Of a DNA stretch of 44,144 nt, positions 1-44,144 are shown piece by piece. The position numbers and the translations under genes were made by a program. Source of the DNA: a virus; IMG/VR virus record IMGVR_UViG_3300047381_000663, positions 1 to 44,144 of that record; one strand, 5' to 3'. The notes under the pieces were generated by a model that saw only the letters and a program-made list of their open reading frames with translations, was not told where the DNA came from and did no database searches. How positions within the stretch are numbered: the first letter of the stretch is position 1; the number at the start of each line of letters is the position of its first letter.

Positions 1-2218
1 TTGTAAAGTTTGAATTAAGAGTTATAATATTATCTGCTAACTGAATAGTTTCGGTATTCACAATTGTTTGAGTACCTGTTACATTCAGATTACCTGTTAT
101 GTTTAATGTTGTACCATCAAAAGTAAGATTACTTTCAACAGTTCCGTTTGGTGCTGAACCATTAAGTGTGATTACACCATTATCAGTATTACCTGTTAAT
201 GCTAATAATCCATCTGTACCACTTTCTCCAGAAGTTCCAGAAGTTCCAGATGTACCAGACGTTCCAGATGTACCACTTGTTCCAGATGTACCACTTGTTC
301 CAGAAGAACCCGATGAACCCGATGAACCAGAAGAACCACTTGAGCCACTTGAACCAGAACTACCACTACTTCCAGAAGAACCTGAAGAACCTTCAGCTCC
401 AGAAACACCACTTGTTCCAGATGTTCCACTTGAACCACTTGAACCAGAACTACCACTAGAACCAGAACTACCACTACTTCCAGAAGAACCTGAAGAACCA
501 CTACTTCCACTTGTACCATCAGAACCTACTACACCAGCTGCTCCATCAACTCCACTCGAACCACTTGTTCCACTTGTTCCGCTTGTTCCACTTGTTCCAC
601 TACTCCCAGATGAACCTGATGAGCCAGAAGAACCTGATGTTCCTCCACTACCAGCAGTACCTGGAGTACCATCACCACCACCAGCTCCAGTTAAACCAGA
701 AGAACCAGATGTTCCAGATGTACCCGAAGAACCACTACTTCCACTACTTCCACTTGTTCCATCTTCACCATCAGTACCATCTATACCAGATGAACCACTT
801 GAACCAGATGAACCTGAAGAACCAGATGAACCAGATGTACCTTGAGCTCCACCAACACCTGAAGAACCAGATGAACCTGAAGAACCACTACTTCCAGATG
901 AACCACTTGAACCAGATGTTCCACTTATCCCAGACGAACCACTTGTTCCATCTTCACCATCTACACCATCTACACCATCAACTCCATCTGCACCAGAAGA
1001 ACCAGATGAACCACTACTTCCAGATGAACCACTACTTCCAGATGAACCACTACTTCCAGATGAGCCACTTGTTGCACTTGTTCCACTTGAACCAGATGAA
1101 CCAGAACTTCCACTTGTACCTCCACTTCCTGCAGTACCATCGGTTCCAGATGAACCCGATGAGCCAGAAGAACCCGATGAACCAGAAGAACCAGAAGAAC
1201 CAGATGTGCCAGATGTTCCAGATGTACCTGAAGTTCCACTACTTCCACTTGAACCGCTACTACCAGAAGTACCATCAGTACCATCTATCCCAGATGAACC
1301 AGATGTACCACTTGTTCCAGAAGTTCCAGAAGTTCCAGATGTTCCAGATGTACCAGACGTTCCAGATGTTCCAGATGTTCCAGCAGTACCAGCTGCTGGT
1401 TCCCATTCTGAACCTGTGTATCTAAATATGTTAGTATCAGTTGAGTTATAATATAATTGTCCAACTACACCACCAGATGGTTCTGAACTAAAGACTGGAA
1501 TTACTACCGAATCTTTAATTAATACTGAACCTGTAAATTGATGTGAATCAGTACTTTCATCACCAAACACATTCGAACCCGATGCGTAAATTACTGATGA
1601 TGAAATAAATGTTGTTATTAATTCAGTTGATGTTATTGTTCCACCTACTGATAAATCGTTTCCGATTGTTAAATCGTTATCTATTTGTGCATTATTCTTA
1701 AAAATACCACTACCAGTTACAATTAAAAATTTATCAATTGTAGTACCTGTGTTTATTCTTAAACCTTTATTTTCAGAAATTACAGCTTCTGCTGAACCTG
1801 ATTTTAATCTATCGATATCACCTAATGCTGATGCTGGTACATTATATAAACCACTACCATCACCATCATATCTTGATGCTGATACATTTGAACTTATATT
1901 TAATGAACCTGTTATTGTAGTATTACCAGTTACATCAAATGTAGTTCCACTTTCAACTGATGCGGTTGCTGAACCTTCTGCTATTCTTGCTATATCACCA
2001 GTAAGAGCTGATGTTGGTATATTATTTAATTCTGAACCATCTCCTCTGAAAGAACCACTAAAAGAAGATGCAGTTACACTATTATCTACATTTAAAGACG
2101 TATTGATATCAACCGAAGATGTAGATATAGTTGCTTGTTCTACACCTTGAACATCAATCGAAAGTAAACTTTGACTGACCTGATTGATTCCGTTTGGGTT
2201 CTTTCCTCCGTATTCCAT
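1..2218 (-). CDS. Second collagen-like fibre, cut by the left edge
   Basis: Open from the ATG at 2218 to base 1 without a stop: 739 residues visible, 3' end missing. Starts MEYGGKNPNGINQVSQSLLS. The next ~190 residues carry FSGSFRGDGSELNNIPTSAL, DGDGSGLYNVPASAL and an ISSSVIYASGSNVFGD block matching the 3585-residue fibre. GQLYYNSTDTNIFRYTGSEW precedes about 400 residues of Gly-X-Y (about 190-1395) with a GVDGVDGVDGED stretch and one GTPG. After the tract come NGNLNVTG-type strands and VNTETIQLADNIITLNS, common at fibre ends. AGAGG lies close to the ATG. It is clearly a paralogue of the larger fibre; two such genes could form a proximal/distal pair or alternative fibres. Confidence 0.88.
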   Translation of the reverse strand, partial: MEYGGKNPNGINQVSQSLLSIDVQGVEQATISTSSVDINTSLNVDNSVTASSFSGSFRGDGSELNNIPTSALTGDIARIAEGSATASVESGTTFDVTGNTTITGSLNISSNVSASRYDGDGSGLYNVPASALGDIDRLKSGSAEAVISENKGLRINTGTTIDKFLIVTGSGIFKNNAQIDNDLTIGNDLSVGGTITSTELITTFISSSVIYASGSNVFGDESTDSHQFTGSVLIKDSVVIPVFSSEPSGGVVGQLYYNSTDTNIFRYTGSEWEPAAGTAGTSGTSGTSGTSGTSGTSGTSGTSGTSGSSGIDGTDGTSGSSGSSGSSGTSGTSGTSGTSGSSGSSGSSGSSGSSGSSGTDGTAGSGGTSGSSGSSGSSGTSATSGSSGSSGSSGSSGSSGSSGSSGSSGADGVDGVDGVDGEDGTSGSSGISGTSGSSGSSGSSGSSGSSGSSGVGGAQGTSGSSGSSGSSGSSGSSGIDGTDGEDGTSGSSGSSGSSGTSGTSGSSGLTGAGGGDGTPGTAGSGGTSGSSGSSGSSGSSGTSGTSGTSGTSGSSGVDGAAGVVGSDGTSGSSGSSGSSGSSGSSGSSGSSGSSGSSGTSGTSGVSGAEGSSGSSGSSGSSGSSGSSGSSGSSGSSGSSGTSGTSGTSGTSGTSGTSGTSGTSGESGTDGLLALTGNTDNGVITLNGSAPNGTVESNLTFDGTTLNITGNLNVTGTQTIVNTETIQLADNIITLNSNFT
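190..1395 (-). repeat. Collagen-like tract of the edge fibre
   Basis: About 400 residues of Gly-X-Y, mostly GTS/GSS/GSG, with a rare Asp-rich insert (GADGVDGVDGVDGEDG, about 945-995) and one proline (GTPG). It is the source of long plus-strand Pro/Val-rich frames that are not genes. Confidence 0.93.
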
Positions 2219-2225
2219 TAACCTC

Positions 2226-2233
2226 TATTTATG
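2226..2233 (-). promoter_or_regulatory. Late-promoter-like CATAAATA ahead of the edge fibre gene
   Basis: Minus-strand CATAAATA fits the NATAAATA late box reported for T4-like cyanophages. It overlaps the previous stop codon and is only seven bases from the next start, so a conventional promoter would be too close. A second copy precedes the gp21-like gene (43172-43179, 12 bases). Confidence 0.2.
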
Positions 2234-2561
2234 ATATCTCTAATACTGATAAAATAACATCTGCCGAACTATTAACATTAGATGTCACTGTTATTGAATC
2301 GTTTGCCTCTAAAACTACTTTTTGGTCACCACCAACTAAAACTGCCGATGAACCATTTGGGATAACTGCTCCTTTTACTAAATATTTAGTAACACTAGCA
2401 GAATTATCGGTTATTTGTACATCTACATAAATGTTTTGAGATACAATATTTGCTACATTTACACCAATCACAGTTGTTGATGTTGCAGCTGGTGTTGTAT
2501 AAACACTCAATCCACCTGTTCCTGCAGGTCCTTTTATACTATTTTTAAATACATTTGCCAT
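2229..2561 (-). CDS. Small conserved virion protein, beta-sandwich type
   Basis: A 110-residue protein opening MANVFKNSIKGPAGTGG. The body is an all-beta pattern (YVDVQITDNSASVTKYLVKG, KVVLEANDSITVTSN) ending ADVILSVLEIS. Proteins with this SVLE/SILE ending recur in marine T4-like fibre clusters. The C-terminal ~45 residues resemble the end of the 286-residue protein at 15133-15993. AGGATAAAGAT before the ATG gives a good ribosome site. It probably assembles with the fibres; the exact role is unknown. Confidence 0.8.
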   Translation of the reverse strand: MANVFKNSIKGPAGTGGLSVYTTPAATSTTVIGVNVANIVSQNIYVDVQITDNSASVTKYLVKGAVIPNGSSAVLVGGDQKVVLEANDSITVTSNVNSSADVILSVLEIS

Positions 2562-2565
2562 ATCT

Positions 2566-2898
2566 TTATCCTAATGCTATTGAAAATGCCAACGCAGAAT
2601 CTAATACATCTACACCTTCAACTGTAAATGCGTTTCCATTTGTTACATTTATTGAACCACTTACTTGAACTGAACCACTATTAATAATATTTACACCACC
2701 ATCAGTATTTTCCGTACCAACGTTTAATGTTTGTTTTACAGTTAAATTACTAAATTCAGCCTGCTCAACTGTAATATCACCAATAAATGAACCACTAAGT
2801 GAACCTGTAAATGAACCAGTGAATGAACCACTCAAATCAGCGTATGCCGAAGGAGCTTGTGTAATCGAACCGGAAAAACTAGGTTGGTCTATTCTCAT
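2566..2898 (-). CDS. Small fibre-like structural protein
   Basis: A 110-residue protein. Residues about 20-45 are a run of GSFTGSF/GSLSGSF strands identical in style to the FSGSFSGDGS modules of the two long fibres. The remainder (EQAEFSNLTVKQTLNVG to ALAFSIALG) looks like short beta-strands, as at the start of phage fibre tips. It may be a detached fibre segment or an accessory to the fibres on either side. It follows a gap with a candidate promoter and is four bases before the next gene. Function is inferred from composition only. Confidence 0.75.
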   Translation of the reverse strand: MRIDQPSFSGSITQAPSAYADLSGSFTGSFTGSLSGSFIGDITVEQAEFSNLTVKQTLNVGTENTDGGVNIINSGSVQVSGSINVTNGNAFTVEGVDVLDSALAFSIALG

Positions 2899-2916
2899 TG
2901 ATAATTATCGTTTTCT

Positions 2917-2941
2917 TTGATATAAATATCAAATAAATATC
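2917..2941 (-). promoter_or_regulatory. Palindrome with repeated GATATTTAT, candidate promoter/operator
   Basis: Plus-strand TTGATATAAATATCAA (2917-2932) has perfect seven-base arms, and ATAAATATC is repeated at once at 2933-2941. It lies 18 bases upstream of the ATG at 2898 in a 52-base gap and includes the minus-strand nonamer ATATTTATA seen ahead of other genes. Confidence 0.35.
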
Positions 2942-2950
2942 TTTTACCTT

Positions 2951-3409
2951 TTAAGATGGCTTTGTAGGCCATACAATATTATAAGGGTCTGATTGTGTTG
3001 TTACATCTCTTAAAGATTGTCTATAATTTTGCCAATCAGTTAGTTGAGAACCTGTGATTGGTGAATCTTGAAATTGAGTCCAATCAGAATTACTCAATAA
3101 TGTATTTCTACTATCTCTTATATCAGACCACTTTATTTCTTTTCTTGTATTTATTGTAGCTTCATCTGCATCTGATATTTCATATGTTTGTACATATACT
3201 GAACCAGATAAAGTTGGAGTTACTTCTACTACATCTTTAGTGTAATCATCGTCATAACCACTATCTTTTAATTCAACATTATATACACCAAAAGTTTCCA
3301 ATAAACTATCTGTGATAATTGTTGGAAAACTTGTATTCTGATTATCAATTTTTAAATTTTGAACCGAATATGGATATGTTATAGTTGAACCTGATACTTT
3401 TAGATACAT
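2951..3409 (-). CDS. Phage tail assembly chaperone-type protein
   Basis: A 152-residue protein. The C-terminal ~60 residues, RDSRNTLLSNSDWTQFQDSP followed by WQNYRQSLRDVTTQ and DPYNIVWPTKP, closely fit the phage tail assembly chaperone domain (Phage_tail_APC). That domain usually lies next to or at the end of tail fibre genes and helps fold or assemble them. The N-terminal 85 residues are beta-rich and unrecognised. It lies six bases after the BspA-type gene and before two small structural genes. Confident for the C-terminal domain, less for the exact client, which from position could be either collagen-like fibre. Confidence 0.85.
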   Translation of the reverse strand: MYLKVSGSTITYPYSVQNLKIDNQNTSFPTIITDSLLETFGVYNVELKDSGYDDDYTKDVVEVTPTLSGSVYVQTYEISDADEATINTRKEIKWSDIRDSRNTLLSNSDWTQFQDSPITGSQLTDWQNYRQSLRDVTTQSDPYNIVWPTKPS

Positions 3410-3415
3410 AATATT

Positions 3416-4342
3416 TTATTTAAATGTTGCTGGTATCGAACCAAAATTAGTTAAACCACTACAAAATGCAAAACAATCAGTACCAATAGGTGTTGGAGTT
3501 CTTTCAAAAATTTCATCACCACTTGGTGTATCAGTTGGAGTTGCTCCACCTAATGAGTTAGCTGTTGTTGCCATATTAAATGCATTAGAGAATGTTGTAA
3601 CCGATTGGTTGTTACTAAAAAAGTTTGATGGAATTGCGGTTATTGACCTACAATTCCTAAATACTGATTCAAAGTTTACAACTTGTGTATTGTTATCAAA
3701 TAATCCACTTGGTATTGATGTTAAAGTTAAACATGCATTGAATGTACCAGAAAAAGATGTTACATTTGTATTATTATCAAATAATCCACTTGGTATCGAT
3801 GAAATTCCAGTACAAAATACGAATGTATTAACAAAAGAAGTAACATTTGATGAAAAATCAAATAAACCATTTGGAATTATTGTTATTCCAGTTTGTCTAA
3901 ATGTAGAGTTAAATCTAAGTACAGTATTTAATCCTTCGTTTAAGGTTGCATTATTAGAAACATCTGATGGGATTGTTGTTAAATTAATACATCCAAAAAA
4001 GTCAATTTGTTCAAAATCAATACCTCCCCAATCATCAACTGAACGATATAATCCTTTATATGATGAATTGTTATTCACATTAAAACCTGGACAATATCCA
4101 CTAATTATAATTTGATAAGTACCAGCAGTTGAATATGTATGGAATCTACCAGAATCAAGAGTTTGTAATATTGTAGTTGTACCACTACTATCACCCCAGT
4201 CAACAACTATATTAGGTTGTTTTCCACCAGGTGAAGTTAGGGGCAACTCAAATTGTGTATTTGCTCCTCCAGTTTGTATTGTAAATTTAAAAGGTCTCAC
4301 TTGTCCTGCTTCTATTGAAATTAAACGTCTTGCTATACTCAT
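3416..4342 (-). CDS. PKD-like plus BspA-type leucine-rich-repeat protein, putative adhesin
   Basis: A 308-residue protein. Residues about 20-82 look like a PKD/Ig-like domain (VVDWGD at 46-51, FHTYSTAGTYQIIISG at 67-82). Residues about 116-260 hold five ~24-residue repeats of the form IPSGLFDNNTxVTSFSxTFxxC, typical of BspA-like/DUF285 leucine-rich repeats known from surface proteins of Bacteroidetes and mycoplasmas. A final truncated unit (FCSGLTNFGSIP) ends the protein. No signal peptide, consistent with assembly into the virion rather than secretion. It sits between the collagen-like fibre and the tail chaperone. A host-surface-binding role on the fibre tip is an inference. No Shine-Dalgarno sequence; the gap to the fibre stop is nine bases. 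Confidence 0.85.
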   Translation of the reverse strand: MSIARRLISIEAGQVRPFKFTIQTGGANTQFELPLTSPGGKQPNIVVDWGDSSGTTTILQTLDSGRFHTYSTAGTYQIIISGYCPGFNVNNNSSYKGLYRSVDDWGGIDFEQIDFFGCINLTTIPSDVSNNATLNEGLNTVLRFNSTFRQTGITIIPNGLFDFSSNVTSFVNTFVFCTGISSIPSGLFDNNTNVTSFSGTFNACLTLTSIPSGLFDNNTQVVNFESVFRNCRSITAIPSNFFSNNQSVTTFSNAFNMATTANSLGGATPTDTPSGDEIFERTPTPIGTDCFAFCSGLTNFGSIPATFK

Positions 4343-4351
4343 AACTATTCA

Positions 4352-7300
4352 TTAACTTACATTGTTTGCACTTAGGAATCCATAATATGTACTCCCCCCA
4401 TCATAAGTATAGAATACTAATATATCTTTTCCATTTGCTGTTAGTGTTGGTGCTGCTCCATTAGCCCATTGTATTATACCAGGCCAACTTACAGTTGCAG
4501 TACCACCACTTCCATCTTCCAACACCAATGTAAATCCAATTGCACGAGGGCCTGTTGGTGCGTTTGAAAGAGAAATTGTTATACTACCAGTTCTATTGAT
4601 TCTAAAGTTGTTACCTTCAGTTAAATCTATATTTGTTGTTCCACTTGAATTACCTATATCGTAGTAGTTTTCGTGGAATCTTGTAGAGAATGTAGCATCA
4701 CTTACATCTAAATCACCAGTTACATCTAATAAATTACCATTGAATGTTAAATTAGCTTCTGCATTTGCAGTTCCATCACCTTCCATAGTAACAACTCTAT
4801 CTTCTGCATCATTATCTACATTTAATAATCCACTTGAACCAGATGTACCAGATGAGCCCGAAGAACCAGTTTCACCTGATGAACCAGAAGTTCCACTTGT
4901 ACCACTCGTACCACTACTTCCAAATAAAGTACCATCTAAACCAGATGTACCAGCAGTACCAGACGAACCTGATGAACCACCCTCTCCAGTTATACCCGAT
5001 GTACCCGAAGAACCAGAAGTTCCACCTGTTCCACTACTACCACTACTTCCGAATAAAGTACCATCTAAACCACTTGTACCAGATGTACCAGCCGTTCCAG
5101 ATGAACCAGCCGTTGATGCAGTACCAGACGAACCCGATGAACCCGCAGTACCTCTCGTACCACTACTACCACTACTTCCAAATAAAGTACCATCTTGTCC
5201 AGAAGTACCTGATGTTCCAGCTGAACCACTTTCTCCACTCGTACCAGAAGAACCACTTATTCCACTTGTACCGCTTGAACCACTACTTCCGAATAAAGTA
5301 CCATCTTGTCCAGAAGTACCTGATGAACCAGCAGTTCCACTTACACCAGATGTTCCACTTTCTCCACTCGTACCACGCGTACCAGAAGAACCAGATGAAC
5401 CAAAGAAAGTTCCATCAATACCACTTGTACCAGTTGTTCCAGAAGTACCTGATGAACCTCCAGTACCAGCAGTACCAGCGGTACCTGTTGAACCTGAAGT
5501 TCCCGAAGTACCATGTGTACCACTACTTCCAAAGAATGTTCCATCTTGTCCAGAAGAACCTGAAGTACCAGTTGTACCCGATGTACCAGCAGTTGATGAA
5601 GTACCAGATGAGCCAGATGAACCACCAGTACCAGTTGTTCCAGATGAACCAGCTGAACCAAAGAATGTTCCATCTTGTCCGCTTGTTCCACTCGTTCCAC
5701 TTACCCCACTACTACCTGATGTTCCAGCACCAGAAGTACCAGAAGTACCAGCCGTACCTGATGAACCGAAGAATGTTCCATCAACACCTGATGTACCAGT
5801 TGTACCACTTGTCCCACTACTACCACTCTCACCGCTTGTACCAGATGTACCTGCTCCACTCGTACCAGAAGTACCAGCCGTACCAAAATTAGTTCCATCT
5901 AAACCAGAAGAACCTGAAGTTCCAGTTGTACCAGAAGAACCTGATGTTCCAGTTGTACCACTCGTTCCAGAAGTTCCAGCAGTACCAAAGTTAGTTCCAT
6001 CTTGTCCAGATGAACCCGAAGTACCATTTGTACCATTAGCTCCATTTTCTCCATCAATACCCGATGTACCAGTTGTACCTGAAGAGCCAGCAGTACCAGA
6101 TGAGCCACTACTACCGCTGGTTCCAGATGTTCCAGAAGTACCACTACTTCCAAAGAACGTTCCATCTAATCCAGTTGTTCCAGATGTACCATCACTTCCT
6201 AATCCAGAAGTACCCGATGAACCTGCGGTTCCACTTGAACCAGATGAACCGAAGAATGTTCCATCTACACCAGAAGAACCTGAAGTTCCACTTGTACCAG
6301 ACGAACCTGCCGAACCACTTGTCCCACTACTTCCGCTAGTACCATTTGTACCTGATGTACCTGATGTTCCACTACTCCCTTCAGCTGATGTACCAGAACT
6401 ACCACTTGTTCCAGTTGTTCCGCTTGTTCCAGTTGTTCCAGAAGTTCCACTTGTTCCACTACTTCCCTCTGCGGATGTACCAGAAGAACCTGATGTTCCA
6501 CTTGTTCCGCTTGTACCACTACTTCCACTTGTTCCAGATGTACCTGATGTACCACTACTTCCTTCAGCAGATGTACCACTTGTTCCTGCTGAACCTGAAG
6601 TTCCAGTTGTTCCGCTTGTTCCAGAAGTACCAGCCGTTCCACTACTTCCCTCAGCTGATGTACCTGATGTACCAGTTGTACCAGAAGTACCAGCTGAACC
6701 ACTTGTTCCATTAGAACCAGATGTACCCGATGTACCTGCTGAACCACTTGTCCCACTACTACCACTCGTTCCAGATGTACCAGAAGTTCCACTACTACCA
6801 CTCGTTCCATCAGAACCACTTGTTCCACTACTACCACTCGTTCCAGATGTACCAGAAGTTCCTTCAGAACCAGTTGTTCCAGAAGTTCCAGATGTACCCG
6901 ATGTACCTGCTGAACCTCCACTACCAGACGTTCCACTTGTTCCAGAAGTTCCAGTTGTTCCGCTTGTTCCAGAAGTACCACTTGTACCACTACTTCCACT
7001 TGTTCCAGATGAACCTGATGTTCCGTTTGTACCTGAAGTTCCAGATGTACCAGCCGAACCTGATGAACCTTCTGCTCCACTTGTTCCACTTGTTCCAGAA
7101 GTACCTGATGTACCATTAGTACCTGTCGAACCAGAAGAACCAGAAGTACCCGATGAACCAGAAGTACCAGCTGAACCTGAAGAACCTTCTTGTCCACTCG
7201 TACCACTACTTCCACTACTTCCGCTTGTTCCACTACTTCCAGAAGAACCACTTGAACCAGAACTTCCGCTTGTACCACTTGTACCAGAACTTCCACTTGT

Positions 7301-10300
7301 TCCGCTTGTACCACTACTTCCACTTGAACCAGATGAACCCGATGAACCGGATGTACCTCCACTACCACTACTTCCGCTTGAACCAGATGTACCCGAAGTT
7401 CCACTACTTCCACTTATACCACTTGAACCAGATGAACCTGATGTTCCAGAAGAACCTCCCGTACCAGATGAGCCTGAAGTTCCACTTGAACCAGATGTAC
7501 CTGATGTTCCGTATTTATCAACAATGTTTATTGTTCCAAGCATTGAACCATGAACACTACATTGGTAATATATGTTATTAGGAGCATTTTCAGGAACTCT
7601 ATATTCTATTAAAGTAGAAGTACTATGAACTCCAGCTCCTGCATCATTATTTGTTGTACCAGGCACAGTTGTATTATCACCAGATTCTAATCTTAATGCA
7701 AATGGATGTGATGAACTTACATTTGAAACATCAAAGTAATATAATTCACCCCTTACAAGAGTTAATGATGGTTGGTTTCCACTATATCCATCTATTGTAT
7801 AATTGTTTCCACCTGGTGTTCTAACAATGAACAAAGCTCCACCTTCTCTACCAGCAGTACCAGATGTACCACTCGTTCCAGACGAACCTGATGTTCCAGA
7901 TGTACCAGTTGAACCTGATGTACCAGCAGTACCAGATGTACCACTACTTCCAGAAGAACCACTTGAGCCGGAAGAACCAGATGTTCCAGACGTTCCTGAA
8001 GTTCCACTACTACCACTCGTTCCACTTGTTCCAGAAGTACCCGATGAACCAGAAGTACCACTACTTCCACTTGAACCAGAAGTACCAGATGAACCTGAAG
8101 TTCCACTACTACCACTTGTTCCAGCGGTTCCACTACTACCACTTGTCCCACTACTACCACCTGTTCCACTTGAACCAGAAGTACCAGCAGTACCACTTGT
8201 TCCAGCAGTTCCACTACTACCACTTGTACCAGCAGTTCCAGAAGTTCCACTTGAACCAGATGAACCAGCCGTTCCAGTAGTACCACTACTACCAGAAGAA
8301 CCCGATGTACCACCAGTACCAGATGTACCACTTACAGCAGTTACATCTCTTTTGAAAACTTTTCCAGTTGATTCATCAATAACTAAAACTGTATCTGAAC
8401 TACCAGTTTGTAATCCTACAAATTGTGTACTACCAGATGATACTAAACTACCACTTACTTCAAATCTTCCAACAAATGAACCAGTACCAGTATTTGGTAA
8501 GAAATTTTCTCCTAAGAAATCACCAGCATTTAAAGCGAATGAAGCAGTTGCTGCATAAGATGCTGAAAGTACAGTCATCGATGCCGTTTGGTCATTTCTT
8601 ACATAATCTTCAGCAGATACAGCGTTTATAGCATAAGATGCTGAAAGAGCGTATGATGCTGAAAGTACAGTCATCGATGCCGTTTGGTCAGTTCTTACAA
8701 AGTTATCAGTATTAAAATCACCAGCGTTTACGGCGAATGAAGCAGTTTCAGCATATGATGCTGAAAGTACAGTCATTGAAGCCGTTTGGTCATTTTGTAT
8801 ATAGTTATCTAAATTAGCAATCTCAGCAAGAGATGCCGAATCGAATCCAAATAAGTTTGATGCAGTTTGAGCTAAATCAGCGTTTCTAGCATATGATGCT
8901 GATAATACTGAACCTACTACATCACTACCTTGTACAAATCCTGCTAATCTACCACCAGTACCAATTACTGCTTGTCCACTTGTCAATCCACTAAATGTTA
9001 CTCTAACCGATGAACTATCGATTGATTCTATTGCTTGTGGAATAATCTGTCCATTTGAACCAGTTTCATAAATTTGAACTACTGGATAATCAATAGCGAA
9101 ATTGTGTTGGAATGTTACCTGAGTTACATCTGAGAATGGGAATACAGCAGTATCACCAAATTGTGTTACAGGTCTAAATTTGTTTGCATCTGCATCAAAT
9201 ACTAAAATATCTAAATCATCAGGTACATCTATACCAACATTTTCACCTTGGTATGAACCTACGAATGATGATGTAATTCTTGGTGAGAATATTTCATCCG
9301 TTACAGTTATCTTAGATGCACTTACATCGTTTTGGAAGGTTACATCTCCGAAAAATGTTGAACCACTATCTATTGACCTAACTACGAATCCATCATCAGG
9401 AGTAACCGATGCGGTTACAGAACCACTAAGTATTCTACTTTGGTCTAATCCTTCAATAGCATCAGCAGGAATATTAAATAATCCCTCACCACTACCACTA
9501 AAGAATCCACTTCCAGATGGTATTTCTATATTACCAATAAAAGTAGAACCACTTGTTGGAGAAAATACCCTAAACCCTTCTATATTATCAACCGATGCAC
9601 TAATACCACCACTTATGATAAGATTTAATTCTAAATCTTCTAATGCTTCTGCAGGAATATTAAATAATCCCCCACCATCACCAGTAAATAATGTACCACT
9701 AATTGGTTTATTTACGATTAAACCAGCAGTAGGGTCTACTCTTGCTTCAGCAGCACCAGATACAATTCTATCTAATTCTAAATCTTCAAGTGCATCTAAT
9801 GGAATATTAAATAATCCACCACCATCACCTTTATATAAAGATGCTGTTATTGATTGAGAAACATGTAGAGAACCACTAATTTCTACTTTAACTGAACCTG
9901 AGTTTATATTTGAATCTAAGTTTTCAACTCTAAAGAAACCTAATGGGTCAACTGATGCAGTTACCGAACCAGTAAATATTTTTGATGAATCAATTGCTAA
10001 GTTAGCAATATCAATGTTTGTAATCCCACTACCATCACCAGTAATAATACCACCAACATCTAAAGATTCAGAAATAATAACTGAACCACTAAATGATGAA
10101 TCTACTGCAATTGATGAGGTTTCGTTAAATACTTTAAATTCAGTTTCCGATAAAGATGCAGTTGCTGAACCACTTGATAACTGAGTTACGTTTAGTGATA
10201 AATTAGCAATATCAATATTTGTTAAACCACTACCATCACCAGTAAATACTCCACCACCACCAACAGTTATTGAACCAGATGTTACAATTGAACCAGTGAA

Positions 10301-13300
10301 TACTGCTCCACCAGTTGGTGCAGTTACTACAAATGTATCACCACTAGCAACCGATGCCGTAGCAGAACCACTTGAGATAAGAGGAGCAGCTGCTGCTTGT
10401 ACATTTGTTAATTGAGAACCATCACCAACAAAGAATGATGCACTTACAGATTCAGCAATATCAACCGAACCAGTTACTGATAAATTTTTACTTCCAGTTA
10501 AGAATCCTATTGATACACTACCACTTACATCTAAAGATGATTTAAATTCTGAACCACTTATTGCCGTTACTACAAACGATTCTCCACTCTCAACCGATGC
10601 CGTAGCAGAACCACTAGCAATTACAGGTGATAAATCAGCTTGTACATTTGTTAATTGAGAACCATCCCCTACAAATGAACCAGAGAATGAACCACTAATT
10701 TCATCAGCTTCTATTTTATTAGCTGTTATTTTTTCACTTACATCAAAACTACCAGTTACATCTACATCTCCTTTGAGAATGTTAGTTGTTACTTCTGGAG
10801 TTGTACCTAATACATTAAATACATTACCATATGATTCTGATTGTGCTGCGTAATAATATAATTGTGATGGTGCACTAGCTGATGGGGTAATCGTTAAGAA
10901 AGCTCCATTAGCACCAGGATTTACACTACTACTAACTACATTAATAAAGTATTGAGAACCACTGTCAGAATTTGTACCATCTAAATTTTCTGAAATTTTG
11001 AAATCAAATCCAGCATTAGAACTATCTGATAAATCAAAATAATAAGGGTTATCTTTAATAGTTTTAAATGTTGCTTTACCAACACCATCTATAAAGTACC
11101 TACTTTCTGATATTATTACTGAACGACTTGTTGGTATATTTTCTAATAAAATAGATGATGAAACTACTAAAGAACCAGTTATAGTAGTATCACCTAATAT
11201 ATCAACATCACCTTGAAGAGATGAAGATGTATTTACTACAAATCCCTCATCAGGTGCAATTGATGCGGTAAAAGAACCACTAGCTATAAAACTTCGTTGA
11301 ATTACATCTTCGGAAAGTGCCGATAATGGAATATCAAATAAATCTCTACCACTACCACTAAACGAACCACTAAATTCATCAGCTATAATCTTTGGAGTAG
11401 TAATTGATTCCGTTACATTTAATGTTCCATCTATTCTTAGATTATCTTCAATTCGTGAATCTAAGTATGGGAATTCATTAACAACATTAATAACAGCTGA
11501 CCCAGCCATACCACCATGATTCAAACAATAGTAGTAAAGTTGAGTTGGTGTTTCTGATGTTATTAATATACTAACTTGAGAACCTGCACTTCCAGCATCA
11601 ATACTACCAGTAGTTACACTTGAAGTATATTCAGTTCCAGAAGAATGAATACCATTTAATGTTGTAGAAAATTTTAATGGGTGAGTTTCATTTGATGTAT
11701 CTGATTGGTCAAATGTATATGTACTACCACTTACTAAATATAAATCTGGATGTATTTGTCCATCTATAAAATATTTGTTACCATCATCAGTTGAACCAAC
11801 AGTAACTATTTTTGTTAAATTATCTTTTATTTGATTTGATGATGAAATAAATACACTACCACTAATAGTTACATCATCTTCAAATCTACCAGTTGAGTTT
11901 ACTTCAAATCCTCTAGTCGGATGAACCGATGCAGTTACTGAACCACTTACAATTCTAAATGCTTCATCTGTAATTGCTGAACGAGGTATATTAAATAAAG
12001 ATTCACCACTACCACTAAAAATAGATGCAGATACAGTTCCACTTACATCAATATCACCATCAAAAGATGCTGATGTATTTACAACAAACCCTAAGTTTGG
12101 AGAAATAGATGCCGTTGCTGAACCACTTGATATTCTTGGAGAATCTTCAGAAAGTGCAGATTGTGGAATATCAAATAAATTAGCACCACTACCACTAAAT
12201 GATGAACTAACATCAAGTTGTACATTTCCACTTACAAATAAAGAGCCACTAAATATTGAACCACTTTCAACAGATTTTACTACAAATCCAAAGTTTGGAG
12301 AAACTGATGCGGTTACTGAACCACTTGATATTAATGGTGCATCCTCTGAAAGTGCTGATTGTGGAATATTAAATAATCCACTACCATCCCCAACAAATCC
12401 ACTGGAACTTATAAATTTACTTGATGTTAAATTACCAAATATAGAAGTATCACCAAATAATGTTTGTTTATCACTTCCAGTATTATCACCAAATATATTT
12501 GAACCAGAAGAATAAATTATTGATGATGAAATAAAATCAGTAAATATTTCGTTAGCTGTAATTCTACCAACAACAGTTAAATCATTATCAATTGTTAAAT
12601 CACCTTGTATAGAAGCTGATGTATTTACTACAAATCCTAAGTTAGGTGAAATAGATGCGGTTGCTGAACCACTAGCAATTCTAACAGCATCTTCAGAAAG
12701 TGCTGATTGAGGGATATTATTTAAATCCGAACCATCACCACTAAATGAACCACTAAATGAACCAGTAATTTCATCAGCTATAATTTTTGGAACATCTAAT
12801 GTTTCTGTTATAGAAACACTACCACTAAATTCAGATTTTACTGAACCTGTTCCGAATACTTTAAATGTACCATCGGGTAAAACCGATGCGGTTACTGAAC
12901 CAGTTGTGATTAAATTAGAAATTAGTGCATCTTCAACTAACGCAGATTTTGGTATATCAAATAATTCCGCACCACTACCACTAAATACACTACCACTACT
13001 TAATTGAACACTACCACTAAATATAGAACCACTATCTATTGAGGTTACTCTAAATACATTATCATCAGTTGAAGCAGTTACACTACCAGTTCCAATAAAA
13101 ACTGCTTCTCTCGATACTAACGCTTCAATTGATTCTTGTGCATCATTAGAAAGTGCTGAGAATGGTATATCAAATAAATCTTCACCACTACCACTATATT
13201 TTGAACCACTATTTAATTGAACTGCACCACTAACAAATACCGAACCACTTAATTCAGTTGTTACTGAAGCCGTTGATTGTACTCTAAAGAAACCATCAGT

Positions 13301-15109
13301 TGAAACCGATGCGGTTACTGAACCAGTAGATATTAAGTTCGAAATAAGTGCATCATCCGTTAATGCAGTTCTTGGTATATTGAATAATTGTTCACCACTA
13401 CCACTAAAGAATGAACCACTACTTAAAAATACAGAACCTGTAAAAGTAGAACCACTTAATTCTGATTCTACAACTAATCCAAAGTTTGGAGAAACTGATG
13501 CGGTTACTGAACCACTTCTAATATTATTTGTAATAAGTGCATCTTCAGTAAGTGCTGATTTTGGTATATCAAATAACTCTGCACCACTACCACTAAATAT
13601 ACTACCACTACTTAATCTTAAACTACCACTAAATGTTGAACCACTAGCTTCGGATTTTACAACAAATCCATCAGCATCAGAAACCGATGCAGTTACACTA
13701 CCAGTTGCTAATAAACCAGCTTCAAAAGCAAGAACTGCTTCAACAGCGTCTTGAGCATCATCTGAAAGTGCTGCTAATGGTACATTAAATAATTTTTCAC
13801 CACTACCAGAAATAAATGAACCACTACTTAAAAATATTGAACCTGTAAATGTAGAACCACTATCTAATGAGTTTACTACAAAACCAGTATCAGGTGATAC
13901 GGAAGCAGTTACTGAACCACTAATAATTAAATTCGTTTCTAATGCATCTTCGGTAAGTGCTGAACGAGGAATATCGAAAAGATTAGCACCACTACCACTA
14001 AATATACTACCACTATTAAGTTGAACTGCTCCACTTACAAATATTGAACCACTAAATTCAGATTTTACTGAACCAGTTGATTCTACCTTAAAAACTCCAG
14101 ATGGGTCTAAAGATGCGGTTACTGAACCTGTTACGATTCTTGATGAATCAAATGCATCATCGGTAAGTGCAGTTCTTGGAATGTTAAAAAGATTTTCACC
14201 ACTACCACTAAATGAAGAACCACTATTTAATTCTATATTTCCACTAACTAAAAGTGAACCACTTAATTCAGTTGTTACTGAACTACTACCAAATACTCTA
14301 AAGAATCCAGAATCATCAACAGATGCACTTACTGAACCAGTTGCTATGATTGGAGTAACTAATGCATCAGGTGCTAGTGCTGATTTTGGAATGTTAAATA
14401 ATCCCTCACCACTACCACTAAAGAATGAACCACTATTTAATTCAATAGTTCCACTTGCGAATGTAGAACCACTTAATTCAGTTATTCCTACTATTATAGT
14501 ATCTGATAAAGATGATGTTCCTTCTACACTAAATCCTCCAGTAACATTTGTATCACCATTTATTTCTAATGAACCAGTAATTCCAACTGAACCTGTAAAT
14601 TCTTGCTTATCAGTAAGTTCATCACCAAAGATATTTGAACCAGATGAAAAAATAACTGAAGAGGAAATAATTTCTACAATTAATTCTCTAGCTACAATAC
14701 GATTATCAACAATTAAATCACCAGTAACTCTTACATCACCATCTACATCTACATCACCATCAAATGATGATGATACATTTACTAAGAATCCAGTATTTGG
14801 TGAAATTGATGCTGATGCAGAACCTGATAATAATCTTACTGCTTCTGGAAGGTTATTTAATTCAGAACCATCTCCACTAAATGAACCACTAAATGAACCA
14901 GTAACTTGCTCTAATTGAAGTGTTGTAACAAATAAACGATTACCATCAGCATCAGAAGCAACAAGAGCAATAGAACCAGAAGAAAGTGAACCACTCTCAG
15001 GTACACCTAAGTTTGGTTCAGCCTCATTCAGCCTTAGATATTCATATCTATTCTCCGATACATCGGAGGGCCTTATTACTTTAACCTTTCCGCTTAATAA
15101 TTGGCTCAT
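4352..15109 (-). CDS. Giant collagen-like modular tail fibre (3585 residues)
   Basis: A 10.8-kb single frame. Residues about 1-1900 carry FSGSGxxLF(N/D)IPxSAL modules (about 16, each ~70 residues) alternating with SGSVTASVSPxxGFVV strands. Two intact cupredoxin-like domains lie at about 1100-1210 and 2425-2535, and a degenerate one at about 1337-1432. SASYAxTAS repeats fill about 2063-2194. Collagen-like Gly-X-Y tracts run 2259-2422 and 2535-3427. The unique C-terminal domain (about 3427-3585) contains SWPGIIQWANGAAPTLTANG and DILVFYTYDGGSTYYGFL, a form common at phage fibre ends. It is probably a trimeric, host-contacting fibre. No Shine-Dalgarno sequence is evident before the ATG. The Gly-X-Y tracts are Thr/Ser/Ala-rich and lack proline. 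Confidence 0.93.
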   Translation of the reverse strand: MSQLLSGKVKVIRPSDVSENRYEYLRLNEAEPNLGVPESGSLSSGSIALVASDADGNRLFVTTLQLEQVTGSFSGSFSGDGSELNNLPEAVRLLSGSASASISPNTGFLVNVSSSFDGDVDVDGDVRVTGDLIVDNRIVARELIVEIISSSVIFSSGSNIFGDELTDKQEFTGSVGITGSLEINGDTNVTGGFSVEGTSSLSDTIIVGITELSGSTFASGTIELNSGSFFSGSGEGLFNIPKSALAPDALVTPIIATGSVSASVDDSGFFRVFGSSSVTTELSGSLLVSGNIELNSGSSFSGSGENLFNIPRTALTDDAFDSSRIVTGSVTASLDPSGVFKVESTGSVKSEFSGSIFVSGAVQLNSGSIFSGSGANLFDIPRSALTEDALETNLIISGSVTASVSPDTGFVVNSLDSGSTFTGSIFLSSGSFISGSGEKLFNVPLAALSDDAQDAVEAVLAFEAGLLATGSVTASVSDADGFVVKSEASGSTFSGSLRLSSGSIFSGSGAELFDIPKSALTEDALITNNIRSGSVTASVSPNFGLVVESELSGSTFTGSVFLSSGSFFSGSGEQLFNIPRTALTDDALISNLISTGSVTASVSTDGFFRVQSTASVTTELSGSVFVSGAVQLNSGSKYSGSGEDLFDIPFSALSNDAQESIEALVSREAVFIGTGSVTASTDDNVFRVTSIDSGSIFSGSVQLSSGSVFSGSGAELFDIPKSALVEDALISNLITTGSVTASVLPDGTFKVFGTGSVKSEFSGSVSITETLDVPKIIADEITGSFSGSFSGDGSDLNNIPQSALSEDAVRIASGSATASISPNLGFVVNTSASIQGDLTIDNDLTVVGRITANEIFTDFISSSIIYSSGSNIFGDNTGSDKQTLFGDTSIFGNLTSSKFISSSGFVGDGSGLFNIPQSALSEDAPLISSGSVTASVSPNFGFVVKSVESGSIFSGSLFVSGNVQLDVSSSFSGSGANLFDIPQSALSEDSPRISSGSATASISPNLGFVVNTSASFDGDIDVSGTVSASIFSGSGESLFNIPRSAITDEAFRIVSGSVTASVHPTRGFEVNSTGRFEDDVTISGSVFISSSNQIKDNLTKIVTVGSTDDGNKYFIDGQIHPDLYLVSGSTYTFDQSDTSNETHPLKFSTTLNGIHSSGTEYTSSVTTGSIDAGSAGSQVSILITSETPTQLYYYCLNHGGMAGSAVINVVNEFPYLDSRIEDNLRIDGTLNVTESITTPKIIADEFSGSFSGSGRDLFDIPLSALSEDVIQRSFIASGSFTASIAPDEGFVVNTSSSLQGDVDILGDTTITGSLVVSSSILLENIPTSRSVIISESRYFIDGVGKATFKTIKDNPYYFDLSDSSNAGFDFKISENLDGTNSDSGSQYFINVVSSSVNPGANGAFLTITPSASAPSQLYYYAAQSESYGNVFNVLGTTPEVTTNILKGDVDVTGSFDVSEKITANKIEADEISGSFSGSFVGDGSQLTNVQADLSPVIASGSATASVESGESFVVTAISGSEFKSSLDVSGSVSIGFLTGSKNLSVTGSVDIAESVSASFFVGDGSQLTNVQAAAAPLISSGSATASVASGDTFVVTAPTGGAVFTGSIVTSGSITVGGGGVFTGDGSGLTNIDIANLSLNVTQLSSGSATASLSETEFKVFNETSSIAVDSSFSGSVIISESLDVGGIITGDGSGITNIDIANLAIDSSKIFTGSVTASVDPLGFFRVENLDSNINSGSVKVEISGSLHVSQSITASLYKGDGGGLFNIPLDALEDLELDRIVSGAAEARVDPTAGLIVNKPISGTLFTGDGGGLFNIPAEALEDLELNLIISGGISASVDNIEGFRVFSPTSGSTFIGNIEIPSGSGFFSGSGEGLFNIPADAIEGLDQSRILSGSVTASVTPDDGFVVRSIDSGSTFFGDVTFQNDVSASKITVTDEIFSPRITSSFVGSYQGENVGIDVPDDLDILVFDADANKFRPVTQFGDTAVFPFSDVTQVTFQHNFAIDYPVVQIYETGSNGQIIPQAIESIDSSSVRVTFSGLTSGQAVIGTGGRLAGFVQGSDVVGSVLSASYARNADLAQTASNLFGFDSASLAEIANLDNYIQNDQTASMTVLSASYAETASFAVNAGDFNTDNFVRTDQTASMTVLSASYALSASYAINAVSAEDYVRNDQTASMTVLSASYAATASFALNAGDFLGENFLPNTGTGSFVGRFEVSGSLVSSGSTQFVGLQTGSSDTVLVIDESTGKVFKRDVTAVSGTSGTGGTSGSSGSSGTTGTAGSSGSSGTSGTAGTSGSSGTAGTSGTAGTSGSSGTGGSSGTSGSSGTAGTSGSSGTSGSSGTSGSSGSSGTSGSSGTSGTSGTSGSSGTSGTSGTSGSSGSSGSSGSSGTSGTAGTSGSTGTSGTSGSSGTSGTSGTAGREGGALFIVRTPGGNNYTIDGYSGNQPSLTLVRGELYYFDVSNVSSSHPFALRLESGDNTTVPGTTNNDAGAGVHSTSTLIEYRVPENAPNNIYYQCSVHGSMLGTINIVDKYGTSGTSGSSGTSGSSGTGGSSGTSGSSGSSGISGSSGTSGTSGSSGSSGSGGTSGSSGSSGSSGSSGTSGTSGSSGTSGTSGSSGSSGSSGSSGTSGSSGSSGTSGQEGSSGSAGTSGSSGTSGSSGSTGTNGTSGTSGTSGTSGAEGSSGSAGTSGTSGTNGTSGSSGTSGSSGTSGTSGTSGTTGTSGTSGTSGSGGSAGTSGTSGTSGTTGSEGTSGTSGTSGSSGTSGSDGTSGSSGTSGTSGTSGSSGTSGSAGTSGTSGSNGTSGSAGTSGTTGTSGTSAEGSSGTAGTSGTSGTTGTSGSAGTSGTSAEGSSGTSGTSGTSGSSGTSGTSGTSGSSGTSAEGSSGTSGTSGTTGTSGTTGTSGSSGTSAEGSSGTSGTSGTNGTSGSSGTSGSAGSSGTSGTSGSSGVDGTFFGSSGSSGTAGSSGTSGLGSDGTSGTTGLDGTFFGSSGTSGTSGTSGSSGSSGTAGSSGTTGTSGIDGENGANGTNGTSGSSGQDGTNFGTAGTSGTSGTTGTSGSSGTTGTSGSSGLDGTNFGTAGTSGTSGAGTSGTSGESGSSGTSGTTGTSGVDGTFFGSSGTAGTSGTSGAGTSGSSGVSGTSGTSGQDGTFFGSAGSSGTTGTGGSSGSSGTSSTAGTSGTTGTSGSSGQDGTFFGSSGTHGTSGTSGSTGTAGTAGTGGSSGTSGTTGTSGIDGTFFGSSGSSGTRGTSGESGTSGVSGTAGSSGTSGQDGTLFGSSGSSGTSGISGSSGTSGESGSAGTSGTSGQDGTLFGSSGSSGTRGTAGSSGSSGTASTAGSSGTAGTSGTSGLDGTLFGSSGSSGTGGTSGSSGTSGITGEGGSSGSSGTAGTSGLDGTLFGSSGTSGTSGTSGSSGETGSSGSSGTSGSSGLLNVDNDAEDRVVTMEGDGTANAEANLTFNGNLLDVTGDLDVSDATFSTRFHENYYDIGNSSGTTNIDLTEGNNFRINRTGSITISLSNAPTGPRAIGFTLVLEDGSGGTATVSWPGIIQWANGAAPTLTANGKDILVFYTYDGGSTYYGFLSANNVS
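4820..7510 (-). repeat. Collagen-like tract B with periodic interruptions
   Basis: About 890 residues of Gly-X-Y. The first part (about 6265-7510) holds four GTSAEGSSG breaks (five-residue Gly spacing). The second (about 4915-6260) holds twelve DGT(F/L/N)FG cassettes, about every 40 residues, each inserting a four-residue Gly spacing. Confidence 0.93.
7510..7835 (-). other. Cupredoxin-like domain 2 with complete type 1 copper ligand set
   Basis: Residues about 2425-2535, inserted between two collagen-like tracts. His2468 (SSHPFALRL) plus Cys2517, His2520 and Met2523 in YYQCSVHGSMLGTI reproduce the H...C-x2-H-x2-M pattern of blue copper proteins; the His-Cys distance is 49 residues. Confidence 0.7.
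7845..8335 (-). repeat. Collagen-like tract A of the 3585-residue fibre
   Basis: About 160 residues of Gly-X-Y triplets drawn almost only from GTS, GSS, GTA and GTG, with no proline. Ends at GREGGALF where cupredoxin-like domain 2 begins. Confidence 0.93.
8525..8960 (-). repeat. SASYA repeats
   Basis: Four copies of a VLSASYA segment, three of them preceded by DQTASMT, spaced about 30 residues. At DNA level the three DQTASMT copies are near-identical (around 8571, 8661 and 8759). SASYA repeats are frequent in marine phage fibres. Confidence 0.85.
10815..11105 (-). other. Degenerate cupredoxin-like domain
   Basis: Residues about 1337-1432: PYYFDLSDSSNAGFDFKI and QLYYYAAQSESYGNVFNV align with domain 1, but the Cys, both His and the Met are replaced, so copper binding is not expected. 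Confidence 0.6.
11485..11815 (-). other. Cupredoxin-like domain 1 with complete type 1 copper ligand set
   Basis: Residues about 1100-1210 of the 3585-residue fibre. His1143 (THPLKF) is followed 52 residues later by Cys1195, His1198 and Met1201 in YYYCLNHGGMAG. The C-x2-H-x2-M loop is the spacing of amicyanin; His-to-Cys distance is near that of plastocyanin. Confidence 0.65.
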
Positions 15110-15132
15110 TTATTTGTGTTCTTAATATATAA

Positions 15133-15993
15133 TTATTCGTTTGCACTTTCAAGTATCGATAGAATTACCGTTAAATCGGTAGAACCTGATACAATTAGTG
15201 AAAATTGTTGTTCTAATACTAATTTACCCGCCACAATCGGTGATAATGAATCTCCAGCAGGTATCGTTACATTTGTAATTAAATCAACGGGTTCTTGTTC
15301 AACTCTCGTTGGATTTGATATGGTATCAGATATTGCATCAAACAAATTAACTGAAGCACTGATTGAACCTGATTCTGCTATTAATGTATTATCAAAAGAT
15401 TGTGTAACACTATCTTGATATAATCTAGGTATATCAATTGAACCCGTTACAGATTCATTAATAAGTATTTGTTGTACTAATAAATTAGCGTAATCTATCG
15501 ATTGATAAGATGCTGTATAATAATCATTAGGTATTAAGATTTCTCCGTTCTTATTATAATAAGAAAGAGCTGCTTTTTTACTCTGAAGTGTTCCTCCTTC
15601 GATTAAATCCGCCTCAACACCATCCACAGCAGTTCTAACATATCCTTCAAAGAAAGAAGATGTAAAACTAAATGGAATTTGTGTTAAATTGTTTTGAAAA
15701 TTTGTGTATGCCGCTGATTCTTTTTCTAAAAATGTTTGATTTTTAGCTATAAGTGCGGATGCGCTTAAAAAACTACCCGAATTACTTATTGAATCTACTT
15801 GTGGAACTGGCAAATCCCTATTACTTGTTATACTAATAGTAACGGGTTCATCTGTAGTTCCAGTATTCGTTATTTGAGCAGATAATAAAATAGTAGAAAC
15901 TCCTTTTGGAGCTGAATATACTACATCATCATCACCTGTCAAAGTGGTAAGTACGGATTTAAATGCGTTTAGTGGTATTAATTCTTCTGCCAT
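15133..15993 (-). CDS. Virion structural protein with diverged helical repeat and beta C-terminus
   Basis: A 286-residue protein in three parts. Residues 22-62 are a beta segment. Residues about 78-178 follow the plan of the giant protein's helical repeat: KNQTFLEKESAAYTNF for NREFIQxExIxYxSSSW, GYVRTAVDGVEADLIEGG for GYIxDAVxTDLxYGGN, then a YY and an IDYANLLVQQI helix. The C-terminus (243-286), IPAGDSLSPIVAGKLVLEQ to TVILSILESANE, matches in kind the 110-residue protein at 2229-2561. Such SILE-ending proteins recur in marine T4-like phage fibre clusters. An AGGA lies close upstream of the ATG. Probably a fibre- or baseplate-associated protein partnering the giant fibres. Confidence 0.85.
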   Translation of the reverse strand: MAEELIPLNAFKSVLTTLTGDDDVVYSAPKGVSTILLSAQITNTGTTDEPVTISITSNRDLPVPQVDSISNSGSFLSASALIAKNQTFLEKESAAYTNFQNNLTQIPFSFTSSFFEGYVRTAVDGVEADLIEGGTLQSKKAALSYYNKNGEILIPNDYYTASYQSIDYANLLVQQILINESVTGSIDIPRLYQDSVTQSFDNTLIAESGSISASVNLFDAISDTISNPTRVEQEPVDLITNVTIPAGDSLSPIVAGKLVLEQQFSLIVSGSTDLTVILSILESANE

Positions 15994-15999
15994 ATCCTA

Positions 16000-16008
16000 T
16001 ATAAATAT
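16000..16008 (-). promoter_or_regulatory. ATATTTATA motif ahead of the 286-residue gene
   Basis: Same minus-strand nonamer as ahead of the neck operon, only six bases from the ATG and overlapping the likely AGGA ribosome site. Too close for a conventional promoter of this gene; may be chance in AT-rich DNA. Confidence 0.15.
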
Positions 16009-16036
16009 TTCTTTTATTTTTATTCACTTTTTTTTA

Positions 16037-19000
16037 TTAATCCTGCAGTGCTAATGAGAATGGTGTTACAAGTGAGAATAACGATTTAGAGAATGTTCTA
16101 CCCTCTAATGTACCAGAAGCTTGTTTAATAACAAGACCTCCACCAATTCTAAAGTCACCAAGTTCGTTACCAGAAGTAAAGAATACTCTACCTCCACCAA
16201 TTTCAGTAATTTCCTTATCAGGATCAGGTACACCATCACCACCTTGGTTAGGAGGTAATGCTTTATAAGTTACACCAGCACCAGCGTAAGAGAAATCATG
16301 TCCAGTTGTAATAATTAAAGAACCAAACTCTTCAACAGGCGCTTGTCTAGCAGCGAATTGGAATTGAGTTCTTAAATATCTATTAGTTTCTGCAGTTTCT
16401 TTCTTTTGTTCGTTAATAACAACAGCTGCACTTCCATACACTCCATTGTAATACGATTCAGCCGCTCTGATACTTCTCTCATTACCACCATAGATGATAT
16501 CAGTTGCGATAGCATCTAAAATAAATCCAGTATCTCTATAACATTTTTCTTCATTGTAATCAAAAGTAGGGAATGCCGCATTTGTGTACGATATTGCCTT
16601 ACCTTGTAATACTTTTTTCTCCGCTCTAAGTGCATTAGCTCCATTTTTATTTAATAAGAATGGGAATACTAATTGTTGTTGTTTGATTATCTTTTCAGCC
16701 AACCCTTTTGAGAAATCAATACCATCAGTTGTTTGTGGTTTTTGTTCCGTAGTTGCGATTGAAGGAATATAGTAGTAGAATGTACCTGCTTGTACTGCTC
16801 TAGCATTACCACCATATGTTAAATCAGTTGCTACTGCATCTATGATGTATCCTAAATCTCTACTACAACTAACTTCGTTGTATTCAAACTCACTCCAAGA
16901 CGAACTTAGATAAGCGATTGTTTCTTTTTGTATAAATGTTGTGTTATCTCTTAATAACTGAACACCATTTTTAATTTCAGCTGATGGATTTATGTATTCT
17001 AAGTTTTGAACTACATTTTGTGAAGTTCCATTAGCAAATCTAATTCCATCAATTGTTGGGTCTAACTGATTAGCTTCTGATGGAGTACCACCCTTAGTTG
17101 CTCTTGATGGGTATCTCCAATAGTATAATCCAGCTACTCTACTTCTTTCATTTCCACCGTAAACTAAATCAGTTACAGCTGCATCAATTATATATCCAGT
17201 ATCTCTTCTACATTTATCTTCGTTGTAAGTTACATTACTCCAAGAAGATGATATAAATTCGATAGTTTCATTTTGTACGAAACTTCTATTGTTTCTTAGT
17301 AATTCAGCCGATGCAGATACTTCAGATGTTGGTGAAACGAATATTGTATTTTCTAATACTTTTTCAGCCAATCTAGCAGAGTAGTTAATTCCATCAATTG
17401 TTTGATTTAATTGTCCGTTTGGATTAGTTTGGTAATTAACAGTTGCATCTGATGGGTATAAGTAATAGTACTCACCATTTACTCTACCTCTTTCATTTCC
17501 ACCATATAAGAAATCCGTTGCTACACCATTTAAGATATATCCAGTATCTCTCTTACATTTATCTTCATTGTAATCAAATGTACTCCAAGAAGATGAGATG
17601 TAAGCGATTACTTCATTCTGAATAAATTCTTTATTATCTAAAAGAACTTTATTTCCAGCTAATCTCTCAGCCGATGCCGTTACGAATATTTCGTTTTGTA
17701 CTAATTTACTTGCCACATCACCCGCGTACTTAATACCCGTTGTAGTTGGTTCTAATTGAGTTGATGTTGCTGATGAAGGATATTTGTAGTAGTATTCTCC
17801 TGCAATCTTACTTCTTTGGTTACCACCATAAAGTAAATCAGTAGATACTGCATCTAAAATATGTCCAACATCTCTCATACAAGTTGCTTCTACATAATCA
17901 AACCCTTCCCAAGAAGAACTTAGGTAAGAAATTGATTCAGATTGAATAAACTCTCTATTATTTCTAATTAATTCAACTGATGCTGATATTTGAGCTGATG
18001 GGAAATCAAATGTTACACCTTTAACGATTTGTTCAGTTAATTGTGATGCGTAATTGATACCATCAATAGTTTGTTGAGCTTGAGAACCAGTTCCATTAGC
18101 TTCAGATGGGAATTGATAGTAGAACTTAGCGTTTACTACTGATTGAGATACGATTCCATATCTTAAATCTTCTGCTACACCATTTACAATAAATCCAACA
18201 TCTCTTCTACACTTAACATCATCATAATCAAATCCTATCCACGAAGAAGAAATATATTCTACAACTTCATTTTGTATAAATGGTACACTTTCAGTAATCA
18301 ATCCATATGTAGTTAGAATATCAGAACCAGTTAATAATGAACCATATTCAAATGCAGGTTGAACAACACTTACTGAATTTTGCTCAGTTCTAACAAATGT
18401 GTGAACTGATTGTGGTAAATGTTTAATTGCTCCATTTGATGCTGATACGAATGTGTGAACTGATTGAGGTAGATGTTTTACAGCGTTTGTTGATGCAGAT
18501 ACAAATGTGTGTACCGAACCAGAAGCACTTCCACCATCTCCTACATTTATTGTAAATGTACCAGTTTGTCTTTCTAATCCATCATTTGTAGCCGATACAA
18601 ATGTATGTGTGTTTGTATATGAGGAAGAACCTATGTTTATATCAAACGTATTTGTAGTTACATTAGAAATTTCTAACCATCTTCCATTTGGATAATCTAT
18701 TCCAGCTCTTGGATATGATTTTTCAACAGTATCACCATCCAATACACAAGTATAAGTTAGAGAATTATTATCTAATTTGATATAATCACCATTACTAAAA
18801 TTATGATTAGCTATTGTTATAGTAACATCACCAGTTGATGCGTTATAAGGAGCATCAGTTACAGTATGTGATGTAGTTCCAACTGAAGTAATAACTATTG
18901 ATTGTTCAGCGTATGGGTCAGAACCACTTCTTGGATAAGAATGAACAGATGTATCACCATCTTGGTCACAAGTAAATGCGAATGATTCATTTTCTAATAC

Positions 19001-22000
19001 TACACTTCTACCAACACCTATACCATGCTGTCCAACAGTTACAATCATATCACCACTTAATGCGTTGTAATCAACATCCGATGGTGTAAAGAATTTATTT
19101 GGACCCGAAATACCAACATTTACAGTCATTGTAGTATCAGTAATATCCGTTATCTTCATTGAACGTCCAGCGAATGGGTCAATACCAACTCTTGGATATG
19201 ATTTAACTGATTGATTATTATCCATATCACAAGTGAAAGCAAATGATTCAATATCTAAAATGATACCTTCACCAATACTTAAACTATGACTTTCAACAGT
19301 CATTACGAATTCACCCGTTGCTGGGTCATAAGATGCAGTTGTTGGATTAAATTCTACATTAGGTCCAGACGCTCCTACGTTAACAGTTATAGTATTATTG
19401 GTTTTTGAAAGAATTTCTAATTCATTATTGTAAGCAGGTTGTCCAACTGAAGGTAATTTATCTTCAGTTTTGTTGTTATCCATATCACAAGTAAATGTGA
19501 ACGATTCAGGTGATAAGTATATACCCTCACCCTCAGTATAAGAATGACTTTCAATTGTTAATACAAACTCACCATTTGATGGGTCATAAGTTGCGTTAGT
19601 TGGAGTTGAATCTGCTTTTCCATTAGCTATTGCATCTGATACAATTGCGAATGAAGATGAAATTGTGTTAAAAATAGTAACATCAGTTATACTACTACCA
19701 GTTGCTGGTGAGAATGAAGTTACTTTAATTCCATTATCAGTATTCAAACTTCCTGTTTGAACAAATAATGTTTCTTTGTTAACTAATTTTTCAATTAAAT
19801 CTTTAGTATAGATTAATGCATCAGTAGTTTCATCTAATTGATTACCAGTTGCTTCAGATGGGAATCTATAATAGAATTCACCAGCAGTTAATGCTCTTTG
19901 GTTTCCACCATATCTTAAATCAGTAGCAACAGCATCAATTATGAATCCAGTATCTCTACTACAACTTAATTCATTGTATTCAAAGTTTGGATATTTAGCG
20001 TTTACGAATGCTACAGTTTCAGCTTGTAAGAATTCTCTATTTTCTCTAATTGTATCATAAACAAATTCAACTTCATTTGATGCAGTTTGGAAAACAGCTC
20101 CACTTACTATTTCAGTTACTATATTTTGTACATAATCAATAGCAGTTACAGTTGGGTCTTTTTGTCTATTTTCATTTGGTACACCACCACTAATAGCTGC
20201 TGATGGGAATCTGTAATAATAATCTCCAGCATTCACACTTCTTTCATTTCCACCATATAATAAATCAGTAGAAACTGCATCTATAATATGAGTAATATCT
20301 CTTTTACAAGTTATTTCATTATAAGTAAATCCATCCCACGAAGATGATAAGAATTCAATTGTTTCATTTTGAATAAATTCTCTATTATTTCTAATCAATT
20401 CATAAGAACCACTAACTACTGCGGATGCAGTTTGGAACGTATATCCTCTTACAATACTTTCTGCTAATCTACCAGCATAATTAATACCATCTAAAGTTTG
20501 TTGTAATTGTGCACCTTGTGCCTGAGATGGGAAATCATAGTAGAATTTACCATTGAATATAGATGCAGAATTTGCGTTATACAACATATCTTCAGCTGCC
20601 CCACTTATAATTCCTCCTATATCTCTACTACACTTACTTTCATCATATGATGCAGTTGACCAAGAAGATGATAAATAAGCAATTGATTCACTTTGAATAA
20701 ATCCAATATTTTCTTTTAATAAGTTATATGCTGCAATTGTTGTTGGTGATTCTGATGGAGCTCCATACTCAACAACAGTTGGTAATGAACCAGTTCCATT
20801 TTTAACAATATTAGTTACAATTGCAATTGATGATGAAATTAATCTTTGTTGTAATCTATCTCCAAATGATTCAGATGTAAATTGAACTGCGTCAGTAACT
20901 TTAATTAAGTTATCAACATCAGAGTTATTTTTAACAACGTTTGGTTTAACACCCAATCCATTTTGTAATATATTTTCAATTATACCAACTGATGTATTTA
21001 CTTTATTAATTTCAATTGATGAACCTACAATAGAAGAAGTAAACTGATTTGCTGAAGTTACTTTAATATTGTTTTCAGCATTAGTTACTAATTTTGGTAA
21101 AATACTTATTGAGTTATTTTCAGTTCTAACAAAAGTATGACCTGCCTGAGGTAAATGTTTAACTGCTCCTTTAGATGCAGATACAAATGTATGTAATGAT
21201 TGAGGTTCATGTTTAACAGCGTTTGCTGAAGCTGATACGAATGTATGTAATGAACCTGAAGCGCTTCCACCATCACCTACATTTATTGTAAATGTACCAG
21301 TTTGTCTCTCAATACCATTTGCTGCAGCTGATATAAATTTGTGTTCTCCTATATATGATGATGCACCAATATTAATATTAAATGTATTCGTAGTTACATT
21401 AGAAATTTCTAGCCATCTTCCAGATGGGTAATCATAACCAGGTCTTGGATATGATTTAGTAGTTGTATTATCATCTAATACACAAGTATAAGTTAATGCG
21501 TTATCAGCAACTTTAACATAATCACCATTACTAAATCCGTGATTGGCGATTGTTAGTGTTACTACACCTGTTACTGAGTTGTATGGAGCGTTTGTTGGAG
21601 TATGCGATGTTGTACCTACCGAAGTAATCACAATTGATTGTTCAGCGTATGGGTCAGAACCACTTCTTGGATAAGAGTGAGTTGTAGCATCTCCATCTTG
21701 GTCACAAGTGAACGCAAAAGATTCATTTTCTAATACTACACTTCTTCCTACTCCTAAACCAAATGATTCAGTAACAGTTAGAGTCATATCACCACTTAAA
21801 GCATCATATGATGCAGTAGTTGGTGTAAAGTATTTATTAGGACCTGATATACCTACATTTACCGTCATTGTATTTGAAGTTACCGAAGTAAGTTTCATTG
21901 AACGTCCAGCGAATGGGTCAATTCCAAATCTAGGATAAGATTTAGTTGATTGGTTGTTATCCATATCACAAGTAAATGCAAATGAACCAGTACTTAATAC

Positions 22001-25000
22001 TATACCTTCTCCAACACTTAATGTGTGAGTTCCAGTTGTAATTACGAAATCACCATTAGCAGGGTCATAAGTTGCATTAGTTGGAGTCCATTCAATATCA
22101 GGATCCGATGCTCCTACATTTACAGTTATAGTATCAGTAGTTTTTGCTGTTATCTCTAATTTATTAGTATAAGCAGGTTGTCCAACTGAAGGTAATTTGT
22201 GTTCAGTTCTGTTCCCATCCATCGTACAAGTAAATGTAAACGATTCTGGTCTTATATAAATTTCATCTCCAATATCCAAAGTATGATTTGGAATAGTAAC
22301 TACAAAGTTTCCATTTGATGGGTCATAAGTTGCTGTTGTTGGAGTAAATGAACCTGTACCATTTTCTATGATATTAATAATTTCTCCAAATGATGAACTT
22401 ACAATACCAAATTCAGTATCAGTTACATAAGTACCACTAGCAGTTACATAAGAACCAGTTGTTAGTTGTTGTGGAGTATCTAATGTATCATCAAACCACT
22501 TAGCTAATGCAAATGGTGTATCATCGGTTCCGAATCTAATAATATCATTAATAAACCCTACACTACGAGTTACAAATGCTGATTCAACTTCACTACCACT
22601 TAGTGAAGAAGTAAATTGAGATGTATCATTAATTTTAATTAATCCTTCAATATTTTCAGTTAATATAGGTAAAGTACTTACTGAATCTCGTTGAGTTCTA
22701 ATAAATGTATGAGCTGATTGAGGTAAATGTTTCAATGCCCCATTGGAAGCTGATACAAAAGTATGAACTGATTGAGGTTCATGTTTAACTGCTCTATTGG
22801 ATGCTGATACGAATGTATGTAATGAACCAGAAGCACTTCCACCATCTCCTACATTAATTGTAAACGTTCCATCTTGTCTCTTCAATCCATTAGTAGTTGC
22901 TGATACAAATGTATGTGAACCTACATATGGTGAAGAACCTATATTGATATCAAATGTGTTAGTTGTTACATTTGAAATTTCTAACCATCTTCCACTTGGA
23001 TAATCGTAATTAGGTCTTGGGTAAGATTTTGTAGTTATATTTTTATCTAATACACAAGTATAAGTTAGAGAATTATCATCTAATTTTATGTAATCTCCAT
23101 TATTGAAATTGTGGTTAGCTATTGTAATAGTTACATCACCAGTTGCAGAATCATATGGTGCATCGGTTACACTATGAGAAGTAGTTCCAACTGAAGTAAT
23201 TTTTATTGATTGCTCAGCGTATGGGTCAGAACCACTTCTTGGATAAGAATGAGTAGTTACGTTACTATCCATATCACAAGTGAATGCAAATGATTCGTTT
23301 TCTAACACCACACTTCTACCAACACCCAATCCGAATGATTCAGTAACAGTTAGAGTCATATCTCCACTTAGAGAATTGTAAGAAGCAGATACAGGTGTGA
23401 AATATTTATTCGGACCTGATACTCCTACATTAAATGTCATTGTAGTATCAGTTACAGCCGTAAGAGGAAGTGAACGTACTGAATACGGGTCAATACCAAC
23501 TCTTGGGTAGGATTTAACTGATTGGTCGTTATCCATATCACAAGTAAATGCGAATGATTCAGGTGACATTACTACACCTTCACCAATACTTAAACTATGA
23601 CTTGCTACAGTTACAACAAATTCCCCAGTTGCTGGGTCATAAGATGCAGTTGATGGATTGTATTCTACATTTGGACCCGATTTACCAACGTTTACAGTTA
23701 TAGTATCTGATGTTGTTGATTTAATTGTTAATCTATTATCATAAGCAGGTTGTCCAATTGATGGAAGTTTGTGCTCAGTTCTATTTCCATCCATATCACA
23801 AGTGAATACAAATGATTCAGGTTTTAGATAGATACTATCACCACTATGTAAATTATGTTTAGGTACAGTCATTAAGAAATCACCATTAGCAGGGTCATAA
23901 GTTGCTGTTTTAGGTGTGAATGATTCAATACCTGTTTTTATAATTCCAGTTACAATATCATATGATTCACTAACTTCAGTTTGATATGAACCACTCAATG
24001 CAATTGATGAAGATACTGAATTAAATGATGTTACTTTTATATTTCCATCACTATTAGAAACTTTAGATGGAGTTTTAGTTATTAATTGAGATAAAACACT
24101 TATTGAGTTATTTTGAGTTCTAACAAAAGTATGACCTGCCTGAGGTAGGTGTTTTACTGCTCCATTAGAAGCTGATACAAAAGTATGAACTGATTGTGGT
24201 AAATGTTTTACAGCGTTTATTGATGCTGATACAAATGTATGTATTGAGCCACTTGCACTTCCACCATCTCCAACGTTTATTGTAAATGTTCCAGTTTGTC
24301 TTTCTAAACCATTTGTTGTAGCTGATACAAAAGTATGAGCTGATGTGTAAGATGATGAACCAATGTTAATATCGAAAGTATTAGTTGTTACATTAGAAAT
24401 TTCTAACCATCTTCCAGATGGGTAATCATAACCAGGTCTTGGATATGATTTCTCAACACTATTACCATCTAATATACAAGTATAGGTTAGAGAATTATCA
24501 GAAAGTTTGATATAATCTCCATTACTAAATCCATGTCCTGTGATTGTTATAGTAACATCACCAGTAGATGCATCATAAGGTGCATTAGTTATAGTATGGG
24601 ATGTAGTTCCAACTGAATTTATTACAATTGATTGTTCCGCATATGGGTCTGAACCTAATCTTGGGTAAGAGTGAACAGATGTATCACCATCTTGGTCACA
24701 AGTGAAAGCAAAAGATTCGTTTTCTAATACTACACTTCTTCCTACTCCTAATCCGTGCTGTCCAACAGTTACAACCATATCACCACTCAATGCGTTGTAA
24801 TCAACATCAGTTGGTGTAAATAATTTATTCGGAGCCGATACTCCAACATTAACAGTCATTGTTGTATCAGTAACATCAGTTATAATCATTGAACGACCTG
24901 CAAATGGGTCTATTCCAAATCGAGGGTAAGATTTAACAGATTGGTTATTGTCCATATCACAAGTGAATGCAAATGAACCAGTATCTAATACGATACCCTC

Positions 25001-28000
25001 ACCAATACTTAAACTATGATTACCAGTTGTGATTACAAATTCTCCAGTTGCTGGGTCATAAGATGCAGAAGAAGGTGTGAACTCTACATTAGGACCTGAT
25101 TTACCAACATCCACAGTTATAGTATCTTCGGTTACCGATTTAACTTTTAATTTATTATTATATGCTGGTTGTCCAATTGATGGTAATTTATGTTCCGTTC
25201 TATTATTATCCATTGTACAAGTGAATACAAACGATTCTGGTCTTATACAAATTTCATCCCCAACATCTAAACCATGTTTAGAAATAGTAACTACAAAGTC
25301 TCCATTTGATGGGTCATAAGTTGCTGTTGTTGGAGTAAATGTTTTTTGTGTAATTATATCTCTAACTAAATTCTTAGCATATACAATACCCTCAATAGTT
25401 TCTACTTTTTGTACGGTAGTTGCTTCAGATGGGAATAAGTAATAAAATTCTCCACTCTTAATACTTCGTTGATTACCACCCCATAAGAAATCGGTTGCAA
25501 CACCATCTAAGATGTGTCCAACATCTCTTCTACACTTTTCTCTATTATATGTAAAGAATGGGAATGTGTAATCAATGTATTCAGTTACTTCTTTTTGAAT
25601 TAAAGTTCTATTATCTCTAATCGTATTCCAAATACTTAATTTAGTTTCTGAAGGTTGTACTAATACTACATTCTGAATTAATTTTTGAACTAAGTTAGCT
25701 GCATGTACGATACCATCGATAGTTTGTGTTTTTTGAACACTTGTTGCTTCTGATGGATATAAGTAATAGTACTCACCAGCAATAACACTTCTTTCATTTC
25801 CACCATATCTTAAATCGGTAGATACAGCATCTAAGATGTGTCCAACATCTCTACTACATTTAGCTTCATCATAATCAAATCCAACCCAAGAAGATGAAAT
25901 GTAAGCAATTACTTCAGCTTGAACCAATTCTCTATTTTGTTCTATCGTTTGATATAATCCTTCTCTTTCTACTGATGGATTTACTAATATAGTATTACTC
26001 ATTACCTTATCAGATAATCTTTGAGCATGAACTATACCATCAACAGTTTGGTCTAATTGTGAACCTTGTGCTTGTGATGGATATTTGTAATAGAAATCTC
26101 CAGCAATTATACTTCTCTCATTTCCACCATACAATAAATCAGTAATTGCTGCATCTATTATGTATCCAGTATCTCTCTTACATTTTACATCATCATAATC
26201 AGCTGCGTTCCAAGAAGATGAAACATATTCAATTACTTCATTTTGGATTAAATCTCTATTTTCTAATACTAAGTTATAAGCATTTACTTTATCTGAAGAT
26301 AGTGGTGTAAATACTGCTCCACTTACTACTTTTTGTGCAACTTCACCAGCATATTCAATACCATCTAAAGTTGGGAATAGTTGAGAACCAGTTGCTTCAG
26401 ATGGGAATTTATAATAGAATATACCAGCATTAATTGTTCTTTCGTTACCACCATAAACAATATCAGTAATTGATGCATCTAAGATGTGTACGATATCTCT
26501 TTTACAAGTTTCTTCTGGATAATCAAAATCACTCCAAGAAGCTGATAGGAATGCAATTCCCTCTTCTTTAATAAACTCTTTATTATTGTTTATAATTGTT
26601 TGTGTATCTAATCTATCTTGAACTGGATTTGAGAATGTTACATTCGATGCTATTTTTTGTGCTACCCTACTTGCGTATCGAATTCCATCAATCGTTTGAC
26701 TCAATTGTGAACCTTGTGCTTGTGATGGATACTCTAAGTAGAACTTACCATTAAAGATAGATGCTGAGTAAACATTGTGAATTAAATCTTCAGCTGCTCC
26801 ACTAACAATACCAGCAACATCTCTCATACATTTATCTTCATCATATGATGCAGTTGACCAAGAAGATGATAAGTATGCTATTGTTTCTTCTTTTATGAAA
26901 TCAATATTTGATTTTAATAAGTTGTAAGCTGCAACAGTTGATGAAGCAGTTACCTCACTACCATACAATGATGATGATTCATAAGAACCACTTCCAAATT
27001 CTATAATCTTAGTTACAATATCAAATGCCCCAGAAATAAATTCTATATCTGCAGCTGATGCTGAGATAGAAGATGTAGTAAACTGAGTTTCAGTTGTTAC
27101 TGCGATTGCTTCTTCAGTATTATCAATTTGTGGAGGAATTACAGTTACCGAATCATTTATAGTTCTAACAAATGTGTGAACTGATTGTGGTAGATGTTTA
27201 ACTGCTCCATAAGATGCTGATACGAATGTGTGAACTGATTGTGGTTCATGCTTAACTGCATTTGTTGATGCAGATACAAATGTATGGATTGAACCACTTG
27301 CACTTCCACCATCACCTACATTAATTGTAAATGTACCATCTTGTCTTTTTATTCCATTAGTTGTAGCAGATACAAATGTATGTGCTCCAGTGTAAGAAGA
27401 TGAACCTATATTAATATCAAATGTATTAGTTGTTACATTTGAAATTTGTAACCATCTTCCAGATGGAGAATCATATCCAGCTCTTGGATAAGATTTCTGA
27501 GTTGTGTTTCCATCTAATACACAAGTATAAGTTAATGCACCATCATCAACTTTTATATAATCATTATTAGAGAATCCATGATTAGAGATTGTGAGTGTTA
27601 CGATACCAGTTGTTGGATTGTATGGTGCATTTGTTGGAGTATGTGATGTAGTTCCAACTGAAATAATTTTTATCGATTGTTCTGCATATGGGTCTGAACC
27701 ACTTCTTGGGTAAGAGTGAGTTGTAGAATCACCATCTTGGTCACAAGTAAATGCGAATGATTCATTTTCTAATACTACACTTCTACTTACACCCAATCCA
27801 TGTTGACCTACTGTCAATACCATTTCCCCAGTCAATGCATTATAATTAACATCAGATGGAGTAAAATATTTATTAGGACCTGAGATACCAACATTTACAG
27901 TCATTGTATTATTGGTAACATCAGTTATAATCATTGAACGACCAGCGTAAGGGTCTATACCCAATCTAGGGTAAGATTTAACTGATTGGTCATTATCCAT

Positions 28001-31000
28001 ATCACAAGTGAAAGCAAATGATTCAGTATCTAATATAATTCCCTCACCAACACTTAAAGTATGTGTACCAGTTGTTATTACAAATTCTCCAGTTGCTGGG
28101 TCATAAGATGCGTTAGTTGGATTAAATTGTACATTAGGACCTGATTTACCAACATTTACAGTTACAGTATTATTTGTTACAGATTTAATTCCTAATTTAG
28201 TATTGTAAGCAGGTTGACCAACTGAAGGTAATTTGTGTTCAGTTTTGTTATCATCCATTTCACAAGTAAATGTGAATGATTCTGGTTTTAGATAGATACT
28301 ATCAGTTTTTCTAAATTTGTGATTTGGAATAGTCATTACAAAATCACCATCAGCAGGGTCATAAGTTGCTGTTGTTGGAGTAGAACCAGTTCCAAATTCT
28401 ATAATATCTAATACAGTTTCAAATGAAGATGATAATTTAGATATAAGAGTTTCTGAACCAACTAATGAAGAAGTAAATTGAGTTGCATCACTTCTTTTAA
28501 CTAAACCTTCAATGTTTTTAGTTAGAATTGGTAAAGTACTTACTGAATCTTTGTTTGTTCTAACAAAAGTATGAACTGATTGAGGTAAGTGTTTAATAGC
28601 TTTTCTCGATGCAGATACAAATGTGTGAACTGATTGTGGTTCATGCTTCACAGCGTTTGATGAAGCTGATACAAATGTATGTAAAGAGTTTGATGCCGTT
28701 CCACCATCTCCTACATTTATTGTAAATGTACCAGTTTGCCTTCTTATACCACCAGTAGTTGCCGATACAAATGTATGTGCTGATTTATATGATGATGCTC
28801 CAATGTTAATATCAAATGTATTAGTTGTTACATTTGAAATCTCTAACCATCTTCCACTTGGATAATCATATCCAGCTCTTGGATAAGATTTTTGAACAGT
28901 GTTTCCATCCAATACACAAGTATAGATTAAAGCTCCATTATCAACCTTAACATAATCTCCATTACTAAATCCATGTCCAGCAATAGTTAAAGTTACAATT
29001 CCAGTTGATGCGTTATAAGGAGCATCAGTTGGTGTGTGTTGAGTATTTCCAACTGATTTAATTTCTATCGATTTACCAGCATATGGGTCAGAACCTGGTC
29101 TTGGATACGAATGTGTTGTAGCATCTGAATCTTGGTCACAAGTAAATGCGAATGATTCATCTTTTAATACTACACTTCTTCCAACTCCTAAACCATGCTG
29201 TCCAACAGTTACAATCATATCACCAGTCAATGCATTATAAGATGCAGATGTTGGAGTAAAGTATTTATTTGGACCCGATGCTCCAACGTTAAACGTCATT
29301 GTTGTATCAGTTACCGAAGTAATTGGAATAGAACGAACTGCAAATGGGTCAATACCAACTCTTGGATATGATTTAACCGCCTGGTCATTATCCATATCAC
29401 AAGTGAATGCAAATGCTTCTGGTGAAAGTATAATACCTTCTCCAACACTTAAAGTATGTTTACCAACAGTTGCAACGAAATTTCCAGTTAATGGGTCATA
29501 ACTTGCGTTAGTTGGATTGAATTCTATATTCGGACCTGATTTACCAACGTTTACACTTATGGTATTATCAGTTATTGAATTTATTGTTAATTGTTTATTG
29601 TATGCGGGTTGTCCAACTGAAGGTAATTTATGCTCAGTTCTATTACCATCCATATCACAAGTGAATACGAATGATTCTGGTCTTAAATAAATTCTATCAT
29701 TAACATCTAAATCATGTTGAGAAATAGTCATTACAAACTCACCATCAGCTGGATTATACGTTGCTGTTGTTGGTGTATAAGAATCTATACCACTTTTTAG
29801 AATCCCAACTACCGTACTGAATCCTCCACTTACTATATTTCTATCAGAAACACTAGCATCTAAGGATGAAGTATATTGTACACCATCAGTTACTTTTATA
29901 TTATTTTTAGTGTTTACTACTTTTTCAAATTCACCTTTAGTTGGAACATAAACAAATTCCTGCTCAGATGATAATGGTAAACTATCTACAATGTTTATTA
30001 CACCACTAGCCGAAACATTTGTTGGATTCACATAGAAAAGTGTATCAGGTGTATCTACTAAAGGAGTAAATGTTATCGTACCAAATGTAATACCATTATT
30101 TATTAAACCAATACTTTCATATACATCATATGTAGTACCAGCAGTTCTTTTGGTTTTAATTAAGAATGGTGCATTAATATTAATATCTTCAAAACCTAAA
30201 TCATTAACAGAGAAAGTGTACATTTCATTTCTAACCAATGTTAACGTTGGGTCTTTTTTAGAACCCAAGAAAGAACCAGTATCTTCTCCACCTAATCTCC
30301 ATCCTTCTCTACCATCAAAGTATTTTAATTGATTATCATTAATATAAAATGCAGTTGAATCGTTTGGTAAAGAAACAACTTCAAAATAAGATGAAGAATT
30401 AGCTGAACCTGATATTTCCTTACTTCCACTAATTCCATACTCAACAATATCAATTACAGTTCTAAATGATTCTGAAATTTCTGATGAAATTGGAGTTGAT
30501 GCTGATATAGAAGATGTATATTGTGAATTGTTATTAAACTTAATTCCATCTTTTACATTTGAAACTTCTACTATATCATTTGGTAATGTTGTACCAATTG
30601 TAGTTGTTATTAAGTTATCACCATAAGAATTTTTAGGAATACCAACTTGAGAAATAGGTAAACCATTTGGTGCAAATCCAACAACTATATCTGAAGTTAT
30701 TGAGCTTCCACTTTCTATAATCGTAGTTACTATTTCGAATGATTGAGAAATACTACTAAGTTCACTATTACTAGCAGTTATCGATGAGGTTATTAATGTT
30801 GTACTACTAACTAACTTTGGCTCTTCTAATGTCCATTCTAAATTAGGTGTATTACCAGCAATAGCTGCAAGTAATGAATCTTCACCTTGCTTAATAATAT
30901 CTTCAACTAATCCAAATGAAGAACTAACTTTTACTTTTTCAGTTTCACTACCAGATACCAAAGATGATGAGAATGGTAGAATATTACCAACTTTAACTCT

Positions 31001-33832
31001 TGAATATGTGTTATCAATTACCGCTGGAGCTTCTACTATTTCATTTACAATTACTTTATCAATAAATGATTTAGCGTAAGAAATACCATCAACAGTTTCA
31101 TTTAGTTGGTCTCCATTTACTTTCGAAGGAATTTCACCATAGTATAATCCAGCTCTAACTGATTTTTGATTACCACCATAATATAAATCAGTTGCAACTG
31201 CATCTACAATAAATCCAGTATCTCTTTTACATTTATCTCTTAGGTAAACTAAGTTAGGAAACTGAGTATCAATAAAGTTTACAGTTTCTTCTTGAATTAA
31301 ACTTCTATTTTCAACAATTAAATCGTATGTTGATTGTATGATTGCTGATGCCGTTACGAATGTATCTTTAACAACTAATTTTTTAGATAAATCTCTTGCC
31401 CACTCTATACCATCTAATGTTGGTAATAGTTGTGTTGTTGTAGCAGTTGATGGGTATAGGTAATAGAACTCACCAGCTATTCTACTTCGTTCATTACCAC
31501 CATATCTTAAATCAGTTGAAACTGCATCTATAATATGTCCAACATCTCTTTTACATTTATCTTCATCATAATCAAAGTTTCTCCAAGAAGATGATACATA
31601 AGAAATTACCTGATTTTGTATAAATAATTTATTATTTGTTAATAAATCATATCCGTTTATAACATTTACAGATGGCTCTACATAGGTTACATCACCAATC
31701 ACCCTTTCTGCTATTCCACCAGCATATCTAATAGCATCTAATGTTTGTTGTTTTTGTGATGATGTTGCTTCTGATGGATATAGGTAATAGAAATTTCCAT
31801 TTAAAACGGATTCTTCATTACCACCATATAATAAGTCGTGAGCTGCACCACTTACAATATACCCTAAATCTCTTTTACAAGTTGTTTCATTATAATCAAA
31901 TGTACTCCAAGATGAAGAAAGATATGCTATTGTTTCTTCTTGAATAAATGATAAATTACCTAATAATGCATTGTATCCATTTTGATAATCAATTGATGGA
32001 TTTTCAAATGAAGAACTTTGAATAATACTAGGTGCATAATCTGGACCTAATTCTAAAATTCTATAAACAGTTGCAAATGAAGAACTAATCTTATTTCTTA
32101 CTTCTGCACTTGAAGAAATATCAGTAATAAATTGAGGTGTTTCAGTTATTTTTATATTACCAGCATTTGATGATGTAATTGGTGGTAATGGATTATCAGT
32201 ATCATCCAGTCCAAACTCTACTATTCGTAAAACAGAATTATAATTTCTATTAATTATATCAACTTCAGTTTGAGTTGTTGCATCTGAAGTTATATAAGGA
32301 GTTTCATTTCCAACTTTTACTAAACCATCTATATTATCTACTAAAGTATAACTAGCAGTTGCTCTAGCTCCAATTTCTAACGTTTCTTTTACTTTATCAA
32401 ATCTATCTTCGATTATTGCTAATTCAGTAGAGGTTGCTGATGTTGAACCTGTTATTTGATTTCCAAATGATACATTCCAAACCGAACCAGTGTTATATCC
32501 TCTTGTTGCTGATTTAGCTAATAAAGATGGAATATTACTTATACCACTTGATACAATGTTTGAAACTAATCTATATTCTGATTTTGCCTGTTCTGCAACT
32601 TTATCAGATGAATTATTACTACTAAATTGTTGTAATTCATCAGTTACTTTGATACCATCATTTGTATTTGGTACAAATTCAGGTATTGCAGTTAACCCAT
32701 CCTCAATTGTATCAATAATAATTGTATAACCATCTCTTACTCTATTAAATGCTTCTAAGTTACCACCACTACCAGTAATAAACCTAGACCCACTAGCATA
32801 CATACCAAAATCACCAAACGATGTGTTTGAGTTTAGAAGTACTGCTTGTCCACCATCTAATACCTTTACAGAATATGCTGAGAAGTTTGTAAAGAAGGAT
32901 ACCAACTGAATAAATCCTCTACCTACAACTTGACAACCCACACCATTAGGTGCGATTTGTGTATATGCATCCAATACCATTGAAGCAAGAGGTGAATCAG
33001 GATGGATTATATTTCCATCTACATTCAATCCACCACCACCAGCAGGAATATCCTCATATGCTTCTAAGAATGAGTTCTCCTGATTCGAAATCATCGAACA
33101 GTTCTGAACATAAGGAGATGTTGTAATAAATGAGTTTGGTGCGAATGCAATTGCGAAACCACTTCGAGAGTTATCTACTGATGGAAATACTCTCAATCCA
33201 GCAAATGTCATCTCTGAAAGGTAACATCCACTATTTACCCAAAATAAATCTTCGTTTTCGTTTTTAGCTACAATCTTAGTTACCCTTAAACCAGCTCCCC
33301 ATACAGTTGTATTCTTTGGAAGTTCAATTGGGTTTTCTTCTAAGTAAGTTCCAGCAGATACTTCAATTGCAAAACCAGTAAATAAAGAACCAGTTGGTAA
33401 CCCAAATCTACCATCATCTCCCGCAGTTGCTAATTCAGCAGCTCTTTTTACAGTTCTTAATGGAAATTGTGGTGTTCTACCATCATTTGTATCATCACCA
33501 GAAGTTGAAGATACATAAATAGTAGCATCCATTGCTCCGAAATCTTCAGGTTTGATTCCACCAAATAATCTTGAATCTAACGATTCTAATGAAACGGATG
33601 ATGTTAATTCTAATGCTTGGTCACCAACTACATTAAGAGGTCCATCAATAGTAAGTGAACCACTTAATTCAACTGAACCAGTTATAGTAGATTTTTCAGA
33701 AGGGTCTGAACCTAAAGTAAAACTTTGAGATACAAGTAAAGAGCCAGATATAGATACACCTTGCGCAAAGGAGGTATCCCTAATAAAATCCTGTATCTCT
33801 TCTACCTGTTTTCTGGATATTAATCTTGCCAT
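16037..33832 (-). CDS. Giant modular virion/fibre protein (5931 residues)
   Basis: A single uninterrupted frame of 17.8 kb, about 40% of the window. Residues 1-90 form a short attachment-like segment with SGSLLVSQ strands. Residues about 104-360 resemble a right-handed beta-helix/pectate-lyase-like domain (YVSSTSGDDTNDGRTP, AGTYLEENPIELPKNTTVWG). Then come many ~45-residue SSSF..V..I linker repeats, helical YGGN repeats in four blocks (3, 5, 3, 6 copies), a degenerate cupredoxin-like domain (about 1158-1286) and six mega-repeats of about 415 residues. The C-terminal domain (about 5800-5931) contains GHDFSYAGAGVTYKALPPNQ. Comparable proteins occur in marine T4-like phages as unnamed virion structural proteins. 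It is probably a long tail or baseplate-attached fibre. The ATG is preceded closely by AAAGGA. No signal peptide or membrane segment is visible. Confidence 0.93.
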   Translation of the reverse strand: MARLISRKQVEEIQDFIRDTSFAQGVSISGSLLVSQSFTLGSDPSEKSTITGSVELSGSLTIDGPLNVVGDQALELTSSVSLESLDSRLFGGIKPEDFGAMDATIYVSSTSGDDTNDGRTPQFPLRTVKRAAELATAGDDGRFGLPTGSLFTGFAIEVSAGTYLEENPIELPKNTTVWGAGLRVTKIVAKNENEDLFWVNSGCYLSEMTFAGLRVFPSVDNSRSGFAIAFAPNSFITTSPYVQNCSMISNQENSFLEAYEDIPAGGGGLNVDGNIIHPDSPLASMVLDAYTQIAPNGVGCQVVGRGFIQLVSFFTNFSAYSVKVLDGGQAVLLNSNTSFGDFGMYASGSRFITGSGGNLEAFNRVRDGYTIIIDTIEDGLTAIPEFVPNTNDGIKVTDELQQFSSNNSSDKVAEQAKSEYRLVSNIVSSGISNIPSLLAKSATRGYNTGSVWNVSFGNQITGSTSATSTELAIIEDRFDKVKETLEIGARATASYTLVDNIDGLVKVGNETPYITSDATTQTEVDIINRNYNSVLRIVEFGLDDTDNPLPPITSSNAGNIKITETPQFITDISSSAEVRNKISSSFATVYRILELGPDYAPSIIQSSSFENPSIDYQNGYNALLGNLSFIQEETIAYLSSSWSTFDYNETTCKRDLGYIVSGAAHDLLYGGNEESVLNGNFYYLYPSEATSSQKQQTLDAIRYAGGIAERVIGDVTYVEPSVNVINGYDLLTNNKLFIQNQVISYVSSSWRNFDYDEDKCKRDVGHIIDAVSTDLRYGGNERSRIAGEFYYLYPSTATTTQLLPTLDGIEWARDLSKKLVVKDTFVTASAIIQSTYDLIVENRSLIQEETVNFIDTQFPNLVYLRDKCKRDTGFIVDAVATDLYYGGNQKSVRAGLYYGEIPSKVNGDQLNETVDGISYAKSFIDKVIVNEIVEAPAVIDNTYSRVKVGNILPFSSSLVSGSETEKVKVSSSFGLVEDIIKQGEDSLLAAIAGNTPNLEWTLEEPKLVSSTTLITSSITASNSELSSISQSFEIVTTIIESGSSITSDIVVGFAPNGLPISQVGIPKNSYGDNLITTTIGTTLPNDIVEVSNVKDGIKFNNNSQYTSSISASTPISSEISESFRTVIDIVEYGISGSKEISGSANSSSYFEVVSLPNDSTAFYINDNQLKYFDGREGWRLGGEDTGSFLGSKKDPTLTLVRNEMYTFSVNDLGFEDININAPFLIKTKRTAGTTYDVYESIGLINNGITFGTITFTPLVDTPDTLFYVNPTNVSASGVINIVDSLPLSSEQEFVYVPTKGEFEKVVNTKNNIKVTDGVQYTSSLDASVSDRNIVSGGFSTVVGILKSGIDSYTPTTATYNPADGEFVMTISQHDLDVNDRIYLRPESFVFTCDMDGNRTEHKLPSVGQPAYNKQLTINSITDNTISVNVGKSGPNIEFNPTNASYDPLTGNFVATVGKHTLSVGEGIILSPEAFAFTCDMDNDQAVKSYPRVGIDPFAVRSIPITSVTDTTMTFNVGASGPNKYFTPTSASYNALTGDMIVTVGQHGLGVGRSVVLKDESFAFTCDQDSDATTHSYPRPGSDPYAGKSIEIKSVGNTQHTPTDAPYNASTGIVTLTIAGHGFSNGDYVKVDNGALIYTCVLDGNTVQKSYPRAGYDYPSGRWLEISNVTTNTFDINIGASSYKSAHTFVSATTGGIRRQTGTFTINVGDGGTASNSLHTFVSASSNAVKHEPQSVHTFVSASRKAIKHLPQSVHTFVRTNKDSVSTLPILTKNIEGLVKRSDATQFTSSLVGSETLISKLSSSFETVLDIIEFGTGSTPTTATYDPADGDFVMTIPNHKFRKTDSIYLKPESFTFTCEMDDNKTEHKLPSVGQPAYNTKLGIKSVTNNTVTVNVGKSGPNVQFNPTNASYDPATGEFVITTGTHTLSVGEGIILDTESFAFTCDMDNDQSVKSYPRLGIDPYAGRSMIITDVTNNTMTVNVGISGPNKYFTPSDVNYNALTGEMVLTVGQHGLGVSRSVVLENESFAFTCDQDGDSTTHSYPRSGSDPYAEQSIKIISVGTTSHTPTNAPYNPTTGIVTLTISNHGFSNNDYIKVDDGALTYTCVLDGNTTQKSYPRAGYDSPSGRWLQISNVTTNTFDINIGSSSYTGAHTFVSATTNGIKRQDGTFTINVGDGGSASGSIHTFVSASTNAVKHEPQSVHTFVSASYGAVKHLPQSVHTFVRTINDSVTVIPPQIDNTEEAIAVTTETQFTTSSISASAADIEFISGAFDIVTKIIEFGSGSYESSSLYGSEVTASSTVAAYNLLKSNIDFIKEETIAYLSSSWSTASYDEDKCMRDVAGIVSGAAEDLIHNVYSASIFNGKFYLEYPSQAQGSQLSQTIDGIRYASRVAQKIASNVTFSNPVQDRLDTQTIINNNKEFIKEEGIAFLSASWSDFDYPEETCKRDIVHILDASITDIVYGGNERTINAGIFYYKFPSEATGSQLFPTLDGIEYAGEVAQKVVSGAVFTPLSSDKVNAYNLVLENRDLIQNEVIEYVSSSWNAADYDDVKCKRDTGYIIDAAITDLLYGGNERSIIAGDFYYKYPSQAQGSQLDQTVDGIVHAQRLSDKVMSNTILVNPSVEREGLYQTIEQNRELVQAEVIAYISSSWVGFDYDEAKCSRDVGHILDAVSTDLRYGGNERSVIAGEYYYLYPSEATSVQKTQTIDGIVHAANLVQKLIQNVVLVQPSETKLSIWNTIRDNRTLIQKEVTEYIDYTFPFFTYNREKCRRDVGHILDGVATDFLWGGNQRSIKSGEFYYLFPSEATTVQKVETIEGIVYAKNLVRDIITQKTFTPTTATYDPSNGDFVVTISKHGLDVGDEICIRPESFVFTCTMDNNRTEHKLPSIGQPAYNNKLKVKSVTEDTITVDVGKSGPNVEFTPSSASYDPATGEFVITTGNHSLSIGEGIVLDTGSFAFTCDMDNNQSVKSYPRFGIDPFAGRSMIITDVTDTTMTVNVGVSAPNKLFTPTDVDYNALSGDMVVTVGQHGLGVGRSVVLENESFAFTCDQDGDTSVHSYPRLGSDPYAEQSIVINSVGTTSHTITNAPYDASTGDVTITITGHGFSNGDYIKLSDNSLTYTCILDGNSVEKSYPRPGYDYPSGRWLEISNVTTNTFDINIGSSSYTSAHTFVSATTNGLERQTGTFTINVGDGGSASGSIHTFVSASINAVKHLPQSVHTFVSASNGAVKHLPQAGHTFVRTQNNSISVLSQLITKTPSKVSNSDGNIKVTSFNSVSSSIALSGSYQTEVSESYDIVTGIIKTGIESFTPKTATYDPANGDFLMTVPKHNLHSGDSIYLKPESFVFTCDMDGNRTEHKLPSIGQPAYDNRLTIKSTTSDTITVNVGKSGPNVEYNPSTASYDPATGEFVVTVASHSLSIGEGVVMSPESFAFTCDMDNDQSVKSYPRVGIDPYSVRSLPLTAVTDTTMTFNVGVSGPNKYFTPVSASYNSLSGDMTLTVTESFGLGVGRSVVLENESFAFTCDMDSNVTTHSYPRSGSDPYAEQSIKITSVGTTSHSVTDAPYDSATGDVTITIANHNFNNGDYIKLDDNSLTYTCVLDKNITTKSYPRPNYDYPSGRWLEISNVTTNTFDINIGSSPYVGSHTFVSATTNGLKRQDGTFTINVGDGGSASGSLHTFVSASNRAVKHEPQSVHTFVSASNGALKHLPQSAHTFIRTQRDSVSTLPILTENIEGLIKINDTSQFTSSLSGSEVESAFVTRSVGFINDIIRFGTDDTPFALAKWFDDTLDTPQQLTTGSYVTASGTYVTDTEFGIVSSSFGEIINIIENGTGSFTPTTATYDPSNGNFVVTIPNHTLDIGDEIYIRPESFTFTCTMDGNRTEHKLPSVGQPAYTNKLEITAKTTDTITVNVGASDPDIEWTPTNATYDPANGDFVITTGTHTLSVGEGIVLSTGSFAFTCDMDNNQSTKSYPRFGIDPFAGRSMKLTSVTSNTMTVNVGISGPNKYFTPTTASYDALSGDMTLTVTESFGLGVGRSVVLENESFAFTCDQDGDATTHSYPRSGSDPYAEQSIVITSVGTTSHTPTNAPYNSVTGVVTLTIANHGFSNGDYVKVADNALTYTCVLDDNTTTKSYPRPGYDYPSGRWLEISNVTTNTFNINIGASSYIGEHKFISAAANGIERQTGTFTINVGDGGSASGSLHTFVSASANAVKHEPQSLHTFVSASKGAVKHLPQAGHTFVRTENNSISILPKLVTNAENNIKVTSANQFTSSIVGSSIEINKVNTSVGIIENILQNGLGVKPNVVKNNSDVDNLIKVTDAVQFTSESFGDRLQQRLISSSIAIVTNIVKNGTGSLPTVVEYGAPSESPTTIAAYNLLKENIGFIQSESIAYLSSSWSTASYDESKCSRDIGGIISGAAEDMLYNANSASIFNGKFYYDFPSQAQGAQLQQTLDGINYAGRLAESIVRGYTFQTASAVVSGSYELIRNNREFIQNETIEFLSSSWDGFTYNEITCKRDITHIIDAVSTDLLYGGNERSVNAGDYYYRFPSAAISGGVPNENRQKDPTVTAIDYVQNIVTEIVSGAVFQTASNEVEFVYDTIRENREFLQAETVAFVNAKYPNFEYNELSCSRDTGFIIDAVATDLRYGGNQRALTAGEFYYRFPSEATGNQLDETTDALIYTKDLIEKLVNKETLFVQTGSLNTDNGIKVTSFSPATGSSITDVTIFNTISSSFAIVSDAIANGKADSTPTNATYDPSNGEFVLTIESHSYTEGEGIYLSPESFTFTCDMDNNKTEDKLPSVGQPAYNNELEILSKTNNTITVNVGASGPNVEFNPTTASYDPATGEFVMTVESHSLSIGEGIILDIESFAFTCDMDNNQSVKSYPRVGIDPFAGRSMKITDITDTTMTVNVGISGPNKFFTPSDVDYNALSGDMIVTVGQHGIGVGRSVVLENESFAFTCDQDGDTSVHSYPRSGSDPYAEQSIVITSVGTTSHTVTDAPYNASTGDVTITIANHNFSNGDYIKLDNNSLTYTCVLDGDTVEKSYPRAGIDYPNGRWLEISNVTTNTFDINIGSSSYTNTHTFVSATNDGLERQTGTFTINVGDGGSASGSVHTFVSASTNAVKHLPQSVHTFVSASNGAIKHLPQSVHTFVRTEQNSVSVVQPAFEYGSLLTGSDILTTYGLITESVPFIQNEVVEYISSSWIGFDYDDVKCRRDVGFIVNGVAEDLRYGIVSQSVVNAKFYYQFPSEANGTGSQAQQTIDGINYASQLTEQIVKGVTFDFPSAQISASVELIRNNREFIQSESISYLSSSWEGFDYVEATCMRDVGHILDAVSTDLLYGGNQRSKIAGEYYYKYPSSATSTQLEPTTTGIKYAGDVASKLVQNEIFVTASAERLAGNKVLLDNKEFIQNEVIAYISSSWSTFDYNEDKCKRDTGYILNGVATDFLYGGNERGRVNGEYYYLYPSDATVNYQTNPNGQLNQTIDGINYSARLAEKVLENTIFVSPTSEVSASAELLRNNRSFVQNETIEFISSSWSNVTYNEDKCRRDTGYIIDAAVTDLVYGGNERSRVAGLYYWRYPSRATKGGTPSEANQLDPTIDGIRFANGTSQNVVQNLEYINPSAEIKNGVQLLRDNTTFIQKETIAYLSSSWSEFEYNEVSCSRDLGYIIDAVATDLTYGGNARAVQAGTFYYYIPSIATTEQKPQTTDGIDFSKGLAEKIIKQQQLVFPFLLNKNGANALRAEKKVLQGKAISYTNAAFPTFDYNEEKCYRDTGFILDAIATDIIYGGNERSIRAAESYYNGVYGSAAVVINEQKKETAETNRYLRTQFQFAARQAPVEEFGSLIITTGHDFSYAGAGVTYKALPPNQGGDGVPDPDKEITEIGGGRVFFTSGNELGDFRIGGGLVIKQASGTLEGRTFSKSLFSLVTPFSLALQD
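16430..18345 (-). repeat. Helical YGGN repeat block IV (6 copies)
   Basis: Six ~108-residue repeats, the longest block. The first is again the YGGN-less type (RYGIVSQS). The last (CYRDTGFILDAIATDIIYGGN) is cut short and runs into the unique C-terminal domain. Confidence 0.85.
18355..19612 (-). repeat. Mega-repeat copy 6
   Basis: Last, C-terminal-most copy. Complete four-subdomain unit followed by HTFVSAS repeats and HTFVRTEQNS, leading straight into helical block IV. Confidence 0.9.
19765..20760 (-). repeat. Helical YGGN repeat block III (3 copies)
   Basis: Three repeats. The first has the YGGN-less core (MLYNANSAS); the second and third are complete (LLYGGNERS, LRYGGNQRA). Lies between mega-repeats 5 and 6. 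Confidence 0.85.
21095..22353 (-). repeat. Mega-repeat copy 5
   Basis: Full set of subdomains with the TESFGLGVGRS variant shared with copy 4. Uses LEISNVTTNTFNINIG. Separated from copy 4 by two SSSF linker repeats and ends HTFVRTENNS. Confidence 0.9.
22665..23930 (-). repeat. Mega-repeat copy 4
   Basis: Full set of subdomains. The third subdomain has TESFGLGVGRS in place of GQHGLGVGRS, a change shared only with copy 5, which marks copies 4 and 5 as closest relatives. Ends HTFIRTQRDS. Confidence 0.9.
24085..25345 (-). repeat. Mega-repeat copy 3
   Basis: Follows helical block II directly. Has the full set of four TC(D/V) subdomains, FTINVGDGG and the HTFVSAS repeats; ends HTFVRTQNNS. Confidence 0.9.
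25345..26955 (-). repeat. Helical YGGN repeat block II (5 copies)
   Basis: Five ~108-residue repeats (cores CMRDVAG, CKRDIVH, CKRDTGY, CSRDVGH, CRRDVGH). The first copy in the block has lost the YGGN element (HNVYSAS), as have the first copies of blocks III and IV, suggesting a specialised capping role. Confidence 0.85.
27135..28385 (-). repeat. Mega-repeat copy 2
   Basis: Same subdomain order as copy 1, separated from it by a ~45-residue SSSF linker repeat. It uses FTCEMDDN in the first subdomain and LQISNVTTNTFDINIG where most copies have LEIS. Confidence 0.9.
28535..29785 (-). repeat. Mega-repeat copy 1
   Basis: About 415 residues: four successive ~85-residue beta-type subdomains, marked by FTCDMDGN, FTCDMDND, FTCDQDSD and YTCVLDGN, then an HTFVSATT/FTINVGDGG segment and 18-residue HTFVSASx(3)AVKHxPQSV repeats ending HTFVRT. 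First of six. Confidence 0.9.
29975..30360 (-). other. Degenerate cupredoxin-like domain in the giant protein
   Basis: Residues about 1158-1286: TLTLVRNEMYTFSVNDLG, PFLIKTKRTAGTTYDVY, GITFGTITFTP, TLFYVNPTNVSASGVINIVD. The strand pattern matches the copper-ligand-bearing domains of the 3585-residue fibre, but the C-x2-H-x2-M loop is missing, so no copper site is expected. Confidence 0.6.
31025..32010 (-). repeat. Helical YGGN repeat block I (3 copies)
   Basis: Three ~110-residue repeats with the pattern FIQxExxxYxSSSW, CKRDxGxI(V/I)xxxxxDLxYGGN, then YYYxYPS and a DGIxYA helix. The first copy has a diverged SGAAHDLLYGGN core and the third a PNLVYLRDKC variant. One invariant Cys per copy. Confidence 0.85.
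32753..33523 (-). other. Right-handed beta-helix/pectate-lyase-like domain of the giant protein
   Basis: Residues about 104-360. The opening IYVSSTSGDDTNDGRTPQFP and the PLRTVKRAA helix, then EVSAGTYLEENPIELPKN and TTVWGAGLRVT, follow the usual layout of phage parallel beta-helix tailspike-like domains. No catalytic residues can be assigned, so either a structural or a glycan-binding role fits. Confidence 0.7.
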
Positions 33833-33836
33833 TCCT

Positions 33837-34322
33837 TTATTCTATTTCTACTATTTTACCCTTAATTGTAAATGCGTTTGTTGGTACTTCCAACGGTACT
33901 CTTGTGATATCTTCATTAAATATCATTCTAATTTCTTTTGAACCACTAGCGTATTGACCTGATAATAATTCAGTTCCCTCACCATCATATAACTTTACAT
34001 TATATTTAGTTCTATCTTGCTTTACTCCATAAAGAAATACATCTAAATAATCAAATGCGTTATCTACTTGTAAATCTTCATATACAAATCTATATCCTTC
34101 TATATCTACTCTATCCAATAAATCACCATCATTGTTACCATCTTTAGAACCTAAAAATAAAGTAAATAATTTTTGAGTAGCAGAATCCAAAGATGATGAA
34201 GTTGGAGTAAACTCATTGATAAACGTATCTTCTATTACTTCCAATACAAAATTTTTGAAAGATTGTCTATCTCTCTTTTTTACTGTATTACCTGTGTATA
34301 TGTTTGGAACCTTTCTACTCAT
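33837..34322 (-). CDS. Small virion-associated protein, paralogue-like to its neighbour
   Basis: A 161-residue protein coupled to the previous gene by a one-base overlap (TAATG) and four bases before the 5931-residue giant. The N-terminus is basic (RKVPNIYTGNTVKKRDRQSF). The second half, LDVFLYGVKQDRTKYNVKLY to AFTIKGKIVEIE, matches the pattern of the C-terminal domain of the gp15-like protein: hydrophobic strand, NG/YG turn, charged loop, IKGK end. I do not recognise a named family. A structural role adjoining the large fibre or baseplate is inferred from place only. The stop is followed almost at once by the giant gene start, so co-expression is likely. Confidence 0.75.
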   Translation of the reverse strand: MSRKVPNIYTGNTVKKRDRQSFKNFVLEVIEDTFINEFTPTSSSLDSATQKLFTLFLGSKDGNNDGDLLDRVDIEGYRFVYEDLQVDNAFDYLDVFLYGVKQDRTKYNVKLYDGEGTELLSGQYASGSKEIRMIFNEDITRVPLEVPTNAFTIKGKIVEIE

Positions 34323-34726
34323 TAGTTAACTCTTTCAATATCACCTTTTATAAATATCCTATCATCAGTAGAGAAAGACCAAGGGTCTCCATTTCTATCT
34401 TCTAATGGAAAGTTTTCTTTTTTCATTTTTACATAGAAATCATTTCCAACTTGTTCGTAAACATAATCTTGACTTCTAACGAATAATTCACCTTGAGAGT
34501 CATCTGTTAATAAATACATAAAAACATCAAATCTTGCATGCGGTTTTCTTTTATCTTTTAATCTTGAATCTAAAGTTTTTATTCTCATATTTTCAACTTT
34601 AAAAATCCAATAAAGTGGATGATAAAATTCATATCTATCTCCACCATTTTTATCAGAAGGAACACCTGAAAATGTATTAGGTGCGTTTACCTCTTTTAGA
34701 ATATTTTTTAAAGTAAATATGTTCAT
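34322..34726 (-). CDS. Small virion-associated protein, function unknown
   Basis: A 134-residue protein overlapping the gp15-like gene by four bases and the next gene by one. It starts with an amphipathic MNIFTLKNILKEV helix. The rest is beta-rich with aromatic residues (RYEFYHPLYWIFKVE). The C-terminal half, FDVFMYLL through FIKGDIERVN, resembles in spacing and end motif the C-termini of both neighbours (ending IKGKIVEIE and TGKFIEL), suggesting a shared small domain. No enzyme motif. Position between tail-completion and giant fibre genes suggests a neck, tail or fibre-attachment protein; the T4 equivalent is unknown. Confidence 0.75.
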   Translation of the reverse strand: MNIFTLKNILKEVNAPNTFSGVPSDKNGGDRYEFYHPLYWIFKVENMRIKTLDSRLKDKRKPHARFDVFMYLLTDDSQGELFVRSQDYVYEQVGNDFYVKMKKENFPLEDRNGDPWSFSTDDRIFIKGDIERVN

Positions 34727-35853
34727 AATTCAATAAATTTACCAGTTACAGAAACTTCATCTTGAGAATCCAAAATGTATGTAATTTCACCACCACTTTC
34801 AAAAGCTTGAGTATTATCCAATTTAAATAATATTCTGTTTATACTACCATCAAATGTATAAGTGTATGCATTTGGTGTTATAAACACTCCATTAATATAG
34901 ATTCTAAACCAACCTTTAGTATCAAATGTACCTCTTAGTTCTTGTGGTAAAATAGGTAATTCAGAATTTTCTAAATAGAAATAAGAAAACTTATTTGTTA
35001 CACCATCTGCTGTTTCATCAGGATATAAACTCTTATTAATATTTGCATCTTTAGAACCCCTAATTGCTACAAAATCTATAACGTTCTGATACTCATTATA
35101 AATATTAGGATTTGAGAATCTCATACCTGTTAAGTCAGTTTCTATACCCCATACAACTTTTTTAGGAGTGAATGATTTTTTAACAGTTGGTTTCTCATCA
35201 TATGTTTCTGGAAGTAGGTATGCATTAACTACCATTGTAAAGGAAGTTCTAATGATTCTTTCTGAACCTTCTCCTACTTCTTGTTGGTTATCAAATGAAT
35301 CAATACGAGTTCTAAATTTGAATCCCTTTTCACTTCCCCAATACCTATCAGTTGCATATTGAAATGCTTCGACTATGGTATTCATATGTTCGGTAAATGA
35401 TGTCCAAATCATTACCTCATAAGTTACAGTTACATAATCAGGTACTGAAACTTCATATTGTTCAAATGCTTTTTGAGCATCTGGTTGTAATGAAAATCTT
35501 TCGTATCTATTCTTTTTAGAATATTTTCTATAAGCTGGTAATGTATTTACATCTTTAAATTGTGCTAAGTTTGTATCTCTTTCGATAGAGTTTCTTTTGA
35601 ACATTACTAATGGAATCTGAATCTTACCTCTTTGGTCTCTCAGATATCCCTTTGCTCTAGCATTATTCCATCGTTCAGCATTACCATATAATAAAGGAAC
35701 TTTAACTTGATTACCATGTTCTTCAACATCAGGTATCACAGTATCCACCATATATTCAGCAATAGTAGTATCTACATCTAAAAGTTTAACACCTTTAGTG
35801 TACTCCTTATCTATACCTCTTTGTAATGCTCTATTTGTTTCTTTCTTATTCAT
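34723..35853 (-). CDS. 15: Tail sheath stabiliser/tail completion protein, gp15-like, with C-terminal extension
   Basis: In T4, gp15 caps the contractile tail and joins it to the neck. The 376-residue protein has gp15-like landmarks. KVPLLYGNAERW (51-62) corresponds to T4 RVPITYASKEHF. TYEVMIWTSFTEHMNTIVEAF (144-164) corresponds to YELSIFTRYEDDMFQIVEQIL. SFTMVVNAYLLPE (204-216) corresponds to LTFEVNGWMYPP. These are alignments by eye. T4 gp15 is about 272 residues; residues from about 240 onward are extra and end in a small beta-like domain (RIYINGVFITPN to TGKFIEL) that resembles the ends of the next two genes. It overlaps the downstream gene by four bases. Fairly confident for the first 240 residues. 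Confidence 0.8.
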   Translation of the reverse strand: MNKKETNRALQRGIDKEYTKGVKLLDVDTTIAEYMVDTVIPDVEEHGNQVKVPLLYGNAERWNNARAKGYLRDQRGKIQIPLVMFKRNSIERDTNLAQFKDVNTLPAYRKYSKKNRYERFSLQPDAQKAFEQYEVSVPDYVTVTYEVMIWTSFTEHMNTIVEAFQYATDRYWGSEKGFKFRTRIDSFDNQQEVGEGSERIIRTSFTMVVNAYLLPETYDEKPTVKKSFTPKKVVWGIETDLTGMRFSNPNIYNEYQNVIDFVAIRGSKDANINKSLYPDETADGVTNKFSYFYLENSELPILPQELRGTFDTKGWFRIYINGVFITPNAYTYTFDGSINRILFKLDNTQAFESGGEITYILDSQDEVSVTGKFIEL

Positions 35854-36308
35854 TATATAACTCTCATTTCAGTTTGAATAGAACTTCTTCTTGTCATAAA
35901 TGTTGATGCAATGATTGAGAATTTCTCTCCACTTTGTCCACCAATTAATTGGTCCTCTCTCACATTATCGATTTCAAAATATGCATCATTGTGTTTAATA
36001 ATATCACCAATCTCTGGATAGAATCCTTTTCCTTTTAGAGTAACTCTATTAAATCTAAATTCTACGTTTTGTCCACTATCAGCACCAAATCCTTCATATG
36101 AAACCGAAGAATCATCTCTTTCAATTACAGCAGTACATTCAGTACCTTGATAATAAGATTTGTTTAGGGATTCACCATAAAGGTTTGTTGATATATCTTC
36201 AATAGAGAGCTTGAATAGAACTACTGTTGTTTCAATCACAGCATCTACTAATTCCTTTGAAATAGATTCAAAGAATCTTATATCTCTATCTAATGCGAAT
36301 CTTGGCAT
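35853..36308 (-). CDS. 14: Neck protein, gp14-like
   Basis: A 151-residue protein. The segments LYGESLNKSYYQ (43-54), a stretch with GADSGQNVEFRFNR and EIGDIIKHNDAYFEIDNVREDQLIGG (from about residue 99) resemble the core of T4-like gp14 neck proteins, which close the filled head and receive the tail. It is shorter than T4 gp14 (256 residues), so it may be a minimal version. The start is one base after the previous stop, and its own stop overlaps the next start by one base (TAATG), indicating a tightly coupled operon. Assignment is by motif pattern and neighbour order; a generic head-closure protein is the alternative. Confidence 0.7.
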   Translation of the reverse strand: MPRFALDRDIRFFESISKELVDAVIETTVVLFKLSIEDISTNLYGESLNKSYYQGTECTAVIERDDSSVSYEGFGADSGQNVEFRFNRVTLKGKGFYPEIGDIIKHNDAYFEIDNVREDQLIGGQSGEKFSIIASTFMTRRSSIQTEMRVI

Positions 36309-36309
36309 T

Positions 36310-37458
36310 TTATCCGGTGTATATCGTTAGTGGAACTTTTCGTAACATTTCTTGCTGATAATTAGATTCGTTATTTCTAATTTCAAACTGATTTTTTCTA
36401 CTTAACTCTTCTAAGTTTTCTCTGAGTTGTTCAATCAAAGCATCTTTTTCAGTTTGAGCCTCAGCTCTTAATGCTGCTCCATCCAACGATATTTCGGAAC
36501 CAGGAATAGGTACTGAACTATATTTTTCTCTGATTGCTCCTAATAGTTCTTTAGCTAGAGCAAGTGAATATTTTCTAATCCATTGTTTACCAACATCATT
36601 TATTTTACTATATGGAATAAAATCATAGCCAACATTTGAGTAGTCAGAAACCACATCCGAAGTTACGTTTGTTGAGTTTTGAATAAATTCATTTCTAACA
36701 AAGTATTCAAACCATAATCTACCAGTAGTTGTTGGGATTGGGAAAATTTGTAATTTATTATTTACGATATTAAATGAGTGTGCTGATTTTCTGAACTGGT
36801 CATTAAATTCAATAGCTTGAATTCTTAATAAATCTTCATAAAGTGGCATCAATACAAATTGTGCTGCTGGTGAGAACGAACCAAATCCAAATTCATCAAC
36901 TAAGTTAAGAGTTCCTTGTCCACTTACCGAGTAAGGGTCAAAGAATCTATTAATTGCTGGAGTTGCTTCGTGAAATACTTTTACTACATCAATTCTATTA
37001 GAACTCTCACTTACGTTTGCCCATAAAGTATCTAAATCATAGTTTTGTTGTCCAGCTACTAAATCAATTGAACCTTTTTGAATATCGGTATTACCACCAA
37101 CACCAGAAAGTGTACCATATGCATCTGAAATGGCTACTAAATCAGGTAAATTTGAACCTTGAACTAATTGTCCACTGTAATTTGAACCCGTTGGGTTTCC
37201 TTTTAATGTATCTAAGTTATTTCTAATGTTAAACTGATTTACTTGCGAAGCATACTCTGAAGTAGCTTCTTCAAAACAAGCAAATAAACTTTCATCAACC
37301 AATTCTACATTTTGGACGGGGTATCCTAATCGTTTTGCACACCAATTAGCTACTTTTGGGGCATCTACTGCGAATATTGCATCCGAATCAAAAGTTCCAA
37401 ATGGAGTATCCCCTACTGAGAATGATGATGAACCAGGGTATATGTATTCTACTGCCAT
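36310..37458 (-). CDS. 13: Neck/head-tail adaptor protein, gp13-like
   Basis: A 382-residue structural protein of a family I recognise from T4-like marine phages next to gp14- and gp15-like genes. It is usually labelled neck protein gp13 or head-tail connector. Recognisable segments are WCAKRLGYPV (39-48) with the following LVDESLFACFEEATSEY, a central FFDPYSVSGQGTLNLVDEF, EFNDQFRKS and NNKLQIFPIP, and the C-terminal helix SLALAKELLGAIREKYSSVP leading to SEISLDG. The ATG has a good GAGAGG site eight bases upstream. It is first after the capsid terminator and one base from the gp14-like gene. The T4 gp13 equivalence rests on synteny more than on direct similarity; another adaptor role is possible. 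Confidence 0.75.
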   Translation of the reverse strand: MAVEYIYPGSSSFSVGDTPFGTFDSDAIFAVDAPKVANWCAKRLGYPVQNVELVDESLFACFEEATSEYASQVNQFNIRNNLDTLKGNPTGSNYSGQLVQGSNLPDLVAISDAYGTLSGVGGNTDIQKGSIDLVAGQQNYDLDTLWANVSESSNRIDVVKVFHEATPAINRFFDPYSVSGQGTLNLVDEFGFGSFSPAAQFVLMPLYEDLLRIQAIEFNDQFRKSAHSFNIVNNKLQIFPIPTTTGRLWFEYFVRNEFIQNSTNVTSDVVSDYSNVGYDFIPYSKINDVGKQWIRKYSLALAKELLGAIREKYSSVPIPGSEISLDGAALRAEAQTEKDALIEQLRENLEELSRKNQFEIRNNESNYQQEMLRKVPLTIYTG

Positions 37459-37486
37459 AAATTATTCCTCTCTTTAGTATCGTATC

Positions 37487-37495
37487 TATAAATAT
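37487..37495 (-). promoter_or_regulatory. Candidate promoter motif ahead of neck operon
   Basis: Minus-strand ATATTTATA, 28 bases upstream of the gp13-like start and just after the capsid terminator. The same nonamer lies upstream of three other starts (2921-2929, 16000-16008, 34349-34357). It is the reverse of the T4 late box TATAAATA, so its orientation is puzzling. Position supports a promoter; sequence alone does not prove it. Confidence 0.3.
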
Positions 37496-37530
37496 AAAGA
37501 AATATAAGAATAGTATTTTTAGTGAGGACA

Positions 37531-37563
37531 TAAAAAAAGAGGGGAACTTTCGAACCCCTCTTT
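37531..37563 (-). terminator. Rho-independent terminator after the major capsid gene
   Basis: Perfect 9-bp inverted repeat AAAGAGGGG / CCCCTCTTT with a ten-base loop. On the minus strand the stem runs directly into seven T residues. It lies 30 bases past the capsid gene stop and separates the highly expressed head genes from the neck genes. The most canonical terminator in the window. Confidence 0.92.
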
Positions 37564-37592
37564 ATTCATTTTATATAAAGTTAAACTCTATC

Positions 37593-39194
37593 TTAGATAG
37601 ATTGTAAATCTTTAACAAAAATCTTACCATAGTACTCAGGTCTAACCATCTTCTTAGCGTATCTCGTCATTACTCCTCTTCTTGGAGTGAAGTTTTGAGG
37701 GTCATACACTAATGGAGTCATGATTAACGGTACATACGGAGCATATACAGCACCAGTTTCTAGGAAGTTGCTTCCTCTAAATCCTAACAAGATTTCATTT
37801 GAAGTCATGTAAGGGTTTTTGTAAACTGTGTATCTGTTAGCAATCGCACCTACTGAAGTTACACCAGCAGCGAAAGACATTGCATCTTTATCAGCTGATA
37901 CACTAAATCCAGGGATTGATTCTAAGATAGTACATACATCAGGAGAAGCAACTACGAAGTTAGCTCCACCTCTTAAAGTCAATTGGTGAATCTTATTAGA
38001 TACTTTGTTTAATTTAGTACCTAAAGTTTGGAACCAAGTGTTCTTTTGGTAAGCAACAGCAGAACTACCAGCTGACCAAGATGAACCATTGTACTCTTCA
38101 CCTATTGTAGCTGACCAGTATTCAACAGTTAAAGCGTTAGATTTTAACATATCTAAGATTTCTAAATCAATCTCTAATGAGATGTAATCAGATAACATAG
38201 AAGTTAATTCAGCTTCAGCATCGATTGAGTGGTAAGCGTTAAGGTCTTGCGCCAACTCAGGAGTCCACACAGCCTTTAGTTTTCTAGTCTTAGCAACAAT
38301 TGCTTCAGACTTCAACTCTAGGTCTACTTCAGGAATCTGAAGGTCATCACCAGTTGCTGGACCAGGAGATGTAAATGAAGATTGCTCAAAGTCACCTCTG
38401 TTATAATCAGCAGGGATATGAGAAAACTTAACAGTTACAGCGTTTGCATCTACAGCAGCAGATGTTCCAACGAAGAATATAAGGTTATCACCATCAACTT
38501 TGTTGAATTGAGAGTAGTTTGCACCATTAATATCAGTACCACTTACAGCGAAAGATGCAATTGCATCTACATCAGCAGTAGCTGAGATATCAGATTTAGC
38601 AATAGTTAATTTTTGGATATCACCAACTTCAACAGAAGCAGATAATGCACCATCAAATCCTATATCAGCATGTGAAGCAGAAGCCCAAGTTTGAGCACCA
38701 GTTGCTACACTTACAGAATCTTCATTGATAGAATATCCAAATGCACCATTACCATATAAACCACCAGCAGCTTCACCAGTTCTACCTGAACCTAATGAAC
38801 CTGAGTTACCAAATAAAGATTCGTGCTTTAGTTTTCCACCATTTTCCGAACCATATTTGAAATCTAGATAGAATACAAGTCCTGAAGGTAAGTTCATTGG
38901 TTGTACACTAACGAATTCTTTAGAAGCAATCTCACCAAAGATTCTTCTAACAAGAGGAAGGGCTACACCACTCCACTCTTCACTATTTGCGGCTGTCCCA
39001 GTCTGAGATGCCTCATCAAGCAATTGTTTTGCTTGGTTTTCTAAAAGAACAGACATTGCGCCTTGCTCTTTTTCATTTAAACCTTCTAGAAGTCCAGTTT
39101 GTTCCCATTTACCTTTTAGTTGTCTTGTTTCATTCAACATTACAGCTTGTGGGTTCTTTCCTTCCATTAGTTTAGATAAATCAAAATTTGCCAT
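37593..39194 (-). CDS. 23: Major capsid protein, T4 gp23-like
   Basis: Main capsomer protein of the head (HK97 fold in the T4 family). The 533-residue product contains strongly conserved gp23 segments: NSEEWSGVALPLVRRIFGEI (70-89), then SVQPMNLPSGLVFYLDFKYG, which aligns by eye with the T4 GVQPMN-SPTGQVF region, and the C-terminal PYVPLIMTPLVYDPQNFTPRRGVMTRYAKKM region (from about 490). The helical N-terminal ~61 residues look like the propeptide; Leu59-Asp60-Glu61 followed by Ala62 matches the gp21 consensus, so maturation after Glu61 is predicted. AAAGG precedes the ATG at good spacing. The gene is followed 30 bases later by a strong terminator, so gp22-gp23 form the end of a transcription unit. 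Confidence 0.97.
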   Translation of the reverse strand: MANFDLSKLMEGKNPQAVMLNETRQLKGKWEQTGLLEGLNEKEQGAMSVLLENQAKQLLDEASQTGTAANSEEWSGVALPLVRRIFGEIASKEFVSVQPMNLPSGLVFYLDFKYGSENGGKLKHESLFGNSGSLGSGRTGEAAGGLYGNGAFGYSINEDSVSVATGAQTWASASHADIGFDGALSASVEVGDIQKLTIAKSDISATADVDAIASFAVSGTDINGANYSQFNKVDGDNLIFFVGTSAAVDANAVTVKFSHIPADYNRGDFEQSSFTSPGPATGDDLQIPEVDLELKSEAIVAKTRKLKAVWTPELAQDLNAYHSIDAEAELTSMLSDYISLEIDLEILDMLKSNALTVEYWSATIGEEYNGSSWSAGSSAVAYQKNTWFQTLGTKLNKVSNKIHQLTLRGGANFVVASPDVCTILESIPGFSVSADKDAMSFAAGVTSVGAIANRYTVYKNPYMTSNEILLGFRGSNFLETGAVYAPYVPLIMTPLVYDPQNFTPRRGVMTRYAKKMVRPEYYGKIFVKDLQSI

Positions 39195-39222
39195 TTTATT
39201 TTTCCTTTTTAATGTTAGTTAA

Positions 39223-40413
39223 TTATTTAATATTAGCCAATTGTTTAAATCTTTCGGCTAACGTATTTGTGTTTTCAGAAATAATTTCTTTTGCAGGTGC
39301 AGTTGAAGCAACTGGTTTAGAAGCAGCTTCAGCTACAACTTTCTTAGTTCTCTTCTCAGTTCCTGTAAAATTCATTGATTCTGCCAACGTAGCGTAAACT
39401 AATTTTACTTCTCTAACAGATGATGTTCTGTCTAAGTTTTCAACAACTTTAGATTTTTGCTCATTGTTTAAGTTATAAGCTCTGAACAATCTATTAGCGT
39501 ATAATAATTTTGCGTTAAGAAGGTTTACTTCGTTGATAGTAGATTTTAAAGATTTCACAGTATTGTAAGCTTCTTCTAACTCAGTTTGTAGTTTAACTAC
39601 CTCTTCGTTAGCTTCTTCTTCAGCTACTACTTCTTCTTCCATTTCTTCTTCTTCTCCGTATCCCATTTCTCTAAGGATTTCATCCAAGTCGATATCTTCT
39701 TCTTCATCCATTTCTTCTTCCTCTTCTGAGATAGTTTCTTCAACTTCCTCTTCTTCGGATTCTTCCATTTCTGCTTCTTCAGATTCTTCTTCGTGAACTT
39801 CATCCTCTTCTTCTTCAGATACTTCTTCTTCAGAATCCATTTCCAACTCGGAAACTTCTTCTTCATCATCCATATCCATTTCTAATTCTTTGATGATAGC
39901 TTCTAAATCTAACTCATCTTCTTCTTCCATCTCTTCTTCTTCTTTGTAGTTTTCTTCTACTTCTTCTTCTTCGTCCATAGAATCTTCTTCACCTTCGTGA
40001 GAACCTTCTTCTACTTCTTCTTCTTCAGAAACAGTTTCTTCTACCTCTTCTTCTTCAGAGACTTTAGCTTCTTCGATTTCGTCATCATCATGCCCTTCAC
40101 CTTCTTCCAACTCATCACCTACTTCTGCAGTTTCTTCTTCAGATTCAGGTCCAAGTTCTGTGTGTGCGTCAGATGCAACATCTGATGGTTCAACTGGAGT
40201 TTCTTCATCACCACTACCAATATCACTTGAATCTAATTCCTCTTCGATTTCTTCATCATCACCTTCCATTTCAGCTTGTAGCTTCTTTGATAGGATAGAT
40301 TGTAATCTTGGAGTAAATGCTTCCTCAAGTGCAATCTTAGCGTTAGCGATAGCAGTTTCTCTTACAGCTTTAGCATCAGCAATTGCTTCTTTTAACAATT
40401 TTGAATTTGCCAT
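39223..40413 (-). CDS. 22: Prohead core scaffold protein, T4 gp22-like, hyperacidic
   Basis: The internal scaffold around which the T4-type prohead assembles, later degraded by gp21. The 396-residue protein has a basic/Ala-rich helical N-terminus (residues 1-48). An extreme Glu/Asp-rich middle (about 50-275) follows, built of irregular repeats such as SEEEEVEE. The C-terminal helical part (about 275-345) contains LYANRLFRAYNLN, and the tail is basic and Pro/Ala-rich. Position immediately before the major capsid gene and the coiled-coil architecture support gp22. It is much longer than T4 gp22 (269 residues), and the acidic insert explains most of the excess. Leu29-Glu30-Glu31 followed by Ala32 fits a gp21 cleavage site. 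No Shine-Dalgarno sequence is evident. Confidence 0.85.
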   Translation of the reverse strand: MANSKLLKEAIADAKAVRETAIANAKIALEEAFTPRLQSILSKKLQAEMEGDDEEIEEELDSSDIGSGDEETPVEPSDVASDAHTELGPESEEETAEVGDELEEGEGHDDDEIEEAKVSEEEEVEETVSEEEEVEEGSHEGEEDSMDEEEEVEENYKEEEEMEEEDELDLEAIIKELEMDMDDEEEVSELEMDSEEEVSEEEEDEVHEEESEEAEMEESEEEEVEETISEEEEEMDEEEDIDLDEILREMGYGEEEEMEEEVVAEEEANEEVVKLQTELEEAYNTVKSLKSTINEVNLLNAKLLYANRLFRAYNLNNEQKSKVVENLDRTSSVREVKLVYATLAESMNFTGTEKRTKKVVAEAASKPVASTAPAKEIISENTNTLAERFKQLANIK

Positions 40414-40447
40414 TTTACTTGTTACTTTTAAAATTTGCTGAAGTTAT

Positions 40448-40461
40448 TTGAGGAACCTCAA
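40448..40461 (-). promoter_or_regulatory. Small inverted repeat in the gp22 leader
   Basis: TTGAGGAACCTCAA: perfect six-base arms around two bases, or a 5-bp stem with a four-base loop in RNA. It sits about 35 bases upstream of the gp22-like start, a gene with no recognisable Shine-Dalgarno sequence. A leader structure or protein-binding site is possible; chance occurrence cannot be excluded. Confidence 0.25.
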
Positions 40462-40527
40462 TATAGAATAGTGTAAATTGGTTGTTCGGTAACTAAACAT
40501 TAAAAGTTAGTATTCATTAACCAACGG

Positions 40528-40547
40528 AACCCACATAGACGTGGGTT
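40528..40547 (-). terminator. Hairpin between DUF3008-type gene and gp22, weak terminator or processing site
   Basis: A perfect 7-bp inverted repeat, AACCCAC and GTGGGTT, around a six-base loop, about 85 bases past the stop at 40633. On the minus strand no T-tract follows the stem, so it is not a standard rho-independent terminator. An mRNA-stabilising or processing hairpin is an alternative. Confidence 0.4.
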
Positions 40548-40632
40548 ATTGTAAGAATAAATATATAAAAATTTATAAAACAATAAAAAACTAAAGAAAA
40601 TAATAAGTTTTTTATAGATTTGGTGTATAGGG

Positions 40633-41268
40633 TTATTTTTTAATCTTACCCCTTTTAATATCTCTTTGTAGTTCTGCACCTGCCCCCAATACATCATTAA
40701 TTGATTGGTCTATTGGCACATTACGATATTTAGCAATCTTTCTAACTGCCATCATTACGATTCGTTTCTCTTCAGTAGAGTATCCTTCGTTTATTACTGA
40801 TTCACCAAACATACCTACTATATCACCTTGATATTTATTACCCGGCTTTCCAGCAATAGCAGTTACAAATGCCAGTCTATCTTTAAGTTTACCTTTTTTT
40901 ACAAAGTTAAAAAGTTTTTTTGAATCTAAATTATAATCATCAATGAATTTTTGTACGGCGATACCACGAGTACCAGTAAATCCAGCGATTCCCATTGCTT
41001 CTTTACTAGCAGCTTCGTTTACGGATTCTTCATTTATTTCAGAGATAGCTTTTTCTCTCAGTATCTCTCTTACGATTTTTCTAAGTTGTTCTTTCATCTT
41101 TGGTAATCCTTTATGTTTTGTTGCTGCAAAATCTTCAATCTCTTTTTCACTCATTCTATCAGCGATATCTTTTATTTCATCCGAAACCTCTGAAGCAGGT
41201 ACTTCACCTCTTTTGAATGCTAATGCCAATCCAAATAACTTTTGTTGTTGTTGTGATTGTGCAGGCAT
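40633..41268 (-). CDS. DUF3008-type protein with C-terminal extension
   Basis: The first ~60 residues match what I know of DUF3008: an opening MPAQSQQQQKLFGLALAFK, an EVSDEIKDIADRMSEKE stretch and the closing TKHKGLP. This small domain is common in bacteria and T4-like marine phages and has no established function. The remaining ~150 residues are a Lys-rich extension with an acidic linker containing INEES and VNEAAS, which also resemble gp21 cleavage sites of the form (L/I/V)-x-Glu. A second folded segment follows (residues about 90-211). The ATG lies four bases after the previous stop. Its position inside the head-assembly cluster argues for a virion or prohead role, but this is unproven. 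Confidence 0.8.
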   Translation of the reverse strand: MPAQSQQQQKLFGLALAFKRGEVPASEVSDEIKDIADRMSEKEIEDFAATKHKGLPKMKEQLRKIVREILREKAISEINEESVNEAASKEAMGIAGFTGTRGIAVQKFIDDYNLDSKKLFNFVKKGKLKDRLAFVTAIAGKPGNKYQGDIVGMFGESVINEGYSTEEKRIVMMAVRKIAKYRNVPIDQSINDVLGAGAELQRDIKRGKIKK

Positions 41269-41272
41269 CTTA

Positions 41273-42022
41273 TTACATTAATTTTTTTAAACTATGATTC
41301 TTAAATCCATTAGAAACGTTACCTTCAAATATTGATTGTATTTTAGCAGCTAGTTTCTTACTACCATTCATTTTCAAATCATATGCAATAGCATCTACTG
41401 ATGTTTCACCTTCCCATCCAGATTGATTAGTTGCTAAATGTGCAATTTCATCAGTATCATCATCACCATCATAAAATTTAGAAGAGAATACTGTATTCTT
41501 TCTCCACTCATCATATTCCTTAGAGAATACATCTTTTGGTTTGTCTGGGTCATTCATTGGATTAGAATCCCATTCAGGTTTATCTTCTAATATTGAAATT
41601 AGTTTTCTTGCCTCAGAATGAAAGTTTGAATCAGTTAGTGCTTCTACTGCAGCTATACTCATTTTTCTTTCGTATTCTTCTTTACCTAATTTTTGTGGAG
41701 TGATTCCTAAATCTTTTGCTTTCTCACGAACATCTTTGTTTATTTTAGGATTACCAGCTCTACCACCAGACGAATCTTTTGGTTCTGATTTAGGTTCATC
41801 TTTAGGAGTATCAGGTGCATCGTACCCAGTATCTTTAGAGAACATATTAGGTTTATCTTTCTTAGGGTTATCATCACCCTTATCATCTATCTTAGAATGA
41901 GTACCAGCCTTTACAGCAGCATCTCTACTATCTTTTGATTTAAATACAGAAGTTTCACCACTCTTTTTAGATGTTGCAGTAAATGTTTCTTCTTCGTTTA
42001 GTAAGTCAGTTAGTTTAATCAT
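41273..42022 (-). CDS. Putative internal/core head protein with capsid-targeting-like N-terminus
   Basis: A 249-residue hydrophilic protein. It begins MIKLTDLLNE followed by Glu-Glu. T4 internal proteins and Alt start with a roughly ten-residue capsid-targeting peptide ending in a gp21 cleavage site of the form (L/I)-x-Glu; Leu8-Asn9-Glu10 fits that length and pattern. Residues 20-105 are a low-complexity Lys/Asp/Ser/Pro linker. Residues 105-249 look like a folded domain with aromatic and acidic patches (EWDSNPMNDP, FYDGDDDTDE) and an end resembling a helical bundle. The family is not recognised. It lies between the protease and scaffold genes, four bases from the previous stop. Co-packaging with DNA is an inference from the N-terminus and location. 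Confidence 0.8.
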   Translation of the reverse strand: MIKLTDLLNEEETFTATSKKSGETSVFKSKDSRDAAVKAGTHSKIDDKGDDNPKKDKPNMFSKDTGYDAPDTPKDEPKSEPKDSSGGRAGNPKINKDVREKAKDLGITPQKLGKEEYERKMSIAAVEALTDSNFHSEARKLISILEDKPEWDSNPMNDPDKPKDVFSKEYDEWRKNTVFSSKFYDGDDDTDEIAHLATNQSGWEGETSVDAIAYDLKMNGSKKLAAKIQSIFEGNVSNGFKNHSLKKLM

Positions 42023-42026
42023 AGTA

Positions 42027-42572
42027 TTATTTTTTACCTAATCTTTCTTTTGCCATATTTACATCAATATCAGCAATCTCATAGTATCTACCTAAAATAT
42101 TACCCATATCTTCGTATAATGCATGTAACCTTTCATCTAAACTTCTTGCTTCAGTTGCAACTTTATCAAATGCTTTATCCATTTTTTCCAACTCACTCAT
42201 ATTTCTTTTGATGGTTACTTTATCGAACCAATCATCGTTTTCTGAAAGAGTTAGTGTTTTAGCTGCTTCAACAATACCACCTAAAGTTTCTGCTACCTCA
42301 ACGATATCAGATTGTCTTTTCATTTGTTCTTGAAATGCTTTATAAGTTGAGATAATTTCTAAGAAGTGTTTCTTAACTTCAGTTGATAATTTTTTCTCAC
42401 CTTCTAATGATTCAGATAATGAAAACTTACCATCTACGATTTTTACTTCGTTTATGTTAGTTTTTCTGATATCATTATATCCTTTAGATACTTTAGTACC
42501 TTTTTGTTCAACTTTCAAACTAAATTTGTTGTTGTGAACGTAATCGTATATGTCAAAATTCTTTTTACTCAT
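42027..42572 (-). CDS. Conserved head-block protein, probably coiled coil, function unknown
   Basis: A 181-residue hypothetical protein translationally coupled to the gp21-like protease (the start overlaps its stop by one base). The N-terminal third is basic (KKNFDIYDYVHNNKFSLKV). Residues about 55-165 are dominated by Lys, Glu, Leu and Ala in long helix-favouring runs, compatible with a coiled coil. No catalytic motif, signal peptide or membrane segment is visible. I do not recognise a named family. Its place between protease and scaffold suggests a prohead core component, comparable in position to the small core proteins gp67/gp68 of T4, but there is no sequence match I can point to. Confidence 0.8.
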   Translation of the reverse strand: MSKKNFDIYDYVHNNKFSLKVEQKGTKVSKGYNDIRKTNINEVKIVDGKFSLSESLEGEKKLSTEVKKHFLEIISTYKAFQEQMKRQSDIVEVAETLGGIVEAAKTLTLSENDDWFDKVTIKRNMSELEKMDKAFDKVATEARSLDERLHALYEDMGNILGRYYEIADIDVNMAKERLGKK

Positions 42573-43159
42573 TATCCTAATTCCGTTATAATTTCTCTCA
42601 TTAAGTCTTGTGCCTTACAAAAGTTCCCACAAACATCAGTACCAATTTGTTTGGCTACTGATTCGTTCATTGGAGTCATAAATGCACCATGTGTAGATGG
42701 GTTGGAAACAAAATCCCAACCTATTAGTTCAAAATCTTCACCAACTAAAAGTTTGTTATCTTTCATTGGTTGAGTAGAACCCATACCTCTTGATGAGATA
42801 CCTAAAAGGATTCCAGCTCTTAATAATTCTTTTAATATATTTCCAGAAGGAGTAGGTAAGATTTCAACTGTACCCATAACATCATTACCTTCCCAATGTA
42901 CCTCTTTAATATTATGTGATACATTCTTTAGGTTAATAACTGAAGAATCTGGATGGTCTAATTCACCCAATGCTCTTCTTTCTTTAATTAGAGTTTGATA
43001 TTTACTTATCTCTCTTTCTAATATTTCTTTTGGGTACACTCTACCATTTTGGTTTTCTGCACCTGAACGTTGAAGGACTCCTTTAACCAAAGTTCTACCT
43101 GATGAATCTTCGTTCACTCTTCCTTCAAATAAGTTTGTTTCTATTAATAGATTCTTCAT
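42572..43159 (-). CDS. 21: Prohead core protease, T4 gp21-like
   Basis: Serine protease of the prohead core (T4 gp21 / herpesvirus assemblin-like fold) that matures scaffold and capsid proteins inside the prohead. The 195-residue protein has the family hallmarks: an early GRVYP segment (residues 39-43), the catalytic His69 in LDHPD, the nucleophile region GISSRG (Ser122/Ser123), and the conserved WDFVSNPS segment (148-155). Its length is close to T4 gp21 (about 210). The ribosome binding site AAGGA precedes the ATG by about 9 bases. The stop codon overlaps the next start by one base (TAATG), implying translational coupling. The gp22- and gp23-like genes lie 2-4 kb downstream on the same strand, matching the T4 head cluster. 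Confident. Confidence 0.95.
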   Translation of the reverse strand: MKNLLIETNLFEGRVNEDSSGRTLVKGVLQRSGAENQNGRVYPKEILEREISKYQTLIKERRALGELDHPDSSVINLKNVSHNIKEVHWEGNDVMGTVEILPTPSGNILKELLRAGILLGISSRGMGSTQPMKDNKLLVGEDFELIGWDFVSNPSTHGAFMTPMNESVAKQIGTDVCGNFCKAQDLMREIITELG

Positions 43160-43170
43160 AATGGTTATCC

Positions 43171-44112
43171 TTATTTATGTTTTTTTAGTAACTCAGTAAA
43201 TTCTCTTTTTACACCAAATGATAATCTTTTGTGAATTCCTTCTTTTACTAATACATTAATTATATCTTTTACATTTGAATTTTCAAGTGTAATTTTATTT
43301 TTTGATAATATTGGTCTTTCTAAAAATGTATTTATTTCAAACCTTAATTCTTCAGAAAGTTTAATTCCTTCATAAATTGATTTAAGATATTTGATAAAAT
43401 CTTTATCGTTTTTCATATCCTTAAAGCTCTTATCTGAAAAAATATTCTTTACAAAATCTTTAGCATCTTTTGAATCTTGCTTTATTTGGTCAATTAAACC
43501 AAACATACCTTCATTTACTGATTCCATTAAACCAATTGCAGTAGTTCCAACAATTCTTTCAGCTCCATCAGCGTATTTCTTATTTAAGATTGCTACTTTA
43601 GCACCACCTATATTAATTACATACATTGGTAACATACTTGTACTAAAGTGATAATCTTTGATTTTTGCTTTCTTTAATTCTTTACCTATATCCATAAAAG
43701 ATTTAGCACCTTTTACGAGGTCAGCAAGTTTATCTAAAGTCTTATCATGTTTTCCTTCTGAGATATTAGTTGAACAACCACCTTCGGTTACTCCACCACA
43801 TCCACATCCACAATCATGTGATTCTTCTACTTTTTCACCAGCTCTTAGAGCTGCTAAATCAGATGCTTCAATTTCACCATCACCATCAATATCTAACTGC
43901 TTTTGTTTATCAGTTAACTCTTCATTCTTTTCACCCTTACCATCCCAAGCAGAATCAATCTTATTAAAGAATGCTTTCTTTTCTTCATCACTCATTGATG
44001 GAATAGATTTTCCTGCCTTTTCTAAAGCTTTTTTGAAAAACGCTTGATAGTCACTCTCTTCAGCCATAATAGCTTTAAGGGTTTCTTTGATAGTGTCTCT
44101 GGTAATATTCAT
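43171..44112 (-). CDS. Head-block protein with EF-hand-like loop and Cys cluster, function unknown
   Basis: Unrecognised 313-residue protein directly upstream of the prohead protease. In the ATG numbering used here, residues 74-85 (DIDGDGEIEASD) fit a calcium-binding EF-hand/dockerin loop with acidic residues at positions 1, 3, 5 and 12 and Gly at 6. It is followed by a CGCGCGG cluster (Cys101, 103, 105) and Cys113, which could bind metal. The rest is Lys/Glu-rich and probably helical. A TTG start at 44124 would add four residues; I prefer the ATG because TTG is rarer and an in-frame stop lies directly before it. Neither start has a clear ribosome binding site. The gap to the protease is 11 bases, suggesting co-transcription. 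Related proteins occur near head genes in marine T4-like phages as far as I recall, so a core or head-assembly role is an inference from position only. Confidence 0.8.
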   Translation of the reverse strand: MNITRDTIKETLKAIMAEESDYQAFFKKALEKAGKSIPSMSDEEKKAFFNKIDSAWDGKGEKNEELTDKQKQLDIDGDGEIEASDLAALRAGEKVEESHDCGCGCGGVTEGGCSTNISEGKHDKTLDKLADLVKGAKSFMDIGKELKKAKIKDYHFSTSMLPMYVINIGGAKVAILNKKYADGAERIVGTTAIGLMESVNEGMFGLIDQIKQDSKDAKDFVKNIFSDKSFKDMKNDKDFIKYLKSIYEGIKLSEELRFEINTFLERPILSKNKITLENSNVKDIINVLVKEGIHKRLSFGVKREFTELLKKHK

Positions 44113-44144
44113 ATTAATTGCCAATTATAATTTACTAATCTGTG

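Follow-up and report, generated by a model that had tools for sequence, protein, structure and literature searches.

Cupredoxin-like domains with a predicted type 1 copper ligand set in a collagen-like phage tail fibre

A collagen-like fibre with two candidate copper-ligand motifs

The window analysed here, from a marine bacteriophage, is the 44,144 nucleotides of positions 1 to 44,144 of virus record IMGVR_UViG_3300047381_000663; it carries on its minus strand an open reading frame of 3585 amino acids (4352..15109) that matches the Pfam Collagen model (E 5.9e-99) and PHROG tail fibre families. Two domains of this fibre, classed as cupredoxin-like from AlphaFold (AF2) models, Foldseek searches and VIA comparison, each contain four candidate metal ligands. 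In domain D1 (fibre residues 1095-1215; 11465..11827, minus strand), these are His1143 (11681..11683, minus strand), which occupies the column aligned to a plastocyanin His, and the loop C1195-x2-H1198-x2-M1201 (11507..11527, minus strand), with C1195 at 11525-11527, H1198 at 11516-11518 and M1201 at 11507-11509. Domain D2 (fibre residues 2420-2540; 7490..7852, minus strand), which is flanked by collagen-like runs of the fibre, has His2468 (7706..7708, minus strand) and the loop C2517-x2-H2520-x2-M2523 (7541..7561, minus strand), with C2517 at 7559-7561, H2520 at 7550-7552 and M2523 at 7541-7543. The residues and coordinates of both His...Cys-x2-His-x2-Met patterns, as reported in a first-pass annotation of this DNA, were verified. 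The motif cysteines are the only two in the entire fibre, which has 12 His and seven Met, and each is preceded by a His-Pro pair, 52 residues earlier in D1 and 49 in D2. Two Cys-x2-His-x2-Met motifs were thus observed against 1.3e-5 expected by chance, and none appeared in 2000 shuffled versions of the fibre.

The same annotation had pointed to two related copies devoid of ligands, and both proved genuine on comparison with family profile A2. The first, X1, lies in the fibre (10790..11152, minus strand; E 6.3e-26 at 10802-11110) and reads F/A/gap/gap at the four ligand columns of the family alignment. The second, X2 (29948..30385, minus strand; E 2.0e-10 at 29981-30271), is carried by a giant protein of 5931 amino acids (16037-33832) and reads A/N/N/A at these columns, as taken from stretch L211 on a related contig.

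Predicted fold and relationship to blue copper proteins

The AF2 models of D1 (pLDDT 87.8, pTM 0.83) and D2 (pLDDT 89.5, pTM 0.84) are beta-sandwiches whose best hits in the PDB come from cupredoxins and multicopper oxidases, in line with the Greek-key sandwich anticipated from the sequence; judged by these models, both domains would belong to the cupredoxin superfamily, with its characteristic type of Greek-key beta-sandwich. Cupredoxin-fold copper proteins make up 46 of the 50 PDB matches listed by Foldseek for D1 and all 50 of those listed for D2, at TM-scores of about 0.5, and the best match to D1 is a pseudoazurin with an amicyanin loop (E 4.5e-4). By VIA, D1 and D2 come closest to the cupredoxin domains found in copper nitrite reductases and in multicopper oxidases: 2dv6_A (residues 24-137) is first by Z for D1 (9.7, with an rmsd of 2.8 over 103 aligned residues), and a two-domain laccase is first for D2. 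The Z values of 9-10 are only moderately above the 7-8 given by this tool as typical of models without a clear match. In both models, the first His precedes a strand, the Cys ends the next-to-last strand and the second His and the Met sit in the subsequent loop, such that Cys-x2-His-x2-Met would span the loop ahead of the last strand.

Profile comparisons point in the same direction. Copper nitrite reductase (E 1.1e-5) heads the matches of the family profile in the PDB, which also include plastocyanin and amicyanin; among the PDB sequence matches listed for this profile (60 of 130) and in the other PDB sequence searches, none was named as a phage chain with this domain. In the profile alignment with plastocyanin 1b3i, all four domain ligands superpose on the plastocyanin ligands, and the predicted His, Cys, His and Met would accordingly occupy positions homologous to those of a type 1 copper site. 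Single family members match amicyanin, plastocyanin, rusticyanin, Copper-bind and Cupredoxin_1 models. C-x2-H-x2-M is the amicyanin spacing, and its recognition as such in the first-pass annotation fits the finding that amicyanin (TIGR02657) is the most-matched NCBIfam model (6 of 54 members at E <=0.1, best 5.5e-6). Among Pfam models, PF25489 (At5g54830-like) is matched most often (7 of 54 members), PF00127 (Copper-bind) is matched by five of 54 at E <=0.1, and there are non-copper families with matches from one to three members. In the named phages, PF00127 also matches the virion domains of W03, W08 and W27, at scores below its cut-off. D1 and D2 themselves fall under every curated Pfam and NCBIfam cut-off: TIGR02657 matches neither, and PF00127 is absent from both at E values up to 5 and has no match anywhere in the window.

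The two domains resemble amicyanin, plastocyanin and pseudoazurin in predicted fold, ligand order and the C-x2-H-x2-M loop. These proteins are separate small electron carriers, whereas D1 and D2 form part of a multi-domain fibre. Copper nitrite reductases and multicopper oxidases, by contrast, are enzymes, and D1 and D2 lie outside any enzyme context; the His-Pro at the first ligand is nevertheless reminiscent of the HPxHLHG motif in multicopper oxidases. Another cupredoxin of the phages that carry the virion domains is cyanophage plastocyanin (petE), which is encoded as short open reading frames of 107 to 119 amino acids rather than as a domain within a long fibre. PF00127 scores above its cut-off in 15 of 27 named phages, away from the virion domains. 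When phage plastocyanin was compared with the family profiles, the C-terminal motif alone aligned (probability 62% with A1 and 27% with A2), and an unrelated repeat of the giant protein, used as a control, gave 0.2% with A1.

Distribution and joint retention of the ligands

Matches to D1 and D2 were found in 234 and 320, respectively, of 50,697 phage records, named as phages of Synechococcus, Prochlorococcus, Pelagibacter and Methylophilales, as cyanophages and, in a few cases, as marine or uncultured phages. At least one four-ligand copy is present in 26 of the 27 named phages, which were picked for having a match and contain 77 domain places. The partial genome of PSS2 yielded no copy with the full ligand set. 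In all nine phages with a match located at the C terminus of the baseplate protein gp9, this copy carries four ligands. Related domains are widespread in virion proteins of marine phages.

Across the 77 places, four ligands were found in 42, three in one, one in five and none in 29, leaving six intermediates. Homologues do not show the independent variation of the four residues that the first-pass annotation had named as refuting. Where the Cys is present, the first His is retained in 43 of 43 places, the second His in 43 of 43 and the Met in 42 of 43; where it is absent, the corresponding figures are 3, 1 and 1 of 34. Fisher values on this co-occurrence overstate independence because the homologues share descent and some were retrieved with patterns that contain the motif. 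Places that have one ligand or none number 34; 33 of them lack any Cys in the stretch read, and yet 33 keep the core Phe. In rows with a residue at the position, Tyr18 (Tyr or Phe) is kept in 17 of 18 and an aromatic residue two columns before the Cys in 17 of 19. Aligned residues at the ligand columns of these places are few (Cys column 5 of 34, second His 3 of 34, Met 2 of 34), and ligand loss is therefore read mainly from the missing Cys and motif. All four ligands have been lost in one group of relatives (L064-L074). A control profile with the ligands and Pro masked recovered 70 of the 77 places; the full ligand set is present in 29 of the 30 that reach at least 60 bits. Homologues thus conserve the ligands jointly, as expected of a type 1 copper site. 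As a separate observation, the family alignment has no conserved stretch of 7-10 columns.

A scan of genome contigs for cellular relatives with the domain of viral contig L076 confirmed two of 30 candidate stretches. One, on a contig of a Planctomycetota metagenome-assembled genome, is 98% identical to L076 and perhaps viral itself; the other is an Adhaeribacter protein. For the major head protein of the window phage, the closest relatives are in an uncultured phage (53.5%), in Flavobacterium phages immuto (53.1%) and in Microcystis phage Mel-JY01 (52.1%). A psbA search of three related contig records, all of them fragments, gave no match. The literature searched, which covered few subscription papers and preprints, does not describe any phage tail with a cupredoxin or a copper site. 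The copper motifs noted in PMC8115048 are those of a viral nitrite reductase, and the sole mention of copper noted in PMC11705849 is a microscope grid.

A probable copper site and its alternatives

Sequence and predicted fold together give good support for a type-1-copper-like site in D1 and D2, and the fibre could bind copper. We consider it likely that both are cupredoxin domains carried on the virion, with the amicyanin-type ligand set for type 1 (blue) copper intact. That the sites bind a metal is very probable, and, with less assurance, copper is probably their physiological metal.

It is unlikely that the metal site is real but natively holds zinc or iron, or stays empty, with the sole job of pinning strands to one another in the manner of iron in some phage tail tips. 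In favour of this reading, the cytoplasm in which fibres fold offers zinc and iron more readily than copper; a combination of His-Cys-His-Met, cupredoxin fold and amicyanin spacing is nonetheless the signature of type 1 copper. A tie between strands also seems dispensable for the fold, given that core residues persist in the ligand-less copies. Iron at HxH motifs in T4 gp37, and as proposed for Alteromonas phage R22Y, offers a precedent for the other metals (PMC11705849).

Still less probable is a relic of the fold, in which a cupredoxin-derived beta-sandwich serves as a spacer or sugar-binding module and the ligands have just not been lost yet. X1, X2 and the L064-L074 group are copies of the kind it predicts, as are the 35 of 77 places in the named phages that fall short of four ligands. 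However, four-ligand copies in A2 diverge widely (25 to 72% identity to D2) while retaining all four, and decay predicts mixtures, whereas intermediate ligand sets are confined to the six places mentioned above and to one of 151 ungapped distinct sequences. Convergence, with the motif arising by chance in an immunoglobulin-like fibre domain, is highly improbable: antibody chains do occur among the weaker PDB profile matches, and one relative among the BFVD matches listed is named 'Immunoglobulin domain-containing protein', but the motif far exceeds its chance expectation, copper proteins head the PDB fold listings, and the first His, too, aligns with a plastocyanin ligand.

Proposed role and implications

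Under the favoured reading, a type 1 copper site, copper would be held in the mature particle. The cytoplasm, in which the fibre is made, has little free copper, and loading would therefore probably occur late, with copper from the host or from seawater at lysis. As many ligand-less copies keep their core, the metal seems dispensable for folding, which suggests, less firmly, that the bound metal has a function of its own and that the ligands are retained for it.

A part in host contact or as a trigger is a tentative proposal. The role judged most likely is help in contacting the host surface: the domain would be a stiff, metal-carrying unit of the fibre or baseplate that docks on an envelope component of the host, for example an electron-transfer protein, a copper protein or a receptor for copper uptake. 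The docking idea is drawn by analogy with the 'Ferrojan horse' hypothesis, in which metal held by iron-binding HxH tail fibres (T4 gp37, R22Y gp12) is proposed to serve host contact (PMC11705849). The HxH fibres and the predicted sites of D1 and D2 have in common a metal site on a phage tail fibre, but differ in metal, fold and ligands.

A more far-reaching and rather doubtful possibility is that tailed phages of the sea, many T4-like cyanophages among them, carry copper in their particles: their fibres and the baseplate connector gp9 would contain type 1 copper centres for host recognition or a redox trigger of infection, and virions would make up a pool of strong copper ligands in seawater that has been overlooked. 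If copper is bound, these would be, as far as the literature searched shows, the first blue-copper-type centres assigned to a virus particle; such centres would be widespread, and phage adsorption would be linked to the copper chemistry of the ocean.

Two cupredoxin-like domains in a phage tail fibre

The tail fibre ORF (4352-15109, minus strand; 3,585 residues with collagen-like repeats) encodes 2 Cys, 12 His and 7 Met. Both Cys fall within C-x2-H-x2-M motifs, one in each of two domains, D1 (residues 1095-1215) and D2 (residues 2420-2540), and His-Pro precedes them by 52 and 49 residues. The composition of the fibre predicts 1.3e-5 such motifs by chance, and none of 2,000 shuffled sequences contained one; the two His...C-x2-H-x2-M sites that the first-pass annotation had read as apparent type 1 copper sites are thus present well beyond expectation. 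The two additional copies that it described as devoid of ligands are true homologues according to the family profile: X1, which lies in the fibre itself (E = 6.3e-26), and X2, in the neighbouring 5,931-residue protein (16037-33832, minus strand; E = 2.0e-10). The latter protein also has long repeats, of which six aligned copies show an FTCxMDxN motif and conserved His; with 45 Cys and 88 His in total, the protein may hold a further metal or disulfide site. By PHROG matches, the window further encodes a head maturation protease and a major head protein of the T4 type, whose closest relatives are those of an uncultured phage, Flavobacterium phages immuto and Microcystis phage Mel-JY01 (52 to 54% identity).

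Predicted fold and similarity to copper proteins

AlphaFold2 models built from family alignments reached pLDDT values of 87.8 (D1) and 89.5 (D2). In line with the proposed cupredoxin fold, the predicted structures matched copper proteins in 46 of the 50 Foldseek rows listed for D1 (cupredoxins, copper nitrite or nitrous oxide reductases and multicopper oxidases, the other four being entries of a single Shewanella protein, SO1698) and in all 50 for D2. The top match of D1 was a pseudoazurin with an engineered amicyanin ligand loop. VIA-align superposed D1 on residues 24-137 of the Hyphomicrobium nitrite reductase 2dv6 (Z 9.7, rmsd 2.8, 103 aligned) and D2 on a two-domain laccase (Z 9.1, rmsd 3.0, 107 aligned), against a best Z of 7 to 8 that the tool describes as typical of models without a clear match. 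With TM-scores near 0.5, the scores of these predicted structures are clear without being high. Both models have the first His ahead of a strand, the Cys at the end of the next-to-last strand, and the second His and the Met in the loop before the last strand. Blue copper proteins place their ligands along the strands in the same way.

As single queries, D1 and D2 matched none of the curated families at the cut-off and gave no convincing match among solved structures. The family profile of 24 sequences (A1), searched against the PDB, gave a copper nitrite reductase as its best hit (E = 1.1e-5), followed by a second one (0.0014) and a copper oxidase (0.0017); plastocyanins and amicyanins came next at weaker E-values, intermixed with antibody chains and ribosomal protein L31, and the plastocyanin 1b3i aligned its His, Cys, His and Met with all four ligand columns. 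For the wider profile of 54 sequences (A2), the best E-value against solved structures was 0.0014, and copper proteins made up 17 of the 19 matches at E ≤ 1, antibody chains the other 2. When the 54 members were scanned singly against family models (E ≤ 0.1), matches went to amicyanin (6 members, best 5.5e-6), plastocyanin (3), rusticyanin (2), Copper-bind (5, best 5.4e-4), Cupredoxin_1 (2, best 3.1e-4), PF25489 (At5g54830-like; 7, best 3e-4) and the carbohydrate-binding model CBM_4_9 (3, best 0.01), with other unrelated models matched once each. Below its cut-off, PF00127 marked three phage virion domains (P-SSM2, P-HM1 and P-TIM68). Using hhalign with 15 cyanophage plastocyanins, the C-terminal motif alone was aligned, with a probability of 62% for A1 and 27% for A2, compared with 0.2% for an unrelated repeat as control.

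Distribution among phages

In tblastn searches (E 1e-3), D1 matched 234 and D2 320 of 50,697 phage records. The names of these hits start with Synechococcus, Cyanophage, Prochlorococcus, Pelagibacter, Methylophilales, Marine or uncultured, except for one seawater record, whose name starts with 'phage'. IMG/VR adds many further relatives: three scans confirmed 25, 54 and at least 579, 80 loci being retained from the third. In BFVD, tail fibre proteins of P-SSM2 show the fold, as do the S-H34 and S-RIM14 proteins named 'baseplate wedge tail fiber connector'. The D2 model also hits five BFVD 'Beta-sandwich proteins' from Pithovirus and Marseillevirus relatives (A0A481Z6J5, A0A481YVH3, A0A481YWX9, A0A481YY19 and A0A481Z7Q7), at E-values of 2.6e-6 to 1.5e-5. 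Outside viral records, an Adhaeribacter locus (L323, the same place as L081) codes for a cupredoxin that looks secreted, has C-x2-H-x2-M and carries an additional region at its C-terminus. A Planctomycetota MAG contig (L080) may represent phage DNA, integrated or wrongly binned, since its domain is 98% identical to that of the viral contig L076.

We picked 27 named phages from the tblastn match lists, which made the domain expected in all, and searched each whole record. In nine, the tblastn hit falls at the C-terminal end of a gene annotated as gp9 or baseplate wedge tail fibre connector, and this domain retains the four ligands in every case. Another copy lies one to two kilobases downstream and has all four in eight of these nine phages, the one in S-RIM4 (L289) having lost the Met. 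The N-terminus of P-SSM7 gp9 matches T4 gp10 (E = 1.9e-7) and gp9 (E = 1.9e-5), and the domain is therefore fused there to a T4-type baseplate attachment segment.

Ligands are kept or lost together

Among 162 distinct domain sequences of the collected loci, 137 carry His-Cys-His-Met, 13 none of the ligands and 1 two of them (Asp-Cys-His-Leu), while 11, including truncated pieces and X1, are gapped at a ligand column; this set is biased because the motif was part of some scan patterns. The less biased set of 77 domain copies in the 27 named phages comprises 42 with four ligands, 1 with three, 5 with one and 29 with none, which bears out the anticipated co-conservation. A full-ligand copy occurs in 26 of these phages, the exception being PSS2, a partial genome. 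Independently of alignment, C-x2-H-x2/3-M is missing from 35 of the 77 stretches. Cys is entirely absent from 33 of the 34 copies with at most one ligand, where the alignment often ends before the loop and the columns of the Cys, second His and Met are occupied in only 5, 3 and 2 copies. The core persists in these 34 copies (Phe in 33/34, Tyr18 in 17/18 and the aromatic residue two before the Cys column in 17/19), whereas the turn Gly is less retained (19/34 versus 33/39 full copies). Fisher values of 2e-18 to 5e-21 ignore relatedness and are not readable as probabilities. As variants, P-HM1 (L258) and L135 have a Cys-x2-His-x3-Met loop, and a group of IMG/VR proteins (L064-L074) carries relatives of D2, 47 to 52% identical to it, in which all four ligands have given way to other residues (Asp, Ser, Asp or Ser, Gln).

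When the ligands and the Pro were masked in the profile, it still found 70 of the 77 copies, and the full set by the motif rule was present in 29/30 copies scoring at least 60 bits, 4/11 at 40-60, 4/24 at 25-40 and 1/5 below 25; in the wider locus set, it occurred in 135 of 160 distinct masked hits. Ligand loss thus accompanies overall divergence of the copy. All-or-none ligands on a retained core are what a jointly used metal site would predict from these sequences, and not what independent drift would.

Probable metal and putative role on the virion

The evidence strongly supports a metal site formed by the four residues, and the fold together with the ligand set points to copper as the probable metal. 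A purely structural metal is less likely because many copies retain the core without the ligands. The cupredoxin fold and its ligand set are already known, and automatic domain annotation elsewhere may already use the label 'cupredoxin'; what appears to be new is the recurrent location on phage virions of a site retained or lost as a unit. Within the open-licence literature searched, we found nothing relevant on a cupredoxin or copper site on a phage tail or virion. By analogy with the Trojan-horse model proposed for iron in phage tails (PMC11705849), the role that we favour is a metal-dependent one in host envelope contact, in which these domains would take part.
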